The notes beneath the pieces were generated by a model. That model saw only the letters and a program-made list of their open reading frames with translations. It was not told where the DNA came from and made no database searches. From Paralichthys olivaceus (lineage: Eukaryota; Chordata; Actinopteri; Pleuronectiformes; Paralichthyidae), in assembly GCF_024713975.1 (NCBI RefSeq), contig NC_091110.1, forward strand, positions 3,659,501 through 3,723,500: a stretch of DNA of 64,000 nucleotides, given 5' to 3'. Of the stretch, positions 1 to 64,000 are shown piece after piece. The position numbers were made by a program, and so were the translations under genes. Within the stretch, counting starts at the first letter, position 1. Every line of letters begins with the position of its first letter.

Positions 1-2344
1 TACAGTCTGGGTTTTTAAATCATAATATGTCTGTTTTCTGAATTCTGTTGAAAATGGATAATAAACCTTTTAATTAATGCAACAGTCATTTGAACCAATG
101 TTTTTTTGGCCACTTGGGGGCAGTGGAAACACAGCAGAGCAGTAGCTGTAGATAAGACGCATATTTCCACCATATCAAGTTGATATAGTTAAGTCATTAG
201 CAAACAGATGCCTATTTACAGATTAGGCAGACAGCGAACAACATTAGCATTCATTTGTACTCATGTAACTGACAAAGTCTGATATTCACTCTCTTTTAGC
301 TCTAGTTTGGTCTACTCCAATTCCTGAGAAGAATACAAAGGGGTCCAAAAGGTTCCCTCTGCTCCATTATGTTCACCACTATCTCTAAATATGTCTCTGA
401 AAACAGCTGCCCCAACTGATGCTAATGAGAGCAGTGAGAGTGAATCAACACATGAAGTCTGCTGTAAAACTGAAACAAACTCAAACCCATTAAAGTATGC
501 GACGCACTTCATCACTATAATCGCAAATAATTAATGTGATCTGTTGTTATCGTTAAATATTGATTGGAGCAGCAGTTATAATCCTGTTTTGCAACCAGAC
601 AGCTAAGCAGCATTATGGAAATTTCAAACATTAACTTCCAAGTGTGGACATATCGTCAAAATCACTCTTAAGTTGAAGCCAAAGTCAAGATGTAAAACAT
701 TAGCCCTCAAGGAACAGAATTCCATTTATAACCACAAAGGTCAAAGGTCAAATATATCTTGGCTAAATAAAGAAACAAGGCTCACTGAGACCCTCAAGAT
801 TGTTCAGTTTCACTTTTACACCCTGTGGGGAAACAGAACAAACAAGACTCTAGTAGTTGTGGTTGTAGAAAAGCAGGGGACATGTATAATAAGCGGATGC
901 CATGTATGCACTGCTGTTTTAGCCTGTATTAATCCTAAGTGATGGTAAGGAGCCTCTTTCTGCTGCTAAGACGTCTGACGTGCAGAAACACTGACTACTA
1001 GAAATATACGAGCATAAATACTGAATGAGTTAAAGCACAGTGTTCCTGTATTTTCTTTATATAAGTAATGAGTTCATACAAGAACACAAACAAACACAGT
1101 TTATTTTGCTCATGTTGGCAGGCGATGAGTTTCCCTCTGAAAAAGGACTTCAGGGATGTTGGTCTGGCAAATATAGTGAACATATAGGAATTTCTCACCT
1201 CATAAAACATCTGCAAAACTGCATTAATGCCAAAAAGCTGCATTAAAACTATTATCGACCAACAGTCAATATTTCACCTCTGTCATTTGTAAAGGCACAA
1301 ATGTGTTATCTGACAAACCCCTGTAAAGCAATACAAAACATCTTAGAGATCCCTCCACTTCGTCTGACATGAATTAATGGATGATTCTGCAAACTTGATT
1401 ATTCATACAATGCTTTCATTGTGTAAGTGTAACAATTAGGTTTTGATATGCAGCCACAGCTGATGTACTTTGCGTAAAGCTATAATTAAAAAAAAGAAAA
1501 GTGGTCGTATTATTTAATCCACATGGGAATGAGCAGATTGTGTGCATGTGTGTATGTAATGTTTTAACAACACTAAATTAGCCTGAGGAGAAAGTCAGAT
1601 TCTTTTACTCTATGAGAAAGAATTCTTGAGAGGTAGGATTAGTTTAGGAGGGATCATTGAAAGTCCCAAAAAAAGTTAACAATTAGCATAATCAGAGCAA
1701 TTACTTTTCCATTTCCTTTCACAGAATCCCAACAATAATTTGCTAAGACTGAGCTACCTTGGTGGGAGTCTGCAAATGCCAACACACTGATTCATCGTCT
1801 ACATACACACATTATTCAAGCTGCCGTCGGAGGCCGCAACAGGAGCAAGTTTAGCTCTTGGGCTCTTTTCTGTGCACTGCACGTACAACAATAAGAAGAC
1901 TGGTAACATGGGGTCAAGAGTGTTGTTGTACCAGTATCGTGCACTGAGTTGTGATACCAGCAGATTATTGTAATACATAAACTAAAAACTCACAACATGC
2001 AGCGGTAGAAAAACAAAAATGTGAATAAATACTCTTTAACAAGCAGAACACCTGCGTTCACAATGTATTTAAATAGGAAAGTAAAAGTACTAATTTTACA
2101 GTAAAAAGTATCGTGACATTATTACATTTTTGATACAGATGCATCGTTGCTTCTGCAGCATTTTATTCTACTAGCTCCCCTTGGTTCAACTTCAACTTTC
2201 AAGGTGGAGCTGCTTTTGATGACTTTGTATGCAGTTATGAAGTTTTAATGCACAATGGGGGTACTCAAGCTACGTCCAAGCACTTCAAAGTACACCGCCT
2301 GAGTAACTGTACCAAGTGATTTTCCTCAACATGTGTTAACCTAC
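1..2344. other. clip1 intron (left part of window)
   Basis: No coding exon is recognised here. The next exon to the right (2345-2442) ends in a proper minus-strand donor, so this stretch should be the following clip1 intron, with the 3' exons of the gene beyond the left edge. The sequence is AT-rich and its short reading frames show no conserved protein. A repeat-like patch lies at about 2050-2335. Confidence 0.6.
2050..2335. repeat. dispersed teleost repeat fragment (GTAAAAGTACT family)
   Basis: This patch has the phrasing of a common fish interspersed repeat built on GTAAAAGTACT and ACAGTAAAAAGTA. Related phrases occur at about 41490-41600 and 59340-59380. The ends are not clear and the class was not determined. 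Confidence 0.4.
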
Positions 2345-5300
2345 CTGTGTCAGCTGGACCTTCAGCTCTTTCTCTCTACACTTGCTCTCCTCTTTCAGGG
2401 TCTGATAGTCTTTCTTCGACTGCTCCACACTCTGCTCCAATTCTGAAAGAAAGCAGAAGGTCATCGACTGTTATAAAATCTTGAAACAGAAATAGATCAC
2501 TCACTATTTAATGAGCATAAAGATGGTGGATATAGATCTGTTTACCTTGCATGGTCTTTGCTGTCCTCCTGTTTTCCTCCTCAGCTATCTCAAGCGTTTG
2601 TCTCTGAAATGGAGAAACATCAGCTTGACTACGGGATAATCACTTACATGGCAACATTCTTGTACCTTGAGCTAAGCAGGCAGTAATGAGCGAATCCAGA
2701 GAACATGCAAAGTTTGTGGATGAAATAACTCTCTTAATGAGGCCACTTTATATGCCCATGAGCAAAAGACCTCACAGTGAAAAAATCTGTAGTAACAGAC
2801 GTGCATTTCTTAGCTACATTTAAACAAACTCCGTAGGATGTTTTTGCAATTGGATCCGGACTTTCTCCAGAGTTTGTCTTTTTGACATGAACAATGCAGC
2901 AGATGCTCAGCTCAGACGCGTTCACATCAACACTGAAATCTGTATCTGTCGCGTGTTAGCATGTCTGGAAGTAACTTAGGTCAGTCTCATTTACAAATCA
3001 ATGAATGGTAACTGAGAAGCCTGAAAATACTTGTGATTTATTGAGAAACTGTAGCAGGTCAGAAGATGTCATCTGAGTGGGCGGTCCATCATATGTGGCC
3101 CACGACATATTTGCATTCACACAGCAAAAATACTGTGGCCACGTGTGTCCCAGACCACCTCTGAAAGTGGTCTGAGTGATCTCAGGATGCATTTGGGTGC
3201 ATTCAAGTACAGAGCACTTGTGATAGGATCACTCAAGACTGGTGTTAGTACCAGGTCTGAATTTAATGTTGAGTTTATCAGAGCTGAGCTGTAATGGAAA
3301 CTTGTGACATTGAGGCTTTGAGCACTGAGGAAACAGCATATCTTTGGACAATTACTTGCTACTCATGACAAAATGATTTTTCTTTTCTTGTTTTTCGTTC
3401 CTTGTTTAAAATAAAACAATAAAATGAAAAAGTCACTAAAGCATTGAATGTCACTGTATCTTTCTACCGTGTTTATTTGTGTTTATTAGAGAGGCAATAT
3501 ATTAGTTTCTTTCTTTCTTTCTTTCTTACCATGCTGCTCAGCTGCTGTTCCAGAGAACTCTTGTCCTGCTGCACAGACTGAAGCTCCTTCTGTTTGCTCT
3601 CCAGGTCAACGCTCAGCTCACTGATCTGTTGTGGAAACATCCATTGCACACATGTATATCTATAAAAAATGCATTTTCACAGTAGCAAAGCACACTTAAC
3701 AAGGACATATGCCTATTTCCTAACGTTTTCCACAAACCCTTTTCTCTTGAGACTGTGCCTGGGCCTTGAGGCTGCTAATCTGTTGCTGGGACAGAGACAC
3801 AGCATCCTCCTTCTGCTGGGACGCCCGGAGCCTGAGCTGGAGATCTGCCACCTCCCTCTCCAGCTCCATGATCCTGGAGCGCTCAGACACAGTGGCCACC
3901 TGCGGCAGAACGTGCAGAGAGGGGGCATGAGTGGGAAAGAGGATACAGGAGAAGCTGACAGAGGAGAAGAGACCTGGATTTTATAATGTGAAGCACATAT
4001 GAGGAACTCTTTTGACCTGTCTATTGTAATGTGAGGGAGCAGTGCAACTGAATCAAAATGAAGTAAACATACAATCAGCTACAATCATTACATTTTATAT
4101 TCTTAGAGAAGTCATGATCAAAAATACACAGTATTCATTTAATAAGACAAACCTGTGGTTGAGCCATCCTAACATGACCATGATTCTAAATGTTTACTTA
4201 CCAAACTACTGGAAGTCGTTGGAGAAGTGTTTATGTAAGTAAATCTCCTGCTTTCTAAATTTTATAAATAAATCTATGCATTTATGAACTATAGGAAATA
4301 TCATCATAATCACACACTATGTTTTTTTCTGGCTTATTCCTACACACATACTGTCCTGCTGCACCAAATTTCCGTTAAAGTACCAAATTTGGATTAACCC
4401 GCATTTGAAAATAGTCTCCAACAAATGAATGTTTCCTCCTGATGAGACTTGTTTCGAATAAAACTATATATTTGAGAGGTATTTTCTAAGTTTTAAATCT
4501 TTGGTAGGAACCAATGAGTTTGGGGCTGAGTGCAACGGACAGGGCAGAGAAGTTTGAACATTCAAAGAAAGACGTGACTCATTGTTGGTCTTTTCATGGG
4601 ATTTGCTGCAGAGGAAATGATGCCAGCCTTATCCTTTAAGTCCAACAATGTCAAAGCACAGGCATTTCCAAAATGGGTCCTTTAATAGGACTTTCATGCA
4701 CACATGCATCATTTTCAGGAATATGGCCCAGGGTTATTGGAAAAGCACAAGGCCAATGAGCTTTAAGCATCACTATGCCAGAGCTAGTTGGATGAGGCTA
4801 CATCGGAGGCACCTTCTGATAAATAGGACAGTTTACATAATGTTTGCACTGTGGTTGCTTTAACATATCAAAAATCACATCACTCAGTCCTGCGGTGGGG
4901 CTGGGACAGCCAGCATTACCCTAGTGTCCTCTAAATCCCTCTGGAGTTTTTCAGCTTTGGTCTTTTCAAAGAGCAGGCTCTGCTCAAGCTCCTTTATGTG
5001 GGCATGCTCCAGCCTGGTCTGCGTCTGTTAGTAAGAGAGAGCAGGAAGAGGAGAACAAACCAATGCAACACTGACATGCCAGCCAAGACTTTAGAGAAAA
5101 GAGCAGTGAGTTGGTAAGAAAGCACTGATGGTTCCAATCGTTTCAATTACATCAGTTGGTTGTGCTTGTTCTGCTCAGAGGAACATCAGCAATTAACTGT
5201 TTTGATTATCTCATTCTGACTCTCATCTTCTTCAGAAACTTTTATTTCTCTTCTAGTGGCACCTGAAGGAGACTAATCCAGGCAGGAAGTCCTCACAAGA

Positions 5301-8300
5301 GTGACAAAGAAGCAGATAAAGAAGAGGAGGATGGAAGCGCAAAGGATGACTGAAGACGAGGCAAGACAAAAACAGCTTTCAAGAAGAGGCATATGGATGA
5401 GAGGATGATGAAAGGATAGTTATATGCAAGTACTGCAGATGCATGGGTAGAAATATCTGAGTGAAAGGGTAAGTGAGTTAAGCATGGATGAATAAATAAA
5501 AGGAGCAGGAAGACAGGCATGTCTTAAGAAGAAATGAAATGAATGATTCAAAGAGCGCAGGAAAAGGAAAAGCTGATTCAATCATAAAATCTTTATTTTT
5601 TTTTAAAGAGGAAGCAGTAATTTAGATTTAGATCTGTGGCCCCTTTTTTAACCATTTTGAAATCCCTTACTCAAATTTAAAAATTCAATTCAAAAAGACT
5701 TTATTGTCATTGCACAGTCGTACTTAGTACACTAGCACAACGAAATTGTAGCACAGTCCTCCTCGATGCCAAACATACAATTAAAAAGACACAGTCCACT
5801 ACACAAATTTAAATAAAAATAAAGGGATTCCAGGACCAAAGGCATTTAAAGATGCGGATATTCTTTAAAAATAAATAATGTACCGATACATACAGGTAAT
5901 ATGCACCGTTATAAACAAATATTACACTAAGTGTTTTATTTTGGGGAAGTGGCAAACTGTACAGAATAAATACTATATACCGATATAGCTGGATAATATA
6001 CATAAGTGTTTTATTGCACCGATGATGCCCCGAAAGTGTTTATTGCACAGAAAAGAAAAGGGTTGGGTCCCACAGTGTTATTGCACGTGGCCCGCAGCTG
6101 AAATGACACATGATTGAGTCAGATATTTGCATTTTTATCTAACATTACTATAGCCCTGTTGTAAAAACTGTGCTTTAACAAAATAAGAACAGAGCAAACA
6201 GAGCAAGTACAAGCAAAGGGGTCAAAACCCATGAGAGAAGTGCAGAAGAAGTCTTAATTTATAAAGAACTAAATGGATAAGGAAAAATATGTTTTCAACT
6301 GATTTGACCAAGTTTGTGAAGGTGTTCAGTCTGATAAAGTAAAGCAGCACTAGAAAAACTGATCCTTGAAGAGAAAAGATGATCACACAGAGCGGAAAGA
6401 GGAAGTAAACTTGTGTAAAAGTAATTCATTATAATATAATTGCAATAACAGACAGACAGACAGATAGATAGATAGATACCTCCAGGTCTCCTTTGGTAAT
6501 GCAAACCTCTTCCACACGAAACTGCAGATCCTCCACTTTTCTGTCAAACAGGAACAATAATAAAACTCCATCATAAATATTAGATTTCAATATAGATTTT
6601 TATTTAATTATTAAATGGGAAGTGAATGAGGTGCATGAAGCCCACATTTATAAAGCTGTGGCGCCTTGGGATGGTCCTTTTAGTGTGATGGTGAAATTTT
6701 ATTATATATCATCCGACAGTGGCTTCTTGAAGATATCAGCTGAGTCAGTGGCACTTATTCAAAAGATTGAAAAAAAAAAAACCCAACCAGACTTTTTAAT
6801 ATTCTGCTCCAATGGTTTTATGTTGTTTTACCATGTTTTTCTTTATCTTTTATGTTTGGACACTTGTATCTGTTGAAATAATAATAATCAGCTAATGAAT
6901 AATTCATAATTAATTTGGAGCAGGAAGGACATTGTGCTGCTGGTATGGTTCGGAGAACATGATAATTTACAGCAGAAAAGAGAGATGAATGCAAAGTCAC
7001 TGCAGACAAAATAATTGCCAGTTTAGTTGTGCACCTTGATGCACTCTCACAGGCTCTTTCTTGTCTGCTGTATCTGCTCTCACCCCTCACATTGCACTCT
7101 GTGAACAGTATCATGTGTAAAGTCAGACCCCCCACCTTTTCTCCTCCTCCAGCTGGTTGAGCAGTTCCACTTTGTCTCGATCGGCTGCTTCCACCAGCGA
7201 ACGCAGTTGATCCAGCTTTGCCTCCATCTCGATGGCATACTGAAACATCCGCAAACACAATGCAGTCTATTTAACCTTTAATTCATACTATTACAAAATC
7301 TGTGAAAGAGCTCCTACACATTGTCCAACGTGCAATATTATTATTAATATAAAATCTGATTAGAAATGATTTTTGTTGTATGAATTTTTGCTGTGGGCCT
7401 CGTAGTAGTAGTCGTATGTGTTGCTCTTGTAAATGTATAAAAAAAGAAGACTTGATATAACTTTTACATTTGACTGTTACACAAGTAAGATTTAAGCCTC
7501 TGTCAATTAGAGGCATCATTGTGTCATCATAAATATGTGATTCTTTAAAGGTGCGCGTTAAAAAGGTGTTGTGGGTAATAGCACGAGACACGGAGAAACA
7601 ACGTCATCCCATTAGTCATGTTTTCTGACTCCAGCCACTGTCCAGATCTAAGAAATTCTTCTGATTAGGTTTTGTGTCTTCTGTCATATATTTAGTCTAT
7701 TTTAAATGTTTTTGTTTATTGTATGTTTAGTTCAAAAAAAAGATTTTTTCTGAATGACTAGTGTTGAACTAACTTAAATAGCTGTGGGTAAAAATATAAT
7801 TTAACAACTACTTCCAGCAAGCTAACTAACATCAGTGTTTTTACGCTTAGTTCCTGTTCTCACCTGATCCCTCCCTTTCCTCACAAGAGTCAGCTCCTGC
7901 TGCACCTCTCCTGCGTGGCTGGTCGCCTTTGCAACTTCACATCTCTCAAGGTCTCTCTCCGCCAGCAGCTGTTCAATGTGCTGCTGCTTCTCCTTCAGCG
8001 CCTCCTGCAGGGCTGTGGTGCCAGAAATCTTCCGAGCGTACCGAGCAGATGTCTCCGTCAGCTGAAACATCACAGCATACATTTACATATAACACCATGC
8101 ACTGTCTGTTATCAGATATTATTTTACAGGGTATTTTAGACTGCCACAGAATAAAAGGTTTCTGTGGTTCCTAAGGCCTAAGGGTGGCAGGCAAATTTCC
8201 CTGCTGTGGGATTGATAAGAAATACTGTAACCAAATAGTTTTTTTGCCTGCATACACCAATGCAAAACATTACATACAATGAGGCCCTAGTGTGTAATCA

Positions 8301-11300
8301 TGTGTCTGAAACTCAGGGGCGCAGTATGGGGCGGTGGAAGTTAGGACAATTCCAAGGGCCCCTGTCAGTATTCAGGAATTGTCCTAACTTCCACCCCCCC
8401 AAATCTGCTGTTTTCATTATTTTGAGATGATGATGTTAATTTATGTTGATTGAAAAGTTGATGTATATTTAAGTTTGTTCGTTTTTTTTTAATCTTTCAT
8501 TAAAGTTAAGAGAATTTTCCATTTCGAAATGTTACAATAAAAAATACATTGAGACTGTAAAAGATGGCCTTTAGCACATTTTTATGGCGGCTTTTAATCT
8601 TGCATCAAATAGTGAATTGCCTATGTTGTATGTAGACTGTTGCATGTGCAGCTCACTAGCAGTAAATATTGTGCTAGTACTAGTATTGAACAACAAGAAG
8701 CAAGACAGTTGCAAGCCTTTAAAGTTAGAGTTATGTAAATCTTTTGATGGGTCAGTTAGGTCCTAGAGATGTGGTGACAACAGCTGCGCAGGAGGGGGGC
8801 CCAATTGTTTTGTCATGGGGCCCAAAATTCCTAAATTGCACCTGTATTTAGTTCACTGGCAACAATTGTAATTTATTTTTAGCACATGTAAGGCTTATGG
8901 AGCCGCAAGCAAACAGAGTTCCCTTCCTCTTGTGGTCAGGTTGAGACAACAACAGCACTTTGGTTGTGGTCGGTGAAACACTGACTGTGGTTTCAGCTGA
9001 ATAAATCCTCCAGTTTTATGCTTTGAGACACTTTGTCTACATTTAACCAAGAGGAAGAGTTGTGATTGCCTAAAAAGTTCATACAAGCTCAAATCATGAT
9101 TCAATTCTGAAATTGGTAAAACAAATGATGACAAATTTTCAGCCTCCACATACACTTACTCAGCTAAGACACAGTGCAGTTTGGGGGTGAGCTGCAGAAC
9201 CAGGTCGCATAAAGCCAACAACATTGTGTGGGTCTTACCAGTCCCGCTCGGCTGGGTTTGCCGCTGATTGACGAGGTGGCGGAGCTGAGCGAGCTGATGG
9301 AGGAAGCGCTGGGACTCCTCTTGAGAAGGGTGGACCTCCTCCGTGAGCTCTTTGCCTTGGTAGGTGTTGTGCAGGGGAAGCCAATACGCGTCACCTTGTG
9401 GACCGGGGCAAACAAGCCAAACCTCGGCATGCACTGAAAGTACCTGAGAGGTTTGCACCACAGAGTCAGAACCCGAAGACAGAACCAGTGACAGCTGGTT
9501 ACTATAGAACTGAATTAAAGCAGATGTTATACATTTGTCAATGCTCTTTACCTGGTCCCTGCTACAGCTCCATCATTCTTGCCAAGTGGTTCATCTAGTT
9601 CGACTCCACACCAGTCTCCCTTGGCAAAGTCCGTCTCTCCAAGGAACCGCACTACTCCTGCCTTTGTACCTCCCACCTGCACATGAAAAAAATTTGATAA
9701 AAGAATGTTTGATTTAGCAAGTTATTGTCTTCTCTACTTGAAGTATATGAAGCTCGCTGATCACTGACCCAATAGGTTTACGATACATTAGGATGAAAAC
9801 CTGATCAATCCAAATTCACATTTGTTTTAGAAAAATAGTAGATTATTTATATTGTCGCCGTGAGATTGATTTCCGATTCGAGATTTCTTCTAAGTGTGAT
9901 GTTTCTGTGTTGTAGGTTTGTGTGGGTCCTTTCTCTCCCTCCCCTTTCTGTTCTTTCTGTGTGTGGCAGGGGGCGTGGATGGCTTCTCCTGCAGCAGACG
10001 AGGCACACTTGCTTCCACTCAGCTCATCAACCTGCCCATAAAACCCTTTTCTTCACTCCACTGCTCTGCCAGATAATTCCATCTCGTTCGGTAGTTGCTC
10101 TGCGTGTGTTCTCTGTTAATGTTCATGTTTTTTCTCCGTTCTGCTCAGGTAATCCTGTGTGCCTTGCTGTTTGCCAACATTGTGTCTTCAGTGCAGAGTT
10201 TTTCTTCCATGTGTTCAGCACTCGTGCCGTCCCTGGGATTCTAGCAGCCAGCCTGCTCTCAGCCTCCTCTGCCTGCTCTTCGTTGCTTTTTGTTGAGCAA
10301 TAAACTCTTTAATTATCTACACGCCTGTGGAGTCTGAACAAAATCAAGACTGACAGTAAGACAGATATAGGGTGAGAATAAGAATTGTCTTTGCATGATA
10401 ACCAAATTACTGTAAAGCCATTTTCAGAAATGAATTCCGGAGGATATCTGCATAATCTGCGTCTAGACTTTCTCTGAACAACGCAGCAGGAAATTCTCTG
10501 CTCAGACGTGTTCATAACAACAGAGAGATCTCCAGAGTGTTCAGGAGAGGGTTGGTGCAGCGGGCCGAGGCAGGATGTAACATATTAATTCTGCTGCAGG
10601 GATTACATGTTCTTGTTTACAGCACATCAACAAGCCCTTATCACGGAGAGGTCGTTAGACATTTCGTCGGTGTCTTCTACATGGATGGTGCTTTTTCATC
10701 CTCAGCTATTTGTGGTTAGTTTTTTTATTTTTGTGTCTGTTGTTTCACATCATCAACATCATCTACATGCCCACACACTCTCAGTGAATCAGCAGCTTTA
10801 GGCGATATAACTACTTCTGAATGATTATTAACTCTGCTCAAAAGCTGTTATGATAACTTACCAGCACACGGTCTACCAGCCTCAGCTCCCTTCTGTTCTT
10901 CTTCATGGATTCTGTGTCTGAGAGATTTGACACCGACTCGCTGGACGTGAGCATACGGTTTAGCACGCCACTTGTCCTAATGCCAGTGCCCTGAGCTGAA
11001 CAAAGAAAACATTTTTTGCTGTGTTGATGTGACATAAAACAAGAACAACTCAAAGAAGTACTTATACATTTGAGAGATGTTACCAGATGAGGTAGAGCCA
11101 ACGGGTGCAGGCTGGACTGTTGCAGAGGCTGCTTCTGCTGGGCTGGGCTGGCCCCCGTTTTCCTCCTTCTCTGGCAGTGCAGTCCTGGATAGCTTTGAAG
11201 GCCGCGTGAATATCCCCCTCCCATCCTCACACTGGAAGTACCGGACCCCTGCCACTGACCCGTCATTCTTCCCGATCGGCTCGTCCAGCACGATGCCCGC

Positions 11301-11924
11301 CCACTGCCCGGGTGCGAACTGTGTGCCCCCGATAAATTGCACACAGCCGGGCTTGTTGCCATTGACCCAGACCCTCTCCCCTAACTGGAAGTCACCACTT
11401 CCATCTGGAGTTGGGGAGGTCACACTAGGGGGCTTCTCAGGAGGAACTGGCTTTGGAGTACCTGCAATCACAATTTCCTTTTTATTAGCCTTTTGTCAAT
11501 TATACAATCGTATACAGGTCAGTTAAAAACTCAAACTTCCCCTCTATCTCTTTGTTTTTACTAAAACCTTGGTCCTTACAGCATGTGCCTTTGTTGTGGA
11601 AGCAGTGAAAGGAGCAAGTTCAGGACACACACCAAGAAATACTGTGACACTGCAGCTCTCTTTTAGTTTCAATATTCAATTTCAACTTGTTGCAGTATGA
11701 GTGCAGATAAGCCACACTTAATTATTTTATTGTGGAAATGAAAATACTCATGACTGCCTCCACCAACACTCACATATTCAAAGGTTAATTGTTGCAAGAA
11801 CTGCTTGGGTCTTACCTGAGGACGGAGATGTCCTTGTTGGCACCCCTGATGGACGGACTATTTTACTGGGGGGTTTGAGTCCGCTGACCTTGCCTGGTGT
11901 CGTCATGGCGACTTGTTTGTCCAT
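2345..11924 (-). CDS. clip1: CAP-Gly domain-containing linker protein 1 (CLIP-170), 5' part, 13 coding exons
   Basis: CLIP-170 tracks growing microtubule plus ends and links them to vesicles, dynein/dynactin and cortical partners. Coding exons in plus coordinates, 5' to 3' on the minus strand: 11924-11816 (ATG at 11924-11922), 11461-11084, 10995-10862, 9676-9552, 9443-9239, 8061-7864, 7239-7136, 6540-6480, 5024-4920, 3899-3738, 3625-3530, 2603-2546, 2442-2345. All junctions keep frame and give 611 codons. CAP-Gly 1 spans about residues 64-130 with the tubulin-groove motif GKNDG at 100-104. CAP-Gly 2 spans about 205-268 with GKNDG at 239-243. A Ser-rich basic linker follows, then continuous coiled coil, for example [20 protein letters not shown]. 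The first residues ([21 protein letters not shown]) fit the family N-terminus. The rest of the coiled coil and the zinc knuckles lie beyond the left edge. The neighbouring hcar-denr-hip1r synteny supports clip1 over clip2-4. Confidence 0.95.
2730..2940. repeat. dispersed repeat, copy A
   Basis: This segment shares short diverged blocks with 10390-10530. Both hold an ACTTTCTC core, a GCAGCAG block, and GCTCAGACGYGTTCA near the end. It is probably one old fish repeat family inserted twice in clip1 introns. Its ends and class are unknown. Confidence 0.4.
3090..3260. repeat. dispersed repeat, shared with 53685-53800
   Basis: It contains CCACGTGTGTCCCAGACCACCTCTGAA followed by TGATCTGA- and GGTGCATTCA-like blocks. 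The same ordered blocks occur at about 53685-53800 in a hip1r intron. It is a degenerate interspersed repeat in a clip1 intron. Confidence 0.5.
3506..3527. repeat. (TTTC)n microsatellite touching a clip1 splice donor
   Basis: About five TTTC units end at the clip1 donor for exon 3625-3530. Read on the minus strand, the donor is GTAAGAAAGAAAG, so the repeat begins within the donor consensus. Confidence 0.9.
5690..6110 (-). mobile_element. LINE 3'-end fragment
   Basis: On the minus strand the element ends in a GACAATAAAG tail after a conserved GTACAACG-like block, the usual look of teleost LINE 3' ends. No intact reverse transcriptase is present. It is a truncated insertion in a clip1 intron. 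Confidence 0.5.
6449..6478. repeat. (GACA)n(GATA)n microsatellite touching a clip1 splice donor
   Basis: A compound tetranucleotide repeat runs directly into the donor of clip1 exon 6540-6480. On the minus strand the intron begins GTATCTATCTATC, so the repeat itself supplies the donor sequence. Confidence 0.9.
8333..8395. repeat. perfect 21-bp inverted repeat (hairpin)
   Basis: The left arm at 8333-8353 and the right arm at 8375-8395 are exact reverse complements of 21 bases, separated by a 21-base loop. It lies in a clip1 intron inside a longer repeat-like stretch (about 8310-8850) with GGGGCCC-rich blocks. Confidence 0.85.
9895..10355 (+). mobile_element. possible solo LTR in clip1 intron
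   Basis: The segment begins TGTG and ends GACA. It has a TATA-like CATAAAACC near 10036 and a polyadenylation signal AATAAA at 10299-10304, followed by a short U5-like tail. The flanking pentamers CTAAG and GTAAG match at four of five positions, which would suit a target-site duplication. No gag or pol is present. The 147-codon frame inside has no recognisable protein. The call rests on layout alone. Confidence 0.4.
10390..10530. repeat. dispersed repeat, copy B
   Basis: This is the second copy of the family seen at 2730-2940, in the same orientation, and shares CTCAGACGTGTTCA and a GCAGCAGG block. It lies in the clip1 intron between exons 9676-9552 and 10995-10862. Confidence 0.4.
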
Positions 11925-12025
11925 GGCTGCGGATTAGGAGAGGTGTGTGGGGCGTCTGGCCTGATCAAGGTGGAGGACTAGGCCTTCCCCACCACCCCAC
12001 ACTGTCCCAGTATGAGGGAAGAGAG
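11816..12025 (-). other. clip1: clip1 first coding exon with 5' UTR
   Basis: On the minus strand a CTTTCAG-type acceptor lies just beyond 12025 (plus strand CTGAAAC at 12026). About 100 nt of untranslated leader precede the ATG at 11924, and the exon ends in a GTAAGA donor at 11815. A noncoding exon must therefore lie further upstream. Confidence 0.7.
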
Positions 12026-12809
12026 CTGAAACAAGCAAAACTGTCCACTCAGTTATTTTAAAAACAATAGAACAAATCAATGAACTGGTACACAAATGTC
12101 ACAGCTGCAACAAGTGTGGGAACATGACACAAACTTAGATCCAATAAAACCAGCACCGTAACCACACCAGGACCAGTTCATTTTCTTCTGTTGACTAGTT
12201 GTCAGAAAAACCATAAAAACCTTTTCATCTGCTCTGCAGTCAGTCAATAAACACGACAGTATCTCAGTGGGAGTGGCTCCGCTGCTTAGCGACTGAGCTC
12301 TGGACCATCCTCAACACCTCACACAAGTCATATCGCAATGTTTATTCCTGAGCTATAAATGATCACGCTAGCAAAGCTGACCGCACATCACATGTAGTTT
12401 CACTCTATGTCCCTGCTCTGGGGCCATGAGGACAAATGCCTTTTCATTAACTGCACTTGTCAAATTAAGAGCGACTGATTTTTGACCGCAGACGCTAAAA
12501 TAAGATGGTTTCCCCCTGCAGGTCTGTGAGAGGTGGACAGCAGTTTGACTGTGCTGCTAATTTACTCATGAGGCTGATGATTCACTTTAACTGCAACTAG
12601 GTCAACGCCGACTTTATGTTTAATTTACCAACAACTGTGTGTTCAATATAATCACAATCATAGGTTACATAGACAAATATAGACATAAATATAGACATAA
12701 CGAAGATAACAACAGCTTCAGCTTGTTGGTAATTTTGAAAGCAAATATGTGAAACTTTGAATTAAATCAACTTGATCTGAGTGATATACTTATGGAAGTT
12801 TGGGGCCAT

Positions 12810-13010
12810 TGGTTTGGTTCTGCAAACCCTCTGACTCTGTTTTATATGTATTGAGGGACAGATGTCAAATACCACATAGTTTCTTTACAATGGTTGGTTT
12901 GATTACAGGAAACATTGGAAAGAGTATAAAGATCCTCCAGTGTGAGTGCAGGCTTGATGGATTATAAAGCAGGTTTGGAAGATGGGATCTCCTCCACTGT
13001 TTTTTATGAT
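12810..13010. repeat. diverged repeat pair, member 1
   Basis: This stretch aligns by eye with 14985-15225. Both start with TTGGTTTGGTT.TGCAAACCCT and later carry a GTG.AGG.T block and then GAT.GGGATCTC in the same order. It lies in the clip1 upstream region and was not recognised as a known family. Confidence 0.5.
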
Positions 13011-13129
13011 CATGTAAACTCAACATTTCATGTAGGTGCAGGCTACACAAGTAATTACAATATGTTGACTTGAAATATAAATCAAAAGAAATTCAATTCG
13101 CAATCGATCAAATAAATCAGACCAAACTG

Positions 13130-13960
13130 AGGTTGTGGCTCACGGGTCCCCAGGGGTCTGGGCACCCCGAGCCGTCGATCGCAGTGGACCGGGCAGGAGG
13201 AGGATGCTTCTCGGTGTGTGACGTTACCTGAGAGCCCGCCCCGCCCAACCGGTGCAGCCGCACCAAAACAACAAGCACACCCTGGGACTGTCAGCCCTCA
13301 TCCCGCGGCTTCTCCCGCTGTCACCGCTTCGTCCCCCCCACACTGAGGCCGCTGAGCACAAAACACACAACAACCTCCAGAAGAACAACCACAGCGACAC
13401 AACCGAGATCCACTGCTGCAGCGGGCAGACACACGGGAGAGCCCGGGCCCGTGGTGTTGATGCCTGGGCTCTTTTCTCTCCCCACCTACGCTGCCTCCCT
13501 GGAGCCCGTGGGGATAACTTTGTCGGGAGCACTTTTCCCTCACCACCCCGCACATTGGATGTCCGCCTACAGGGATCACACGTGAAGTGTGGCGGCTTCT
13601 CCCGGAGCTTTGAGCCCGATGGAACTTTTACTCTCGGTGCTGTTCAGTGTCGCTTGCTGGAGTACCACAGCTAGCTAGCTCCAGATTAGCACGGCAGAAC
13701 AAACTGGGGGTTTACCGCCGAGGAGCCTGACGCCGTGTTGAGGCGACACTAAAGCAGAATAGAAGCAGCGCCGTGTTTGTGGAGGCTTACTTGGTGTTTA
13801 TGGCGCTGAGCTGGGTCTCAGGGCGGGATGTCGTGGCTTCACTTCCCCGAACCGCTCGTCTCCACTGCCCGACAACATGACGTCAGCCTGGGCTCTAAAA
13901 CGCTGCCTTCACGGACCGGAAACACGAGCGCGGACATCCCAGCATCATCCGAGATTTGAT
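13130..13960 (-). promoter_or_regulatory. clip1: clip1 CpG-rich promoter and noncoding first exon(s)
   Basis: This is the most GC- and CpG-rich stretch between clip1 and hcar. On the minus strand a GTAAGC donor ends a noncoding exon at 13791, and the transcription start is probably near 13850-13950. A perfect CRE palindrome, TGACGTCA, lies at 13878-13885. A second donor-like site, CTCAG|GTAACG, at about 13228 suggests an alternative noncoding first exon inside the island. Long reading frames here are GC-driven and are not genes. Confidence 0.65.
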
Positions 13961-13999
13961 TCGTCATATGTTCAAGTCTCTTCTCGGGAGACCAATCTC

Positions 14000-14270
14000 A
14001 AAGAGACAAAGTGACTTCAGACAACTCATTGGCTTGTTTTTGTTTGTTGTCATTTGAGTCTCTTTATATTTGCATCTTTGTGTATCATTTTGCATCTATT
14101 TGCGTGTCATTGGCAGTTGCATTGATGCTCTGTTGAAGCACAGTCTCAGTTGTCATTTTGCATGTATTTGCAGTTGTTTTTGAGTCTTTATAGTAGTTTT
14201 ATGTTGTGTCAGTAATTTTGCATCCATTTATAACTGATTGAGACTTCTTCTTTCTTTATAGTCATTTGTC
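14000..14270. repeat. degenerate minisatellite (TTTTGCAT..ATTTG units)
   Basis: Imperfect units built on TTTTGCATCTATTTG and GAGTCTTTATAG recur with irregular spacing, a pattern common in fish intergenic DNA. The following 14280-14370 resembles the GC-rich end of an interspersed repeat. Confidence 0.5.
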
Positions 14271-14984
14271 TTTTTAACAAAAAAATGTGAGGCACAAGGG
14301 TTTCGCGGGCCCTGAGTCCCGGTCCCCCATTGGCCCATTCAGTAATACATCTATGTTGGCCATTAAAACATCACTTGTGCTTTCAATATGAATAAAATGG
14401 GACAAAATCCACTGTCTTTGTGTGTGTTTTTCGTTTATGAAAATGTTTATCCAAAGCCAGACGTGCCACCTAGGAGTAAGGATCACAGCAGAGCAGTTGG
14501 AAAATGCATAACAACAAGTTCATTGCTTGTTCTGTACGTGTTCGTCATGTTACTGCACAAATATCAAAGAAGGTTAAATCTGTCCAAATAGAAACTCTTC
14601 GGGTTTGTCTGTAAAAATGGAGTGTGGACTAAAATCTCCTGATCTCTTTCAGAGGTTTTACAGAAACCATTCAAACCAGATTAAAGCTTCTGATATTTCT
14701 TAGGAAGGTGCTTCTTTATCTAATTGGATTATGAATTTCACACTAAATGAAAACCCACAATAATAAAGTTGAACCAAAGCTCATATAGTATGATGTGTCA
14801 GTAGACTGACTCAGTCAAGTATGTTATAAAGTTGGAACATTTCAAGTATACATCTCGTTTGTCCAACCCATTCATCTGTTGAGTAATAGGGGAAGAATAG
14901 AAAAAAAGGACATTTTGAATAAAAATGACTAACTTTGGACAACATGCAAACACGATTTAACTTATTTAGTCATGGCAGTCCTGG

Positions 14985-15225
14985 GTTATTGGTTTGGTTT
15001 GGCAAACCCTGATTCCTGTTCCTGTATATTTGTTAGGGGACGGAACTCCATACCAAATATATCAAAATGTGCATTTATAGTTTTATTATTATAGTGAGTT
15101 TAATTGATGACCCATTGAAAAGACTAGGTAGATAAAATGGTAGAAATAGCATCCACTGTTAGTGTAGGCTAACTAGATAAAAAGATGGGTTTGTAGATTG
15201 GGATCTCTTGGGAACTTTTTAGCGA
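14985..15225. repeat. diverged repeat pair, member 2
   Basis: This is the partner of 12810-13010 in the same orientation. Matching blocks are separated by small insertions, so the duplication is old. Confidence 0.5.
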
Positions 15226-15907
15226 AGATTTCAACAGAGGACAAAATGTAGCACTAAATATTTTTAATTGATGCCTCAATTTCTCACCACTGTTATTAAG
15301 TATTGTTGGTGGGTCTGTGTCCATGTAATCATGTGGAGACTTTTCTGTCACCATGTGTCCAATATTTCTATGCAAATAATCAAAATCCTATTTGCATAAT
15401 GATATACACAGTCTCTTTATTCTGGACAGCCAACACAACAAGACCAACAGGAATATGGAAAAATAAAGTGCTATGTTTGCCTACTGTTTAATTTATTTAT
15501 TGAAAACAATACAGAATATGTACAGAATAAAATGTGCGGACTGACAATATTTGCAATTTCATAAGGTTGTATTACAGTATATGCTCTTTCCTTGTTGATT
15601 CACAAACTAACCTGTTGAGTGTGTGTTCCTCCACAGTTTACTGATGATTCACTGAAGAAATCTAAACATGCCTCTGGCTGTTCAACTGATTTATACTGTA
15701 AATATTATTTTCCTGGCAGATACCCAGGTTTTGCTATTTAAAGTAGAAGAGACTGAACAAGGAAAGGAGTTTGTTAACTACCTTAACATACAACAGAATA
15801 TCTCACTTAACATTAAATGTTTTATTAAAGCTATATGTGCATTATGCTTTCATAAAGAATGATACAATTCCCTGCAATGTAAGAAAGGAACATAACAGCA
15901 CCTGGCT

Positions 15908-16915
15908 TCACAGCCTTCTACCTTCAATGGAGGAAATGTTGTTCTCAGGAGAATCTGTCTGATCTGTATTGTGACTTCGTCTCAGCAGTTTGTTCAGGAT
16001 CTTCTTGAAGGCGTCACTACTGGCTGGGCTCGAGAAATAATACACCAGAGGGTTGAGGACGCTGTTGAAGTAAGTTAAACACACCGACGTGTAGAATGCC
16101 AGGTTGGCTTCTTCAAAATATTTGCACTCGTCATACCAAACCTTGAGGATCCATACAGTGATACGGGATATAGTGCTGGGAAAGAAACACAAAATAAAGA
16201 TCAACGCCACAGCCAACACGAACTGAACAGCTCGCTTGATTTTCCCCTCTCTGTCCACAGTCCTGCTTTTCAGCTGCCAAGTGATTCTGATTGTGCAGAA
16301 GGCGACGATTACAGTCGGCAGGAAGAACTCGATGACATAGAAAGTATTGTGCCAGGTGGCGAGGGGGCCGTAGCCCATGCATATGTTGAAACTCTCACAC
16401 TGTGTTCCATTGTTATTGTAGAAGAAGTGCTTATCTGCAAGAAGGTTACCAGTTGCAAGAAATATCAGACACCAGAGGCCGACAGAAACCCAGAGAGCAT
16501 AGCCCAGGCCCATTCGGTTGATCTTGTTCATTGGGTGGACGATCTTGAAGTATCGATCAACAGCCACGGCAGTGAGGAAGAAGATCCCTGCTGCACGGTT
16601 GGCTGCCAGCAGAAAGAGTAGGATACGACACGGGACATCGCCATACAGCCATTTTTTTCCACGAATGTAGTAGTCTGCTCTGAAGGGCAGGCAGAACAGC
16701 ACAATGGAGTCAGCAACAGCCAGGTGAGTCAGATACACAGAGTTGGGCTTCCATGTGTCCATGTGAAAGATGAACATCCACAGTGTAACAAAGTTCCCAG
16801 TGAGTCCAAACATGAACTCCAGGATCAGAATTGGAGGCAAAAACTGGTCCAGGGTGGGAGACTCGAAGGCGCAGCACTTCTCATCCAGTGTAAGATTCAT
16901 TGCTGAAACGGCCAC
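15908..16915 (-). CDS. hydroxycarboxylic acid receptor-like GPCR, copy 1
   Basis: This is an intact single-exon class A GPCR of 335 residues. Related mammalian receptors HCAR1-3 couple to Gi and sense lactate, 3-hydroxybutyrate/niacin or 3-hydroxyoctanoate. Visible hallmarks are seven hydrophobic segments, an N-terminal NLT glycosylation sequon at residue 7, and a TM3 Arg107 in AANRAAG that matches the carboxylate-binding Arg of HCAR1/2. Also present are VDRYF (DRY at 120-122), Cys96 and Cys173 for the conserved disulfide, CFFP in TM6 (243-246), and NPLVYY in TM7. Position next to denr and ccdc62 matches the mammalian HCAR locus. The start may be Met6 rather than Met1, because MNLTLDEKCC aligns better with HCAR2 and a TTTCAG acceptor-like site lies just before it. 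The specific ligand cannot be assigned. Candidate polyadenylation signals (AATAAA on the minus strand) lie at 15821-15826 and near 15490. Confidence 0.93.
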   Translation of the reverse strand: MAVSAMNLTLDEKCCAFESPTLDQFLPPILILEFMFGLTGNFVTLWMFIFHMDTWKPNSVYLTHLAVADSIVLFCLPFRADYYIRGKKWLYGDVPCRILLFLLAANRAAGIFFLTAVAVDRYFKIVHPMNKINRMGLGYALWVSVGLWCLIFLATGNLLADKHFFYNNNGTQCESFNICMGYGPLATWHNTFYVIEFFLPTVIVAFCTIRITWQLKSRTVDREGKIKRAVQFVLAVALIFILCFFPSTISRITVWILKVWYDECKYFEEANLAFYTSVCLTYFNSVLNPLVYYFSSPASSDAFKKILNKLLRRSHNTDQTDSPENNISSIEGRRL

Positions 16916-17572
16916 TGAAACACTACACCAACCTGCTGCTGTTTATGGTGTCAAAACCGATATACTGTACCAGGTGACTTCTTTGGTAGGGAATCATGTT
17001 TGCATTTACACAAATGATTCTCAGACAATTCATGAGTGTAAGGAACGTCTGTGCCTTATATGTTATGTTTGGGGAAATGGTACTGACGGAAAGGAGCACA
17101 GCAGCAATTGTAAATGTTATCTGTCTGGGGATTGTGTCTTCATTATAAAACTATTATGTAGCAGAATAGGTGCACACATGGGTATCGAGTAGGATTAAAG
17201 AAAACAAGTGCCCTGTGGCTGAGGAAAAGCAAGTGGCTGCAACAACATAACTACAAAGTGTACATAAACATCACAACTCTGGAGAAAACCTTTTGAAAAT
17301 CAGACACTTTGAAATAAATAACAAATTTGGAAAAAAGAGAAGTACATGTGAGAGAGACTGAAATTTATTAGCCTACAGTTGCTTGAGTGAAGAACATTAT
17401 GGGAGGAAGTCATGCCACACCACACCTTTGGCAAATGAGAGAAAGTGGCCATTAACTAAAAAAATGCCGGGTGAGTGGCCAAGTCCGCAGCTTTTTATGT
17501 ACAGTAAATAAAAGAGGTATAAAATGACTTAATGTGTACATTTGGCCAGGTTGTCGCTGTTACAGGTCGCAT

Positions 17573-17890
17573 CCAACTGGATACCTCTCCCCTCACCTTC
17601 CAGGTGGGTAGGAGAACCTACAGAGGGCTTAAGGTGACGTAAAAGAAAAAGTCCCTCTCTAAAGACAGGATTGTGTTGTTGTTCTGTACTACTGTAGAAC
17701 AATAATGGTGCAACCTGGTGGACTCTAAGAAAACCAGTTCCACATGAAGATATAAGGGCTCATTCAATAGTTAGGAAAATACAACCATCATTAGTGTAAG
17801 GGGATTAGACACTAATGAAAACATCAGTATGAATATTTGATTCCATTTCTGACAGTGAATCTTTCTAAATCCTTCACACTGATCCTTTAA
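17573..17890. mobile_element. MITE-like element remnant in hcar unit 1
   Basis: This is a 5'-truncated copy of the short element described at 22896-23147. It lacks the left terminus because of the deletion junction, and keeps the right terminus CTAAATCCTTCACACTGATCC. Confidence 0.6.
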
Positions 17891-18537
17891 ATGCTGTAAA
17901 AGGTAACAGGATAAAATGCGATCCTTGATAAAAAGCTCATATGCCTGAAATTAACGCTGTTTGGAGACTTTTCTGTCACCGTGTGTCCAATGTTTCTATG
18001 CAAAATTAATCAAAATCCTATTTGCATAATGATATACACAATCTCTTTATTCTGGACAGCCAACAAGACAAGACCAAAAGGAATATGGCAAATTAAAGTG
18101 CTATGTTTGCCTACTGTTTAATTTATTTATTGAAAACAATACAGAATATGTACAGAATAAAATGTGCAGACTGACAATATTTGCAATTTCATAAGGTTGT
18201 ATTACAGTATATGCTCTTTCTTTGTTGATTCACAAACTAACCTGTTGAGTGTGTGTTCCTCCACAGTTTACTGATGATTCACTGAAGAAATCTAAACATG
18301 CCTCTGGCTGATCAACTGATTTATACTGTAAATATTATTTTCCTGGCAGATACCCAGGTTTTGCTATTTAAAGTAGAAGTGACTGAACAAGGAAAGGAGT
18401 TTGTTAACTACCTTAACATACAACAGAATATCTCACTTAACATTAAATGTTTTATTTAAGCTATATGTGCGTTATGCTTTCATAAAGAATGATACAATTC
18501 CCTGCAATGTAAGAAAGGAACATAACAGCACCTGGCT

Positions 18538-19545
18538 TCACAGCCTTCTACCTTCAATGGAGGAAATGTTGTTCTCAGGAGAATCTGTCTGATCTGTATC
18601 GTGACTTCGTCTCAGTAGTTTGTTCAGGATCTTCTTGAAGGCGTCACTACTGGCTGGGCTCGAGAAATAATACAACACAGGGTTGAGGACGCTGTTGAAG
18701 TAAGTTAAACACACCGACGTGTAGAATGCCAGGTTGGCTTCTTCAAAATATTTGCACTCATCATACCAAACCTTGAGGATCCATACAGCGATACGGGATA
18801 TAGTGCTGGGAAAGAAACACAAAATAAAGATCAACGCCACAGCCAACACGAACTGAACAGCTCGCTTGATTTTCCCCTCTCTGTCCACAGTCCTGCTTTT
18901 CAGCTGCCAAGTGATTCTGATTGTGCAGAAGGCGACGATTACAGTCGGCAGGAAGAACTGGATGACATAGAAAGTATTGTGCCAGGTGACAAGGGGGCCG
19001 AAGCCCATGCATATGTTGAAACTCTCACACTGTGTTCGGTTGTTATTGTAGAAGAAGTGCTTATCTGCAAGAAGGTTACCAGTTGCAAGAAATATCAGAC
19101 ACCAGAGGCCGACAGAAACCCAGAGAGCATAGCCCAGGCCCATTCGGTTGATCTTGTTCATTGGGTGGACGATCTTGAAGTATCGATCAACAGCCACGGC
19201 AGTGAGGAAGAAGATCCCTGCTGCACGGTTGGCTGCCAGCAGAAAGAGTAGGATACGACACGGGACATCGCCATACAGCCAGTTCTTTCCACGAATGTAG
19301 TAGTCTGCTCTGAAGGGCAGGCAGAACAGCACAATGGAGTCAGCAACAGCCAGGTGAGTCAGATACACAGAGTTGGGCTTCCATGTGTCCATGTGAAAGA
19401 TGAACATCCACAGCGCGACAAAGTTCCCAGTGAGTCCAAACATGAACTCCAGGATCAGAATTGGAGGCAAAAACTGGTCCAGGGTGGGAGACTCGAAGGC
19501 GCAGCACTTCTCATCCAGTGTAAGATTCATTGCTGAAATGGCCAC
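18538..19545 (-). CDS. hydroxycarboxylic acid receptor-like GPCR, copy 2
   Basis: This is an intact 335-residue single-exon receptor differing from copy 1 at about 11 residues, including T44A, K88N, G170R, Y182F, A186V, E196Q, T253A, and NPLVYY changed to NPVLYY. TM3 Arg107, DRY, Cys96/Cys173 and CFFP are retained, so it should fold and signal like copy 1. The second extracellular loop still holds an N-glycosylation sequon (NRT). E196Q lies at the extracellular side of TM5 and could alter charge near the ligand entrance; that is inference. The flanks are duplicated along with the gene. Confidence 0.93.
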   Translation of the reverse strand: MAISAMNLTLDEKCCAFESPTLDQFLPPILILEFMFGLTGNFVALWMFIFHMDTWKPNSVYLTHLAVADSIVLFCLPFRADYYIRGKNWLYGDVPCRILLFLLAANRAAGIFFLTAVAVDRYFKIVHPMNKINRMGLGYALWVSVGLWCLIFLATGNLLADKHFFYNNNRTQCESFNICMGFGPLVTWHNTFYVIQFFLPTVIVAFCTIRITWQLKSRTVDREGKIKRAVQFVLAVALIFILCFFPSTISRIAVWILKVWYDECKYFEEANLAFYTSVCLTYFNSVLNPVLYYFSSPASSDAFKKILNKLLRRSHDTDQTDSPENNISSIEGRRL

Positions 19546-20130
19546 TGAAACACTACACCAACCTGCTGCTGTTTATAGTGTCAAAACTGATATACTGTAC
19601 TAGGTGACTTCTTTGGTAGGGAATCATGTTTGCATTTACACAAATGATTGTCAGACAATTCATGAGTGAAAGGAACGTCTGTGCGTTGTATGTTATGATT
19701 GGGGAAGTGGTACTGATGCAAAGGAGCACGGCAGAAATTGTAAGTGTTATCTGTCTGGGGATTGTGCCTTCATTATAAAACTATTATGTAGCAGAATAGG
19801 TGCACACATGGGTATCGAGTAGGATTAAAGAAAAACAAGTGCCCTGTGGCTGAGGAAAAGCAAGTGGCTGCAACAACATAACTACAAAGTGTACATAAAC
19901 ATCACAACTCTGGAGAAAACCTTTTGAAAATCAGACACTTTGAAATAAATGACAAATTTGGAAAAAAGACGTGAGAAGTAGCGGTGAGAGAGACTGAAAT
20001 TTATTAGCCTACAGTTGCTTGAGTGAAGAACATTATGGGAGGAAGTCACGCCAGACCACACCTTTGGCAAATGATAGAAAGTGGCTATTAACTCAAAAGA
20101 TGCCGGGTGAGTAGCATTACAGGTCACATC

Positions 20131-20447
20131 CAACTGGATACCTCTCCCCTCACCTTCCAGGTGGGTAGGAGAACCTACAGAGGGCTTAAGGTGACGTAAA
20201 AGAAAAAGTCCCTCTCTAAAGACAGGATTGTGTTGTTGTTCTGTACTACTGTAGAAAAATAATGGTGCAACCTGGTGGACTCTAAGAAAACCAGTTCCAC
20301 ATGAAGATATAAGGGCTCATTCAATAGTAAGGAAAATACAACCATCATTAGTGTAAGGGGATTAGACACTAATAAAAAAATCAGTATGAATATTTTATTC
20401 CATTTCTGACAGTGAATCTTTCTAAATCCTTCACACTGATCCTTTAA
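20131..20447. mobile_element. MITE-like element remnant in hcar unit 2
   Basis: It has the same truncation and internal sequence as the unit 1 copy, so it was carried along by the tandem duplication rather than inserted anew. Confidence 0.6.
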
Positions 20448-21094
20448 ATGCTGTAAAAGGCAACAGGATAAAATGCGATCCTTGATAAAAAGCTCATATG
20501 CCTGAAATTAACACTGTTTGGAGACTTTTCTGTCACCGTGTGTCCAATGTTTCTATGCAAAATTAATCAAAATCCTATTTGCATAATGATATACACAATC
20601 TCTTTATTCTGGACAGCCAACAAGACAAGACCAAAAGGAATATGGCAAATTAAAGTGCTATGTTTGCCTACTGTTTAATTTATTTATTGAAAACAATACA
20701 GAATATGTACAGAATAAAATGTGCAGACTGACAATATTTGCAATTTCATAAGGTTGTATTACAGTATATGCTCTTTCCTTGTTGATTCACAAACTAACCT
20801 GTTGAGTATGTGTTCCTCCACAGTTTACTGATGATTCACTGAATAAATCTAAACATGCCTCTGGCTGATCAACTGATTTATACTGTAAATATTATTTTCC
20901 TGGCAGATACCCAGGTTTTGCTATTTAAAGTAGAAGTGACTGAACAAGGAAAGGAGTTTGTTAACTACCTTAACATACAACAGAATATCTCACTTAACAT
21001 TAAATGTTTTATTTAAGCTATATGTGCGTTATGCTTTCATAAAGAATGATACAATTCCCTGCAATGTAAGAAAGGAACATAACAGCACCTGGCT

Positions 21095-22102
21095 TCACAG
21101 CCTTCTACCTTCAATGGAGGAAATGTCGTTCTCAGTAGAATCTGTCTGATCTGTATTGTGACTTCGTCTCAGCAGTTTGTTCAGGATCTTCTTGAAGGCG
21201 CCACTAAAGGCTGGGCTCGAGAAATAATACACCACAGGGTTGAGGACGCTGTTGAAGTAAGTGAAACACACCGACGTGTAGAATGCCAGGTTGGCTTCTT
21301 CAAAATATTTGCACTCATCATACCACAGCTTAAGGATCCATACAGCGATACGGGATATAGTGCTGGGAAAGAAACACAAAATAAAGATCAACGCCACAGC
21401 CAACACGAACTGAACAGCTCGCTTGATTTTCCCCTTTTTGTCCAGAGTCCTGCTTTTCAGCTGCCAAGTGATTCTGATTGTGCAGAAGGCGACGATTACA
21501 GTCGGCAGGAAGAACTGGATGACATAGAAAGTATTGTGCCAGGTGGCGAGAGGGCTGAAGCCCATGCATATGTTGAAACTCTCACACTGTGTTCGGTTGT
21601 TATTGTAGAAGAAGTGCTTATCTGCAAGAAGGTAACCAGTTGCAAGAAATATCAGACACCAGAGGCCGACAGAAACCCAGAGAGCATAGCCCAGGCCCAT
21701 TCGGTTGATCTTGTTCATTGGGTGGACGATCTTGAAGTATCGATCAACAGCCACGGCAGTGAGGAAGAAGATCCCTGCTGCACGGTTGGCTGCCAGCAGA
21801 AAGAGTAGGATACGACACGGGACATCGCCATACAGCCAGTTCTTTCCACGCCTGTAGTAGTCTGCTCTGAAGGGCAGGCAGAACAGCACAATGGAGTCAG
21901 CAACAGCCAGATGAGTCAGATACACAGAGTTGGGCTTCCATGTGTCCATGTGAAAGATGAACATCCACAGCGCAACAAAGTTTCCAATGAGTCCAAACAT
22001 GAACTCCAGGATCAGAATTGGAGGCAAAAACTGGTCCAGGGTGGGAGACTCGAAGGCGCAGCACTTCTCATCCAGTGTAAGATTCATTGCTGAAACGGCC
22101 AC
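21095..22102 (-). CDS. hydroxycarboxylic acid receptor-like GPCR, copy 3
   Basis: This is an intact 335-residue copy and the most diverged of the three, with about 18 differences from copy 2. They include T39I, I84R, N157Y, G183S, R222K/E223K in the third intracellular loop, V259L, S299F and D301G. All GPCR hallmarks remain: TM3 Arg107, DRY, CFFP, NPVVYY. The start codon lies 684 bp from the denr stop codon, so the denr 3' UTR probably overlaps this gene's promoter. I84R adds a positive charge in the first extracellular loop. Whether this copy is expressed or has a distinct ligand cannot be read from sequence. Confidence 0.93.
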   Translation of the reverse strand: MAVSAMNLTLDEKCCAFESPTLDQFLPPILILEFMFGLIGNFVALWMFIFHMDTWKPNSVYLTHLAVADSIVLFCLPFRADYYRRGKNWLYGDVPCRILLFLLAANRAAGIFFLTAVAVDRYFKIVHPMNKINRMGLGYALWVSVGLWCLIFLATGYLLADKHFFYNNNRTQCESFNICMGFSPLATWHNTFYVIQFFLPTVIVAFCTIRITWQLKSRTLDKKGKIKRAVQFVLAVALIFILCFFPSTISRIAVWILKLWYDECKYFEEANLAFYTSVCFTYFNSVLNPVVYYFSSPAFSGAFKKILNKLLRRSHNTDQTDSTENDISSIEGRRL

Positions 22103-22785
22103 TGAAACACTACACCAACCTGCTGCTCTTTATAGTGTAAACACTGATAGGCTGCACCAGGTGACTTCTTTGGTAGGGAATCATGTTTGCGTTCACACAA
22201 ATGATTCTAAGACAAACATCTTAATTCGTGAGTGAAAGGAACATCTGTGCAATGTGTGTTATCTTTGGGGAAGTGGTACTGACGCAAAGGAGCACGGCAG
22301 CAATTGTAAATGTTATCTGTCTGGGGATTGTGTCTTCATTATAAAACTATTATGTAGCAGAATAGGTGCACACATGGGTATCGAGTAGGATTAAAGAAAA
22401 ACAAGTGCCCTGTGGCTGAGGAAAAGCAAGTGGCTGCAACAACATAACTACAAAGTGTACATAAACATCACAACTCTGGAGAAAACCTTTTGAAAATCAG
22501 ACACTTTTGGAAAAAAGACGTGAGAAGTAGCGGTGAGAGAGACTGAAATTTATTAGCCTACAGTTGCTTGAGTGAAGAACATTTGGGGAGGAAGTCACGC
22601 CAGACCACACCTTTGGCAAACGAGAGAAAGTGGCTATTAACTAAAAAAATGCCAGGTGAGTGGCCAAGTCCGCAGCTTTTTATGTACAGTAAATAAAAGA
22701 GGTATAAAATGACTTAATGTGTACATTTGGCCAGGTTGTCGCTGTTACAGGTCACATCCATTTTTTCAAAGTGCATATTTGGTCT

Positions 22786-25700
22786 TCACTTCTTGACTTC
22801 ACCCAGATCATCAATGCTGTCATCATCCACCTACAACAAAAAGTATTTGATTTCAAAAGGGCATCTTCAAATGTTAAAGAAAAAAAAAAAACAAGTTAAA
22901 TGGTCCAGTGTGTAGGATTTAGATACATCTAGTGGTGAAGTTGCAGATTGCGACCAACTGGATACCTCTCCCCTCACCATGTAAGAAAACCAGATCCACA
23001 TGAAGATATAAGGGCTCATTCAATAGTAAGGAAAATACAACCATCATTAGTGTAAGGGGATTAGAACACTAATGAAAACATCAGTATGAATATTTGATTC
23101 CATTTCTGACAGTGAATCTTTCTAAATCCTTCACACTGATCCTTTAAATGCTGTAAAAGGTAACAGGATAAAATGCGATCCTCAATAAAAAGCGCATATG
23201 CCTGAAATCAGACAGTTAGAGCCTCAACCTATTAATAAACCACATAACTTGAACAAAGTCCAAGAAAACCTGGAGCCTGCTCCAACTCATCTCTTTCATA
23301 CTGAAGCTAAAAACAGTTTGCTGTGGCCTTTGATTGTATTACAATTTAGAAAATGTACTCTTATCAGGCACTGCACTTTATTTTGTAGACATACTAACAC
23401 TCTTCATGCTCTCAGCATAGCAGTGTGGGTCAGTCGGTCCACCACTTGGGTCCAGACAGAATATATATCATTTTATTAATCAAAAAATTTCAAACAGCAG
23501 AGAAAAAAGTTGAGGATAGATCCAATAATCTTCTCAGCAATCCAGTCAAGTCCCTGCTCTCCTCATGCTGACCATCTAAGATATCTGAACATAGCAGTGC
23601 AGGTACAGAGAGGCTCAAACTCACAGAAGAATGACTTTACACACTAATACTAATCCTAAAGTTCTCTACATGGAAGACAACTCACCTCAGGCCACTTCTC
23701 TTGAATGACGTCGATTATGTCATCTGTAAAATCTCCCTGAATGATAATTTCATCCTCGGCTGTAACTGAGGCACCACAAGAGAATTTCTGGGCAAAGAAT
23801 CGCTGAGCCTCTTTAAGTTCAATGTCTGCAAGAGACAACACAGGTTTCATGTTCAGAATAAGGCATCAACACAAAGGGACTGAAACATCAGAACTTAGAA
23901 AACAAAAGGGTCTCACCGAATGTTGCCAGACCACACACCCGTGTGACATATTTCTTCTTGGCTCTTGGGATTTTTGCTATCGTAACCTTCTGAGGCAAAG
24001 TCTTCTTTTTCTGTTTGATCTGGCCTCTTCCACCTTAAGAGGGTAAAACAGGATTAAACCAGATTTAAGACTCACAATGCTAAAGTCCGCTAGCATGTGA
24101 GGTGGTGCGCCACTGCCTCTGGAGCAAGTGTTACTAATATCCTGTTGTCTGTGTTGCACCATTATTTTTAATCTTGTAACGTTGATTACAGAGAAGAATA
24201 CCTTTGAAGTTTCTCCTTAAGTTCTCGATGCAGTATAGTTTCAAGAGCTAAACATTAAGGAGAATGTGGTAGTCTTCAGTCATCATAAAAAAAAAACCTC
24301 AAAAGATGTTTAGTTTGGACGACTGCAAAAAACATGGCAGCCTCCGTAGAGAGGACCCTCTCCCAATGTGAAGTATTTAAATATAAAGGGCCCATTTTAG
24401 GGTAAAGAAAACAACAATTAATACAATCTAGATGATCACACATCAGTGAAAACATCACTAGGATTATATATATGGTCATCGTAGCTGCTCAAAGAAAGAT
24501 TGCTGTAATACTGAACTGCACTTGCTGTTAGAGGCAGTGATCAGTGATGTAAACAAGGCAGGATTAGGCTCTTGCGCTTTGACATCAAAATTGTTTTTTT
24601 TTAATCTCCCATCCAACATTTGAGTTTGAGTTACCTCTCTTCTGTTTCTTTTTCTCCTCCTCCTCGCCTGCAGGGGGAGCATCTCCAATGCCGGGTTCCT
24701 GCTTGGGGGTGTTCGCTGCAGGGCCAGTGGGACAGAAGTAAAATGGAAGATTAAAACCAATCCCACAACAATACATCTTACCTTTTCAATGAATCCTACT
24801 ATGTCTATATACAACAGAATCATAACAGAGACAGACTAGCCTGAATAATGACCAGTGTGCATCTGTTACCATTTGTTCTACCTTTTTCTTCCCCCCAATG
24901 ACATCATTAAAGACCTTCAGACATAAATCTATTTTTCAAATGATTCTACATCATTCTGGAGCCTGGAAAATGTGGCATAGCATTAAAAGTATACGATACA
25001 GTCAGAAACTGTGGGATAATAGCACAATAGTAAAAGTCACAATATCAATGTTGCTGGGTTCAGGACACATCTCCACAAAAACTACTTCCAACAACATTAG
25101 GAGATATGATAACTTAACAAGCATTTACATTTAATTTCTGCCAGGAATTTAAGTCACATAAATGTAGCTACATAAGCTGTAGCACAATATCAGTGTGTAT
25201 ATTGTGTTATAGTTTATAGTGTAAGCTTGAATTGTCACTTATATATTTATGAATGGGAATGCTGAGACATTGTATTGTTCTATGTACAAGATCTGTAATT
25301 TCTGGTCTTTATGCCGTGTCATTGTGGAAAAGCCAAAAGTAAATTACCACAATGATGGCATTGAAGTTTTTGTATTCATGTTACTGCACCAATAACTAAG
25401 AATAAATACTTGATAAATGCATATTCTCACAGTGGTTTAAAGTAAACAATGTTAACTAAACTGAGGTAAAACTCATCAATCACTTACCAACAGTCATCCT
25501 GGCAAATATATCTGGAAAGTTCTTCTCAAGCCACTGTCTACATTTGGCTGGCTCAGGCATGTACTCACAATACTGCAGACAAAACCGTGTAGTTAGACCT
25601 CAAACAACAGCACAATTGAAAGCACTTTAACAAAAAAACACAATATCCAAATAGGTAAAGTTACCTCTGAAGGCAGAGAGCACACTGCAGAAAGAGAGAG

Positions 25701-25872
25701 AGAAAAGGCCCATCACATTTTGAAAAAACACAATGTTTAAATCTTACAAAGATGACAAACTCAGTACTGTACCTCCACAATAAAGAACTTTAAGTGGGAA
25801 CTTTGAATCAGGATCTGTCCTATGCTCTGATCTGCTCTCTGAAGAACCTGATTCCATCTCAGTAGTAGCCAT
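22786..25872 (-). CDS. denr: density-regulated protein (DENR), 7 coding exons
   Basis: DENR pairs with MCTS1 and acts on the 40S ribosome in translation reinitiation and recycling of post-termination complexes. Coding exons on the minus strand: 25872-25773, 25684-25665, 25572-25488, 24715-24635, 24033-23917, 23825-23686, 22830-22786. They total 588 nt including the stop, predicting 195 residues (human is 198), and every junction keeps phase. The N-terminal part has the Cys motif [20 protein letters not shown]. An acidic-to-Lys-rich linker ([11 protein letters not shown]) follows. The C-terminal SUI1 domain carries [20 protein letters not shown] and [16 protein letters not shown]. The last exon encodes [14 protein letters not shown]. 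Two oddities stand out: exon 2 is only 20 nt, and the last exon sits inside the third hcar unit. A minus-strand AATAAA at 22549-22554 is a possible polyadenylation signal. Confidence 0.95.
22896..23147. mobile_element. MITE-like element with inverted ends in denr intron
   Basis: The element begins TTAAATGGTCCAGTGTGTAGG and ends with the near-inverse CTTCACACTGATCCTTTAA, the layout of a nonautonomous DNA transposon. Related copies lie at 24301-24475, 32043-32405 and 58130-58337. It encodes nothing. Confidence 0.65.
24301..24475. mobile_element. MITE-like fragment in denr intron
   Basis: It shares GGCAGCCTCC.TAGAGAGGACC, TATTTAAATATAAAG and AACATCACTAGGATTAT with the copy at 58130-58337 in the same orientation. 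It is the same family as 32043-32405, which lies in reverse orientation. Confidence 0.6.
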
Positions 25873-25998
25873 CACAAATTATCTGAGTACAGAGAAATGG
25901 ATTAGGGAAACAGTTATGGCACAGGACACATACGCACATAAGTGGTTTAAATGTATTTAATTGAACAACTTCAAATCAAACATGGAAATTATTCATTC

Positions 25999-26001
<3 letters not shown>

Positions 26002-26038
<37 letters not shown>
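26002..26038. repeat. (AT)n microsatellite
   Basis: About 18 AT dinucleotides lie in the denr 5' intron between the noncoding first exon and the ATG exon. Confidence 0.98.
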
Positions 26039-26042
<4 letters not shown>

Positions 26043-26989
26043 TTAGATACTACGTCATGAGGTGTATCACTAATAATTATTTTTGCCATTGATGAATTGG
26101 TTTTATCATTTAATCAATTTACTGCGTAGTCCACAGTTTTACATTTCCTTTGGATTGATTTAAGGCTCTTTCAGTATAGTGCTGCCACAAGTGACCACTT
26201 TTAGTATCAGGTAAAAATTCCAATTGGTTCCTCCAGGAATCGATCAAAGTCTCCAAGTCAACATGAAGGTATTTAAACTACTAGTTTGGTCCAACTGGCC
26301 ATTAAAGACCCATCCATGAAAAATAAAATTCAGTTTACCAAAAACCTACAAAGAGCACATTTGAGATGCTGAAGCCAACATGTATTTGGCATTCTTTGTT
26401 GTAAATTATCTGAAATGATGAACTAATTATCGGACTAGCTGCAGATTAATTGATTCAACGTAACTGATTGATTAATTGCCCAATTTGGGGATTTCAGACT
26501 AAATATAATTGCAGAGGAAACATTGAGGAAAATGTGCTTGTCATGAGAAGCAACACTAAATCAATGACACATTTAAACATTTAAAACACAATGAGATGCC
26601 TTCAAATAAAGTCAGGACAAAGGCTTTAAGCCTTCAGATCACATCAAAACGTGTTTTCTGATATGTGATTATCAGACTCCATTGCAGACATGACTATACT
26701 TCTGCAATTATTTCATCATGCTAGCATGCACTGCCGACGCTGTTTGTATCTTTAGCTGTGAGGTTCATGAGCAGCAACAGACGAACATCAGAAAACTACT
26801 GAAATACTCCACAAGTCCTTTTCATGGGTGTTCATTTCACTCCTTGCTGCCGTAAACCCATAAATAGCAGGTTACACAGCATCAAGCCACAACTAGCTTC
26901 AGCTGGCTAACACATGCGGCTGTTTTTAAAACTGATCCTTCATCCAGATGATCCAATCGATGCGGTTTGAATCGCCCTGTCTTTACAGG

Positions 26990-27420
26990 CACAGTGCTCG
27001 CGTAGACTCAAGTGAACGATGGCTCGCCGAAGCACAGATCTACACGGTTACATTTCGGGGGGTTTCATTCATCAGGTTAACACCGAGTCACCCAGCTGTC
27101 ACCGTTAGTGGGCATTAGCCTAGCATGCTAGCGGAGCTAACGCACCGCTGACTGGGAAAGGCTCTGCTGCCCAGCAACTGGACAAAGACACGAGACACGT
27201 CGAGTTTACATACCCCGCGAAATAGATTCTAAAACTGCTGTCTGTCCAGTAGGTCCGTTCGCATCGTTAGCCTCAGTGGGACTTTTAGAAAATCATTGTC
27301 ATTGATTGAGGTTTAGTTGGCGTACTTTGAGCACGCCTAGTTGCAACTCTTGTTTGAGTTGCTGAGGCGGCTGATTCGCCGCGCTCGCGTGCGACAGCGC
27401 CCCCCTCCTGCCGCGGAAAG
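26990..27420 (-). promoter_or_regulatory. denr: denr promoter and noncoding first exon
   Basis: This is a local CpG-rich stretch. On the minus strand a noncoding exon ends at 27210 with donor GTAAAC, and the ATG exon has its acceptor at about 25883. Transcription therefore likely starts near 27250-27420. The long 5' intron (25883-27209) holds only AT-rich sequence and the AT microsatellite. Confidence 0.6.
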
Positions 27421-27589
27421 ACACAGCACTCGTGCTTTTAATTCTTTAATCAATTTGGATTTGACGTGTGACAGAGAACAAGAGAAGAGAGATCCGTTTC
27501 TTCAACCCTTTTATCAATGATGGAGCTACTTAGTGCATAGGAACACCAGCCTGGATTTGTGTCAGATACCATATAGTGTACGGGTGTGG

Positions 27590-28110
27590 GTCACTTCTGC
27601 CAATGATGCAGCACTTCTGGCCTTCTCGTGGCCAAATTAGATATGAGCCGAAAGTGGCCCACTTGTAAAACAGCAAATGTGTCCCGATACACATTTTTCG
27701 GGCCTTTTATGGCAAACATGCGATGCTCTTGGCAAGGTGTAACCTGGATGTGAACCTAAATTGGCTCATGTGGTAAATGGTGAATATGACCCAAATAGCA
27801 CATAAACAAATGTGGATGACCTTTTGCACTTTTGGTTGACATACAATATTGCTATGGCTTACTTGTGGCCAAGATCTGGCAAACAGGCGCAGACCTGTAT
27901 GGAATGAAGAGCGATCATTCCATGCAGTGTGTGGTCCAGACATGGGTTGTGTGCGATGTGGGCCTAAACAGTTTTGTTCTGTGGTCCGTGACTTGTTGGG
28001 GCAAACAGAATATTTACCTCCATCAATATTGGCCTGTATGGGGGTAGAAGCCGTGGCCTTGGCGATATTAGCACCATGCACTAACCACCTGAGCTAACTG
28101 GCCATATGGC
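27590..28110. repeat. dispersed repeat, shared with 42985-43145
   Basis: It contains ACTTTTGGTTGACATACAAT followed by ATTGCTATGG and an AGATCTGGCA block. The same blocks in the same order occur at 42985-43145 in a hip1r intron. Short frames here, including one of 124 codons, are not conserved genes. Confidence 0.55.
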
Positions 28111-28230
28111 TAATGTTCTTCATTCATTTTTCTATCATTCATTTTAGGCAGGATGATAGGCAATTACTCACTGTATCAATAGTTAAAAGATGGTTCAACT
28201 GCTGTTACAGAACAAAGAAATGTTTGTTTA

Positions 28231-28258
28231 GGTGTGTGTATGTGTGTGTGTGTGTGTG
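28231..28258. repeat. (GT)n microsatellite
   Basis: This is an interrupted GT dinucleotide run in the denr-ccdc62 intergenic region. Confidence 0.9.
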
Positions 28259-28647
28259 GAGATATATCTCACCAGCACAGTGGAAGTATAAGATGTAAAG
28301 TTGTCTTAGTAGGTTATTGTCCAACTCTCCCCTGGTGTTCCTCAGGGTTCGATCTCTTCTGAGCTCAATATTCGAGCTCTCTTTCGCTTCCCCACAACAT
28401 TCCAGTGATCAGACAACATTGATTCTAGTACACAACACATGTGCGACATAAACACATCATGCTCATCAGGTCATACGATCTCATTTTACAGTGGCATTAT
28501 CAATGTATTATTATTTTGCTGGCCTGCATACCTCTTATAAATGTCAAGTTATATAATTCCATCTTCATACTAATCAATAAAACCAAGTATCTTGAAGTTA
28601 AATTTTAAAATAATATGTTATTTTACGTAAAATAAGATTTATAACTA

Positions 28648-28800
28648 AGGCTGGGTGATGTTACTAAAATGTATCCCAATATATGGATAAATGTCAAATT
28701 ATAATCCATTCTTTTCTTATAAAAAACGATTGTGGTTTTAAAGTGAATGACAAACTATATCGCCATAATTACTGACATTGTTTTAATCGTGACTAATGAC
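28648..28800. repeat. dispersed teleost repeat (GGCTGGGTGATG type)
   Basis: It starts with the phrase GGCTGGGTGATGTTACTAA and ends near ATATCGCC.TAATTACTGAC, as common fish interspersed repeats do. The class is not resolved. Confidence 0.45.
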
Positions 28801-29054
28801 GATATGTAACAAAACTGTGCGCTTTGTTCGTGGAGCTTTTATTTTTGAAAAACTGGCTGCATCCTGGATCCTGAGTATTTCAAGGTTCGGACAAATGTCC
28901 GGAAGTGAGAACTTCCTGAACTTTGCGTTGTATGTATTTGTATGTATCTCGACAAATGTAATTTTAGTTTTATATATTGGTTATAATATTAGCTTTATCA
29001 TCTTACGTTGGGAATCCAAATAAAATGAAATAAAAGAACAATAGCAGTAAGTCC

Positions 29055-29249
29055 GTTTGATGACGTAGTAGTCCCTTCCATATGACGTAGTTGTCCCTTC
29101 CTCGTCTCTGCTCTTCAGCTGTTTACGTCGAGAAGTTAGTGAAACTCTGTGAGAAGCTGACGTCACTTCGCCCTGTGCGTTTTCTGTTGAACTTAGATTG
29201 ATCGAACGATATTTCAGCGACATGTTTCAAAACATGGACGAGATGGAAC
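29055..29249 (+). promoter_or_regulatory. ccdc62: ccdc62 promoter with CRE sites
   Basis: A perfect CRE palindrome TGACGTCA lies at 29158-29165, about 85 bp before the ATG. Two further TGACGTAG half-sites lie at 29061-29068 and 29083-29090 within an imperfect 22-bp direct repeat. CREM/CREB-type sites are typical of testis-expressed promoters, which suits the known spermiogenesis role of CCDC62. Binding is inferred. Confidence 0.55.
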
Positions 29250-29333
29250 ATGGATGAGATGGACGAAGGGAGAAGAAGACCCCCCTCAGATGGAAGAGCA
29301 TCAGCCTGTTTCCCCTGTTCTCCTCCACATGGT

Positions 29334-29390
<57 letters not shown>

Positions 29391-32300
29391 CGATGGCTCA
29401 CACCCTCACTGTGTTTGATCACCACTGTTTTTAACTGTGTAGCTGTGTTGCAGACTCCCCAGCTGAGCCCTGGCACAGCACCCCTGTGAAGAAGGTCAGT
29501 GTCATGCTGATGTCTGTTCTCTTACTTTTTCAGTTTGTCTCTATTGCTCCAGCACCTCTGTCCAAATCTGAGATCACATTTAAAAACTACACACAAGAGA
29601 AAACAGAGGAACACAGTCCAACATGTCTGTTTGTAAAATGCTCAAACATTCAACACATGATACTAAAGCAAACCGTTCTCACAACTTGTGGTAAAATGAA
29701 TGTATTCTTACAATCAGTCATTACACAATGAACAACAAAATACTAATCAACATGAACCAGTACAATGTTACAGTAATTTGTTTTTAATCATTTTAGTTTG
29801 CCCTCAAAACAATAGTAATCACATCACAGCATGGACTGAATTCTTTTCTCCCAAGTTGATATTACTGGAGTTATATTCCTGCAGCCTTCTGCAGCTGTAC
29901 TGTTGGAATACAGTCAGAAAGATATCATTTTAAATGCAGTTTCCATTTGATTCTTGTCTGCAGGTGTTTATGTGCCCAAGAACTGTCTTTCAATTTTTAA
30001 AGAAAGTGGAAAGAAAATCCTGGATCTGACCATTATTCTAAATCTGTACCAAAATTTAATGGGTACAACATCCCTCCAAGTTTTGTGGTAACCAGCCCAG
30101 TAGTTTTTGTGTAATTCTGTTAACGAATACACAAATAAACAAACGCAGACAAAAACATAGCATCCTTGGCGGAGGTAGTAATAAAGTAGAATATCAAAAA
30201 CTGAACCTTAATAAAGTGCCGTTCTATTAAACTACACAAAGCTGTGTACCTAATAAACTGTCAACTGAATGCATATAATGTCATTTTCAGAAAAATGGTG
30301 GTGGTACATTGGATGTCAGCCAAAACTCTGTCCTAACCAGCCTCAAGATGGAGGGCACAGCAAAACGCTGGACAGAGAGGACCCCTCCTATCCCAGCAGA
30401 CGCCCCCTGTCCCCAAAACTCGTTGGACTCTGAGGTGAGATGGATCTGGATTATAAATTGTATAACTACCATGTGCACTGAAATAGTCAGAGGCAGGGTG
30501 TTGATTTTGTGCCTGTGTCTGTGTGTTTGTGGGGAAAATAACTTGACACAGCATGGACAGATTGTTAATCTAAAGTTTATATGCATATGCATGAAGAAGT
30601 TAGAAAATGATAACACTGTGAAATATAAACAGGGTTAGCATTTGTCTAATTGGAGTAAAAACATCACAGGGTATGCATTACTCCCCCAAAGTTCACTTGT
30701 CATGGTCTTTTATGGATGACTTCATGTGAAACTAAAAGCTTATCTGATAACTGAGAGTCAACAGCATAAACCTATGCATTTACAAATGCCTTTTTAGGGA
30801 ATATTAGCTTACTAGAACTTGCTAGAAAGTTTATCTGTTGCTGATAATTGCTGTTGTTTTCTGTCAACCAATTAGTTAATTTACAAATTGTTCATATATA
30901 AATTGTCCATCACGTTGTTATGATGCTGGTGTCCCTCTGTGTCCTTTGATCGAAAGTCTCCTGTGAATGACCTGAGTCGCTCCACCATCCAGAGGCAGAG
31001 GAGGGAGCTGCAGCTGCTGATGGCTGAGCTGAGGGACCGGGAGAGGGAGCTGAACACGATGGCTGCCTCCCATCATCAGCAACTTCACATCTGGGAACAA
31101 GACCGTCAGAGGGTGCTCACCTTGGAGCAGAGGTGTTCCCGTTTGGATGGTGAGGAGGCAGAAGACACGATTTTCTATTTTTACATCTAACAATAACCAC
31201 ATCTGGATTCCATGTTTGGTATCAAAACAATTATATCAAATGATAAATGGAATATTTGTCTGCATCAGTCTTTCTCCTGTGGGACTGCAACTAACAATTA
31301 TTTTCATAATCGATTTATCTTTTGATTATTCTCTTGAATAATTGCTTTGTCAAAAATAGGGAATATTACTATTATAATTTCAATTCTTGTTTAATCAGTC
31401 CAACATTTACTATCATAAAACAGAAAAATCCTCAGCACAGAGAATGTTTCATATTTTACTTCACAAAAGAATAATTATTATTGAGATATTTGTTTTTATT
31501 TCTTGTTACTTATATTATTGTCTTTAATAATTAATATCATCATAACAAGAATTTATTGCTGCTGTTGGTTAATAATATTATTGCAGTAATACCCTGGTGT
31601 CTCTCTCCACCTCTCTCTATTCTCTCTCTTCTTTCCACTCAACTGCTCAGGGCAGCTCCACAGTTATTATTTAAACTTATTCGAAATGTATGTCTGCTCT
31701 CACATAGCCAGCTCATTTCGTTTTATTTGCACAGATGAATTGCAGAAGCGTAATGAGGTGATCAGGGTCCTGACTAAGCGAGTGTGGGCGGTGGAAACCA
31801 GGGAGAGGGAAGTCCAGAAGGAGCTCAGTGCAGCCCAGCAGCAGCTCTGTGAGGTTGAACAGAAACAGCAGCACATCAGCCTAAAATGTCAAGACTTTGA
31901 GGTACCACTGCTACAGCAATACACACTCATGTTCTCTGTGGGAATATAGAATATAATGTACCATCTACTGCTCATAGTCCTGGTGTTTTTGATAAACCAG
32001 ACTCACTTTGTATTATGTAGAATTGTATTTAATGTGCAGACACTTTAAAGGTCCAGTGTGTAAGATTTAGGTGAAAGGGATCTATTGGCAGAAATGTAAT
32101 GTAGAATAATCCTCATGATGTTTTCACTAGTTCATTTCATCCAAATTGTATGAATTGTAGTTTTCTTTACCCCAGAAAAGACCCTTTATATTTAAATACT
32201 TTATATTTACATGGAGGGGGTCCTCTCTATGGAGGCTGCCATGTTTTTTACATTAGTCCAGACTGGACAAACTAAACACGACAAGTGAATGCTACCACAG

Positions 32301-35300
32301 TTTCTTTTTCACTTTTGGAAGGAGAGGGCGAGGTGAGGGGTGTTCAGCTGCAACATCCAATTTCAACACTCGATATCACTAAATTCTACACACTGTACCT
32401 TTAAAATATTGCACCATTACTTGCTCACCACTCAAAGGCAATAAATGTTCAAAACATCGAACGCAACTTCCAGTTTCAGCATTTGTTGGGACTACTTTCA
32501 GCGGTGGATCAACCCACATCTGGTGTTTGAGTTGGTGGAGTAGGGGCTGTGTCAAAATAAATGAGAGTGTGTTTCTTGTACTGAGATAACATGTCACCCA
32601 GTTCATAGTGTTTAATAACGCTCAGTGGTACACTGAGAATAAGATACGTCAGGCTGCGGATACATACGACACAACACTCTTCATTGGTTTCTGCATTTAA
32701 TATGTTTTTGTACGTCTGCTGGGACTGTTGGCTTGTGATGACTCTTCGTGTACACAGGAGGATAAGAGCTGATTATTAATCGCTTTGTATTTAAGTGATT
32801 TAATTAAATACATTTCATACCCAGAAGCAGTGTCCTCTCACACAGGACGTGTTTATTCTGCATTTAAGTGTCTCTGGTGTCTTTAAGGAGAAGAACCAAA
32901 GTCTCAACTCCACGCTCATGGCTCTGTCCACTCAAGTCGGCTCTCTGCAGGTCAGGGAGGAAGAACTGAGTTCCATGCTCAAACTGAAGGTAACAGAAAA
33001 AAGATGTTATTATATGTATTTTTGCAGATGAGGATTATAGTTGATTTCATTTGTGTCTGCGTAATATTTTCGTCGTCTATCAGGATAAAGATGTGACCGA
33101 GTCCTCCGGTCACATACTTGATCTCACAGGGCGCCTACGAGACCTGGAGACGTCGCTAACGGAGAGTAGCTCACGGGAAACCAAGCTCCTGAGAGACTCG
33201 GAGGAAAACAAACGGCGTTACAGAGAAGCAAGACATGAGGTCACACACCTTAAAGGTACACAAGTAAACAATCAAAGCGAGACACTCCCACAATTACGCC
33301 CTTGTTCCACAGTGATTGGCCAGAGGTCTAAAATAGGCTGGGTTCTCTCTCTCTCTTTCAAAGACCACTTTATGCATTTCACTTTCAGAGGAACTTCAGA
33401 TGGAAGTTTTTTTAAAAAAGCTAATTAAAAATCTGGTAACCTTGATACATGGCAGAGAAATAAGTGTTGTTTTAGAGAAATCCAGTTTCTCTTATCCTCT
33501 GTCCAGGTTCTAGAAACCAGGTCTCCTCACAACTTTGTGCAGGTTGGACAAATCCCAAATCTTTAGTTTCTAGCACTGGCTTGTATATGAAATAAAAAAA
33601 GTATCATTAGTTCTCAGAGCCCAGGTTGATGTCTTCAAATGTCTTGTTTTCTGTTTTGTCTTGTTTGCTGAATTGTCTCATTCTCTAAGTGATGATTTCA
33701 TCTCTGCATGTCTTCTCCTCTGTGTCATGTCCTGGTTGTAGAGGAGCTGCAGCAGCAGATATCACAGAGTAGCACTCAGAGGGAGGAGATCATTCGTCTC
33801 AAACAGGAGCTCCAGCTGCTTCACAGAGATCTGGCTTTGTCAGGTACATTAAACTGCAAAATCCATTCTCAAAACTATTCATGTCAGTATATTTTTTTTT
33901 ATCTTCAGTGTTATCTGTTTTAGGACTTCTTTTAATCCAGTTTATGAATTTCCTAAGCGGTGTCTCTACATTCTATAGGCCTGAAGTCCTGGCCTGAAGC
34001 TTATATAGATTAAAAAATAATTGATCACCATACAGTGGGAATGATGTCACCATGATTCATTATGAAATCAAAAAAATACTTCATGGACTGTAGTAATATG
34101 TATTAATCAGCTGTAACATTGGAAATACCCGCATCCTTTTTGGATCAACCAATTATTCTTCATCATATGCTATAATGAAGTCATGATGACATCATTGTGA
34201 AATGAAATTGTAACTATGTTAAAAAGTTAGCATTTAATGATTGGTGTATGTACAGCATATGTGAAGGCTCTTCATTATTTCAAATAATCTTAATTTACCC
34301 CTCTGTCTTATGTTTGGTGTTATGTTTTCTCATTTGATTTAAGTCATTATAAGTCATATTCCTCCTAAATTCTGTCCATCTAGGCCCTAAACTCCTTTAT
34401 ATGAGATAAATGTCAACTCTTGCTGGTCACCACACCACAGTTTAGTACAGATGTAACATATTTATTCAGGTAAAAGATGTTCATAACTTGAAATAGAATG
34501 ACACTCAGCGAGTCCATACCTGCTGTCCTTATAAAACCGAATTTCAATTTACTAGATCCTGATTTGAATTTGGATCTGCGCCAAATTGTACACACTCATC
34601 AACATCATACCATACTGCAATTTTCCACCAAGTTTTGTTGTAATGCATTAAGTTATTTTTGCGTCGTCCTGCTAAAGAACAGATAGACAGACAGACAGAC
34701 ACAAACATAAAAGAATCCCCTTGGCGGAGGTAATAGTACTGGGACTGTAGTTGATTATTTTCATTATCACTTAATATCACTGTTGAGTATTGTTTTTAGG
34801 TGAACTGATATTGACATTATCTTTGAAAAATGCCATCAAGCGATGAAAATTTCCCTTCACACTCATTTGTGCTGTATAGAATTTGATGGACGCAGTATCT
34901 CTGCGGTCTACCTTTATTGATTCAATCCTGTGCAGTAACTTGTTACTGAGACCTCCCAACCTGAGAATCATTCACGCTGAGGTAACTGCAGCATTTGATT
35001 TGTTACACCAGGAGAGGGCGACAGCTGGAAAGACGAGCTGCTGGAGCTGTCTCGCTCCAAACAGGACCGCACCATGTCGGAGCTCCGCTGCCTGCGACAG
35101 GTATGGTGTCTAACAAATCAAGGAAGCAAATGCCAGCAGAGGTCCATCCAGTATGGTGTATATATTGTTCAATCTCAGCTGAGGAGATAAGTTCTTCCTC
35201 GTTCCTCCACCTCACACTGTTGTCATCCTCGTCGTCGAGGTGTGTTTCTGGTTTGGCTGCATACCTGGGAGTGCTCCTGCAGTGTTTACACCTGTGTGGC

Positions 35301-38226
35301 TGTGGATCATTGTCATGTCCAATGCGTTTTAAAGCTGCACAGTTTACTGATAAGAACCTGAGTATCGGCACGTTTAATTTTTAATGGTTCTACAATTAGT
35401 GTTTTTGAATATTCCGTAGTTCTATATATGTTTGTTTTTCCAGAACTTGAAAATGCACACAAGCTTCAGCAGTGAGTTACTAAAGGACGTGCAAAACAAC
35501 TGCAGCCAGTAACTCTTTAAATGTATACATGGGCCTCGAAGTATTGTACTAAGACATTGACAATGCTAAGATGAGTTAGCTTTTAATAGTAAAACAATAT
35601 TTTTTCTGTGTTCCAGGTGTGTGAGAATCAGAGGAATGACATGCAGCTGCTGCAGTTAAACCTGGAAAGTGCCCGTGAAACACTGCGGGAGAAAACCAGT
35701 CTGCGTTTAGTTGGCAGGTGAACAGTGCACACGAATAATATATCTAGGAAAGTAAATGCGTGAGACACAATATGGGTTTCTTAAAGGGATTTTACTGATA
35801 TGTCCGATGTTACTGTGTTGGAGACCAGTGATGAAACAATGACACTCTCTAAACTGACATTTATCTCCACAACAACAGAAAATCACGTGACACAGTCAGC
35901 AGGCAAGTGAGAATGCAAAGGGTACAGACAGTTAATTTAAAAACAACTGCAGATGCACAGTCCAGGAGTTGCAAACAGCAGCACTGCCTTAACCCAGGAC
36001 ACCAAGCTGTGGATCAGATTTCACCTGACACAAGCAAGGAAACATCATTTGAAAATCTACTCGAACACAGTCATATGAGTTTATGTTCCTTCAGGACCAC
36101 TCAATTCCTCCAAGAACGGTTGTCTGTCTCGGCCACAAGGTGATCACAGTCCAGACTGTTCTTATTTTTGGTTCCTGCTAAAGATGAGCTGAAAGAGCAG
36201 GAGCATTCCTCTCAGGCTTCAAGCAGCTCATCTCGACCTTGAGCACCTCCTCTCCCAAAGTGAAATCACCAGCTCTTATTTCAAGGCACTTCTTTATCTG
36301 ATCTCCTACACCTTGTCTTACTGAGCAGATTCAGCACACTGTCCTTTCTTCACGCTCTTCTTCTGCACTGAAGCAATAGTGTTGTCTTGCCAGTTGAATC
36401 AGAAAACATTCATGAGCCAGTGTCTCTTGTTTGTGTCCCAGCCAGGAGGAGTTGACGTGCAACTGCCCGCTCAGCCAATCACCTTCATCGATCAGACCAA
36501 AGAACTCGGGACATGTGCTTGATACGTCCACTTTGCCAGGAGCCGGTCTTACAGCGAGCAACGAGCTGGGAGTCCTCTCAGCACATGCGACAGATGTAAG
36601 ATGAAAGCGATGTTCATCACAGTGTTTCTATCAATCGTTGGATTCATTTGAAGGATGGAAAATAAACTTTTGTCTTTTTTTTTCTATACAGACATTGGAG
36701 TGGCATTAAGTTCAGTACCACTCACATGTCTGTTTTGTAACTACACATTCAGTGGCCACTTTATTAGGCACATCTTTCAAATCTCATGCAAATACAACAA
36801 CTCAGGCTCACAGGTTCTCACTTTTTAAAAGGATCGAAATGTTCTCTGTATATCGAGCCTGTCAGAGAAGTGTTAATTCAGATATCTGCTTATTATTATG
36901 GTTGATGTTTGCACTGAAGGGAAACTGAAGCACATTGTGAAGCATGTGTTTTTATGTTTTACCCATGAGGGGACCGAAGAATAGTAGAAGCACATGTTAA
37001 TATGCCATCACTAACTACTACCTCAGTAAGAAACATTAAGTTGCATTTGAAGTTGAAAATTTGAGCAGACACTGAAAATATGGAGGTAGATAAAATAAAA
37101 AAGCTCAGTGTGAATCCTGGAAACTGACTGAATGTAACAAACTAGAACCTCAAGAATTGTTTGGACCAGACAAAGCGCTACAGTGTGAAAAAGATATTTT
37201 GTGATTGTACTGCCAGTCATGTGCCACTTGTCTTATAGATTAATGATTGTACATATAACATGTAAATTAATGGTTAAACAGATATTTTTATGCCTTTGGG
37301 TAGAGCCAGGCTCGCTCTTTTAGTGACTTATTCTTTTTAACAACTCTTTGGTAAGTATGAAGACAACCGAGCCATAGACTACTTTAATCGTTCTAAATTA
37401 ATGAGGGATATGGCATCGCCTTGTTTAATGTTCACAATGCAGATAATGGACACTAGGCCTGACAATACAGTTAATTTAGTGCTGTTAAACCTAATCCACA
37501 CATGCTAAGAGAAATTGGGGTGTCTACGTTTGATTCTGATTCAAAGCTTATTCCATCATTTTTTCCTGTAGTGATTATTTAACACATAAACTTAGTAACC
37601 CCTGCCCTCTTTCGATCAGCTCTCAGAAAGTAACAGAGCTATGAGACCCGGCTCCCTATAAAGAGCCATGAGACATGAGAGAAGTAGAAATCTTTAAATC
37701 GAACTCTGGATCAAACTGTGAATATGCACATTGCCCAAAATGTGGATCCATTGCTTCAGCAGTAAATTACTGACAGCCTTCTTTACCAGGCTGGTGATGC
37801 TCTGTCCTGCTGTTCTCTGGTCGACGAAGCCACACACGGCAGCTTAAGAACCCACAGCTCAGCACACAACACCGGCCCTGCCTTGAGCTGCAGGACCACC
37901 GAGCCCTCTCACACCCAGTGCCAGTCACCCCAACATCTTCCTCCCCACCACCACCACCCTACAACCCCGCTACACAAGGTAGAGGAGTTTCACCAGCTTC
38001 GTTGAGCCTCTCGACCTCTTTCGAGCGGTCGTCAAGACTAGAAAAGCTCTTTAAAAATACAGACCATTTCCATTTACCATTTAAAAAGTGTTCCACTTCT
38101 CAGTTTGGGCGTGTTTGAACACAACAGCTTTATTTTTTTGTCTTCTCACAGGCCAGTGAAACTCCACCCAAAGCCTGCCCTCGACACAGAACCAGCCGGC
38201 CGTGTGGATGGATCGACATGGACTGA
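29250..38226 (+). CDS. ccdc62: coiled-coil domain-containing protein 62, 14 coding exons
   Basis: CCDC62 is a testis-enriched coiled-coil protein needed for sperm head and acrosome formation in mouse, and is also reported as an estrogen-receptor coactivator. Exons: 29250-29331, 29454-29494, 30291-30434, 30957-31149, 31735-31901, 32888-32989, 33084-33255, 33742-33843, 35012-35100, 35617-35717, 35879-36139, 36442-36595, 37790-37978, 38152-38226. Phases agree at every junction and predict about 623 residues (human 684). The family core is clear: STIQRQRRELQLLMAELRD, WEQDRQRVLTLEQRC, RVLTKRVWAVE, REEIIRLKQE and RTMSELRCLRQ, all coiled coil. Exons 11-14 are low-complexity, not recognised by motif, and placed by splice signals only. 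The last exon could instead be read in another frame or exon 13 could run to a stop at about 38005. The gene is tail-to-head with hip1r, 0.8 kb away. Confidence 0.85.
29336..29388. repeat. (CA)n microsatellite at the start of ccdc62 intron 1
   Basis: About 26 CA units start four bases into the intron. The donor reads GTAAACACACAC, so the repeat overlaps the donor consensus. Confidence 0.98.
30030..30182 (+). repeat. dispersed repeat ending CCTTGGCGGAGGTA
   Basis: It shares CCAAGTTTTGT, an AGT.ATTTTTG block, an (ACAAA)-rich stretch and the terminal CTTGGCGGAGGTARTA with 34520-34735. Both copies lie in ccdc62 introns in the same orientation. Confidence 0.6.
31280..31420. repeat. short dispersed repeat (ACTGCAACTAACAATTATT type)
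   Basis: The phrase GGGACTGCAACTAACAATTA followed by ATAATCGATTTATCTTTTGATTATT is typical of a very common fish interspersed repeat. A related degenerate stretch is at about 26400-26470. Confidence 0.45.
32043..32405. mobile_element. MITE-like element, full-length copy in ccdc62 intron
   Basis: Its ends, TTTAAAGGTCCAGTGTGTAAG and AATTCTACACACTGTACCTTTAA, are inverted copies of each other. Internal blocks are the reverse complement of 24301-24475 and 58130-58337. At about 363 bp it is the best full-length member in the window. Confidence 0.7.
34520..34735 (+). repeat. dispersed repeat ending CCTTGGCGGAGGTA, copy 2
   Basis: It has the same family layout as 30030-30182, with a (GACA)n patch and the same CCCTTGGCGGAGGTAATA end. 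It lies in the ccdc62 intron between exons 8 and 9. Confidence 0.6.
36745..36785. repeat. short repeat end (CCACTTTATTAGGCAC type)
   Basis: The phrase TTCAGTGGCCACTTTATTAGG is a frequent terminal sequence of fish interspersed elements. Only this end is recognised, in a ccdc62 intron. Confidence 0.45.
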
Positions 38227-39038
38227 AGAACAGATTGCTTTTTTAATGGAAACCTCACTATTTACTGAAGCGACGCCATTGACTGAACTTTAAAGCACTG
38301 GAGTCAGATTCAAAAAAATCAGTATTACTACCGGTACATTAAAAAGACTCAGTGTGTACACAGCCAAAGGTTGAGCTGTGCTGCCTCTCAGGAAAATGAT
38401 GAACTGATAACAAATATAGTTTGTAAAACATTTTTAAAATCTCCTTAACCTTTTTTTATTGTTTGGTGTTTGTGGATCACAGTGTATGTTTTCTACAAAT
38501 GTGTTATTTCTTACATACTTTTACTATGTGTATTTTTTAAATCCTGTTTAAGGTTGTTAACGGCTGCATTGTGTGAAGTAGGAGAGATGTGAAACCAGTC
38601 CTACAGGGCTGTTGGGTGGTGTGTCCTCGTATTGTCTTTCCAGTTTCACTGCCTACAGATTGGTCTGGTGACTCAGTGGAGATGTCTGTAGCCCTTCACT
38701 GTAACTCAGCCATCACGTCACTACTTTTTGATAAAATATCTTAACGCAAATTTCATGACTGTGGATGTTTTACTGCTTGACAGTCGAGCTTTCTGTGACA
38801 CCATCACAACCTTTTTTTTTTTTCAGCGCACTTGGTTACGCGTTTGGTAAGACGCCGGTGCGCTTTTACGCACAGGAGAAGCAACTTAATCTGTACTCAG
38901 GTTAACTTTGAGACTTATGAGGACATTTGAAGGAGGGACGTTTTGGATGTGACGCACTTTTTGTTTAAAGGGGGTAATGAGCTGAAACCTGGACTGGGAC
39001 CATCTGACTTGTAGTTTTTGTGGAGGACAGTGAGCAGG
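38227..39038. other. ccdc62 3' UTR, intergenic DNA and hip1r 5' region
   Basis: Only 812 bp separate the ccdc62 stop from the hip1r start. An ATTAAA at about 38338 could serve ccdc62. A T-run and a CG-containing stretch at 38810-38880 (GGTTACGCGTTTGG, GACGCCGG) are the likely hip1r core promoter and leader. The leader is not spliced in any way I can see. Confidence 0.55.
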
Positions 39039-42000
39039 ATGAGCAAACCAAAGAATAAAAGCGACAATAAGACGGAAAAGGCTTTGGCTGCGGAGAAGGA
39101 GCAGTTTGGTAAACAACAGGTGAGTCGTTGATTTTCTATTAATGGGGCAAATATGCTTTTTATCCGAGGGTCATGTGGTTTTGTTTTTCCAGATTCCAAT
39201 TAAGGTTTTCTAGTTTGTAACCTGTTGACAATGAACACGTGATGACTATTTTAATTTGAAAGTTAAAACCAACAAAAAGATAACATCTGCCTGTAATTAA
39301 AAACCTCACGGACTTCAGCAATATTAAAACTCAGTCCTCTGGGTCAATCCAGCTCCTTATTTCTCATATGTCCTTGAGCCTGACGTTGACTTTTGTCCCA
39401 TTTTCATTTCTTTCAGCTCCACAGTATCAGCAAAACTCTCACCTCAGGTGAAACACCACCCAAAGAGAAATATGTGCGCCGTATCCTTTAAAAAATCAAC
39501 CGAACTGTTTTTATTGCAGACAAACTGAAATTAAAAATGGAAATGAGTTGAAGCTCAACTTGTCCACAGCCATCCCAGCTATTTTTAAAGGTAAAGTGCT
39601 CAATATGATTGATCACGTGTTGGTGTATAATCTCCACTTGGTTTTGTGATATAGCATCATGTTAATAATTAGATTATAATAAGTTACAGATGAGGCTGAT
39701 GGGGGGATCATTCGGTTTTCAGATATTTGGTTACACTGATTTTGGACAAAGGCAAATATTTTCCCTGATAATTGATAAGACAATTTGCTCTAAATTGTAC
39801 AACATGGTGGCTCTATAGGGTGTGTCAAAGCTTTAAGGATTTCTCCTTTGGGAATCATAATCACACATGATAATATTCTAAGTAGATTTTAAGATATTTC
39901 CCCATTTCTTTGTATCTGAGATCTATGGTTTGTAAACAGTGGCAGAGGCAAAGTGTTTGGATGTTCATTCCCATTCTTTGATCATCCATACAGTCCTTAA
40001 TTAAGTTAACTTAATGGATTCATATTAGGAGCTGCCTCCTGATGTTTCCATTTAGATTGTTGTACAATATTCTGATTGTGTTCTTGTACTCTCAATATGT
40101 TTTAATGTTAAGATTTCAACTTCAAGGACTTTGTAATATTATATCATATAGATAATATTTCTTGTAGAAGTCTTCAACACAATTTACCAAACAAAACATG
40201 AGACATTCACACTCTCCAACTTTATGATGTAAGTTTAATTCCTCTGTGAATTCCAGAAAATTACCTTCACAGCCATGAATTGGTGCATGTTCAATGTATC
40301 TGAAATTGCTATATAGACAGATAAGATAAGGGTTAGATTATCTTCATTGTCCCACGAGGGGGGGGATTTGTTGTGCAGCAAGAGTTTGCAAAACCACAGA
40401 TACAACATCAACAACAGCATCCACAATAAAAACACTTTTCAGCAAGTACAGGGAAATGGGAAATTCCTACCACTTACAAATATGCAAAGCAGATGTCAAT
40501 TTTCAACAAAAACAATGACAGCCAGATTTTCTTTTAGAAAAAACAGCTAACTGCTAATCACTTTATTTAGAATAGGCGCCCTGTAACAGTGTCCTGAGGG
40601 CAAAAGTTGGAACTCCCTCTTGAGAGGATGATCACAAGTGTCCAATATAGAATTTGTCCCCCGAAGGACCTGCCTGTTATAAATGACAGAGAGCATAGCC
40701 TGAAGAATAGATAGATAGTTAAAACTCAAGCCTGCTGATGGTGCTAGAGGGAACGTCAGAGGGGTTCATCCTCTGGAGATCACGAATATCTCTACAGAAT
40801 GTCATGGCTGTCCATAGTTGTTGAGATATTTCCGTCTGGGTTACACCGGTGGATAACCTGCTGACATTGCCGTCACTCAAAACCCCTGTCAGCATGGTTC
40901 ATAGTCAAAATGATTTCTCTAGACACAAGTCTGAGGTTGAATTGGACACATAATTGGCCCGTTTCACTAGAGTTCCTCATGTGCGTTGGTTCTTTGGAGT
41001 TTCCTTAACTGTTGTGAAGACATCATCATGGGGAGTCACAAGGAGGGTGGATGCTCCACCTTCTGGTCCTACACCCTGAACTTGCCTCTGTCCAGTAACG
41101 CCCTGATCAGCTGGAAGTTCTGCTATCTGCTGCACAAACTGCTCAGGGACGGACACAGAAATGCAAGTTCAAATTCTTCCTCTCCTTTACCTCACCATGA
41201 CTTTTCACCTCCACACTGCTGATGTTTAATCTCACGTGTGTCTGTCTGATCCCACACAGGCTGTTAGAGATTCTAGCCGATACTGTCGCAACGTGAAAGA
41301 CATGGGCATCCTCTGGGTGAGTGGACACCGTGAAACAGAATTCAGACCATACCTCCGTATTATTATATATTATTATTATTGTATATGATTTACAAATGTG
41401 GATCTAGATGTTTATACTCAGATTTGTGAATGTGTATGTTTATAAAAATATAAACACTATTGTAAATATGTAATGCAATCCACTTTTAAAATGAAGAGAA
41501 GTAGAAAGTACGGATATATGCTGATATATGTAGTAGAGTAAAAGTGAAAAGTACCCAAAAATAAATCTACTTAATGTAGAAAATGTACCAAAGAAAGTAA
41601 CGACGTAATATGTATGCAATATGTCTTTCATATTCTCTCTCCTGTGAGCTCTCTTCCAATCTAATATATCATTATTCATTCCAGGGAAACTTGCATGATC
41701 GATATGGCCACATTGTCGCCCTGTCAGCCAAATTTCTCTGCCACAAAATAGAGTTTCATGCAAAGGTAAGACTTTTCTATTTGTGTATCTGATGATATGT
41801 GAGAGAATTAAAATGATAACAGTTAGTTTGAAGACAAAAACCTCCTCCTCCACAGCACAAGGTGATTCCAGGCAACCTGGAGGCCAGTGATGAGACTTTG
41901 GAGAAGGAAGCAGGAACTGACATGAACAAAGTGTAAGTTTTATTCTCTCACTCACTTGTTATTGAGCAGCTGCCACACAATTTGTAATTTCCTGTCTAAT

Positions 42001-45000
42001 ATGTGTTTTATCATACCGTAGGTTGGATATGACACAGGAGCTGTTGGATTACATGGAGGCTGGACTGAAGATGGCTGAGACAGGTCAGTCCATAATCCTG
42101 TCAAAAACCTTCGTGATCAGTTTGTAATGAGCTGACTTTTAAATGATAAAGACTGTGATATTATTTTCGAGTCAAATAATAATTTGTTTCTTCCACATGT
42201 CAGTACCTTCTGAATTCCCTCCACTGTCTGTGGTTCTTTCTCTCAAGCACCTTAGTTCTTTCTTAACATATACATGTTTAAAAATATATCATAAATATAG
42301 CCTACATATTTTCTTAATGGTTGATATAAATATAAATCAATGGCAGATTAATACAAAGTTGCTGTTCTAGTGGTAATAATGATAATAGTAATATTAATAA
42401 TAGCTATAATAAAACAATATTTGTATGGCACCTTTCAAGCAAAGTTGCAGCTCAAATAACTCAATAAACGGATTAAAAACACTGTTTGTTTAACAATATT
42501 AAAACAACGCTAATAAAACCAGTGGGGATAATAGCAGAGATAAGAGATCAAGTTAATGAAAATAAAAAAATACAGAATACTTGTAGGCTCATCTCTTTTA
42601 TTTGGCTGCCATGTTTTTCTCGTCTAAAGTTCTGCGTCAGCTCGACACCAACGGGGCCAAATCTACAACTCCGGCTGGAAGGTGCAGGCTGACTCCTCTG
42701 ATACCGCTCATACTGGACTGCAGCTTCCTCTACCACTTCTCTGTGCTGCTGATGTTTAAACTCCACAGCCGTGAGTGACAAACACACACACACAACCACA
42801 CACCCAACCACAGACAGTATGTTTTTATCCACTCAGACCTCACTGCGTTAGATCGACTCGTCATTTCTTTTGCTTTACAGGCATCACCCCAGATGCTCTT
42901 CTTGGACACAGAGAGCGGTTCCGTGATCTTTTTACAAGGTAGGTTATAGTGAATAAATGTGTTAATTAGATTTTCATTACTGTGCCCGAAGCCACCTTTG
43001 GGACTTTTGGTTGACATGCGGTATTGCTATAGTTTACATCAGGCCCAGATCTGGCAGGAGGGGCCAAGTGCCACCATTCCAAACGGCATGCGGGCCAGAT
43101 GTGGGAAGTGTGAGCCAAATCTGGCCCAAAGTGTTTTGCTATGTATTAAATCCTTAGACCATCATTGCCTGTAACAAAATTCACAAATCACTGCCAGAAA
43201 CATAAATCTGAAAAATCAGTTTGAATCACTGTCGTCATTTCCAGGATTCTGAGACAAAGCTATAAAGTAAATCTGTATGGCAGAATTTTTCATGGTTTTC
43301 ATTTGAAAATCAGAATATGCAACCCTCCCAGAGGATAAATACAGGATTCGTCTGTGCAGCTAAAGCTCTTTGGTTTCTAGATAAACATGATACAAAACTC
43401 CTGTATTTAAACAGCATATCTCTACATCAAAGTTAAGAAAATCCCTTTTGCCCTTGAAGAGCAACTGTAGATTAAAATAAACACAGTATATTAGTATATA
43501 TATTAGTATTATTCTGCATCAGAACTTTTTTATATCTCTAACGAGATCTGTATTTTCTTCCACAGCCTCACACAGTTCTTTGACAGAGCCAGGGAAATGG
43601 AGTACTTCAAAAGTATCATCCAGATCCCAGATCTCCCAGACGTAAGTAATAGGTTTGGGAGTTTCTGTGCGTACATGAATCAGTTTTATGTGAATTTCAA
43701 TCACGTCCGTGTGTTTTGTTTATTATAACCCTGCAGTCTCCGCCAAACTTCCTCCGAGCTGCTGCCTTCGCCGAGTATAAAAAGCCAGTGGTGGTGATGC
43801 CCAGCGAGGAGCGGCAAGAGGACGAGGAGGTGGAGCCACAGTCGGAGTTTAGAGAAGCACCGCCACAGGTGATAAAGTTTCCATAAAGTGAAAGTTCTGA
43901 TTATGTCTGGTAGTCTGGATAACTCTGAGGCTTTTTTCTCATGACAGTACTATTTGCTCAGCCAAATGGCAGCACCCGATGCTTCTCTGGAGCAGAGAGA
44001 GACGGAGAGTGAGAGCATGAGGAGGGAGCTGGAGGTGCTGAAACCAGAGCTGCAGCTCATCAGGACCGAGGTGAGTCCTGCACCCTGTTGTTGGACAGTT
44101 GGACAAAGTTGGTGTCTATACGTTTAAACAAAATCAAGAAAACTGCAAAGTTGAAAATTAGCTGTGGAACAAATCTTATTTGTGTTTACATTTTGGCAAA
44201 TTGGCAACAAAAAATTGCCAAAGTAGTAGTTACCTGTTGGCAATAGACCCATGGATATACAGACAACTGGATTAACAGGCTTTAAAAGCAAACATGAGGA
44301 TTATTTTGCTACTCCTGCAGTTGCAAGAGACATGTTTTTCGGCCTGCTGTGGTTTAGGAGGTACAGTGGGTCATCCACTAACCAGAAGGTCGGAGGTTCA
44401 GTCTCTGTAAAGGTGTCTGCATGCTGAAGTGTCCTTAAGCAAGTTACCAGACCTTAATTTGCCACTGACGACTGTGCCTGCATTGTGTGAGTGATGTATG
44501 TTAGAGAATGTGCTGCACATAGATGCATGTGTGTGTGAATGGGTGAATGGCAAAACTGATCTGTAAAAGAGGTCAAGCTGAGGAAAGCTCTATATTAATA
44601 GAGACCATTTACCATTTGTATTATTTATGGACATACATTTGCTGCAGATGTCAAAGCGTCAGATTTGACTCACAGAAGAATTGTTAAAATAAAGATTTTA
44701 GATGTAAATTGCAGCATTTGGGCACGAAGGGTTCCTGAGCATGTGTCCCTGCCACTGCTGCTGTTACCTACTCCCACTTGTTTCTCAAACACCACCCTGC
44801 ACTTGTCCCTTTCACCTCGCACTGTGTCTTACATCTCCCTCCACGACCCCATCTCATGTCTAAGAGTTCGTCCTGCAGCTGTGAGGACTTTTCACATACA
44901 CATACAGTACACCCTGTCCCTCCTGTCCGCAGGCTCAGAGGTGTGTGACTGAGTTAAAGGCTCAAGTGAATCGTCTGGAAGCTGAGCTGGACGAGCAGCG

Positions 45001-48000
45001 CACCCACAAGCAGATGGCTATGGTGGAAAACGAACACCTGCGGGTGGAAATGGAGGCTTTGCGGAGCAATAACGTCGCCAATGTGGGGGCTCAGATTGGA
45101 CTGAAGGAGGCAGATGGTGAGTATACAGTTTTGTGGGCAGGCGAATGTGAAACGTGAATGTTGCTGAACGTTACTGAAACATACCGTCACGTCTGCACAG
45201 GCAGAGCTCAGGCGGCGGAGGTTCGTTTCACTCAGCTCAAAGAGAGACACGCCGAGCTGGTCACCAGTCACGCTGACTTAATGAAGAAGGTAAACTGCAC
45301 CACCACTGTTGTGTTTGTCACATCCTTAAAGGAGTTGTTGGACATTTTGGGAAGTATGCTTCTCCACTGTCTGATAGTCAGATGAGAAGATCCACATACC
45401 TTTCACTAATATTTGGTATTTATGTTTCCACATGCAGAACACAGAGACAGTGAAGGCGCTGTCCGGAACAAAACAAGAACAAGATGATTTACTGAGAGCG
45501 AAGAAACAGCTAGAAAGTGAGCTGGAAATTCTACGGCAGGAGAAAAGAAATACGGTGAGACCTCTTCAGCCCCCGATAGCACAGCTTACACACCGTCTGA
45601 TATCATCTGTCCCCGCCTGGTTTGTCCCTGGTTTACAAAGACTCCCATGAATAAATACTGAATGAGTGACTCCTCTCCCACTCAGATGAGTCAGCAGCAG
45701 CAGGAGGCCGACCGCCTCAACAAGGAACTGCTGGAGCAGCGAGCAGAGCTGGCCCTCCTTCGCGGCGCCCTGCAGAATAAAGAGATGGTGAGACTCGATG
45801 GAAAATACACTCACTCAAACCATCATCAGTTGTCCTAATAGCCAGTTCTTACAAAGATAATTCACCATCCAAACTAACAACAATTAACAAACCCATAATT
45901 AAAACACTATGGAAAAACAAAAAAATTAAAATTCCCAAATTACAAAGGGTAACAAACCACTACCACATTCAAATAGAATAAAATATGTGTGTAAACTGGA
46001 ACACACAAAATAAAGTGGAATATTAACTCATGATAACAAGTTTAGTTTTCTTGAAGCCATATTTTAAGTTTGTATTTAAAGTTATTTAACTTTTTGGCCT
46101 TTGTGTTTTGAGCTCTCTAGCTACTGACTGCTAAATTATATTCAGGGGTTCAGTATCTTGCCCAAGGCAATGACATGCAGATGGGGAAGACTGGGACCAA
46201 ACTGCCAAACTTCTGGATAGAGGACAACCGCTCTAGCCCCTCAGCCACAGCCAATGTACTTGTCATAAACAGCATGATATTTATTGACTAAAATTATGAC
46301 CAAACACACACAGACTCTGTGTTGCACTATGCTGCATTTCACGAGGGTTTGCTGGAAGTGGATCTGAGCAACTAAATTACTGCAGACACAAGTAGGCACA
46401 AAACACAGAGGGATTAAAGTAGAATATATTGTTTGCAATACATGGAGACAATTTTACCACATTTTAACTCTGTCAAGCATCTTGTAGGACAAAGGTTATA
46501 TAAAGCATTTTTGGACGCCTCAAACTGATTGGTCTAAGTCTCTACTCACACACCATGCAGACTTGTCCTGTCCATTGACTGGTAGAGAAAAAGGGGTCAT
46601 GTATGGACACATGGTCAGTCCAACACAAATAACTCAACAAATTTCTGACAGGTTGGCACTGGGAGGCACCAATACCAGAAAAAGGTCTGGCAAAAGGAAC
46701 TGTATCCATAGATCATTGTGAAATACATGTGATAAAATGATAATTAATATCACTTCTACAAAGGTCAGCTCATGAGATATAATATTGGATAAAGCTTATA
46801 TTTCCAATCACTTTTATCAGTCATTCAGAACCACCATGTAACTCATAGTGTGATATGGAGATCATGACTAATTATCTCAGGATTAGTCAGCAACATTTTC
46901 AACCCACAGTAAGTCACCTATTGATGATAAGTCACAGTCCACACACGGTATTTACTGTGTCACTTTGTGCAGGAGGGATCTCATGTGAGCAGCAGCCTGG
47001 TCGCTCTGCAGGCGGAGCGGGAAGTGCTGCTCCGTGCCGCCAGAGAGAGGGACGCCGAGCTCTCCTCGCTGAGACAGCAGGCGCAGCAGCAGCAGGGCTC
47101 CCTGGACCTGGAGAGAGACCGCACCAACAGAGAGCTGGAGGCGCTGAGAGCTCAGCTGCAGCAACAGGTACATACTACAGAGTGCTGGTTCCAAAGCTTC
47201 TAACGTGTCAGTGTCTGCAGTGAACAGTACTGCTTAGAAATGATTTGGTTTTACCCAAGAGAAAGAAATATAACCACCTACCATTGTAAGTTGTAACCTG
47301 TTTGAGCTGTAGCTGCCGCTCCTCTCATATCCCCTCTGTTCCAGATCCCCTGACCAGTTTCTTTTAGAATCCGTTTCCAGTACTATTCATGTCCAGGCTC
47401 CTGTCCATAGTTAAATGTACGTCTCAGTCCAGGTTGTTTGTGACTTGTTTTGTCAATCCAACAGCCCCAGGCCCCAAAATATTCAGTTTACTATCAGAGT
47501 TTAAACAAAACCATTTGGATTCTTCAGAAAGAGTAAAGATAATTAATTATCAAAATAGTTTCCAGTTAATTTTGTGTTGCAGCTCGACTTTTTCTATCTG
47601 TACTTCAGCTTTGGATCATTCTTCTTAAAAGCTAGCGTTGGGAATCCTGGAAAAGCAAGAAAGAGCAGGCTGCATTTGAAACAATCACCCCCTCCCATTT
47701 GCCCTATCGCCAAAGCTCTTTCCTGTTTATTACAGGTTAGTCTGAATGATATACTGTATGTTTTCCACAGTTGGCCATCAATGCAGAGCAGAAGCTGGAG
47801 ATCGACAGGCTGAGGCGAGAGCTGGACTCAACACGAGCAGAGCTGACCCGTGCAAACAACGCCCTGATGAGCAAAGAAATGGTACCAATAACTTTTTCTG
47901 TACGTCATCACACCAAATCCTCTCCAAGCGAAGCATTGGCAGTAAAACACCTGTACATGTTGTGTTCCACAGAGTGGTACCCAGCTGAGCAGTACAGTAG

Positions 48001-51000
48001 TAGGGCTGCAGGCGGAGAAGGACGGGATGCTCCGGTCAATGAGGGAGCAGGAGGCTGAGCTGAACTCCCTCAGGCAACAAGCTCAGCTCCAGCAGAGCTC
48101 CATGGAGCAGGAGAGGCAGCGCAGCAGCATGGAGCTGGGAAGCTTGCACGCCCAATTACAGCAGCAGGTGCTGAGCTGTGTTTATGACCGTGCAGAGAAG
48201 CTGTCATAGATGTTTTAGCAGTGAATCATTAATGAGCTCATGTGTGTGTTTGAAAACAGGCCTGTCGTGAGGGGGAGCTGACCCAGAAGCTGCAGGATGA
48301 GCAGTTCTGTCTGCTGCAGTGTGCTGTGGTGGAGGCCGAGGGCATCATACTGGACGCTGTGGCCAAACTGGACGACCCCATTCACGTCCGCTGCATCAGC
48401 TCACCTGGTAGAAAATGTTTTAATTCCTCCCCCCCAAATAATCCCAATGATCGCACTATAGGACTTTAACAATCTGTTGATTCATGTTTCAATAATCATG
48501 TAGTTTATTTTATGTCAGAACCTAACAACCTGATTCTTCTGTCTGCGTGGAACACAAAATCATCCGTGCCCACAGTAAAGCAACCTCTGTCTTGTATTTC
48601 ACATCAAAAATGACAATAAGTCCAAGTACAAATGCAATAATTACCAGCCATCAAAAATCTGGGTAGGAGGAAAAGAAAGATCCATGCCCTCGATATCTAA
48701 GAGCTGGAAAAAGAAATGTCATACGAATTAAATAAGCGAATTCTCACAGAAATATACAGAATAAAAACAAAACAATATGATTTACAAGTCACTTCTGGAA
48801 AAAACACAATATCTAAAGAGAACATGATAACAAAGTGATTAATAATCAAGAGGACATATACAACACAGCACAAGAGAAACAAGAAAAGGTAGAAGGAAGG
48901 TCTGTCCAACAGATAAAGGTTTTCAGTTTAATTCAGTCCCTTCATTTAGAAAACTGTAAATAGTTTTAAATATCAATCACAATGTATTTAATACCTTATG
49001 TACAATAAATTAAGGGAGTCCTATTAGTTTGATAATTGCTTCTATGTTTTTTTTTAAACAGCATATTAGTTACAGCTCATCATAATGTTATTATAAGTAG
49101 CACAATGGTCTTATTAACACATAATTATAATTAATATATAATATATTTTCAATGATTACAACTTTTCCTATATAGATGTATTTTGTTGCTTTATACCAAA
49201 TTGTCAATTTGTATAGCAGCATCTAGCTTTGGGCGGCGACAGGAGCAGTTAGAGTTTCTGACGATTAGATTGATAAAGATTTACAGTATATCTACTTACA
49301 GCTAAATCAAAGTTTGGTATAGATTGTGTATTGATAGATTTTAATCTGCTTATAATTTAGCTCTTCAGCTCCATTTCTCGAACCGGTTCTCCCTGTGGTT
49401 TTCAGATTACTTGGTGAACCGTGCTGAAATCACTCTGGCTTCTATAGACAAGATGCAGCAGAGCCACACGGTCTACCTGGGAAACATGAACGGTAAGCGA
49501 GGGGCCGCACGTGTTCAGGTTTGGGGGTGTGTTGGGTTTACCTCAGACGATCGTGGATCCGATGCCCCTCTGTTTGTTTTTAGATGCCAGCGGTTTGTTG
49601 AGGGCGGTCACACAGTTTTCCCACCTCGCTGCCGACACCATCGTCAACGGAGCAGCCACATCCCACTCCGCCCCCACCGACCAAGCTGACCGTGAGAGAA
49701 ACACGCTCACATTGAAGCTGTTATGGATACACACTACTCTAAATACTTTATGCACAAGCAGTTAACGCTTGTGTCCTGCGTCTTTGTCTCATGCAGGTTT
49801 AACTGAAAGCTGTCGGGACTGTGCGAATAACTGCCTTCAGTTTTTGAAGGATCTGAAGTTCCAGGCCAGTTTACAGAGAGCAGACCCGTCTGCCACACGC
49901 TACACTGTTCAACGCATCCTCGCTTTGGGACAGGTGGGTCAGAACTGATCTTTTAAGAGACTATAGCCATTGTTGGCAGCTCTGTGAGCAATGCTTTACA
50001 CCAGGGTCTAATGAAATAGGCTGATATCTAATTACTGGTAACTTACTCCATCCTCTTTGGACCATTAATACATGTCCGAATTACGATTCATGTCATTTGA
50101 TGGAGTAAATGCAGAAATAACTCAGACGTGGCGGCAGCATAACATATGAGCTGATTTGTATTATCCCTGGTAACATGTCTTTTCAGTTCTCCTGTGTATT
50201 ATTTATTTAAACTAAAGAAAGATAAAAATCTCTCAGTGAATACCCGACCTGGCATGAACCATTGATCCAAAGGTTTGGATCTGGCTCCGGGCTCAGGCAG
50301 GGCAGGTTAAATCTTGGGCTGACAGGATACTATAGTGACACACAAGGACCTTTTAAATTAAAAATGATTCATCACAGTAATACGTGTAGATCTAGCGGCA
50401 AATGTTAAAGCCCCTGAAAACTTAGGTTTCAAATGCCCTAATCATGAACTTATTCATTCTAACCTTTCTTTATACAGGGAGGGCCACTGAGAGTAAGCTC
50501 TTTGTTCCAGAGGAATATACAATATAAGAAATAATGATCCATAAATGATCAGATAAGTACTGAGCAAAATAAAGCACAGGAAAGAAGAAAAACAATATCT
50601 AAAAACAATGAGACCAATTTCACAACCCCACTGCCCTGAATCATTTTAAAGAGACTTTTCTGAATGTTCCTTTTGTGCGGAGCATAAAATTCAAAAGCCA
50701 ATTTCTCCATCTCAGTGCTAACAAGTTGATTCTGTAGGACCACATAATGTTAAGAACTGTAATTAATATTATTAGTAGTCAACAAATTTCCTTAACCAAA
50801 TGTATTGTTTGGAAAAATGCTTTCCTGAGTGTATATATAGAGTCAGTAAACGGTTCTCAGGTTTTGATTTAAATGGAAGATGATGCAGATGAGTTGCATC
50901 CACGTCTCAACAGAAAGAAGACCAGAGTAAACATTATACACTGCAGCATTGGGCATTATTACATTTCCCTCTCTCTGTTTATTTCCCCCCCCAGCTTGCC

Positions 51001-54000
51001 CACATCTAATAAATTGGGATATTTATGTGTTAACCTGTTACAAACTATTTCTTGTGAAGGAATTGCGTCCAAAGGGGCAGGATGTGCTGAAAGAAGAGCT
51101 GGGAAGCATGGTGGACAGAGAGATGATCGCTACCTCCACTGCCATCGAGGAGGCCGTGCTGCGAATGGACGTAAGGACGGATGCAAATTTGAAAAACTCC
51201 CGGACATTGTGTGACTTAACTTAACGTTTCTGTTTACACTTCTGCTTCACAGGAGATAATGAACCAGGCAAGGAGAGACACTACTGGTGTTAAGCTGGAG
51301 GTCAACCAGGGGTACGATGAAAACTTTAGAGCTGGGCTGTTTATATCAATCGTTTACATCGTCTTATGTTTATTTCTTATTATTTCCCTTGTGTTTCCTC
51401 GCAGTATCCTGGGATCCTGCTCAGACCTGATGAAGGTAAGAAACCAGTTTCTAGTTTCAAATACGTTTCTATGAACTGATGATTCGAATTCCACTTCATG
51501 TTCATTTCTTCGGCTGTGCTCTCTCTCCTCTCCAGGCCGTTCATATGCTGGTGACGGCTTCTACTGATTTACAGAAAGACATTGTGGAAGGAGGCAGGGT
51601 AAGTTCCAGACCTTGTTCCTCTGAGAAGCTAAAGCTTTCTTTTGTGAAAAAGAACTCATATTTATAAAGATATTTATTCCTTTTTTATTATTCCTATACA
51701 GTGAAGTGTTCGAGTAACCTTTAAAAGCAGCTTGCAAGTGATCATCAATCAGAAACAAGGATTTAAATCAAAATCTAAACCCTTTTCCTATTTATTCTAT
51801 CCTTCATATTACCTGTAAAATTAACAGTTTTATATTCTGTACGAACACATTCTCTTTTGTGCTGTGAAAACTAATGAATAATGCAAAATCAATAGAATGG
51901 GAAAAACCCTGGAATATTCTGGTGCACAGTGCTCAAAAATTTAAATGGATGTTAAATTTGAATCAGGCAAGATTTACTATATTCTCTTATTTCTCCAGTG
52001 AAGTGTTAACACTTCATCCATTCTGTTGTACAAAAAGAGGATCTGATGAGCTGATCGTCAAGTTACATAGTTACTTCTTTTATTTTTGGAAGTCAGAAAA
52101 TACAAATTTCATTAAACGACCCACATACTGCATAAGGAAACATTTATCACCACTGTGAATATTCAAGGAAAGTGCCTAAAGATAGAAAAACAATGTTAGT
52201 TTTATTCTTTTTGTTTGCACCACAGATTAATGTGATAAAAGCAAGAGACTTCAATTTTACCTCATTAAATTCAAAAGGATAAACCCATCCAACTCAAAGT
52301 CACTTTTATCAATAAATTGTATTATTGGATTTTCTTTGGTCATGTAATGATAAAGGTATATAGTAAAATAAAATAGTGTGATACAAATATCAGTAAATGA
52401 ACATAGATAATAAATAAACCGAGGCTGTATTTATTGGTTTTCAATATTAGTTTTATTCGTCCTTGGCTGGTGAGACCATTTGAAGGTTATTGTGGTTATT
52501 AAAGGAAACACTACTTTAACAATGATAGAAACCACAGAAGTGTTTTGCACAGACATAGTCATGCATCTGTAATCACTCTCCCCACAGGGAGCAGCATCGG
52601 TTCCAGACTTTTATGCCAAAAACTCTCGCTGGACAGAGGGACTCATCTCTGCGTCCAAGGCCGTGGGCTGGGGCGCCACACAGCTGCTGTAAGTACCAAA
52701 CACCATCAGTGCAAACACGTTCTGCTTATTACGAGTTATATAAGACTGGTGCTGAATGACACACTGTGCAATGAGATTGTCCGTGCACGTGTTCACCTCT
52801 CTTCCTTTAGAGACTCAGCTGACCGGGTTGTGGGTGAAAATGGTACGTACGAGGAGCTCATCGCCTGTTCACATGAGATCGCCGCCAGCACCGCCCAGCT
52901 GGTCGCTGCCTCGAAGGTACAGTAACAAGTCAAAGTTTCAGTGTCACCACTTTAAATGCTCCTGAGGGAGGTTTCCAGTTCAGTTCAGTTCAGTTTTATT
53001 TGCATAGGAAATCACAACATACAGTACGACAAGGCTTTCTTCACAGTAAGGCCGAGACTTTACAAACTCATAGAGAAACCCAACAGTCCCCACAACGAGC
53101 AACACTCTTTTAACAGGGAGAATAAAAGAGAGGAGAGAGGAGAGAGGAGAGGTTGGTGGAAAAGAGGGGGAGAAGAGAGAGAAATTGGGAAGCAGAAGAG
53201 AGAGAGACTAGGAAGAGATGTGTAACTGTCCACCACAAACTGATGTGGATGCTGTGGAATGAGGTTTATATGAGTGGATCCTTTGGTGTGAGTTAATTTG
53301 TTTATGAGAGTGATGTGATGCACATTTAACCACCATTGGAAAGTAACTAAGTACTCTACTGCACAATTAGGCTTCAGATTCTGATTCTACTGAAGAATAT
53401 ATGAGACTGTGAGACGAGTTAGAGACCCCTGTCACTTCCACACTCTTCTATATGCAAGCAGGCACACATGTCTTTTCTGTTTGTGATGATCAAATTGTGT
53501 TGTTTCTGCCAAGTCTGAGTTTGAAGATGCTTCCGATGTCACTGTGTGCATGCGTGCGTGCGTGTGTGTGTGTGTATTAGCATGAGCAAAAGACAGAGAG
53601 GTAGAGATAAAGAGCGCAGTCAGGAAGGTCTGAATGAATCAAAGAGCTGTCAGTGTGCAGATCTACTATTATGAAAGATTTTCTGTGACCACGTGTCTCG
53701 GACCACCTCTGAATGTGATCTGAGAAATTGAATGCGTGGACGCTCTGGTGCATTCACTCCTGTAACAGGTGTTGACCTCTCGTGCTCGGATCCCTCAGGT
53801 CGAATGTTAATGAGTGACTTCTTAAAACCCATTTTTATAGACTTACTTTCACGTGGTGTGTTTTTTTACTGTGTTTTTATCATATTCTTTTCACCTTTTA
53901 TTTTTATGTGTTCATGTGACATGGCTGTATATTTATTCATTTAATTTGAACACTATCTTGTTTCCGACCACCTAAACGTGGTTGTCTAGCCCCCTTGTCG

Positions 54001-56681
54001 CATTGCATCCTGCTCACTGTTATTTCTTTAATATTTACTTTTCTTGCTAGCACTTTGTAAACTCTTTTTTTAAAATGGTTATATCAATATAGTTATTATT
54101 ATTATTATTATTATAATTACTATCATTGTCATTATCATTATTATTATTAATACCAGATTTGAACAGGGTCCACTTATTTCCCCCGAAAAGGCATTTATCC
54201 TCTAAACGTATGTTTATTGTCGGTTTGAGATTAGAGAAAAGCTTCTTCTTTCCTCTCACTGTCGTCGTTATTAAAAGAAGCTCCATCTCTACCGTCTTGG
54301 CTCACCCACATACTGTATTCTCACACTGCCAGTGTTATCTAACTGTTTCCCTTATTACTCCAGATAATCTGCAGAACACAGTCATCCCTCTTCATTCGGC
54401 CTGTCTCCTGTTTAGAGGTAGTATCGTTGAAAAAAATTTTCCCATGAACCTCTGCGGATTATTTACTGTAATTGATTATTCAGCGTTGTGAAATGTTTTA
54501 GTTCTGTGACCTCCACGTGTGAAATTCACCTCCAGATGAGCCTCCACCGTGTTGCGATAAATCTCAGAGTGAGAAATGTTAAAAGCTGGGAAAATAAAAC
54601 CAAATCGGCCCAGACTGCACAGGGTTAGGTTAAAAATAGTACACAGTGTGTCTCGTTGAGAAATAACATAGAAGACTGTGTCATCTCTGCAACCCACATA
54701 CAATTATACTTAAATGAAAACCAGTCACCATGGAGTGTCACTAAATTCGACATATCATTTCAGGTGAAAGCTGACCGTAACAACAAGAAGCTGAGCACGC
54801 TGCAGCAGGCCTCGCGACACGTAAACGACATGGCTGCCGTGGTCGTCACCTCCACCAAGCACGGGCAGCAGCAGATCTCCGACCAGGGTGAGAGAAGGAA
54901 GTAGATGAACCTTTACAGTTCTACAACAATTCATCCTGTGAACATGTCTCCTTCTACGTCCTCAGATAAATTACAGCAGCGGTTAGAAACTGGGTCAAAC
55001 TGTGGGTTAAAACTACTGACAGATCTTTTTCACCATATAAGACAAACACAGACAAAAATGGACAGATGCTGAATCATAGAATCACTTCTTGTTTGACAAT
55101 TTGTCTTCAAAGTAAAAGCAGCTAAATTACAGAGCTTTTTTTTTTTTAAACGTTGTGGACTTGAGTCTGAAGATTGTATCAGTTGCTTCACAGACCTCTG
55201 GAATAGTCGACAATGTATAACAAAAACAACAGCAGTTAAGCAAATCATTCAAACTTACATATAAACCACACATGTGAACAGTGATAAAGAACATTTAGTT
55301 TCATTTTATGATAAACATTGACTGTAAAATCTTCACTGCAGACAAACCGCGTAGGATGAACACAAAGTTTTCTAACTTCACCTTGCACCATAGACTGTTT
55401 ATAAAAAGCTCTGCACATAATGTCCAGCACACAAACAATAAAAAGTCAGTATATTGTAGAACTGTTTGAGGAGGACTCACTAATGACAAGGAACAATTCG
55501 TTGACATGGAGCTTTAACACAGAACAAGAGAAACGTATAATGTCAAACTCGTGATGTGGCTACAGTAAAAGTAAGGGGATCACCAACATCAGCTGGGTTC
55601 ATCTGTGAAAGTCTGTACAAAATGTTATTGACAAAGTGCCCACATGATTAAATATGTTTGATAGCAACCTTATCTCTGATGTGTCTGCAGGTATGATGGA
55701 CTTCTCTGGCATGTCTCTGATCAAGCTGAAGAAAGAAGAAATGGAGGCTCAGGTGAGGCTCATTTTGTCCCGGCTCGTTTTGTGCACCTCCCGGTGATCG
55801 TAACTCTGAAGTTAATGAGGGCGTTCTGCTTCCTGAACCTCTCAGGTGAAGGTGCTGCAGCTGGAGAGCCAGCTGGAGCAGGAGCGGGTCCGCCTGGGGG
55901 AGCTGAGGAAGAGGCACTACGAGCTCGGCCCCTCTGAGACCGCTGACGACGAACAGGAGGCATCTGATCACTTCCCGCCGCCGCCGCCACCCACTCTGCT
56001 CGACTCCACGCCGGTGCCGTCGTCCTTTTCGCAAACGCAGCCTTACCTGAACACTCAGAGCTTTGCTCAAAACAACCCGTTCGCCCCGACTCAAACGCAA
56101 CCCTTCTCTCTGCCTCAGGCTCACACTCCAACAAACACTTACACACAGGCCCAATCACACACACCGTCTCAAACCTTCACACCGTCTCAAACATACACAC
56201 CGTCTCAAACATACACACCGTCTCAAACCTTCACACCGTCTCAAACATACACACCGTCTCAAACATACACACCGTCTCAAACATACACACCGTCTCAAAC
56301 CTTCACACCGTCTCAAACATACACACCATCTCAAACCTTCACACCGTCTCAAACCTTCACTTCCTCCCAGCCTTACATCCCAACTCAACCTTTCGCACCA
56401 AGCCCGTCACAGTCCTCGTCGTCACTTCCTCCACCCGCTCAGCCTCAGGCGACCCCACAGAACAACACTGAGGCCCCCAAACCGTCCTCCAAGAAGCAAA
56501 ATATCTTCAGCAAATCTGGGAACCTGCTTAAGAACGCGGTAAGTGCTGACGCTCAAACTCCTGAGGCTCATATGTGATAATCAGTGGATAATGTGAGTAG
56601 AGGATTCGCTGTGTTTACATGAGTCTGTTTCTTTTCTGATTACAGTTCAAACGAGGTGAAACTGGAACGGGGCATTCCTGA
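39039..56681 (+). CDS. hip1r: huntingtin-interacting protein 1-related protein, 33 coding exons
   Basis: HIP1R links clathrin coats to actin in endocytosis. Exons: 39039-39119, 39417-39480, 41020-41162, 41260-41316, 41685-41765, 41856-41932, 42022-42083, 42630-42770, 42881-42938, 43566-43641, 43737-43868, 43948-44070, 44933-45116, 45201-45289, 45438-45554, 45686-45787, 46973-47167, 47771-47881, 47973-48167, 48260-48407, 49406-49492, 49584-49691, 49797-49933, 51060-51170, 51253-51311, 51405-51435, 51536-51598, 52588-52688, 52811-52916, 54764-54887, 55691-55752, 55846-56538, 56646-56681. All phases agree, giving about 1317 residues (human about 1068). The ANTH lipid-binding domain is about residues 20-300. 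The coiled coil (325-745) includes LQDEQFCLL, the region that binds clathrin light chain. The I/LWEQ (THATCH) actin-binding domain is about 850-1060, with WTEGLISASKAVGWGA and CSHEIAASTAQLVAASK. The C-terminal tail is Pro-rich with an NPF motif and poly-Pro. Extra length comes from a duplicated exon pair and a long tail. Confidence 0.94.
40320..40735 (-). mobile_element. decayed LINE 3' fragment in hip1r intron 2
   Basis: The minus strand encodes a decayed peptide with DHPLKREFQLLPSGHCYRAP, the C-terminal signature after the reverse transcriptase of fish Rex/L2-type LINEs. It continues to a TTCATTGTCCCACGAGG-type 3' end on the plus strand at about 40340. It is a dead fragment. Confidence 0.6.
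40790..40890. repeat. dispersed repeat (TAGTTGTTGAGATATTTC type)
   Basis: The phrase ATGGCTGTCCATAGTTGTTGAGATATTTCCGTCTGG recurs in diverged form at 60380-60450 (ATATAGTTATTGAGACGTTTCAGCTTGG). It is a common fish interspersed repeat. Confidence 0.5.
42985..43145. repeat. dispersed repeat, partner of 27590-28110
   Basis: It carries ACTTTTGGTTGACATGCGGT, ATTGCTATAG, CCAGATCTGGCAGG and CAAATCTGGCCC. It lies in hip1r intron 9. Confidence 0.55.
44355..44625 (+). mobile_element. tRNA-derived SINE in hip1r intron 12
   Basis: A B-box-like GGTCGGAGGTTCAGTCTC follows CAGAAGG. Then come AAGTGTCCTTAAGCAAG, GTGAATGGGTGAATGG and the 3' end CCATTTACCATTTG, the order found in a common teleost SINE. A reverse-oriented copy is at 46140-46258. 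Confidence 0.65.
45330..45415. repeat. short dispersed repeat (CATTTTGGGAAGTATGCTTCT type)
   Basis: The phrase GGACATTTTGGGAAGTATGC followed by AGTCAGATGAGAAGATC matches a very common fish repeat phrase. It lies in hip1r intron 14. Confidence 0.5.
46140..46258 (-). mobile_element. SINE fragment, reverse orientation
   Basis: Read on the minus strand it carries the GTGGCTG.GGGGCTAGAGCGG start and AGAAGTTTGGCAGTTTGGTCC, then the GCCTTGGGCAAG block. This is the same family as 44355-44625. It lies in hip1r intron 16. Confidence 0.55.
52970..53135 (-). mobile_element. LINE/SINE 3'-tail fragment in hip1r intron 29
   Basis: It starts with (GTTCA)n and CAGTTTTATTTGCATAGG.AATCACAACA and carries GAGAAACCCAACAGTCCCC. 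This is the reverse complement of a widespread fish retroposon tail. A GA-rich low-complexity run follows (53125-53220). Confidence 0.55.
53548..53575. repeat. (GT)n microsatellite
   Basis: This is a GTGC/GTGT run in hip1r intron 29. Confidence 0.9.
53685..53800. repeat. dispersed repeat, partner of 3090-3260
   Basis: It holds CCACGTGTCTCGGACCACCT, GTGATCTGAGA and TGGTGCATTCA in the same order as the clip1-intron copy. Confidence 0.5.
56161..56358 (+). repeat. hip1r: 18-bp coding minisatellite in hip1r (11 units)
   Basis: Eleven perfect-length 18-bp units encode TPSQTF or TPSQTY. Two unit types differ only at two bases (ACCTTC versus ACATAC at the end) and are arranged F-YY-F-YYY-F-Y-F-F. 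One unit (10th) has CCA for CCG. A degenerate unit, TSSQPY, follows. The array is in frame in the Pro-rich tail, where HIP1R is known to bind SH3 domains such as that of cortactin. Antisense and shifted frames across it are artefacts of the repeat. Confidence 0.97.
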
Positions 56682-58129
56682 GGAAGCAGGACAATGACTT
56701 TGTTTGTTAACTTCATTCTCTCTCTGGCTTTGACTTTGTGCTTTACACAAGTTACAGTAAATGTGCAAATGAAACTGACATGATGCTGCATCATGTTTGT
56801 GATCATAGTGACACCTCTATTCTCTTACTAATTGATGTTGCACATAAAAGTAAAAGATGAATTCCTGCACAATACAATGTCTCCATTTTCTTTTGTACCT
56901 GTCTAATAGATGTCATACAACAACAAAAATCCCAAGATCATTAAATCAGTATAATCATGAGTTTAGCAGCTGTTTTATTTTTTGGGGAAGATAAATCATT
57001 TGTTTCCTTTTGCAGTGTGGTGTCTCACTACCCCATGATATCCCTGTGATAAACATTCCACAAAACAAGATGAAGTGCATTCCCGAGTGTGTGGTTCAAG
57101 TACACGTGAGCAACAAGACCGAGATAAAGACAGACATGCTGTAGACTTATCTACACATCTGTGATGGAGACAGATGAGTCAGGGTTTCACTTTACATGGA
57201 TTTAAATTAAAGCGTGTTGCTCAAAGGTACTTAAAAACAAGGATCACTTCAATAAATAAACATAAGAAATGGAAATTATTCAAAATTCCCTCGGAGAACC
57301 TGTCTCTGTATCTTCTTTCTCTTCACAAAAATCACACACACATTTTAAAATACATTTTGAACCTGAATGACCTTTTCACTAAGATAGTTTTGTGGGGGGT
57401 TTGTGCAGATGTATTGGATTTTTTTCCTTCTCATTTCTTCAGTGACAAACAATATAACCACATAAACTGCTCCTAAATCATATGTCACATAATGTTACAT
57501 AGTACAATAATGAAATATATCATCAGTGTGAACAATCTCTCTCTCACGTTGATGGAACAAATTCTCACAGCGACCTCATCCGTCTGTTATTTATTTCTGT
57601 CATGCGCACAACAAACTGCAGCCTCACCACCATGGAAGTGACCACTGGCTCCCGAAGGCTCCGAGAGCATGTGTCAAGCTGCGAGAAGTAAGGACAGGAT
57701 ACACGCCGGGATCACACGTCTCCACCTTCAGGATAAAAGCGGAGTCCAGCTTCCCAAATGGACAGATAAGGATGCTAATCTTATCCTGACCACTAATGCA
57801 ACCTTGATGAGATGAATCACTGGGAGACACTATTTTAACCAATTTAAGTTGAAAAGCTTAGTGGAGAAGAGGTTTAAAGTATCACAAACAAGACGGAACA
57901 CATGCAGAAACTGAGTTTGCATGCATTGTGACTTTTTGCAGCACGTGTGGTCAAACTGATGAAGTTGTTTTCTTGATTTCGCAGTGAGCCTTGCTCTCTC
58001 GGCCACCGTACTTTTCAGACGTATGCTTATTTATTATATGCAAAATGTGCCTTTTTATGAATTCGGGCCCCTGCGTCTCTGATATCCTCTATACATCCCT
58101 GGCTTTGAACATCTTTGACTCAGTGTTTA

Positions 58130-58337
58130 GTTCGTCCAGTCTGGGATACTCTCTACCTCCGTAGAGAGGACCCGCTCCAGATGTAAATATAAAGTATTTA
58201 AATATAAAGTCTCCATTCTAGGGTAAAGAAAACAACTGTTTGAACAGTTTAGAAGCAAAAACATCACTAGGATTATTTTAGATACAGATTATGCCGTTAA
58301 ATCCCTTTCACCTTAATCCTACACACTGGACCTTTAA
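58130..58337. mobile_element. MITE-like fragment upstream of rilpl1
   Basis: It carries CCGTAGAGAGGACC, TATTTAAATATAAAG, AACATCACTAGGATTATT and the terminal TCCTACACACTGGACCTTTAA. It is truncated at the left end. Confidence 0.65.
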
Positions 58338-58379
58338 TGCTGCTCTTTTATTGTGAAAGGTGCAGGCGGAAGTAAGGGG

Positions 58380-58642
58380 TATTATTTTGGAGGAGTTGGG
58401 GCCGCGCAGTGAGGACAGCGATGGGACACAGACGATATTTAACCCCAAGAAATGACACTGGAGCCCGGACCCAGGCGCCAGCACCGGCCGGGCGGTAGTG
58501 GAAGCGTGTAGCGGTTGTTCACGGTGTGTGTGTTTGTGTAGGAGAAGGACCCAGAGGAAGTTAGCGGCTTGTTCTTCCAGAGGGAGGAAGTTTGCGGCCA
58601 CACAAGAGGAGAGGAAGCCGGGGAGGGCCGAAGTGTCCCGTC
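58380..58642 (+). promoter_or_regulatory. rilpl1: rilpl1 promoter and 5' UTR
   Basis: The sequence rises in G+C just before the rilpl1 ATG at 58643, with CGCAGT, GGCCGGGCGG and similar CpG blocks and no TATA box. It is assigned by position and composition only. Confidence 0.5.
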
Positions 58643-61600
58643 ATGGAGGAGTCCGGGTCGGCCCTGGAGAAGAATGTGGCTGACCTCACGGTCATGGACG
58701 TGTACGACATCGCCGCCGTGGTGGGCCAAGAGTTCGAGCGCATCATAGACCAGTACGGCTGCGAGGCTCTGTCCAGGCTCATGCCCAAAGTGGTGCGTGT
58801 GCTGGAGATCCTGGAGGTGATGGTGAGCCGGAGCAGCATGAGCCCGGAGACCGAGGAGCTGCGGCTGGAGCTGGACAGGCTGCGGCTGGAGAGGCTGGAC
58901 CGGCAGGAGAAGGAGAGGAGGCACAAGAAGGTGCGAGCAGGGCGCTGTAAAATACTGTACAAAGATTTACATCAATAACAACATATATAACATAACACTT
59001 ATTAGTTAAAATATCAATAACACACTGTGTCATGCTCTATTACTAATAAAGATACACATAACTATGGATAAAATACTCAATTACTACTAAGGATAACAAT
59101 AACACACTGTAAAACTCTCAATTGCTAGTAAAAATACCAATACATCACTGTAAAATACCCCATTACTAATATAAATACCAATAACAGGCTGTATCAGATT
59201 CCATTACTAATATAACACCCTATAAATTACTCAAATACTCAATTACAAGTAAATAAACAAGAACCATCATAAAAATCGCAGAAATAGTCAGTACTTCATT
59301 TAGAAATAGTCCATTACAAGTAAAATAACCAGTACCACTAGTACAAATACTCCATTGCACGTCAAAGTCCTGAGTTGAAATGTTTTTTAAATTAACTATA
59401 GTAATATTTGTGTTATCTCTGTAAAATCTCGACCGTATGTTGTCAGATAACTTCAGTATTTACTACAGTTTCTCCTCCTCACATGTGGTGGGGCAGAACG
59501 ATAACGTAGCAGAAAATGTGCATTTTCACGTGCACTATCTCAGAGTTGTATCTAAGCACAGTGCTTCAGTGTGGTGGATTTTATATCTGCCAGTCAGCTC
59601 ACTGCTGTGAAAAAGTCCATTCTCGTGACGGTGACTGAGCCACGGTGAACACAGTCGCCAGTTCACTCATTAACTGAGTCTCATGACAGGGATGTAGTGG
59701 AGGTTTCTGTCAGTGACGGCTGTCTGAGGGAATATTATGAGTCTGCACGGTTTTCTCATGGAAAATGTCACATCATTTTAATTTATGCATTTATGGATTC
59801 AAGATTCAGAGCTCTAATGTGAGGAGGCAGCATCAGATAGAGAATGCTGCAGCTAATGTTTTTCATTCACCATTAATCTGCGTATTATTTTCTACATGAA
59901 TTATCAGTAAATTTTCATTTTTGTGATTCAAATATGTAATTCCTAAGTAAATACTCAAATTTCGCATTTTCACATTTGAGGGAATGACTCATTATAACAA
60001 CAGAAATGAAATGAAACATTTTCTTTTTTGTAAGTTTTCCTCAGTGTCAAATGAAATGACTGACAGTCGTCTGTACATCCATAGATACACTGCAAACAGA
60101 AAACCTATTGTAGAAAATTCAGCAAACTTTGAATGGTTCTTATTTTGTAGAAATAACTTCAGACCACTGCGACTGTACAGCTGAGGCTGAACGTCATTAG
60201 TTCTTGCAGGTGTTTTCGACCAGATGATGGCGCTCTATCAAAAGGGAGAGGATCAAGTTCTCTATATCAAATTTAATTGAAAATCCACCAGTTGTTTTTA
60301 TAAACCTCATTGTGGAACTTGAGGAAAAGTCACAAGATCAACAAAGTTGGTATGGTTCATCCTCCGGTGAATGTTCCAAAGTTTCATTGCAATCTAACAT
60401 ATAGTTATTGAGACGTTTCAGCTTGGTTCATAGTAGTGGCCTGACAGACACAGTTGTCAAAAGATCCATGTTGCTATAGTAACATGTTGCAGTATTAATA
60501 CAGCTAAAACCATATAAAGTGTATAAACATGAGTCATGAAGATCTGAACACAAGGAATAAAGAATTAGAATTACTGGCAGTTAGAGCTCGGTGACATCCT
60601 GAAGGCTGTAATGAGGATTCGCTTGTTAAAATGTCCTCATGTAATAGTATGGGTCAATAATGTATAATAATGTGCTTCACTGTGTGTGTGTACAGGAGCT
60701 GGAGCTGGTGGAGGATGTGTGGAGAGGAGAGGCTCAGGATCTGCTCACCCAGATCGCTCAGCTGCAGGAGGAGAACAAAACCCTGCTCACCAACATGTCC
60801 ATCAAAGACCCCATGAGTGAGGAGGACCTGCAGAGACATGAGGGTGAGGACGCGTGCTCGGAACACACACACACGTGGAAAGAAAAGCTTATGCAACTTT
60901 AATGGTAAAAGGAGAAGTAAATTATTCTATGGTGAAAGGAAAAAGAAAAAAATGTAAATCTGTATTTGTAACACAAATTTATATCGTAACATATGTTTCT
61001 GCAGGAACTAAAATTAGCATCTTCCCTAAAAAAAAATTAAATTGACAGACTTCTCCAAATGTGAAAATATAATGGAAGAAAACATCCAGTTGGAAAAGTT
61101 TCATTATCATACATTTAAGAAAATGGAGGGAGTTATTTGTTAAATGTTGTTTGTGTGCTGGTTTTGCTAAAACTTTCAATTAACATTAATTTTTAATTGG
61201 CTCTTAAAAAAGAAAAAAAACACAAATTATTTATGAAAATTGAGTAAATGGAAATATTTGGTGCTAAGATAAAAACAAAAGTGCAATTGAAACATAGTTA
61301 GAGAATAAATGCTGACGTACATGAAGCACATGTTTTAAATATTACTCCAGCTTCCAGTGAACAATACATTCATCAGATTTTCCTTTGGCCTACACATGAA
61401 TGAACAAAGAAATCAGTAGCACAACACAAGACTCTTCAAAACAAGCATTTGCTTCCCAAACACCAAACTTTATTCACCTGTTATTCCTCTTTAAACACAA
61501 TATATGTTTTCATCAAACTTGTGTAATTGCTGTGTAGAGAGTTCACCCTCCTCTTCATCTTTCAAGTCCATTCACTTTGCTAAAACATGAAAAGGTCCCT

Positions 61601-62162
61601 GACATGAGCTCTCTCATTACATCAACCTGTTGTGTCTTCTTCTGCAGTGTTTAAAAGGCACAGACTGGAGAATTAGTGCCACCAGCTGTTTGTCTTAAAA
61701 AAGATGGACACACACTTTCTTTTTGCCGATTTTCTCTTTAAATATGGTAAAAAAAAATTGTTACTTTGTATCTTTATTGAGATGTTGATGCATAAAATAC
61801 ATACTATATAAAAAAACTAAGAAAGATTAAGAAAATCAAGAAAAGTAAAATATACAAAGTAAGGAATCAGTGTGTGTGTGTGTGATATATTGGGCTATAC
61901 GTCCAGCACACACCATGTGTGTTACATTTTGATGAAAATCTGACTAGAGACCCTGTCTCACATTCCCATCACAAACACACGCATGCGCATACACAGAAAC
62001 ACACACACACACACACATACACAAACGTGAATACGCACACACAAAGGAGCCTTCTCTGTGTCTGACTGCGAGCCAGTCTCTTTCGTGGTTTCACACAGAG
62101 GCCACAGTCACCCTGACACGATGAGGAAAGAACAGCCTCAGTGTACAAGCACACCTGCTAGA

Positions 62163-62197
<35 letters not shown>

Positions 62198-64000
62198 CAG
62201 AGTTTCCTCTATACAAGTCCTTTCAGTTCCTCTAACTATTAATACAATTTGAAAATAATAAAATCTTTTTCTGATTAACTGATAAAAAAAACCTTTTGTG
62301 TGCACACACTCCCTCACTGTCATCTCCTGTCTGTGCTTTCCAGGTATGACGGAGAGAGAGAGGCAGGTGATGAAGAAGCTTAAAGAAGTGGTGGACAAGC
62401 AGAGAGACGAGATTCGAGCAAAGGACCGCGAGCTCACGCTGAAAAACGAGGACATAGAAGCAGTAAGATGAAGGGGACGGGCTCCTCTTTCTTTTTACTT
62501 AAAGCAGCAGGAGGAAACTTTGCCTGCACACTGTTTGATTTCAGATAATGAGCTGATTAATCAATATAAGCTGCATGTAAAGCAGCAGAGGTCTGGATGA
62601 AGTCCAACCGTGCAGTGAGTCAGAGGAGAGCAACAACACACCATGGGCTGTTTCGACAGAACAACACACAAGCTGTTATTAGCAGCATTAGATCGGTAGA
62701 AAACAACGCAATCACAACAAAGTGTGACAAAGGGCTCGGCCCAGTGAACTGCAAACAAACAACAACCACTACATTTTGCAAGTGAACTAGTAGAATGTCG
62801 ACATTTTCACGTGTCATAGCAGGAAAAACGTGGGTGTTACTGGTAATGGTGCATTCACACTGTGTCAGCAGAATGGAAAGAAGAGGGGAAATACTTGTTC
62901 TTTCCATCTTGAGCATATTTCTGTGGTGGTTAGCCTTAATGCTATCTGTGCTACTCCACATAAACAGACTAAATTAGCTTCTTTTACTGTTTTTCCCAGT
63001 TTTAAAGAGATCGTTATCAACCAGATATAAAGATAAAAAAGACATGATATGGATTCTATTCATTTAAATTTTTGATTTCATTTTTATTACATTTTTTTGC
63101 TGCCATTTGTTCCAATGTAATTAGTTCACTTCACCGTTTCGCAAGCTGAAAACTACAAATCGGAAGCTTTTTGTTTTGGGCACAATAGATGTAACGGCGC
63201 GAGGATGCTACACTGTCATGACTCATAGGTACACTTACAGTAAATGAAGCTGAACACGTTATCAGGAAGTGCAGTATGATTAATACTGCCTTTGGTATTT
63301 CTTAGTCAGGAAAGGCCACGTGACGGCACGTTCAGATGAAAACAGAAGCTGTGCTCGTGGTTGCCAGGGGCGGTTAGCAGATGAAAGAGTAGTTATTTCT
63401 GCTTTATGACCAACTGTTCAGCCGCATCACACTCACCCTCAGTTGCAGCCATTTTTGTGTCAATGCTTTTTTTACATTACATTACATGTCATTTAGCTGA
63501 TGCTTTTATCCAAAGCTACTTACAATAAGTGCATTCAACCATGGGGGGGTACCAGCCCAGAACAGCAAGAATCATGGAAGTACAATTAGTTTTCAAAAAA
63601 GTCAAACTACAAGTGCTACATGTGCCATATAAGTTTTTTATATAAACACACAGTTGACAATGGTAATTAGACATCATCTTCATAACCAAGGTGTAGTCGG
63701 AAGAGATGTGTCTTTAGCCTTTCAGCAGAAGATGCGTATTTTCTGCTGTCTTGATGTCAATGGGGAGCTCTGCAGGTTTGATTCCGCCCTGGCCCTTTGC
63801 TGCGTGTCCAACTATCTCTAATTAGGTCCTCATTGTTTCTGTCCGCCTGTGTGTCCGCAGCTCCAGCAGCAGCAGTCTCGCCTCATGAAGATCAACCACG
63901 ACCTGCGTCATAAAATCTCCGTGGTGGAAGCTCAGGGGAAAGCGCTCATCGAACAGAAGGTGGAGCTGGAGGCCAGCGCTCAGGCCCGGGGCCAGGAAGT
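58643..64000 (+). CDS. rilpl1: RILP-like protein 1, 5' part, 4 coding exons
   Basis: RILPL1 binds phosphorylated Rab8/Rab10 through its C-terminal RH2 domain and controls ciliary protein content. Exons: 58643-58930, 60696-60843, 62344-62462, 63861-64000 (cut by the window edge), about 231 codons, all in phase. The first exon encodes the RH1 domain (residues 1-96), with LEKNVADLTVMDVYDIAAVVG and LMPKVVRVLEILEVMVSR. Then come ELELVEDVWRGEAQDLL, ERQVMKKLKEVVDKQRDEIR and KINHDLRHK, forming a long coiled coil. The second exon starts with a GAG codon after a TGTGTACAG acceptor. The RH2 domain lies beyond the window. The VEDVWRGEAQDLL and KLKEVVDKQRDEIRAKDREL stretches distinguish RILPL1 from RILPL2, which is much shorter. 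Confidence 0.94.
59000..59380. repeat. degenerate tandem repeat in rilpl1 intron 1
   Basis: Imperfect units of roughly 50-60 bp are built on ATTACTAATA.AAATACCAATAACACACTGTAAAATACTC and recur about six times. The end merges with the GTACAAATACTCCATTGCAC.AAAGTCC phrase of a known type of fish repeat. Confidence 0.6.
60270..60455. repeat. dispersed repeat (TTCCAAAGTTTCATTGCAATC type)
   Basis: It shares the ATAGTTATTGAGACGTTTCAG block with 40790-40890. It is probably a decayed retroposon end in rilpl1 intron 1. Confidence 0.45.
61999..62198. repeat. CA-rich microsatellites in rilpl1 intron 2
   Basis: Short (CA)n runs occur at about 61999-62018 and 62172-62198, with a (GT)n run just before at 61869-61883. 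Shifted frames rich in Cys-Val or Thr-His across them are artefacts. Confidence 0.9.
63468..63760. mobile_element. dispersed teleost element (CATTTAGCTGATGCTTTTATCC type)
   Basis: It starts TACATTACATTACATGTCATT followed by GCTGATGCTTTTATCCAAAG and CTTACAATAAGTGCATTCAA, and later has GTGTAGTCGGAAGAGATGTG. This layout is a very abundant fish interspersed element. No protein is encoded. It lies in rilpl1 intron 3. Confidence 0.6.

Follow-up and report, generated by a model that had tools for sequence, protein, structure and literature searches.

This vertebrate locus, which is probably from a fish, raises the question of how three nearly identical hcar genes came to stand in tandem beside denr, when only one of them is accompanied by the last denr exon. 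The window, by which we mean the whole 64,000-nt stretch of DNA analysed, holds the complete array together with flanking DNA on both sides.

Anatomy of the array and its junctions

Self-BLAST confirms the tandem triplication of hcar put forward in the original prediction, whose positions were right almost to the base: the unit starts at 15334, 17962 and 20519 and the homology end at 23208 agree with those given there. The three units lie head to tail, are 95-97% identical, and each contains one intact hcar ORF of 330 codons (Table 1). Collinear matches join 15334-17479 to 17962-20115 (96.9%), 15334-17575 to 20519-22760 (95.0%), and 17560-20115 to 20117-22664 (96.3%), and the right-end pieces 17726-17951 and 20283-20508 match 22982-23208 at 97.4% and 96.0%, respectively. 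Because the E-values of these unit-to-unit matches range from 0 to 2e-102, the matches are not due to chance.

Table 1. Coordinates and strands of the features of the hcar array and adjoining denr exons.
Feature	Position	Strand	Remarks
Unit 1	15334..17961	-	Holds original left flank junction 15333/15334
hcar ORF, unit 1	15908..16900	-	330 aa, intact; Pfam 7tm_1, 1.1e-40
Filler TAACGCTGTT	17952..17961	+	10 nt; unit 1/2 junction
Unit 2	17962..20518	-	Mosaic: 17962-18569 unit-3-like, rest mostly groups with unit 1
hcar ORF, unit 2	18538..19530	-	330 aa, intact; Pfam 7tm_1, 2.8e-41
Further 79-bp loss in unit 2 relative to units 1 and 3	site 20115..20116		Alignment columns 2164-2242
Filler TAACACTGTT	20509..20518	+	10 nt; unit 2/3 junction; one base differs from unit 1/2 filler
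Unit 3	20519..23208	-	Original right flank here; homology stops inside denr intron 6
hcar ORF, unit 3	21095..22087	-	330 aa, intact; Pfam 7tm_1, 1.2e-40
Segment collapsed in units 1 and 2	22758..22956 of unit 3		Deletion of ~196 bp, from one CCA triplet to another
denr terminal exon, coding part	22786..22830	-	Unit 3 only; TAG acceptor adjoining
MITE-like element, unit 3	22896..23148		33-nt inverted arms 22896-22928 and 23116-23148
denr penultimate coding exon, part (SUI1 domain), to splice donor	23686..23826	-	Single copy, outside units

The same unit junction, with a filler that varies by a single base, is present at both of the two internal boundaries. A search of both strands of the window found no other occurrence of either filler that could be its exact source. 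Since the junction recurs at both boundaries, one rearrangement made the first pair of units, which supports the earlier proposal that there was a single initial duplication and that it extended into denr intron 6; the third copy was probably added by homologous recombination. No single unit appears to be wholly ancestral, as the ancestral flank on the left seems to lie at unit 1 and that on the right at unit 3. The claim that unit 3 is ancestral thus holds for its right flank and fails for its left. The three-copy array in this assembly would clearly illustrate a copy-number mechanism of the ordinary sort. An Rfam scan of the whole window returned no matches at the gathering threshold.

The denr exon and other losses

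A tblastn search with the tail of denr finds the terminal exon once in the window, within unit 3. When this exon is joined to the preceding one, the product gives a gap-free match to human DENR residues 139-198, and these results, together with the splice site, bear out the expectation that the last exon is confined to unit 3. The alignment also agrees with the prediction that units 1 and 2 have one common deletion junction at the place of the exon. The collapsed segment takes in the left end of an inverted-repeat element as well as the denr exon. No remnant of the exon (22780-22840) was found in units 1 or 2, where the best local scores were 21 and 21 compared with 25 in the unrelated left flank. 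Nine further bases, at alignment columns 1696-1704, are missing from both units. The common ~196-bp junction supports the earlier suggestion that the redundant exon was deleted later and that units 1 and 2 have this deletion in common; it could have spread between the two units by conversion after triplication.

The inverted-repeat element is MITE-like, with TTAA within both edges in unit 3, and its interior is shorter there than in units 1 and 2. A stretch of 128 bp (17598-17725 in unit 1) is missing from unit 3, which has 3 bp instead. Measured from arm to arm, the unit 3 element spans 253 bp and a relative at 32 kb spans 362 bp, and from these lengths the short interior is likely a loss in unit 3. 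Of the ~130-bp MITE loss originally attributed to unit 3, then, the absence is upheld and its reading as a loss is likely. Comparison of the element interior with the 32-kb copy gave a score of 34, which is not significant against 300 shuffles (mean 24.8, maximum 38), and a pattern scan of viral contigs with the 21-base element end gave 0 matches. The further loss of about 70 bp proposed for unit 2 is present in the alignment as 79 columns.

Mosaic structure of unit 2 and the history of the array

Over columns 1-608 of the alignment, 3 of 606 positions distinguish unit 2 from unit 3, compared with 14 of 606 for units 1 and 2. To the right of column 608, which lies near the hcar stop codon, unit 2 and unit 3 differ at 66 of 1765 positions, and none of 1000 permutations reaches this change point. 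There are 16 variable columns as far as column 608, and in 13 of these unit 1 is the odd one out; the other 92 variable columns set apart unit 3 (42), unit 1 (26) or unit 2 (23), with all three differing in 1. Past column 608 unit 2 mostly groups with unit 1, but not uniformly, since divergence is lowest between units 2 and 3 in columns 1001-1330 (1.5% versus 2.1% for units 1 and 2) and 2001-2258 (5.3% versus 7.1%), and in columns 2481-2707 unit 1 is equally distant (2.2%) from units 2 and 3. The border of the unit-3-like part is soft because a site-label change-point test places the break at column 207-260, not 608 (permutation p 0.0018). Bases at columns 44-45, 1879, and 2016-2020 are common to units 2 and 3 and missing from unit 1. 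Unit 2 is not simply a duplicate of unit 1 but has the look of a mosaic formed by crossover or conversion: exchange between the two old copies, whether by unequal crossover or by conversion, leaves such a pattern, and plain copying does not. The original prediction that the deleted copy was duplicated again is not supported as it stands, being contradicted by the unit-3-like left part. As three sequences do not polarise substitutions, the exchange may have run in either direction.

From the anatomy of the locus, the shared junctions and the mosaic, which are all observed directly, we infer an order of events, a mechanism and a function. The best explanation of the array, to which we assign a probability of roughly 70%, combines duplication, exon deletion, unequal recombination and exchange. 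The starting point would have been a single-copy hcar in the same orientation as denr and a short way downstream of it. A tandem duplication, via a non-homologous junction that contains 10 nt of filler, would then have taken in hcar, the intergenic DNA, the last denr exon and part of intron 6. denr itself would have remained complete, since its last exon was retained by the adjacent copy, the present unit 3. The distant copy would have carried a dead spare exon, removed by one ~196-bp deletion at CCA microhomology. The two copies may then have mispaired, with unequal homologous recombination inserting the middle unit. One or more exchanges would have made that unit mosaic, its hcar 3' flank unit-3-like and most of the rest unit-1-like. 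The exchange in the flank seems to have taken place after units 1 and 2 had split. The steps of growth seem to have been left as readable scars, namely the first junction, the clipped exon of a neighbour, the marker deletion and the mosaic middle unit.

A simpler course would be that one unequal crossover near column 608 made a hybrid unit 2 and nothing more, with the flank evolving more slowly. A single crossover would give the mosaic and the common junction in one step, and units 1 and 3 diverge by 2.5% in columns 1-608 versus 5.8% in columns 1601-2000. Both parts of unit 2 would then give the same relative age, however, and the observed values are 0.21 of the age of the first duplication for the left part (3 versus 13 sites) and 0.73 for columns 609-2258 (44 versus 38 sites). 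This mismatch is a moderate argument (LRT 7.0; Fisher p 0.013), part of which rate differences along the unit could mimic, and we consider a lone crossover unlikely. Less probable still is an assembly artefact in which two haplotypes of a two-copy locus were joined, creating a false middle unit. Such a join would yield the same order of pieces, unit-3-like on the left and unit-1-like on the right, but allelic differences should be alike in both parts. The differences found are 3/606 between units 2 and 3 on the left, as against 45/1539 for units 1 and 2 across columns 609-2258 (Fisher p 0.00025); there are also indels of 79, 5 and 1 bases. The earlier history, in which plain copying of unit 1 gave rise to unit 2 and unit 3 took no part in any exchange, agrees with the exon deletion and the missing columns 1696-1704 common to these units, but it is very improbable, being contradicted for columns 1-608 both by the 606 gap-free columns over which unit 2 matches unit 3 and not unit 1 and by the two bases at columns 44-45.

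Receptor genes and parallels in other vertebrates

The hcar ORFs are uninterrupted in all units, each a single coding exon, and lie beside denr, whose stop is 0.7 kb upstream of the unit 3 ORF. A rhodopsin-type seven-helix domain is found in all three (Pfam 7tm_1, 140-142 bits). In a search against GPCRs of known structure, the unit 3 protein, with which the unit 1 and unit 2 proteins share 94% and 95% identity, had human HCAR2, HCAR3, and HCAR1 as its best solved relatives, with HCAR chains scoring up to 305 bits and the next family, CYSLTR2, 125 bits. The same protein compared with viral contigs gave four stretches with a pattern and no relative among these. In the alignment, the NR of HCAR2 pairs with the NR of unit 3, and all three units are alike there; we take this arginine to be Arg111 in helix 3 of HCAR2, which binds the acid. 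Amino acid differences among the copies include positions 79, 83, 165, 177, 178, and 181, which, judged from the HCAR2 alignment, presumably lie within or close to the outer loops. Estimates of dN/dS are 0.41 for units 1 and 2, 0.70 for units 1 and 3, and 0.64 for units 2 and 3, so none of the three pairs suggests positive selection when the gene is taken as a whole. All three genes are still open and appear to be under mild purifying constraint. The array probably supplies an extra or subdivided hydroxycarboxylic-acid receptor. Receptors of this family would be expected to couple to Gi and to respond to lactate, butyrate or like acids.

One could speculate, doubtful as it is, that the locus is a live copy-number hotspot in which the 3' flanks keep recombining and the coding parts diverge, such that the copies sense different acids. 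On this reading, sequence that formerly belonged to the 3' end of denr would now serve as part of the promoters of units 1 and 2, upstream of which it lies.

A close parallel is stickleback MYH3C, for which the preprint PMC12776057, in the parts used here, proposes a similar two-step mechanism: a single initial non-homologous duplication common to multiple freshwater haplotypes, with further copies attributed to non-allelic homologous recombination. There, as here, the tandem unit contains a complete gene and has one breakpoint inside a flanking gene (SYT19). In contrast, the MYH3C unit is 17.6 kb long and its junction has 4-8 bp of microhomology instead of a 10-nt filler, and population and long-read data are available for it. 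Of the marks of a MYH3C-type history, the recurrent internal junction and a mosaic internal unit are found here, the latter being what unequal crossover would be expected to produce; copy number would also be predicted to vary among individuals or relatives. A parallel with opsin-TEX28 was considered and is not claimed.

Synteny of denr and hcar is described in the passages of PMC7575005 drawn on, and duplication of this neighbourhood now extends to the present locus besides those of zebrafish (PMC7575005) and primates (PMC13237431). Zebrafish hcar1a and hcar1b are likewise single-exon genes described as putative tandem duplicates, in the same denr-ccdc62-hip1ra neighbourhood, on chromosome 10; unlike the array here, they are two copies with 93% identity (89% at the amino acid level), and the passages on them mention no denr piece (PMC7575005). 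Primate HCAR2 and HCAR3 also reflect a recent duplication in the same receptor family, between DENR and KNTC1, but the authors of PMC13237431 judge the ape tree to be inconsistent with gene conversion, whereas exchange between copies is supported here. Trees of such hcar copies will vary with the part of the unit chosen.

An array of three hcar units beside denr

Self-BLAST recovers the three predicted repeats spanning 15334-23208 at 95.0-96.9% identity to one another, and their boundaries agree with those in a three-way alignment of the units (A1, to which all columns below refer). A CAP-Gly gene, which we take to be clip1, lies to the left of the array, and denr lies to its right on the minus strand. 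On its minus strand each unit carries one unbroken ORF, 330 codons long, whose product starts MNLTLDEKCC and is a Pfam 7tm_1 receptor. Among solved human structures, the unit 3 protein scores ~305 bits against HCAR2 and HCAR3 and 281 against HCAR1, compared with 125 bits for the closest non-HCAR receptor family; tblastn with this protein recovers just the three copies and no fourth in the window. We withhold a subtype name because one survey (PMC6504862) confines subtypes 1-3 to mammals and shows two sets from fish that branch to them.

Features of the hcar array and related elements in the window
Feature	Positions	Strand	Details
Unit 1	15334-17961		2628 bp, head-to-tail
Unit 2	17962-20518		2557 bp, head-to-tail
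Unit 3	20519-23208		2690 bp, head-to-tail
denr terminal exon, coding	22786-22830	minus	TAG acceptor adjacent
MITE-like family, fuller copy	32044-32405		inverted arms of 27 nt; both ends carry TTTAAA
MITE-like family, partial copy	58258-58342		

With dS of 0.032-0.042 and dN/dS of 0.41-0.70 between copies, the three hcar genes look maintained under loose constraint. Nonsynonymous differences are highest for unit 3 (22 from unit 1 and 18 from unit 2, against 10 between units 1 and 2). Earlier work describes Gi coupling for the lactate receptor of the HCAR family (PMC12844162) and a neutrophil butyrate response in zebrafish that requires hcar1 (PMC7575005); the likely consequence of triplication is extra dosage or divided expression.

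Invariant stretches were also observed. All three units are identical over 204 successive columns of the hcar coding sequence (1117-1320; 21635-21838 in unit 3), even at synonymous sites (p 0.007 for random placement), which may reflect constraint or further exchange. Upstream of the hcar start, at a distance of roughly 250-440 bp, 213 columns (1816-2028; 22334-22529 in unit 3) contain gaps only and no substitutions (p 0.0038), and may represent a promoter or 5' exon.

Shared junctions and the denr exon

Both internal boundaries read ...GCCTGAAAT, a ten-base filler and then TGGAGACTTTTC; the fillers, TAACGCTGTT at 1/2 and TAACACTGTT at 2/3, each occur once in the window. A common junction with filler is improbable from two independent duplications, and we therefore infer that one non-homologous event founded the first tandem pair and that homologous recombination added the further copy, in keeping with the single original duplication first proposed.

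The denr terminal exon is confined to unit 3, as had been predicted: the preceding exon ends with a GTGAGT donor, the joined 60-residue tail aligns end to end with human DENR 139-198, and neither sequence comparison nor tblastn detects a trace of the exon in units 1 and 2. The predicted common deletion junction was likewise found. In units 1 and 2, TTACAGGTCACATCCA (one base changed in unit 1) abuts ACTGGATACC directly, whereas in unit 3 TTACAGGTCACATCCA continues into the exon and ACTGGATACC follows 196 bp farther along, CCA standing at either end. Besides the exon, the lost segment contains the left end of a small inverted-repeat element.

A mosaic middle unit and the history of the array

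Judged by sequence comparison, unit 2 is a mosaic, its hcar 3' flank going with unit 3 and most of the remainder leaning to unit 1. Across columns 1-608, units 2 and 3 differ at 3/606 gap-free columns, and unit 1 differs from units 2 and 3 at 14/606 and 15/606; to the right, 66 of 1765 compared columns separate units 2 and 3 (gapped columns were omitted, as were columns 2259-2480, where unit 3 is not fully homologous to units 1 and 2). A change-point search for this pair placed the break at column 608, with a likelihood reached in 0/1000 permutations; change points for pairs 1-2 and 1-3 were not significant (88/1000 and 336/1000). Among 108 variable columns, unit 1 is the odd one out in 13/16 on the left and 26/92 elsewhere (Fisher p 9e-5). 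Column 608 (positions 15939, 18569 and 21126 in units 1, 2 and 3) lies ~30 bases inside the CDS 3' end, so the part of unit 2 that groups with unit 3 is its hcar 3' flank. The border is uncertain, however, because a site-label test places the break earlier, at columns 207-260 (permutation p 0.0018). Farther right, unit 2 leans to unit 1 in columns 609-1000, 1331-1600 and 1601-2000, the nine-base gap at columns 1696-1704 and the exon deletion, and weakly to unit 3 in columns 1001-1330 and 2001-2258; columns 2481-2707 are indecisive.

The unit-3-like left part of unit 2 speaks against the original prediction that this unit is a duplicate of the deleted copy. Unit 3 was also thought ancestral, and it does keep the ancestral right flank, but the left flank is kept at unit 1; with the flanks thus divided, the ancestral unit is neither of the two.

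An unequal crossover between two old copies would yield a middle unit of this mosaic kind. That such a crossover alone made unit 2 is disfavoured, since it predicts parts of equal age, and the relative ages (branch tips against the long branch) are 0.21 for the left part and 0.73 for the right (LRT 7.0; Fisher p 0.013). We therefore favour, with moderate confidence, a later exchange, in either direction, between the unit 2 and unit 3 flanks. A false middle unit from an assembly joining two haplotypes is argued against by unequal divergence (3/606 versus 45/1539; p 0.00025). The full account, in which a founding duplication was followed by exon deletion, unequal recombination and flank exchange, giving extra or subdivided receptor supply, has in our estimate a probability of about 0.7.

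Known parallels and neighbouring repeats

The array is a good and clear example of an already known kind. Its probable path resembles that proposed in a preprint for stickleback MYH3C, where a first duplication with a flanking-gene breakpoint preceded non-allelic homologous recombination (PMC12776057), and in zebrafish a putative hcar tandem pair lies near denr (PMC7575005). Among the matches listed for fish reports of hcar tandem copies (titles and abstract openings, with subscription journals mostly outside coverage), no hcar triplication with a denr exon was recognised.

The element partly lost with the denr exon has 33-nt inverted arms with TTAA within both edges, and belongs to the MITE-like family tabulated here. 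Other repeats in the window include a pure AC run of 26.5 units (29336-29388), five copies of a 41-nt tandem repeat (59008-59212), and about twelve 18-nt tandem repeats inside a long open frame (56140-56354), which read as TYTPSQ units.
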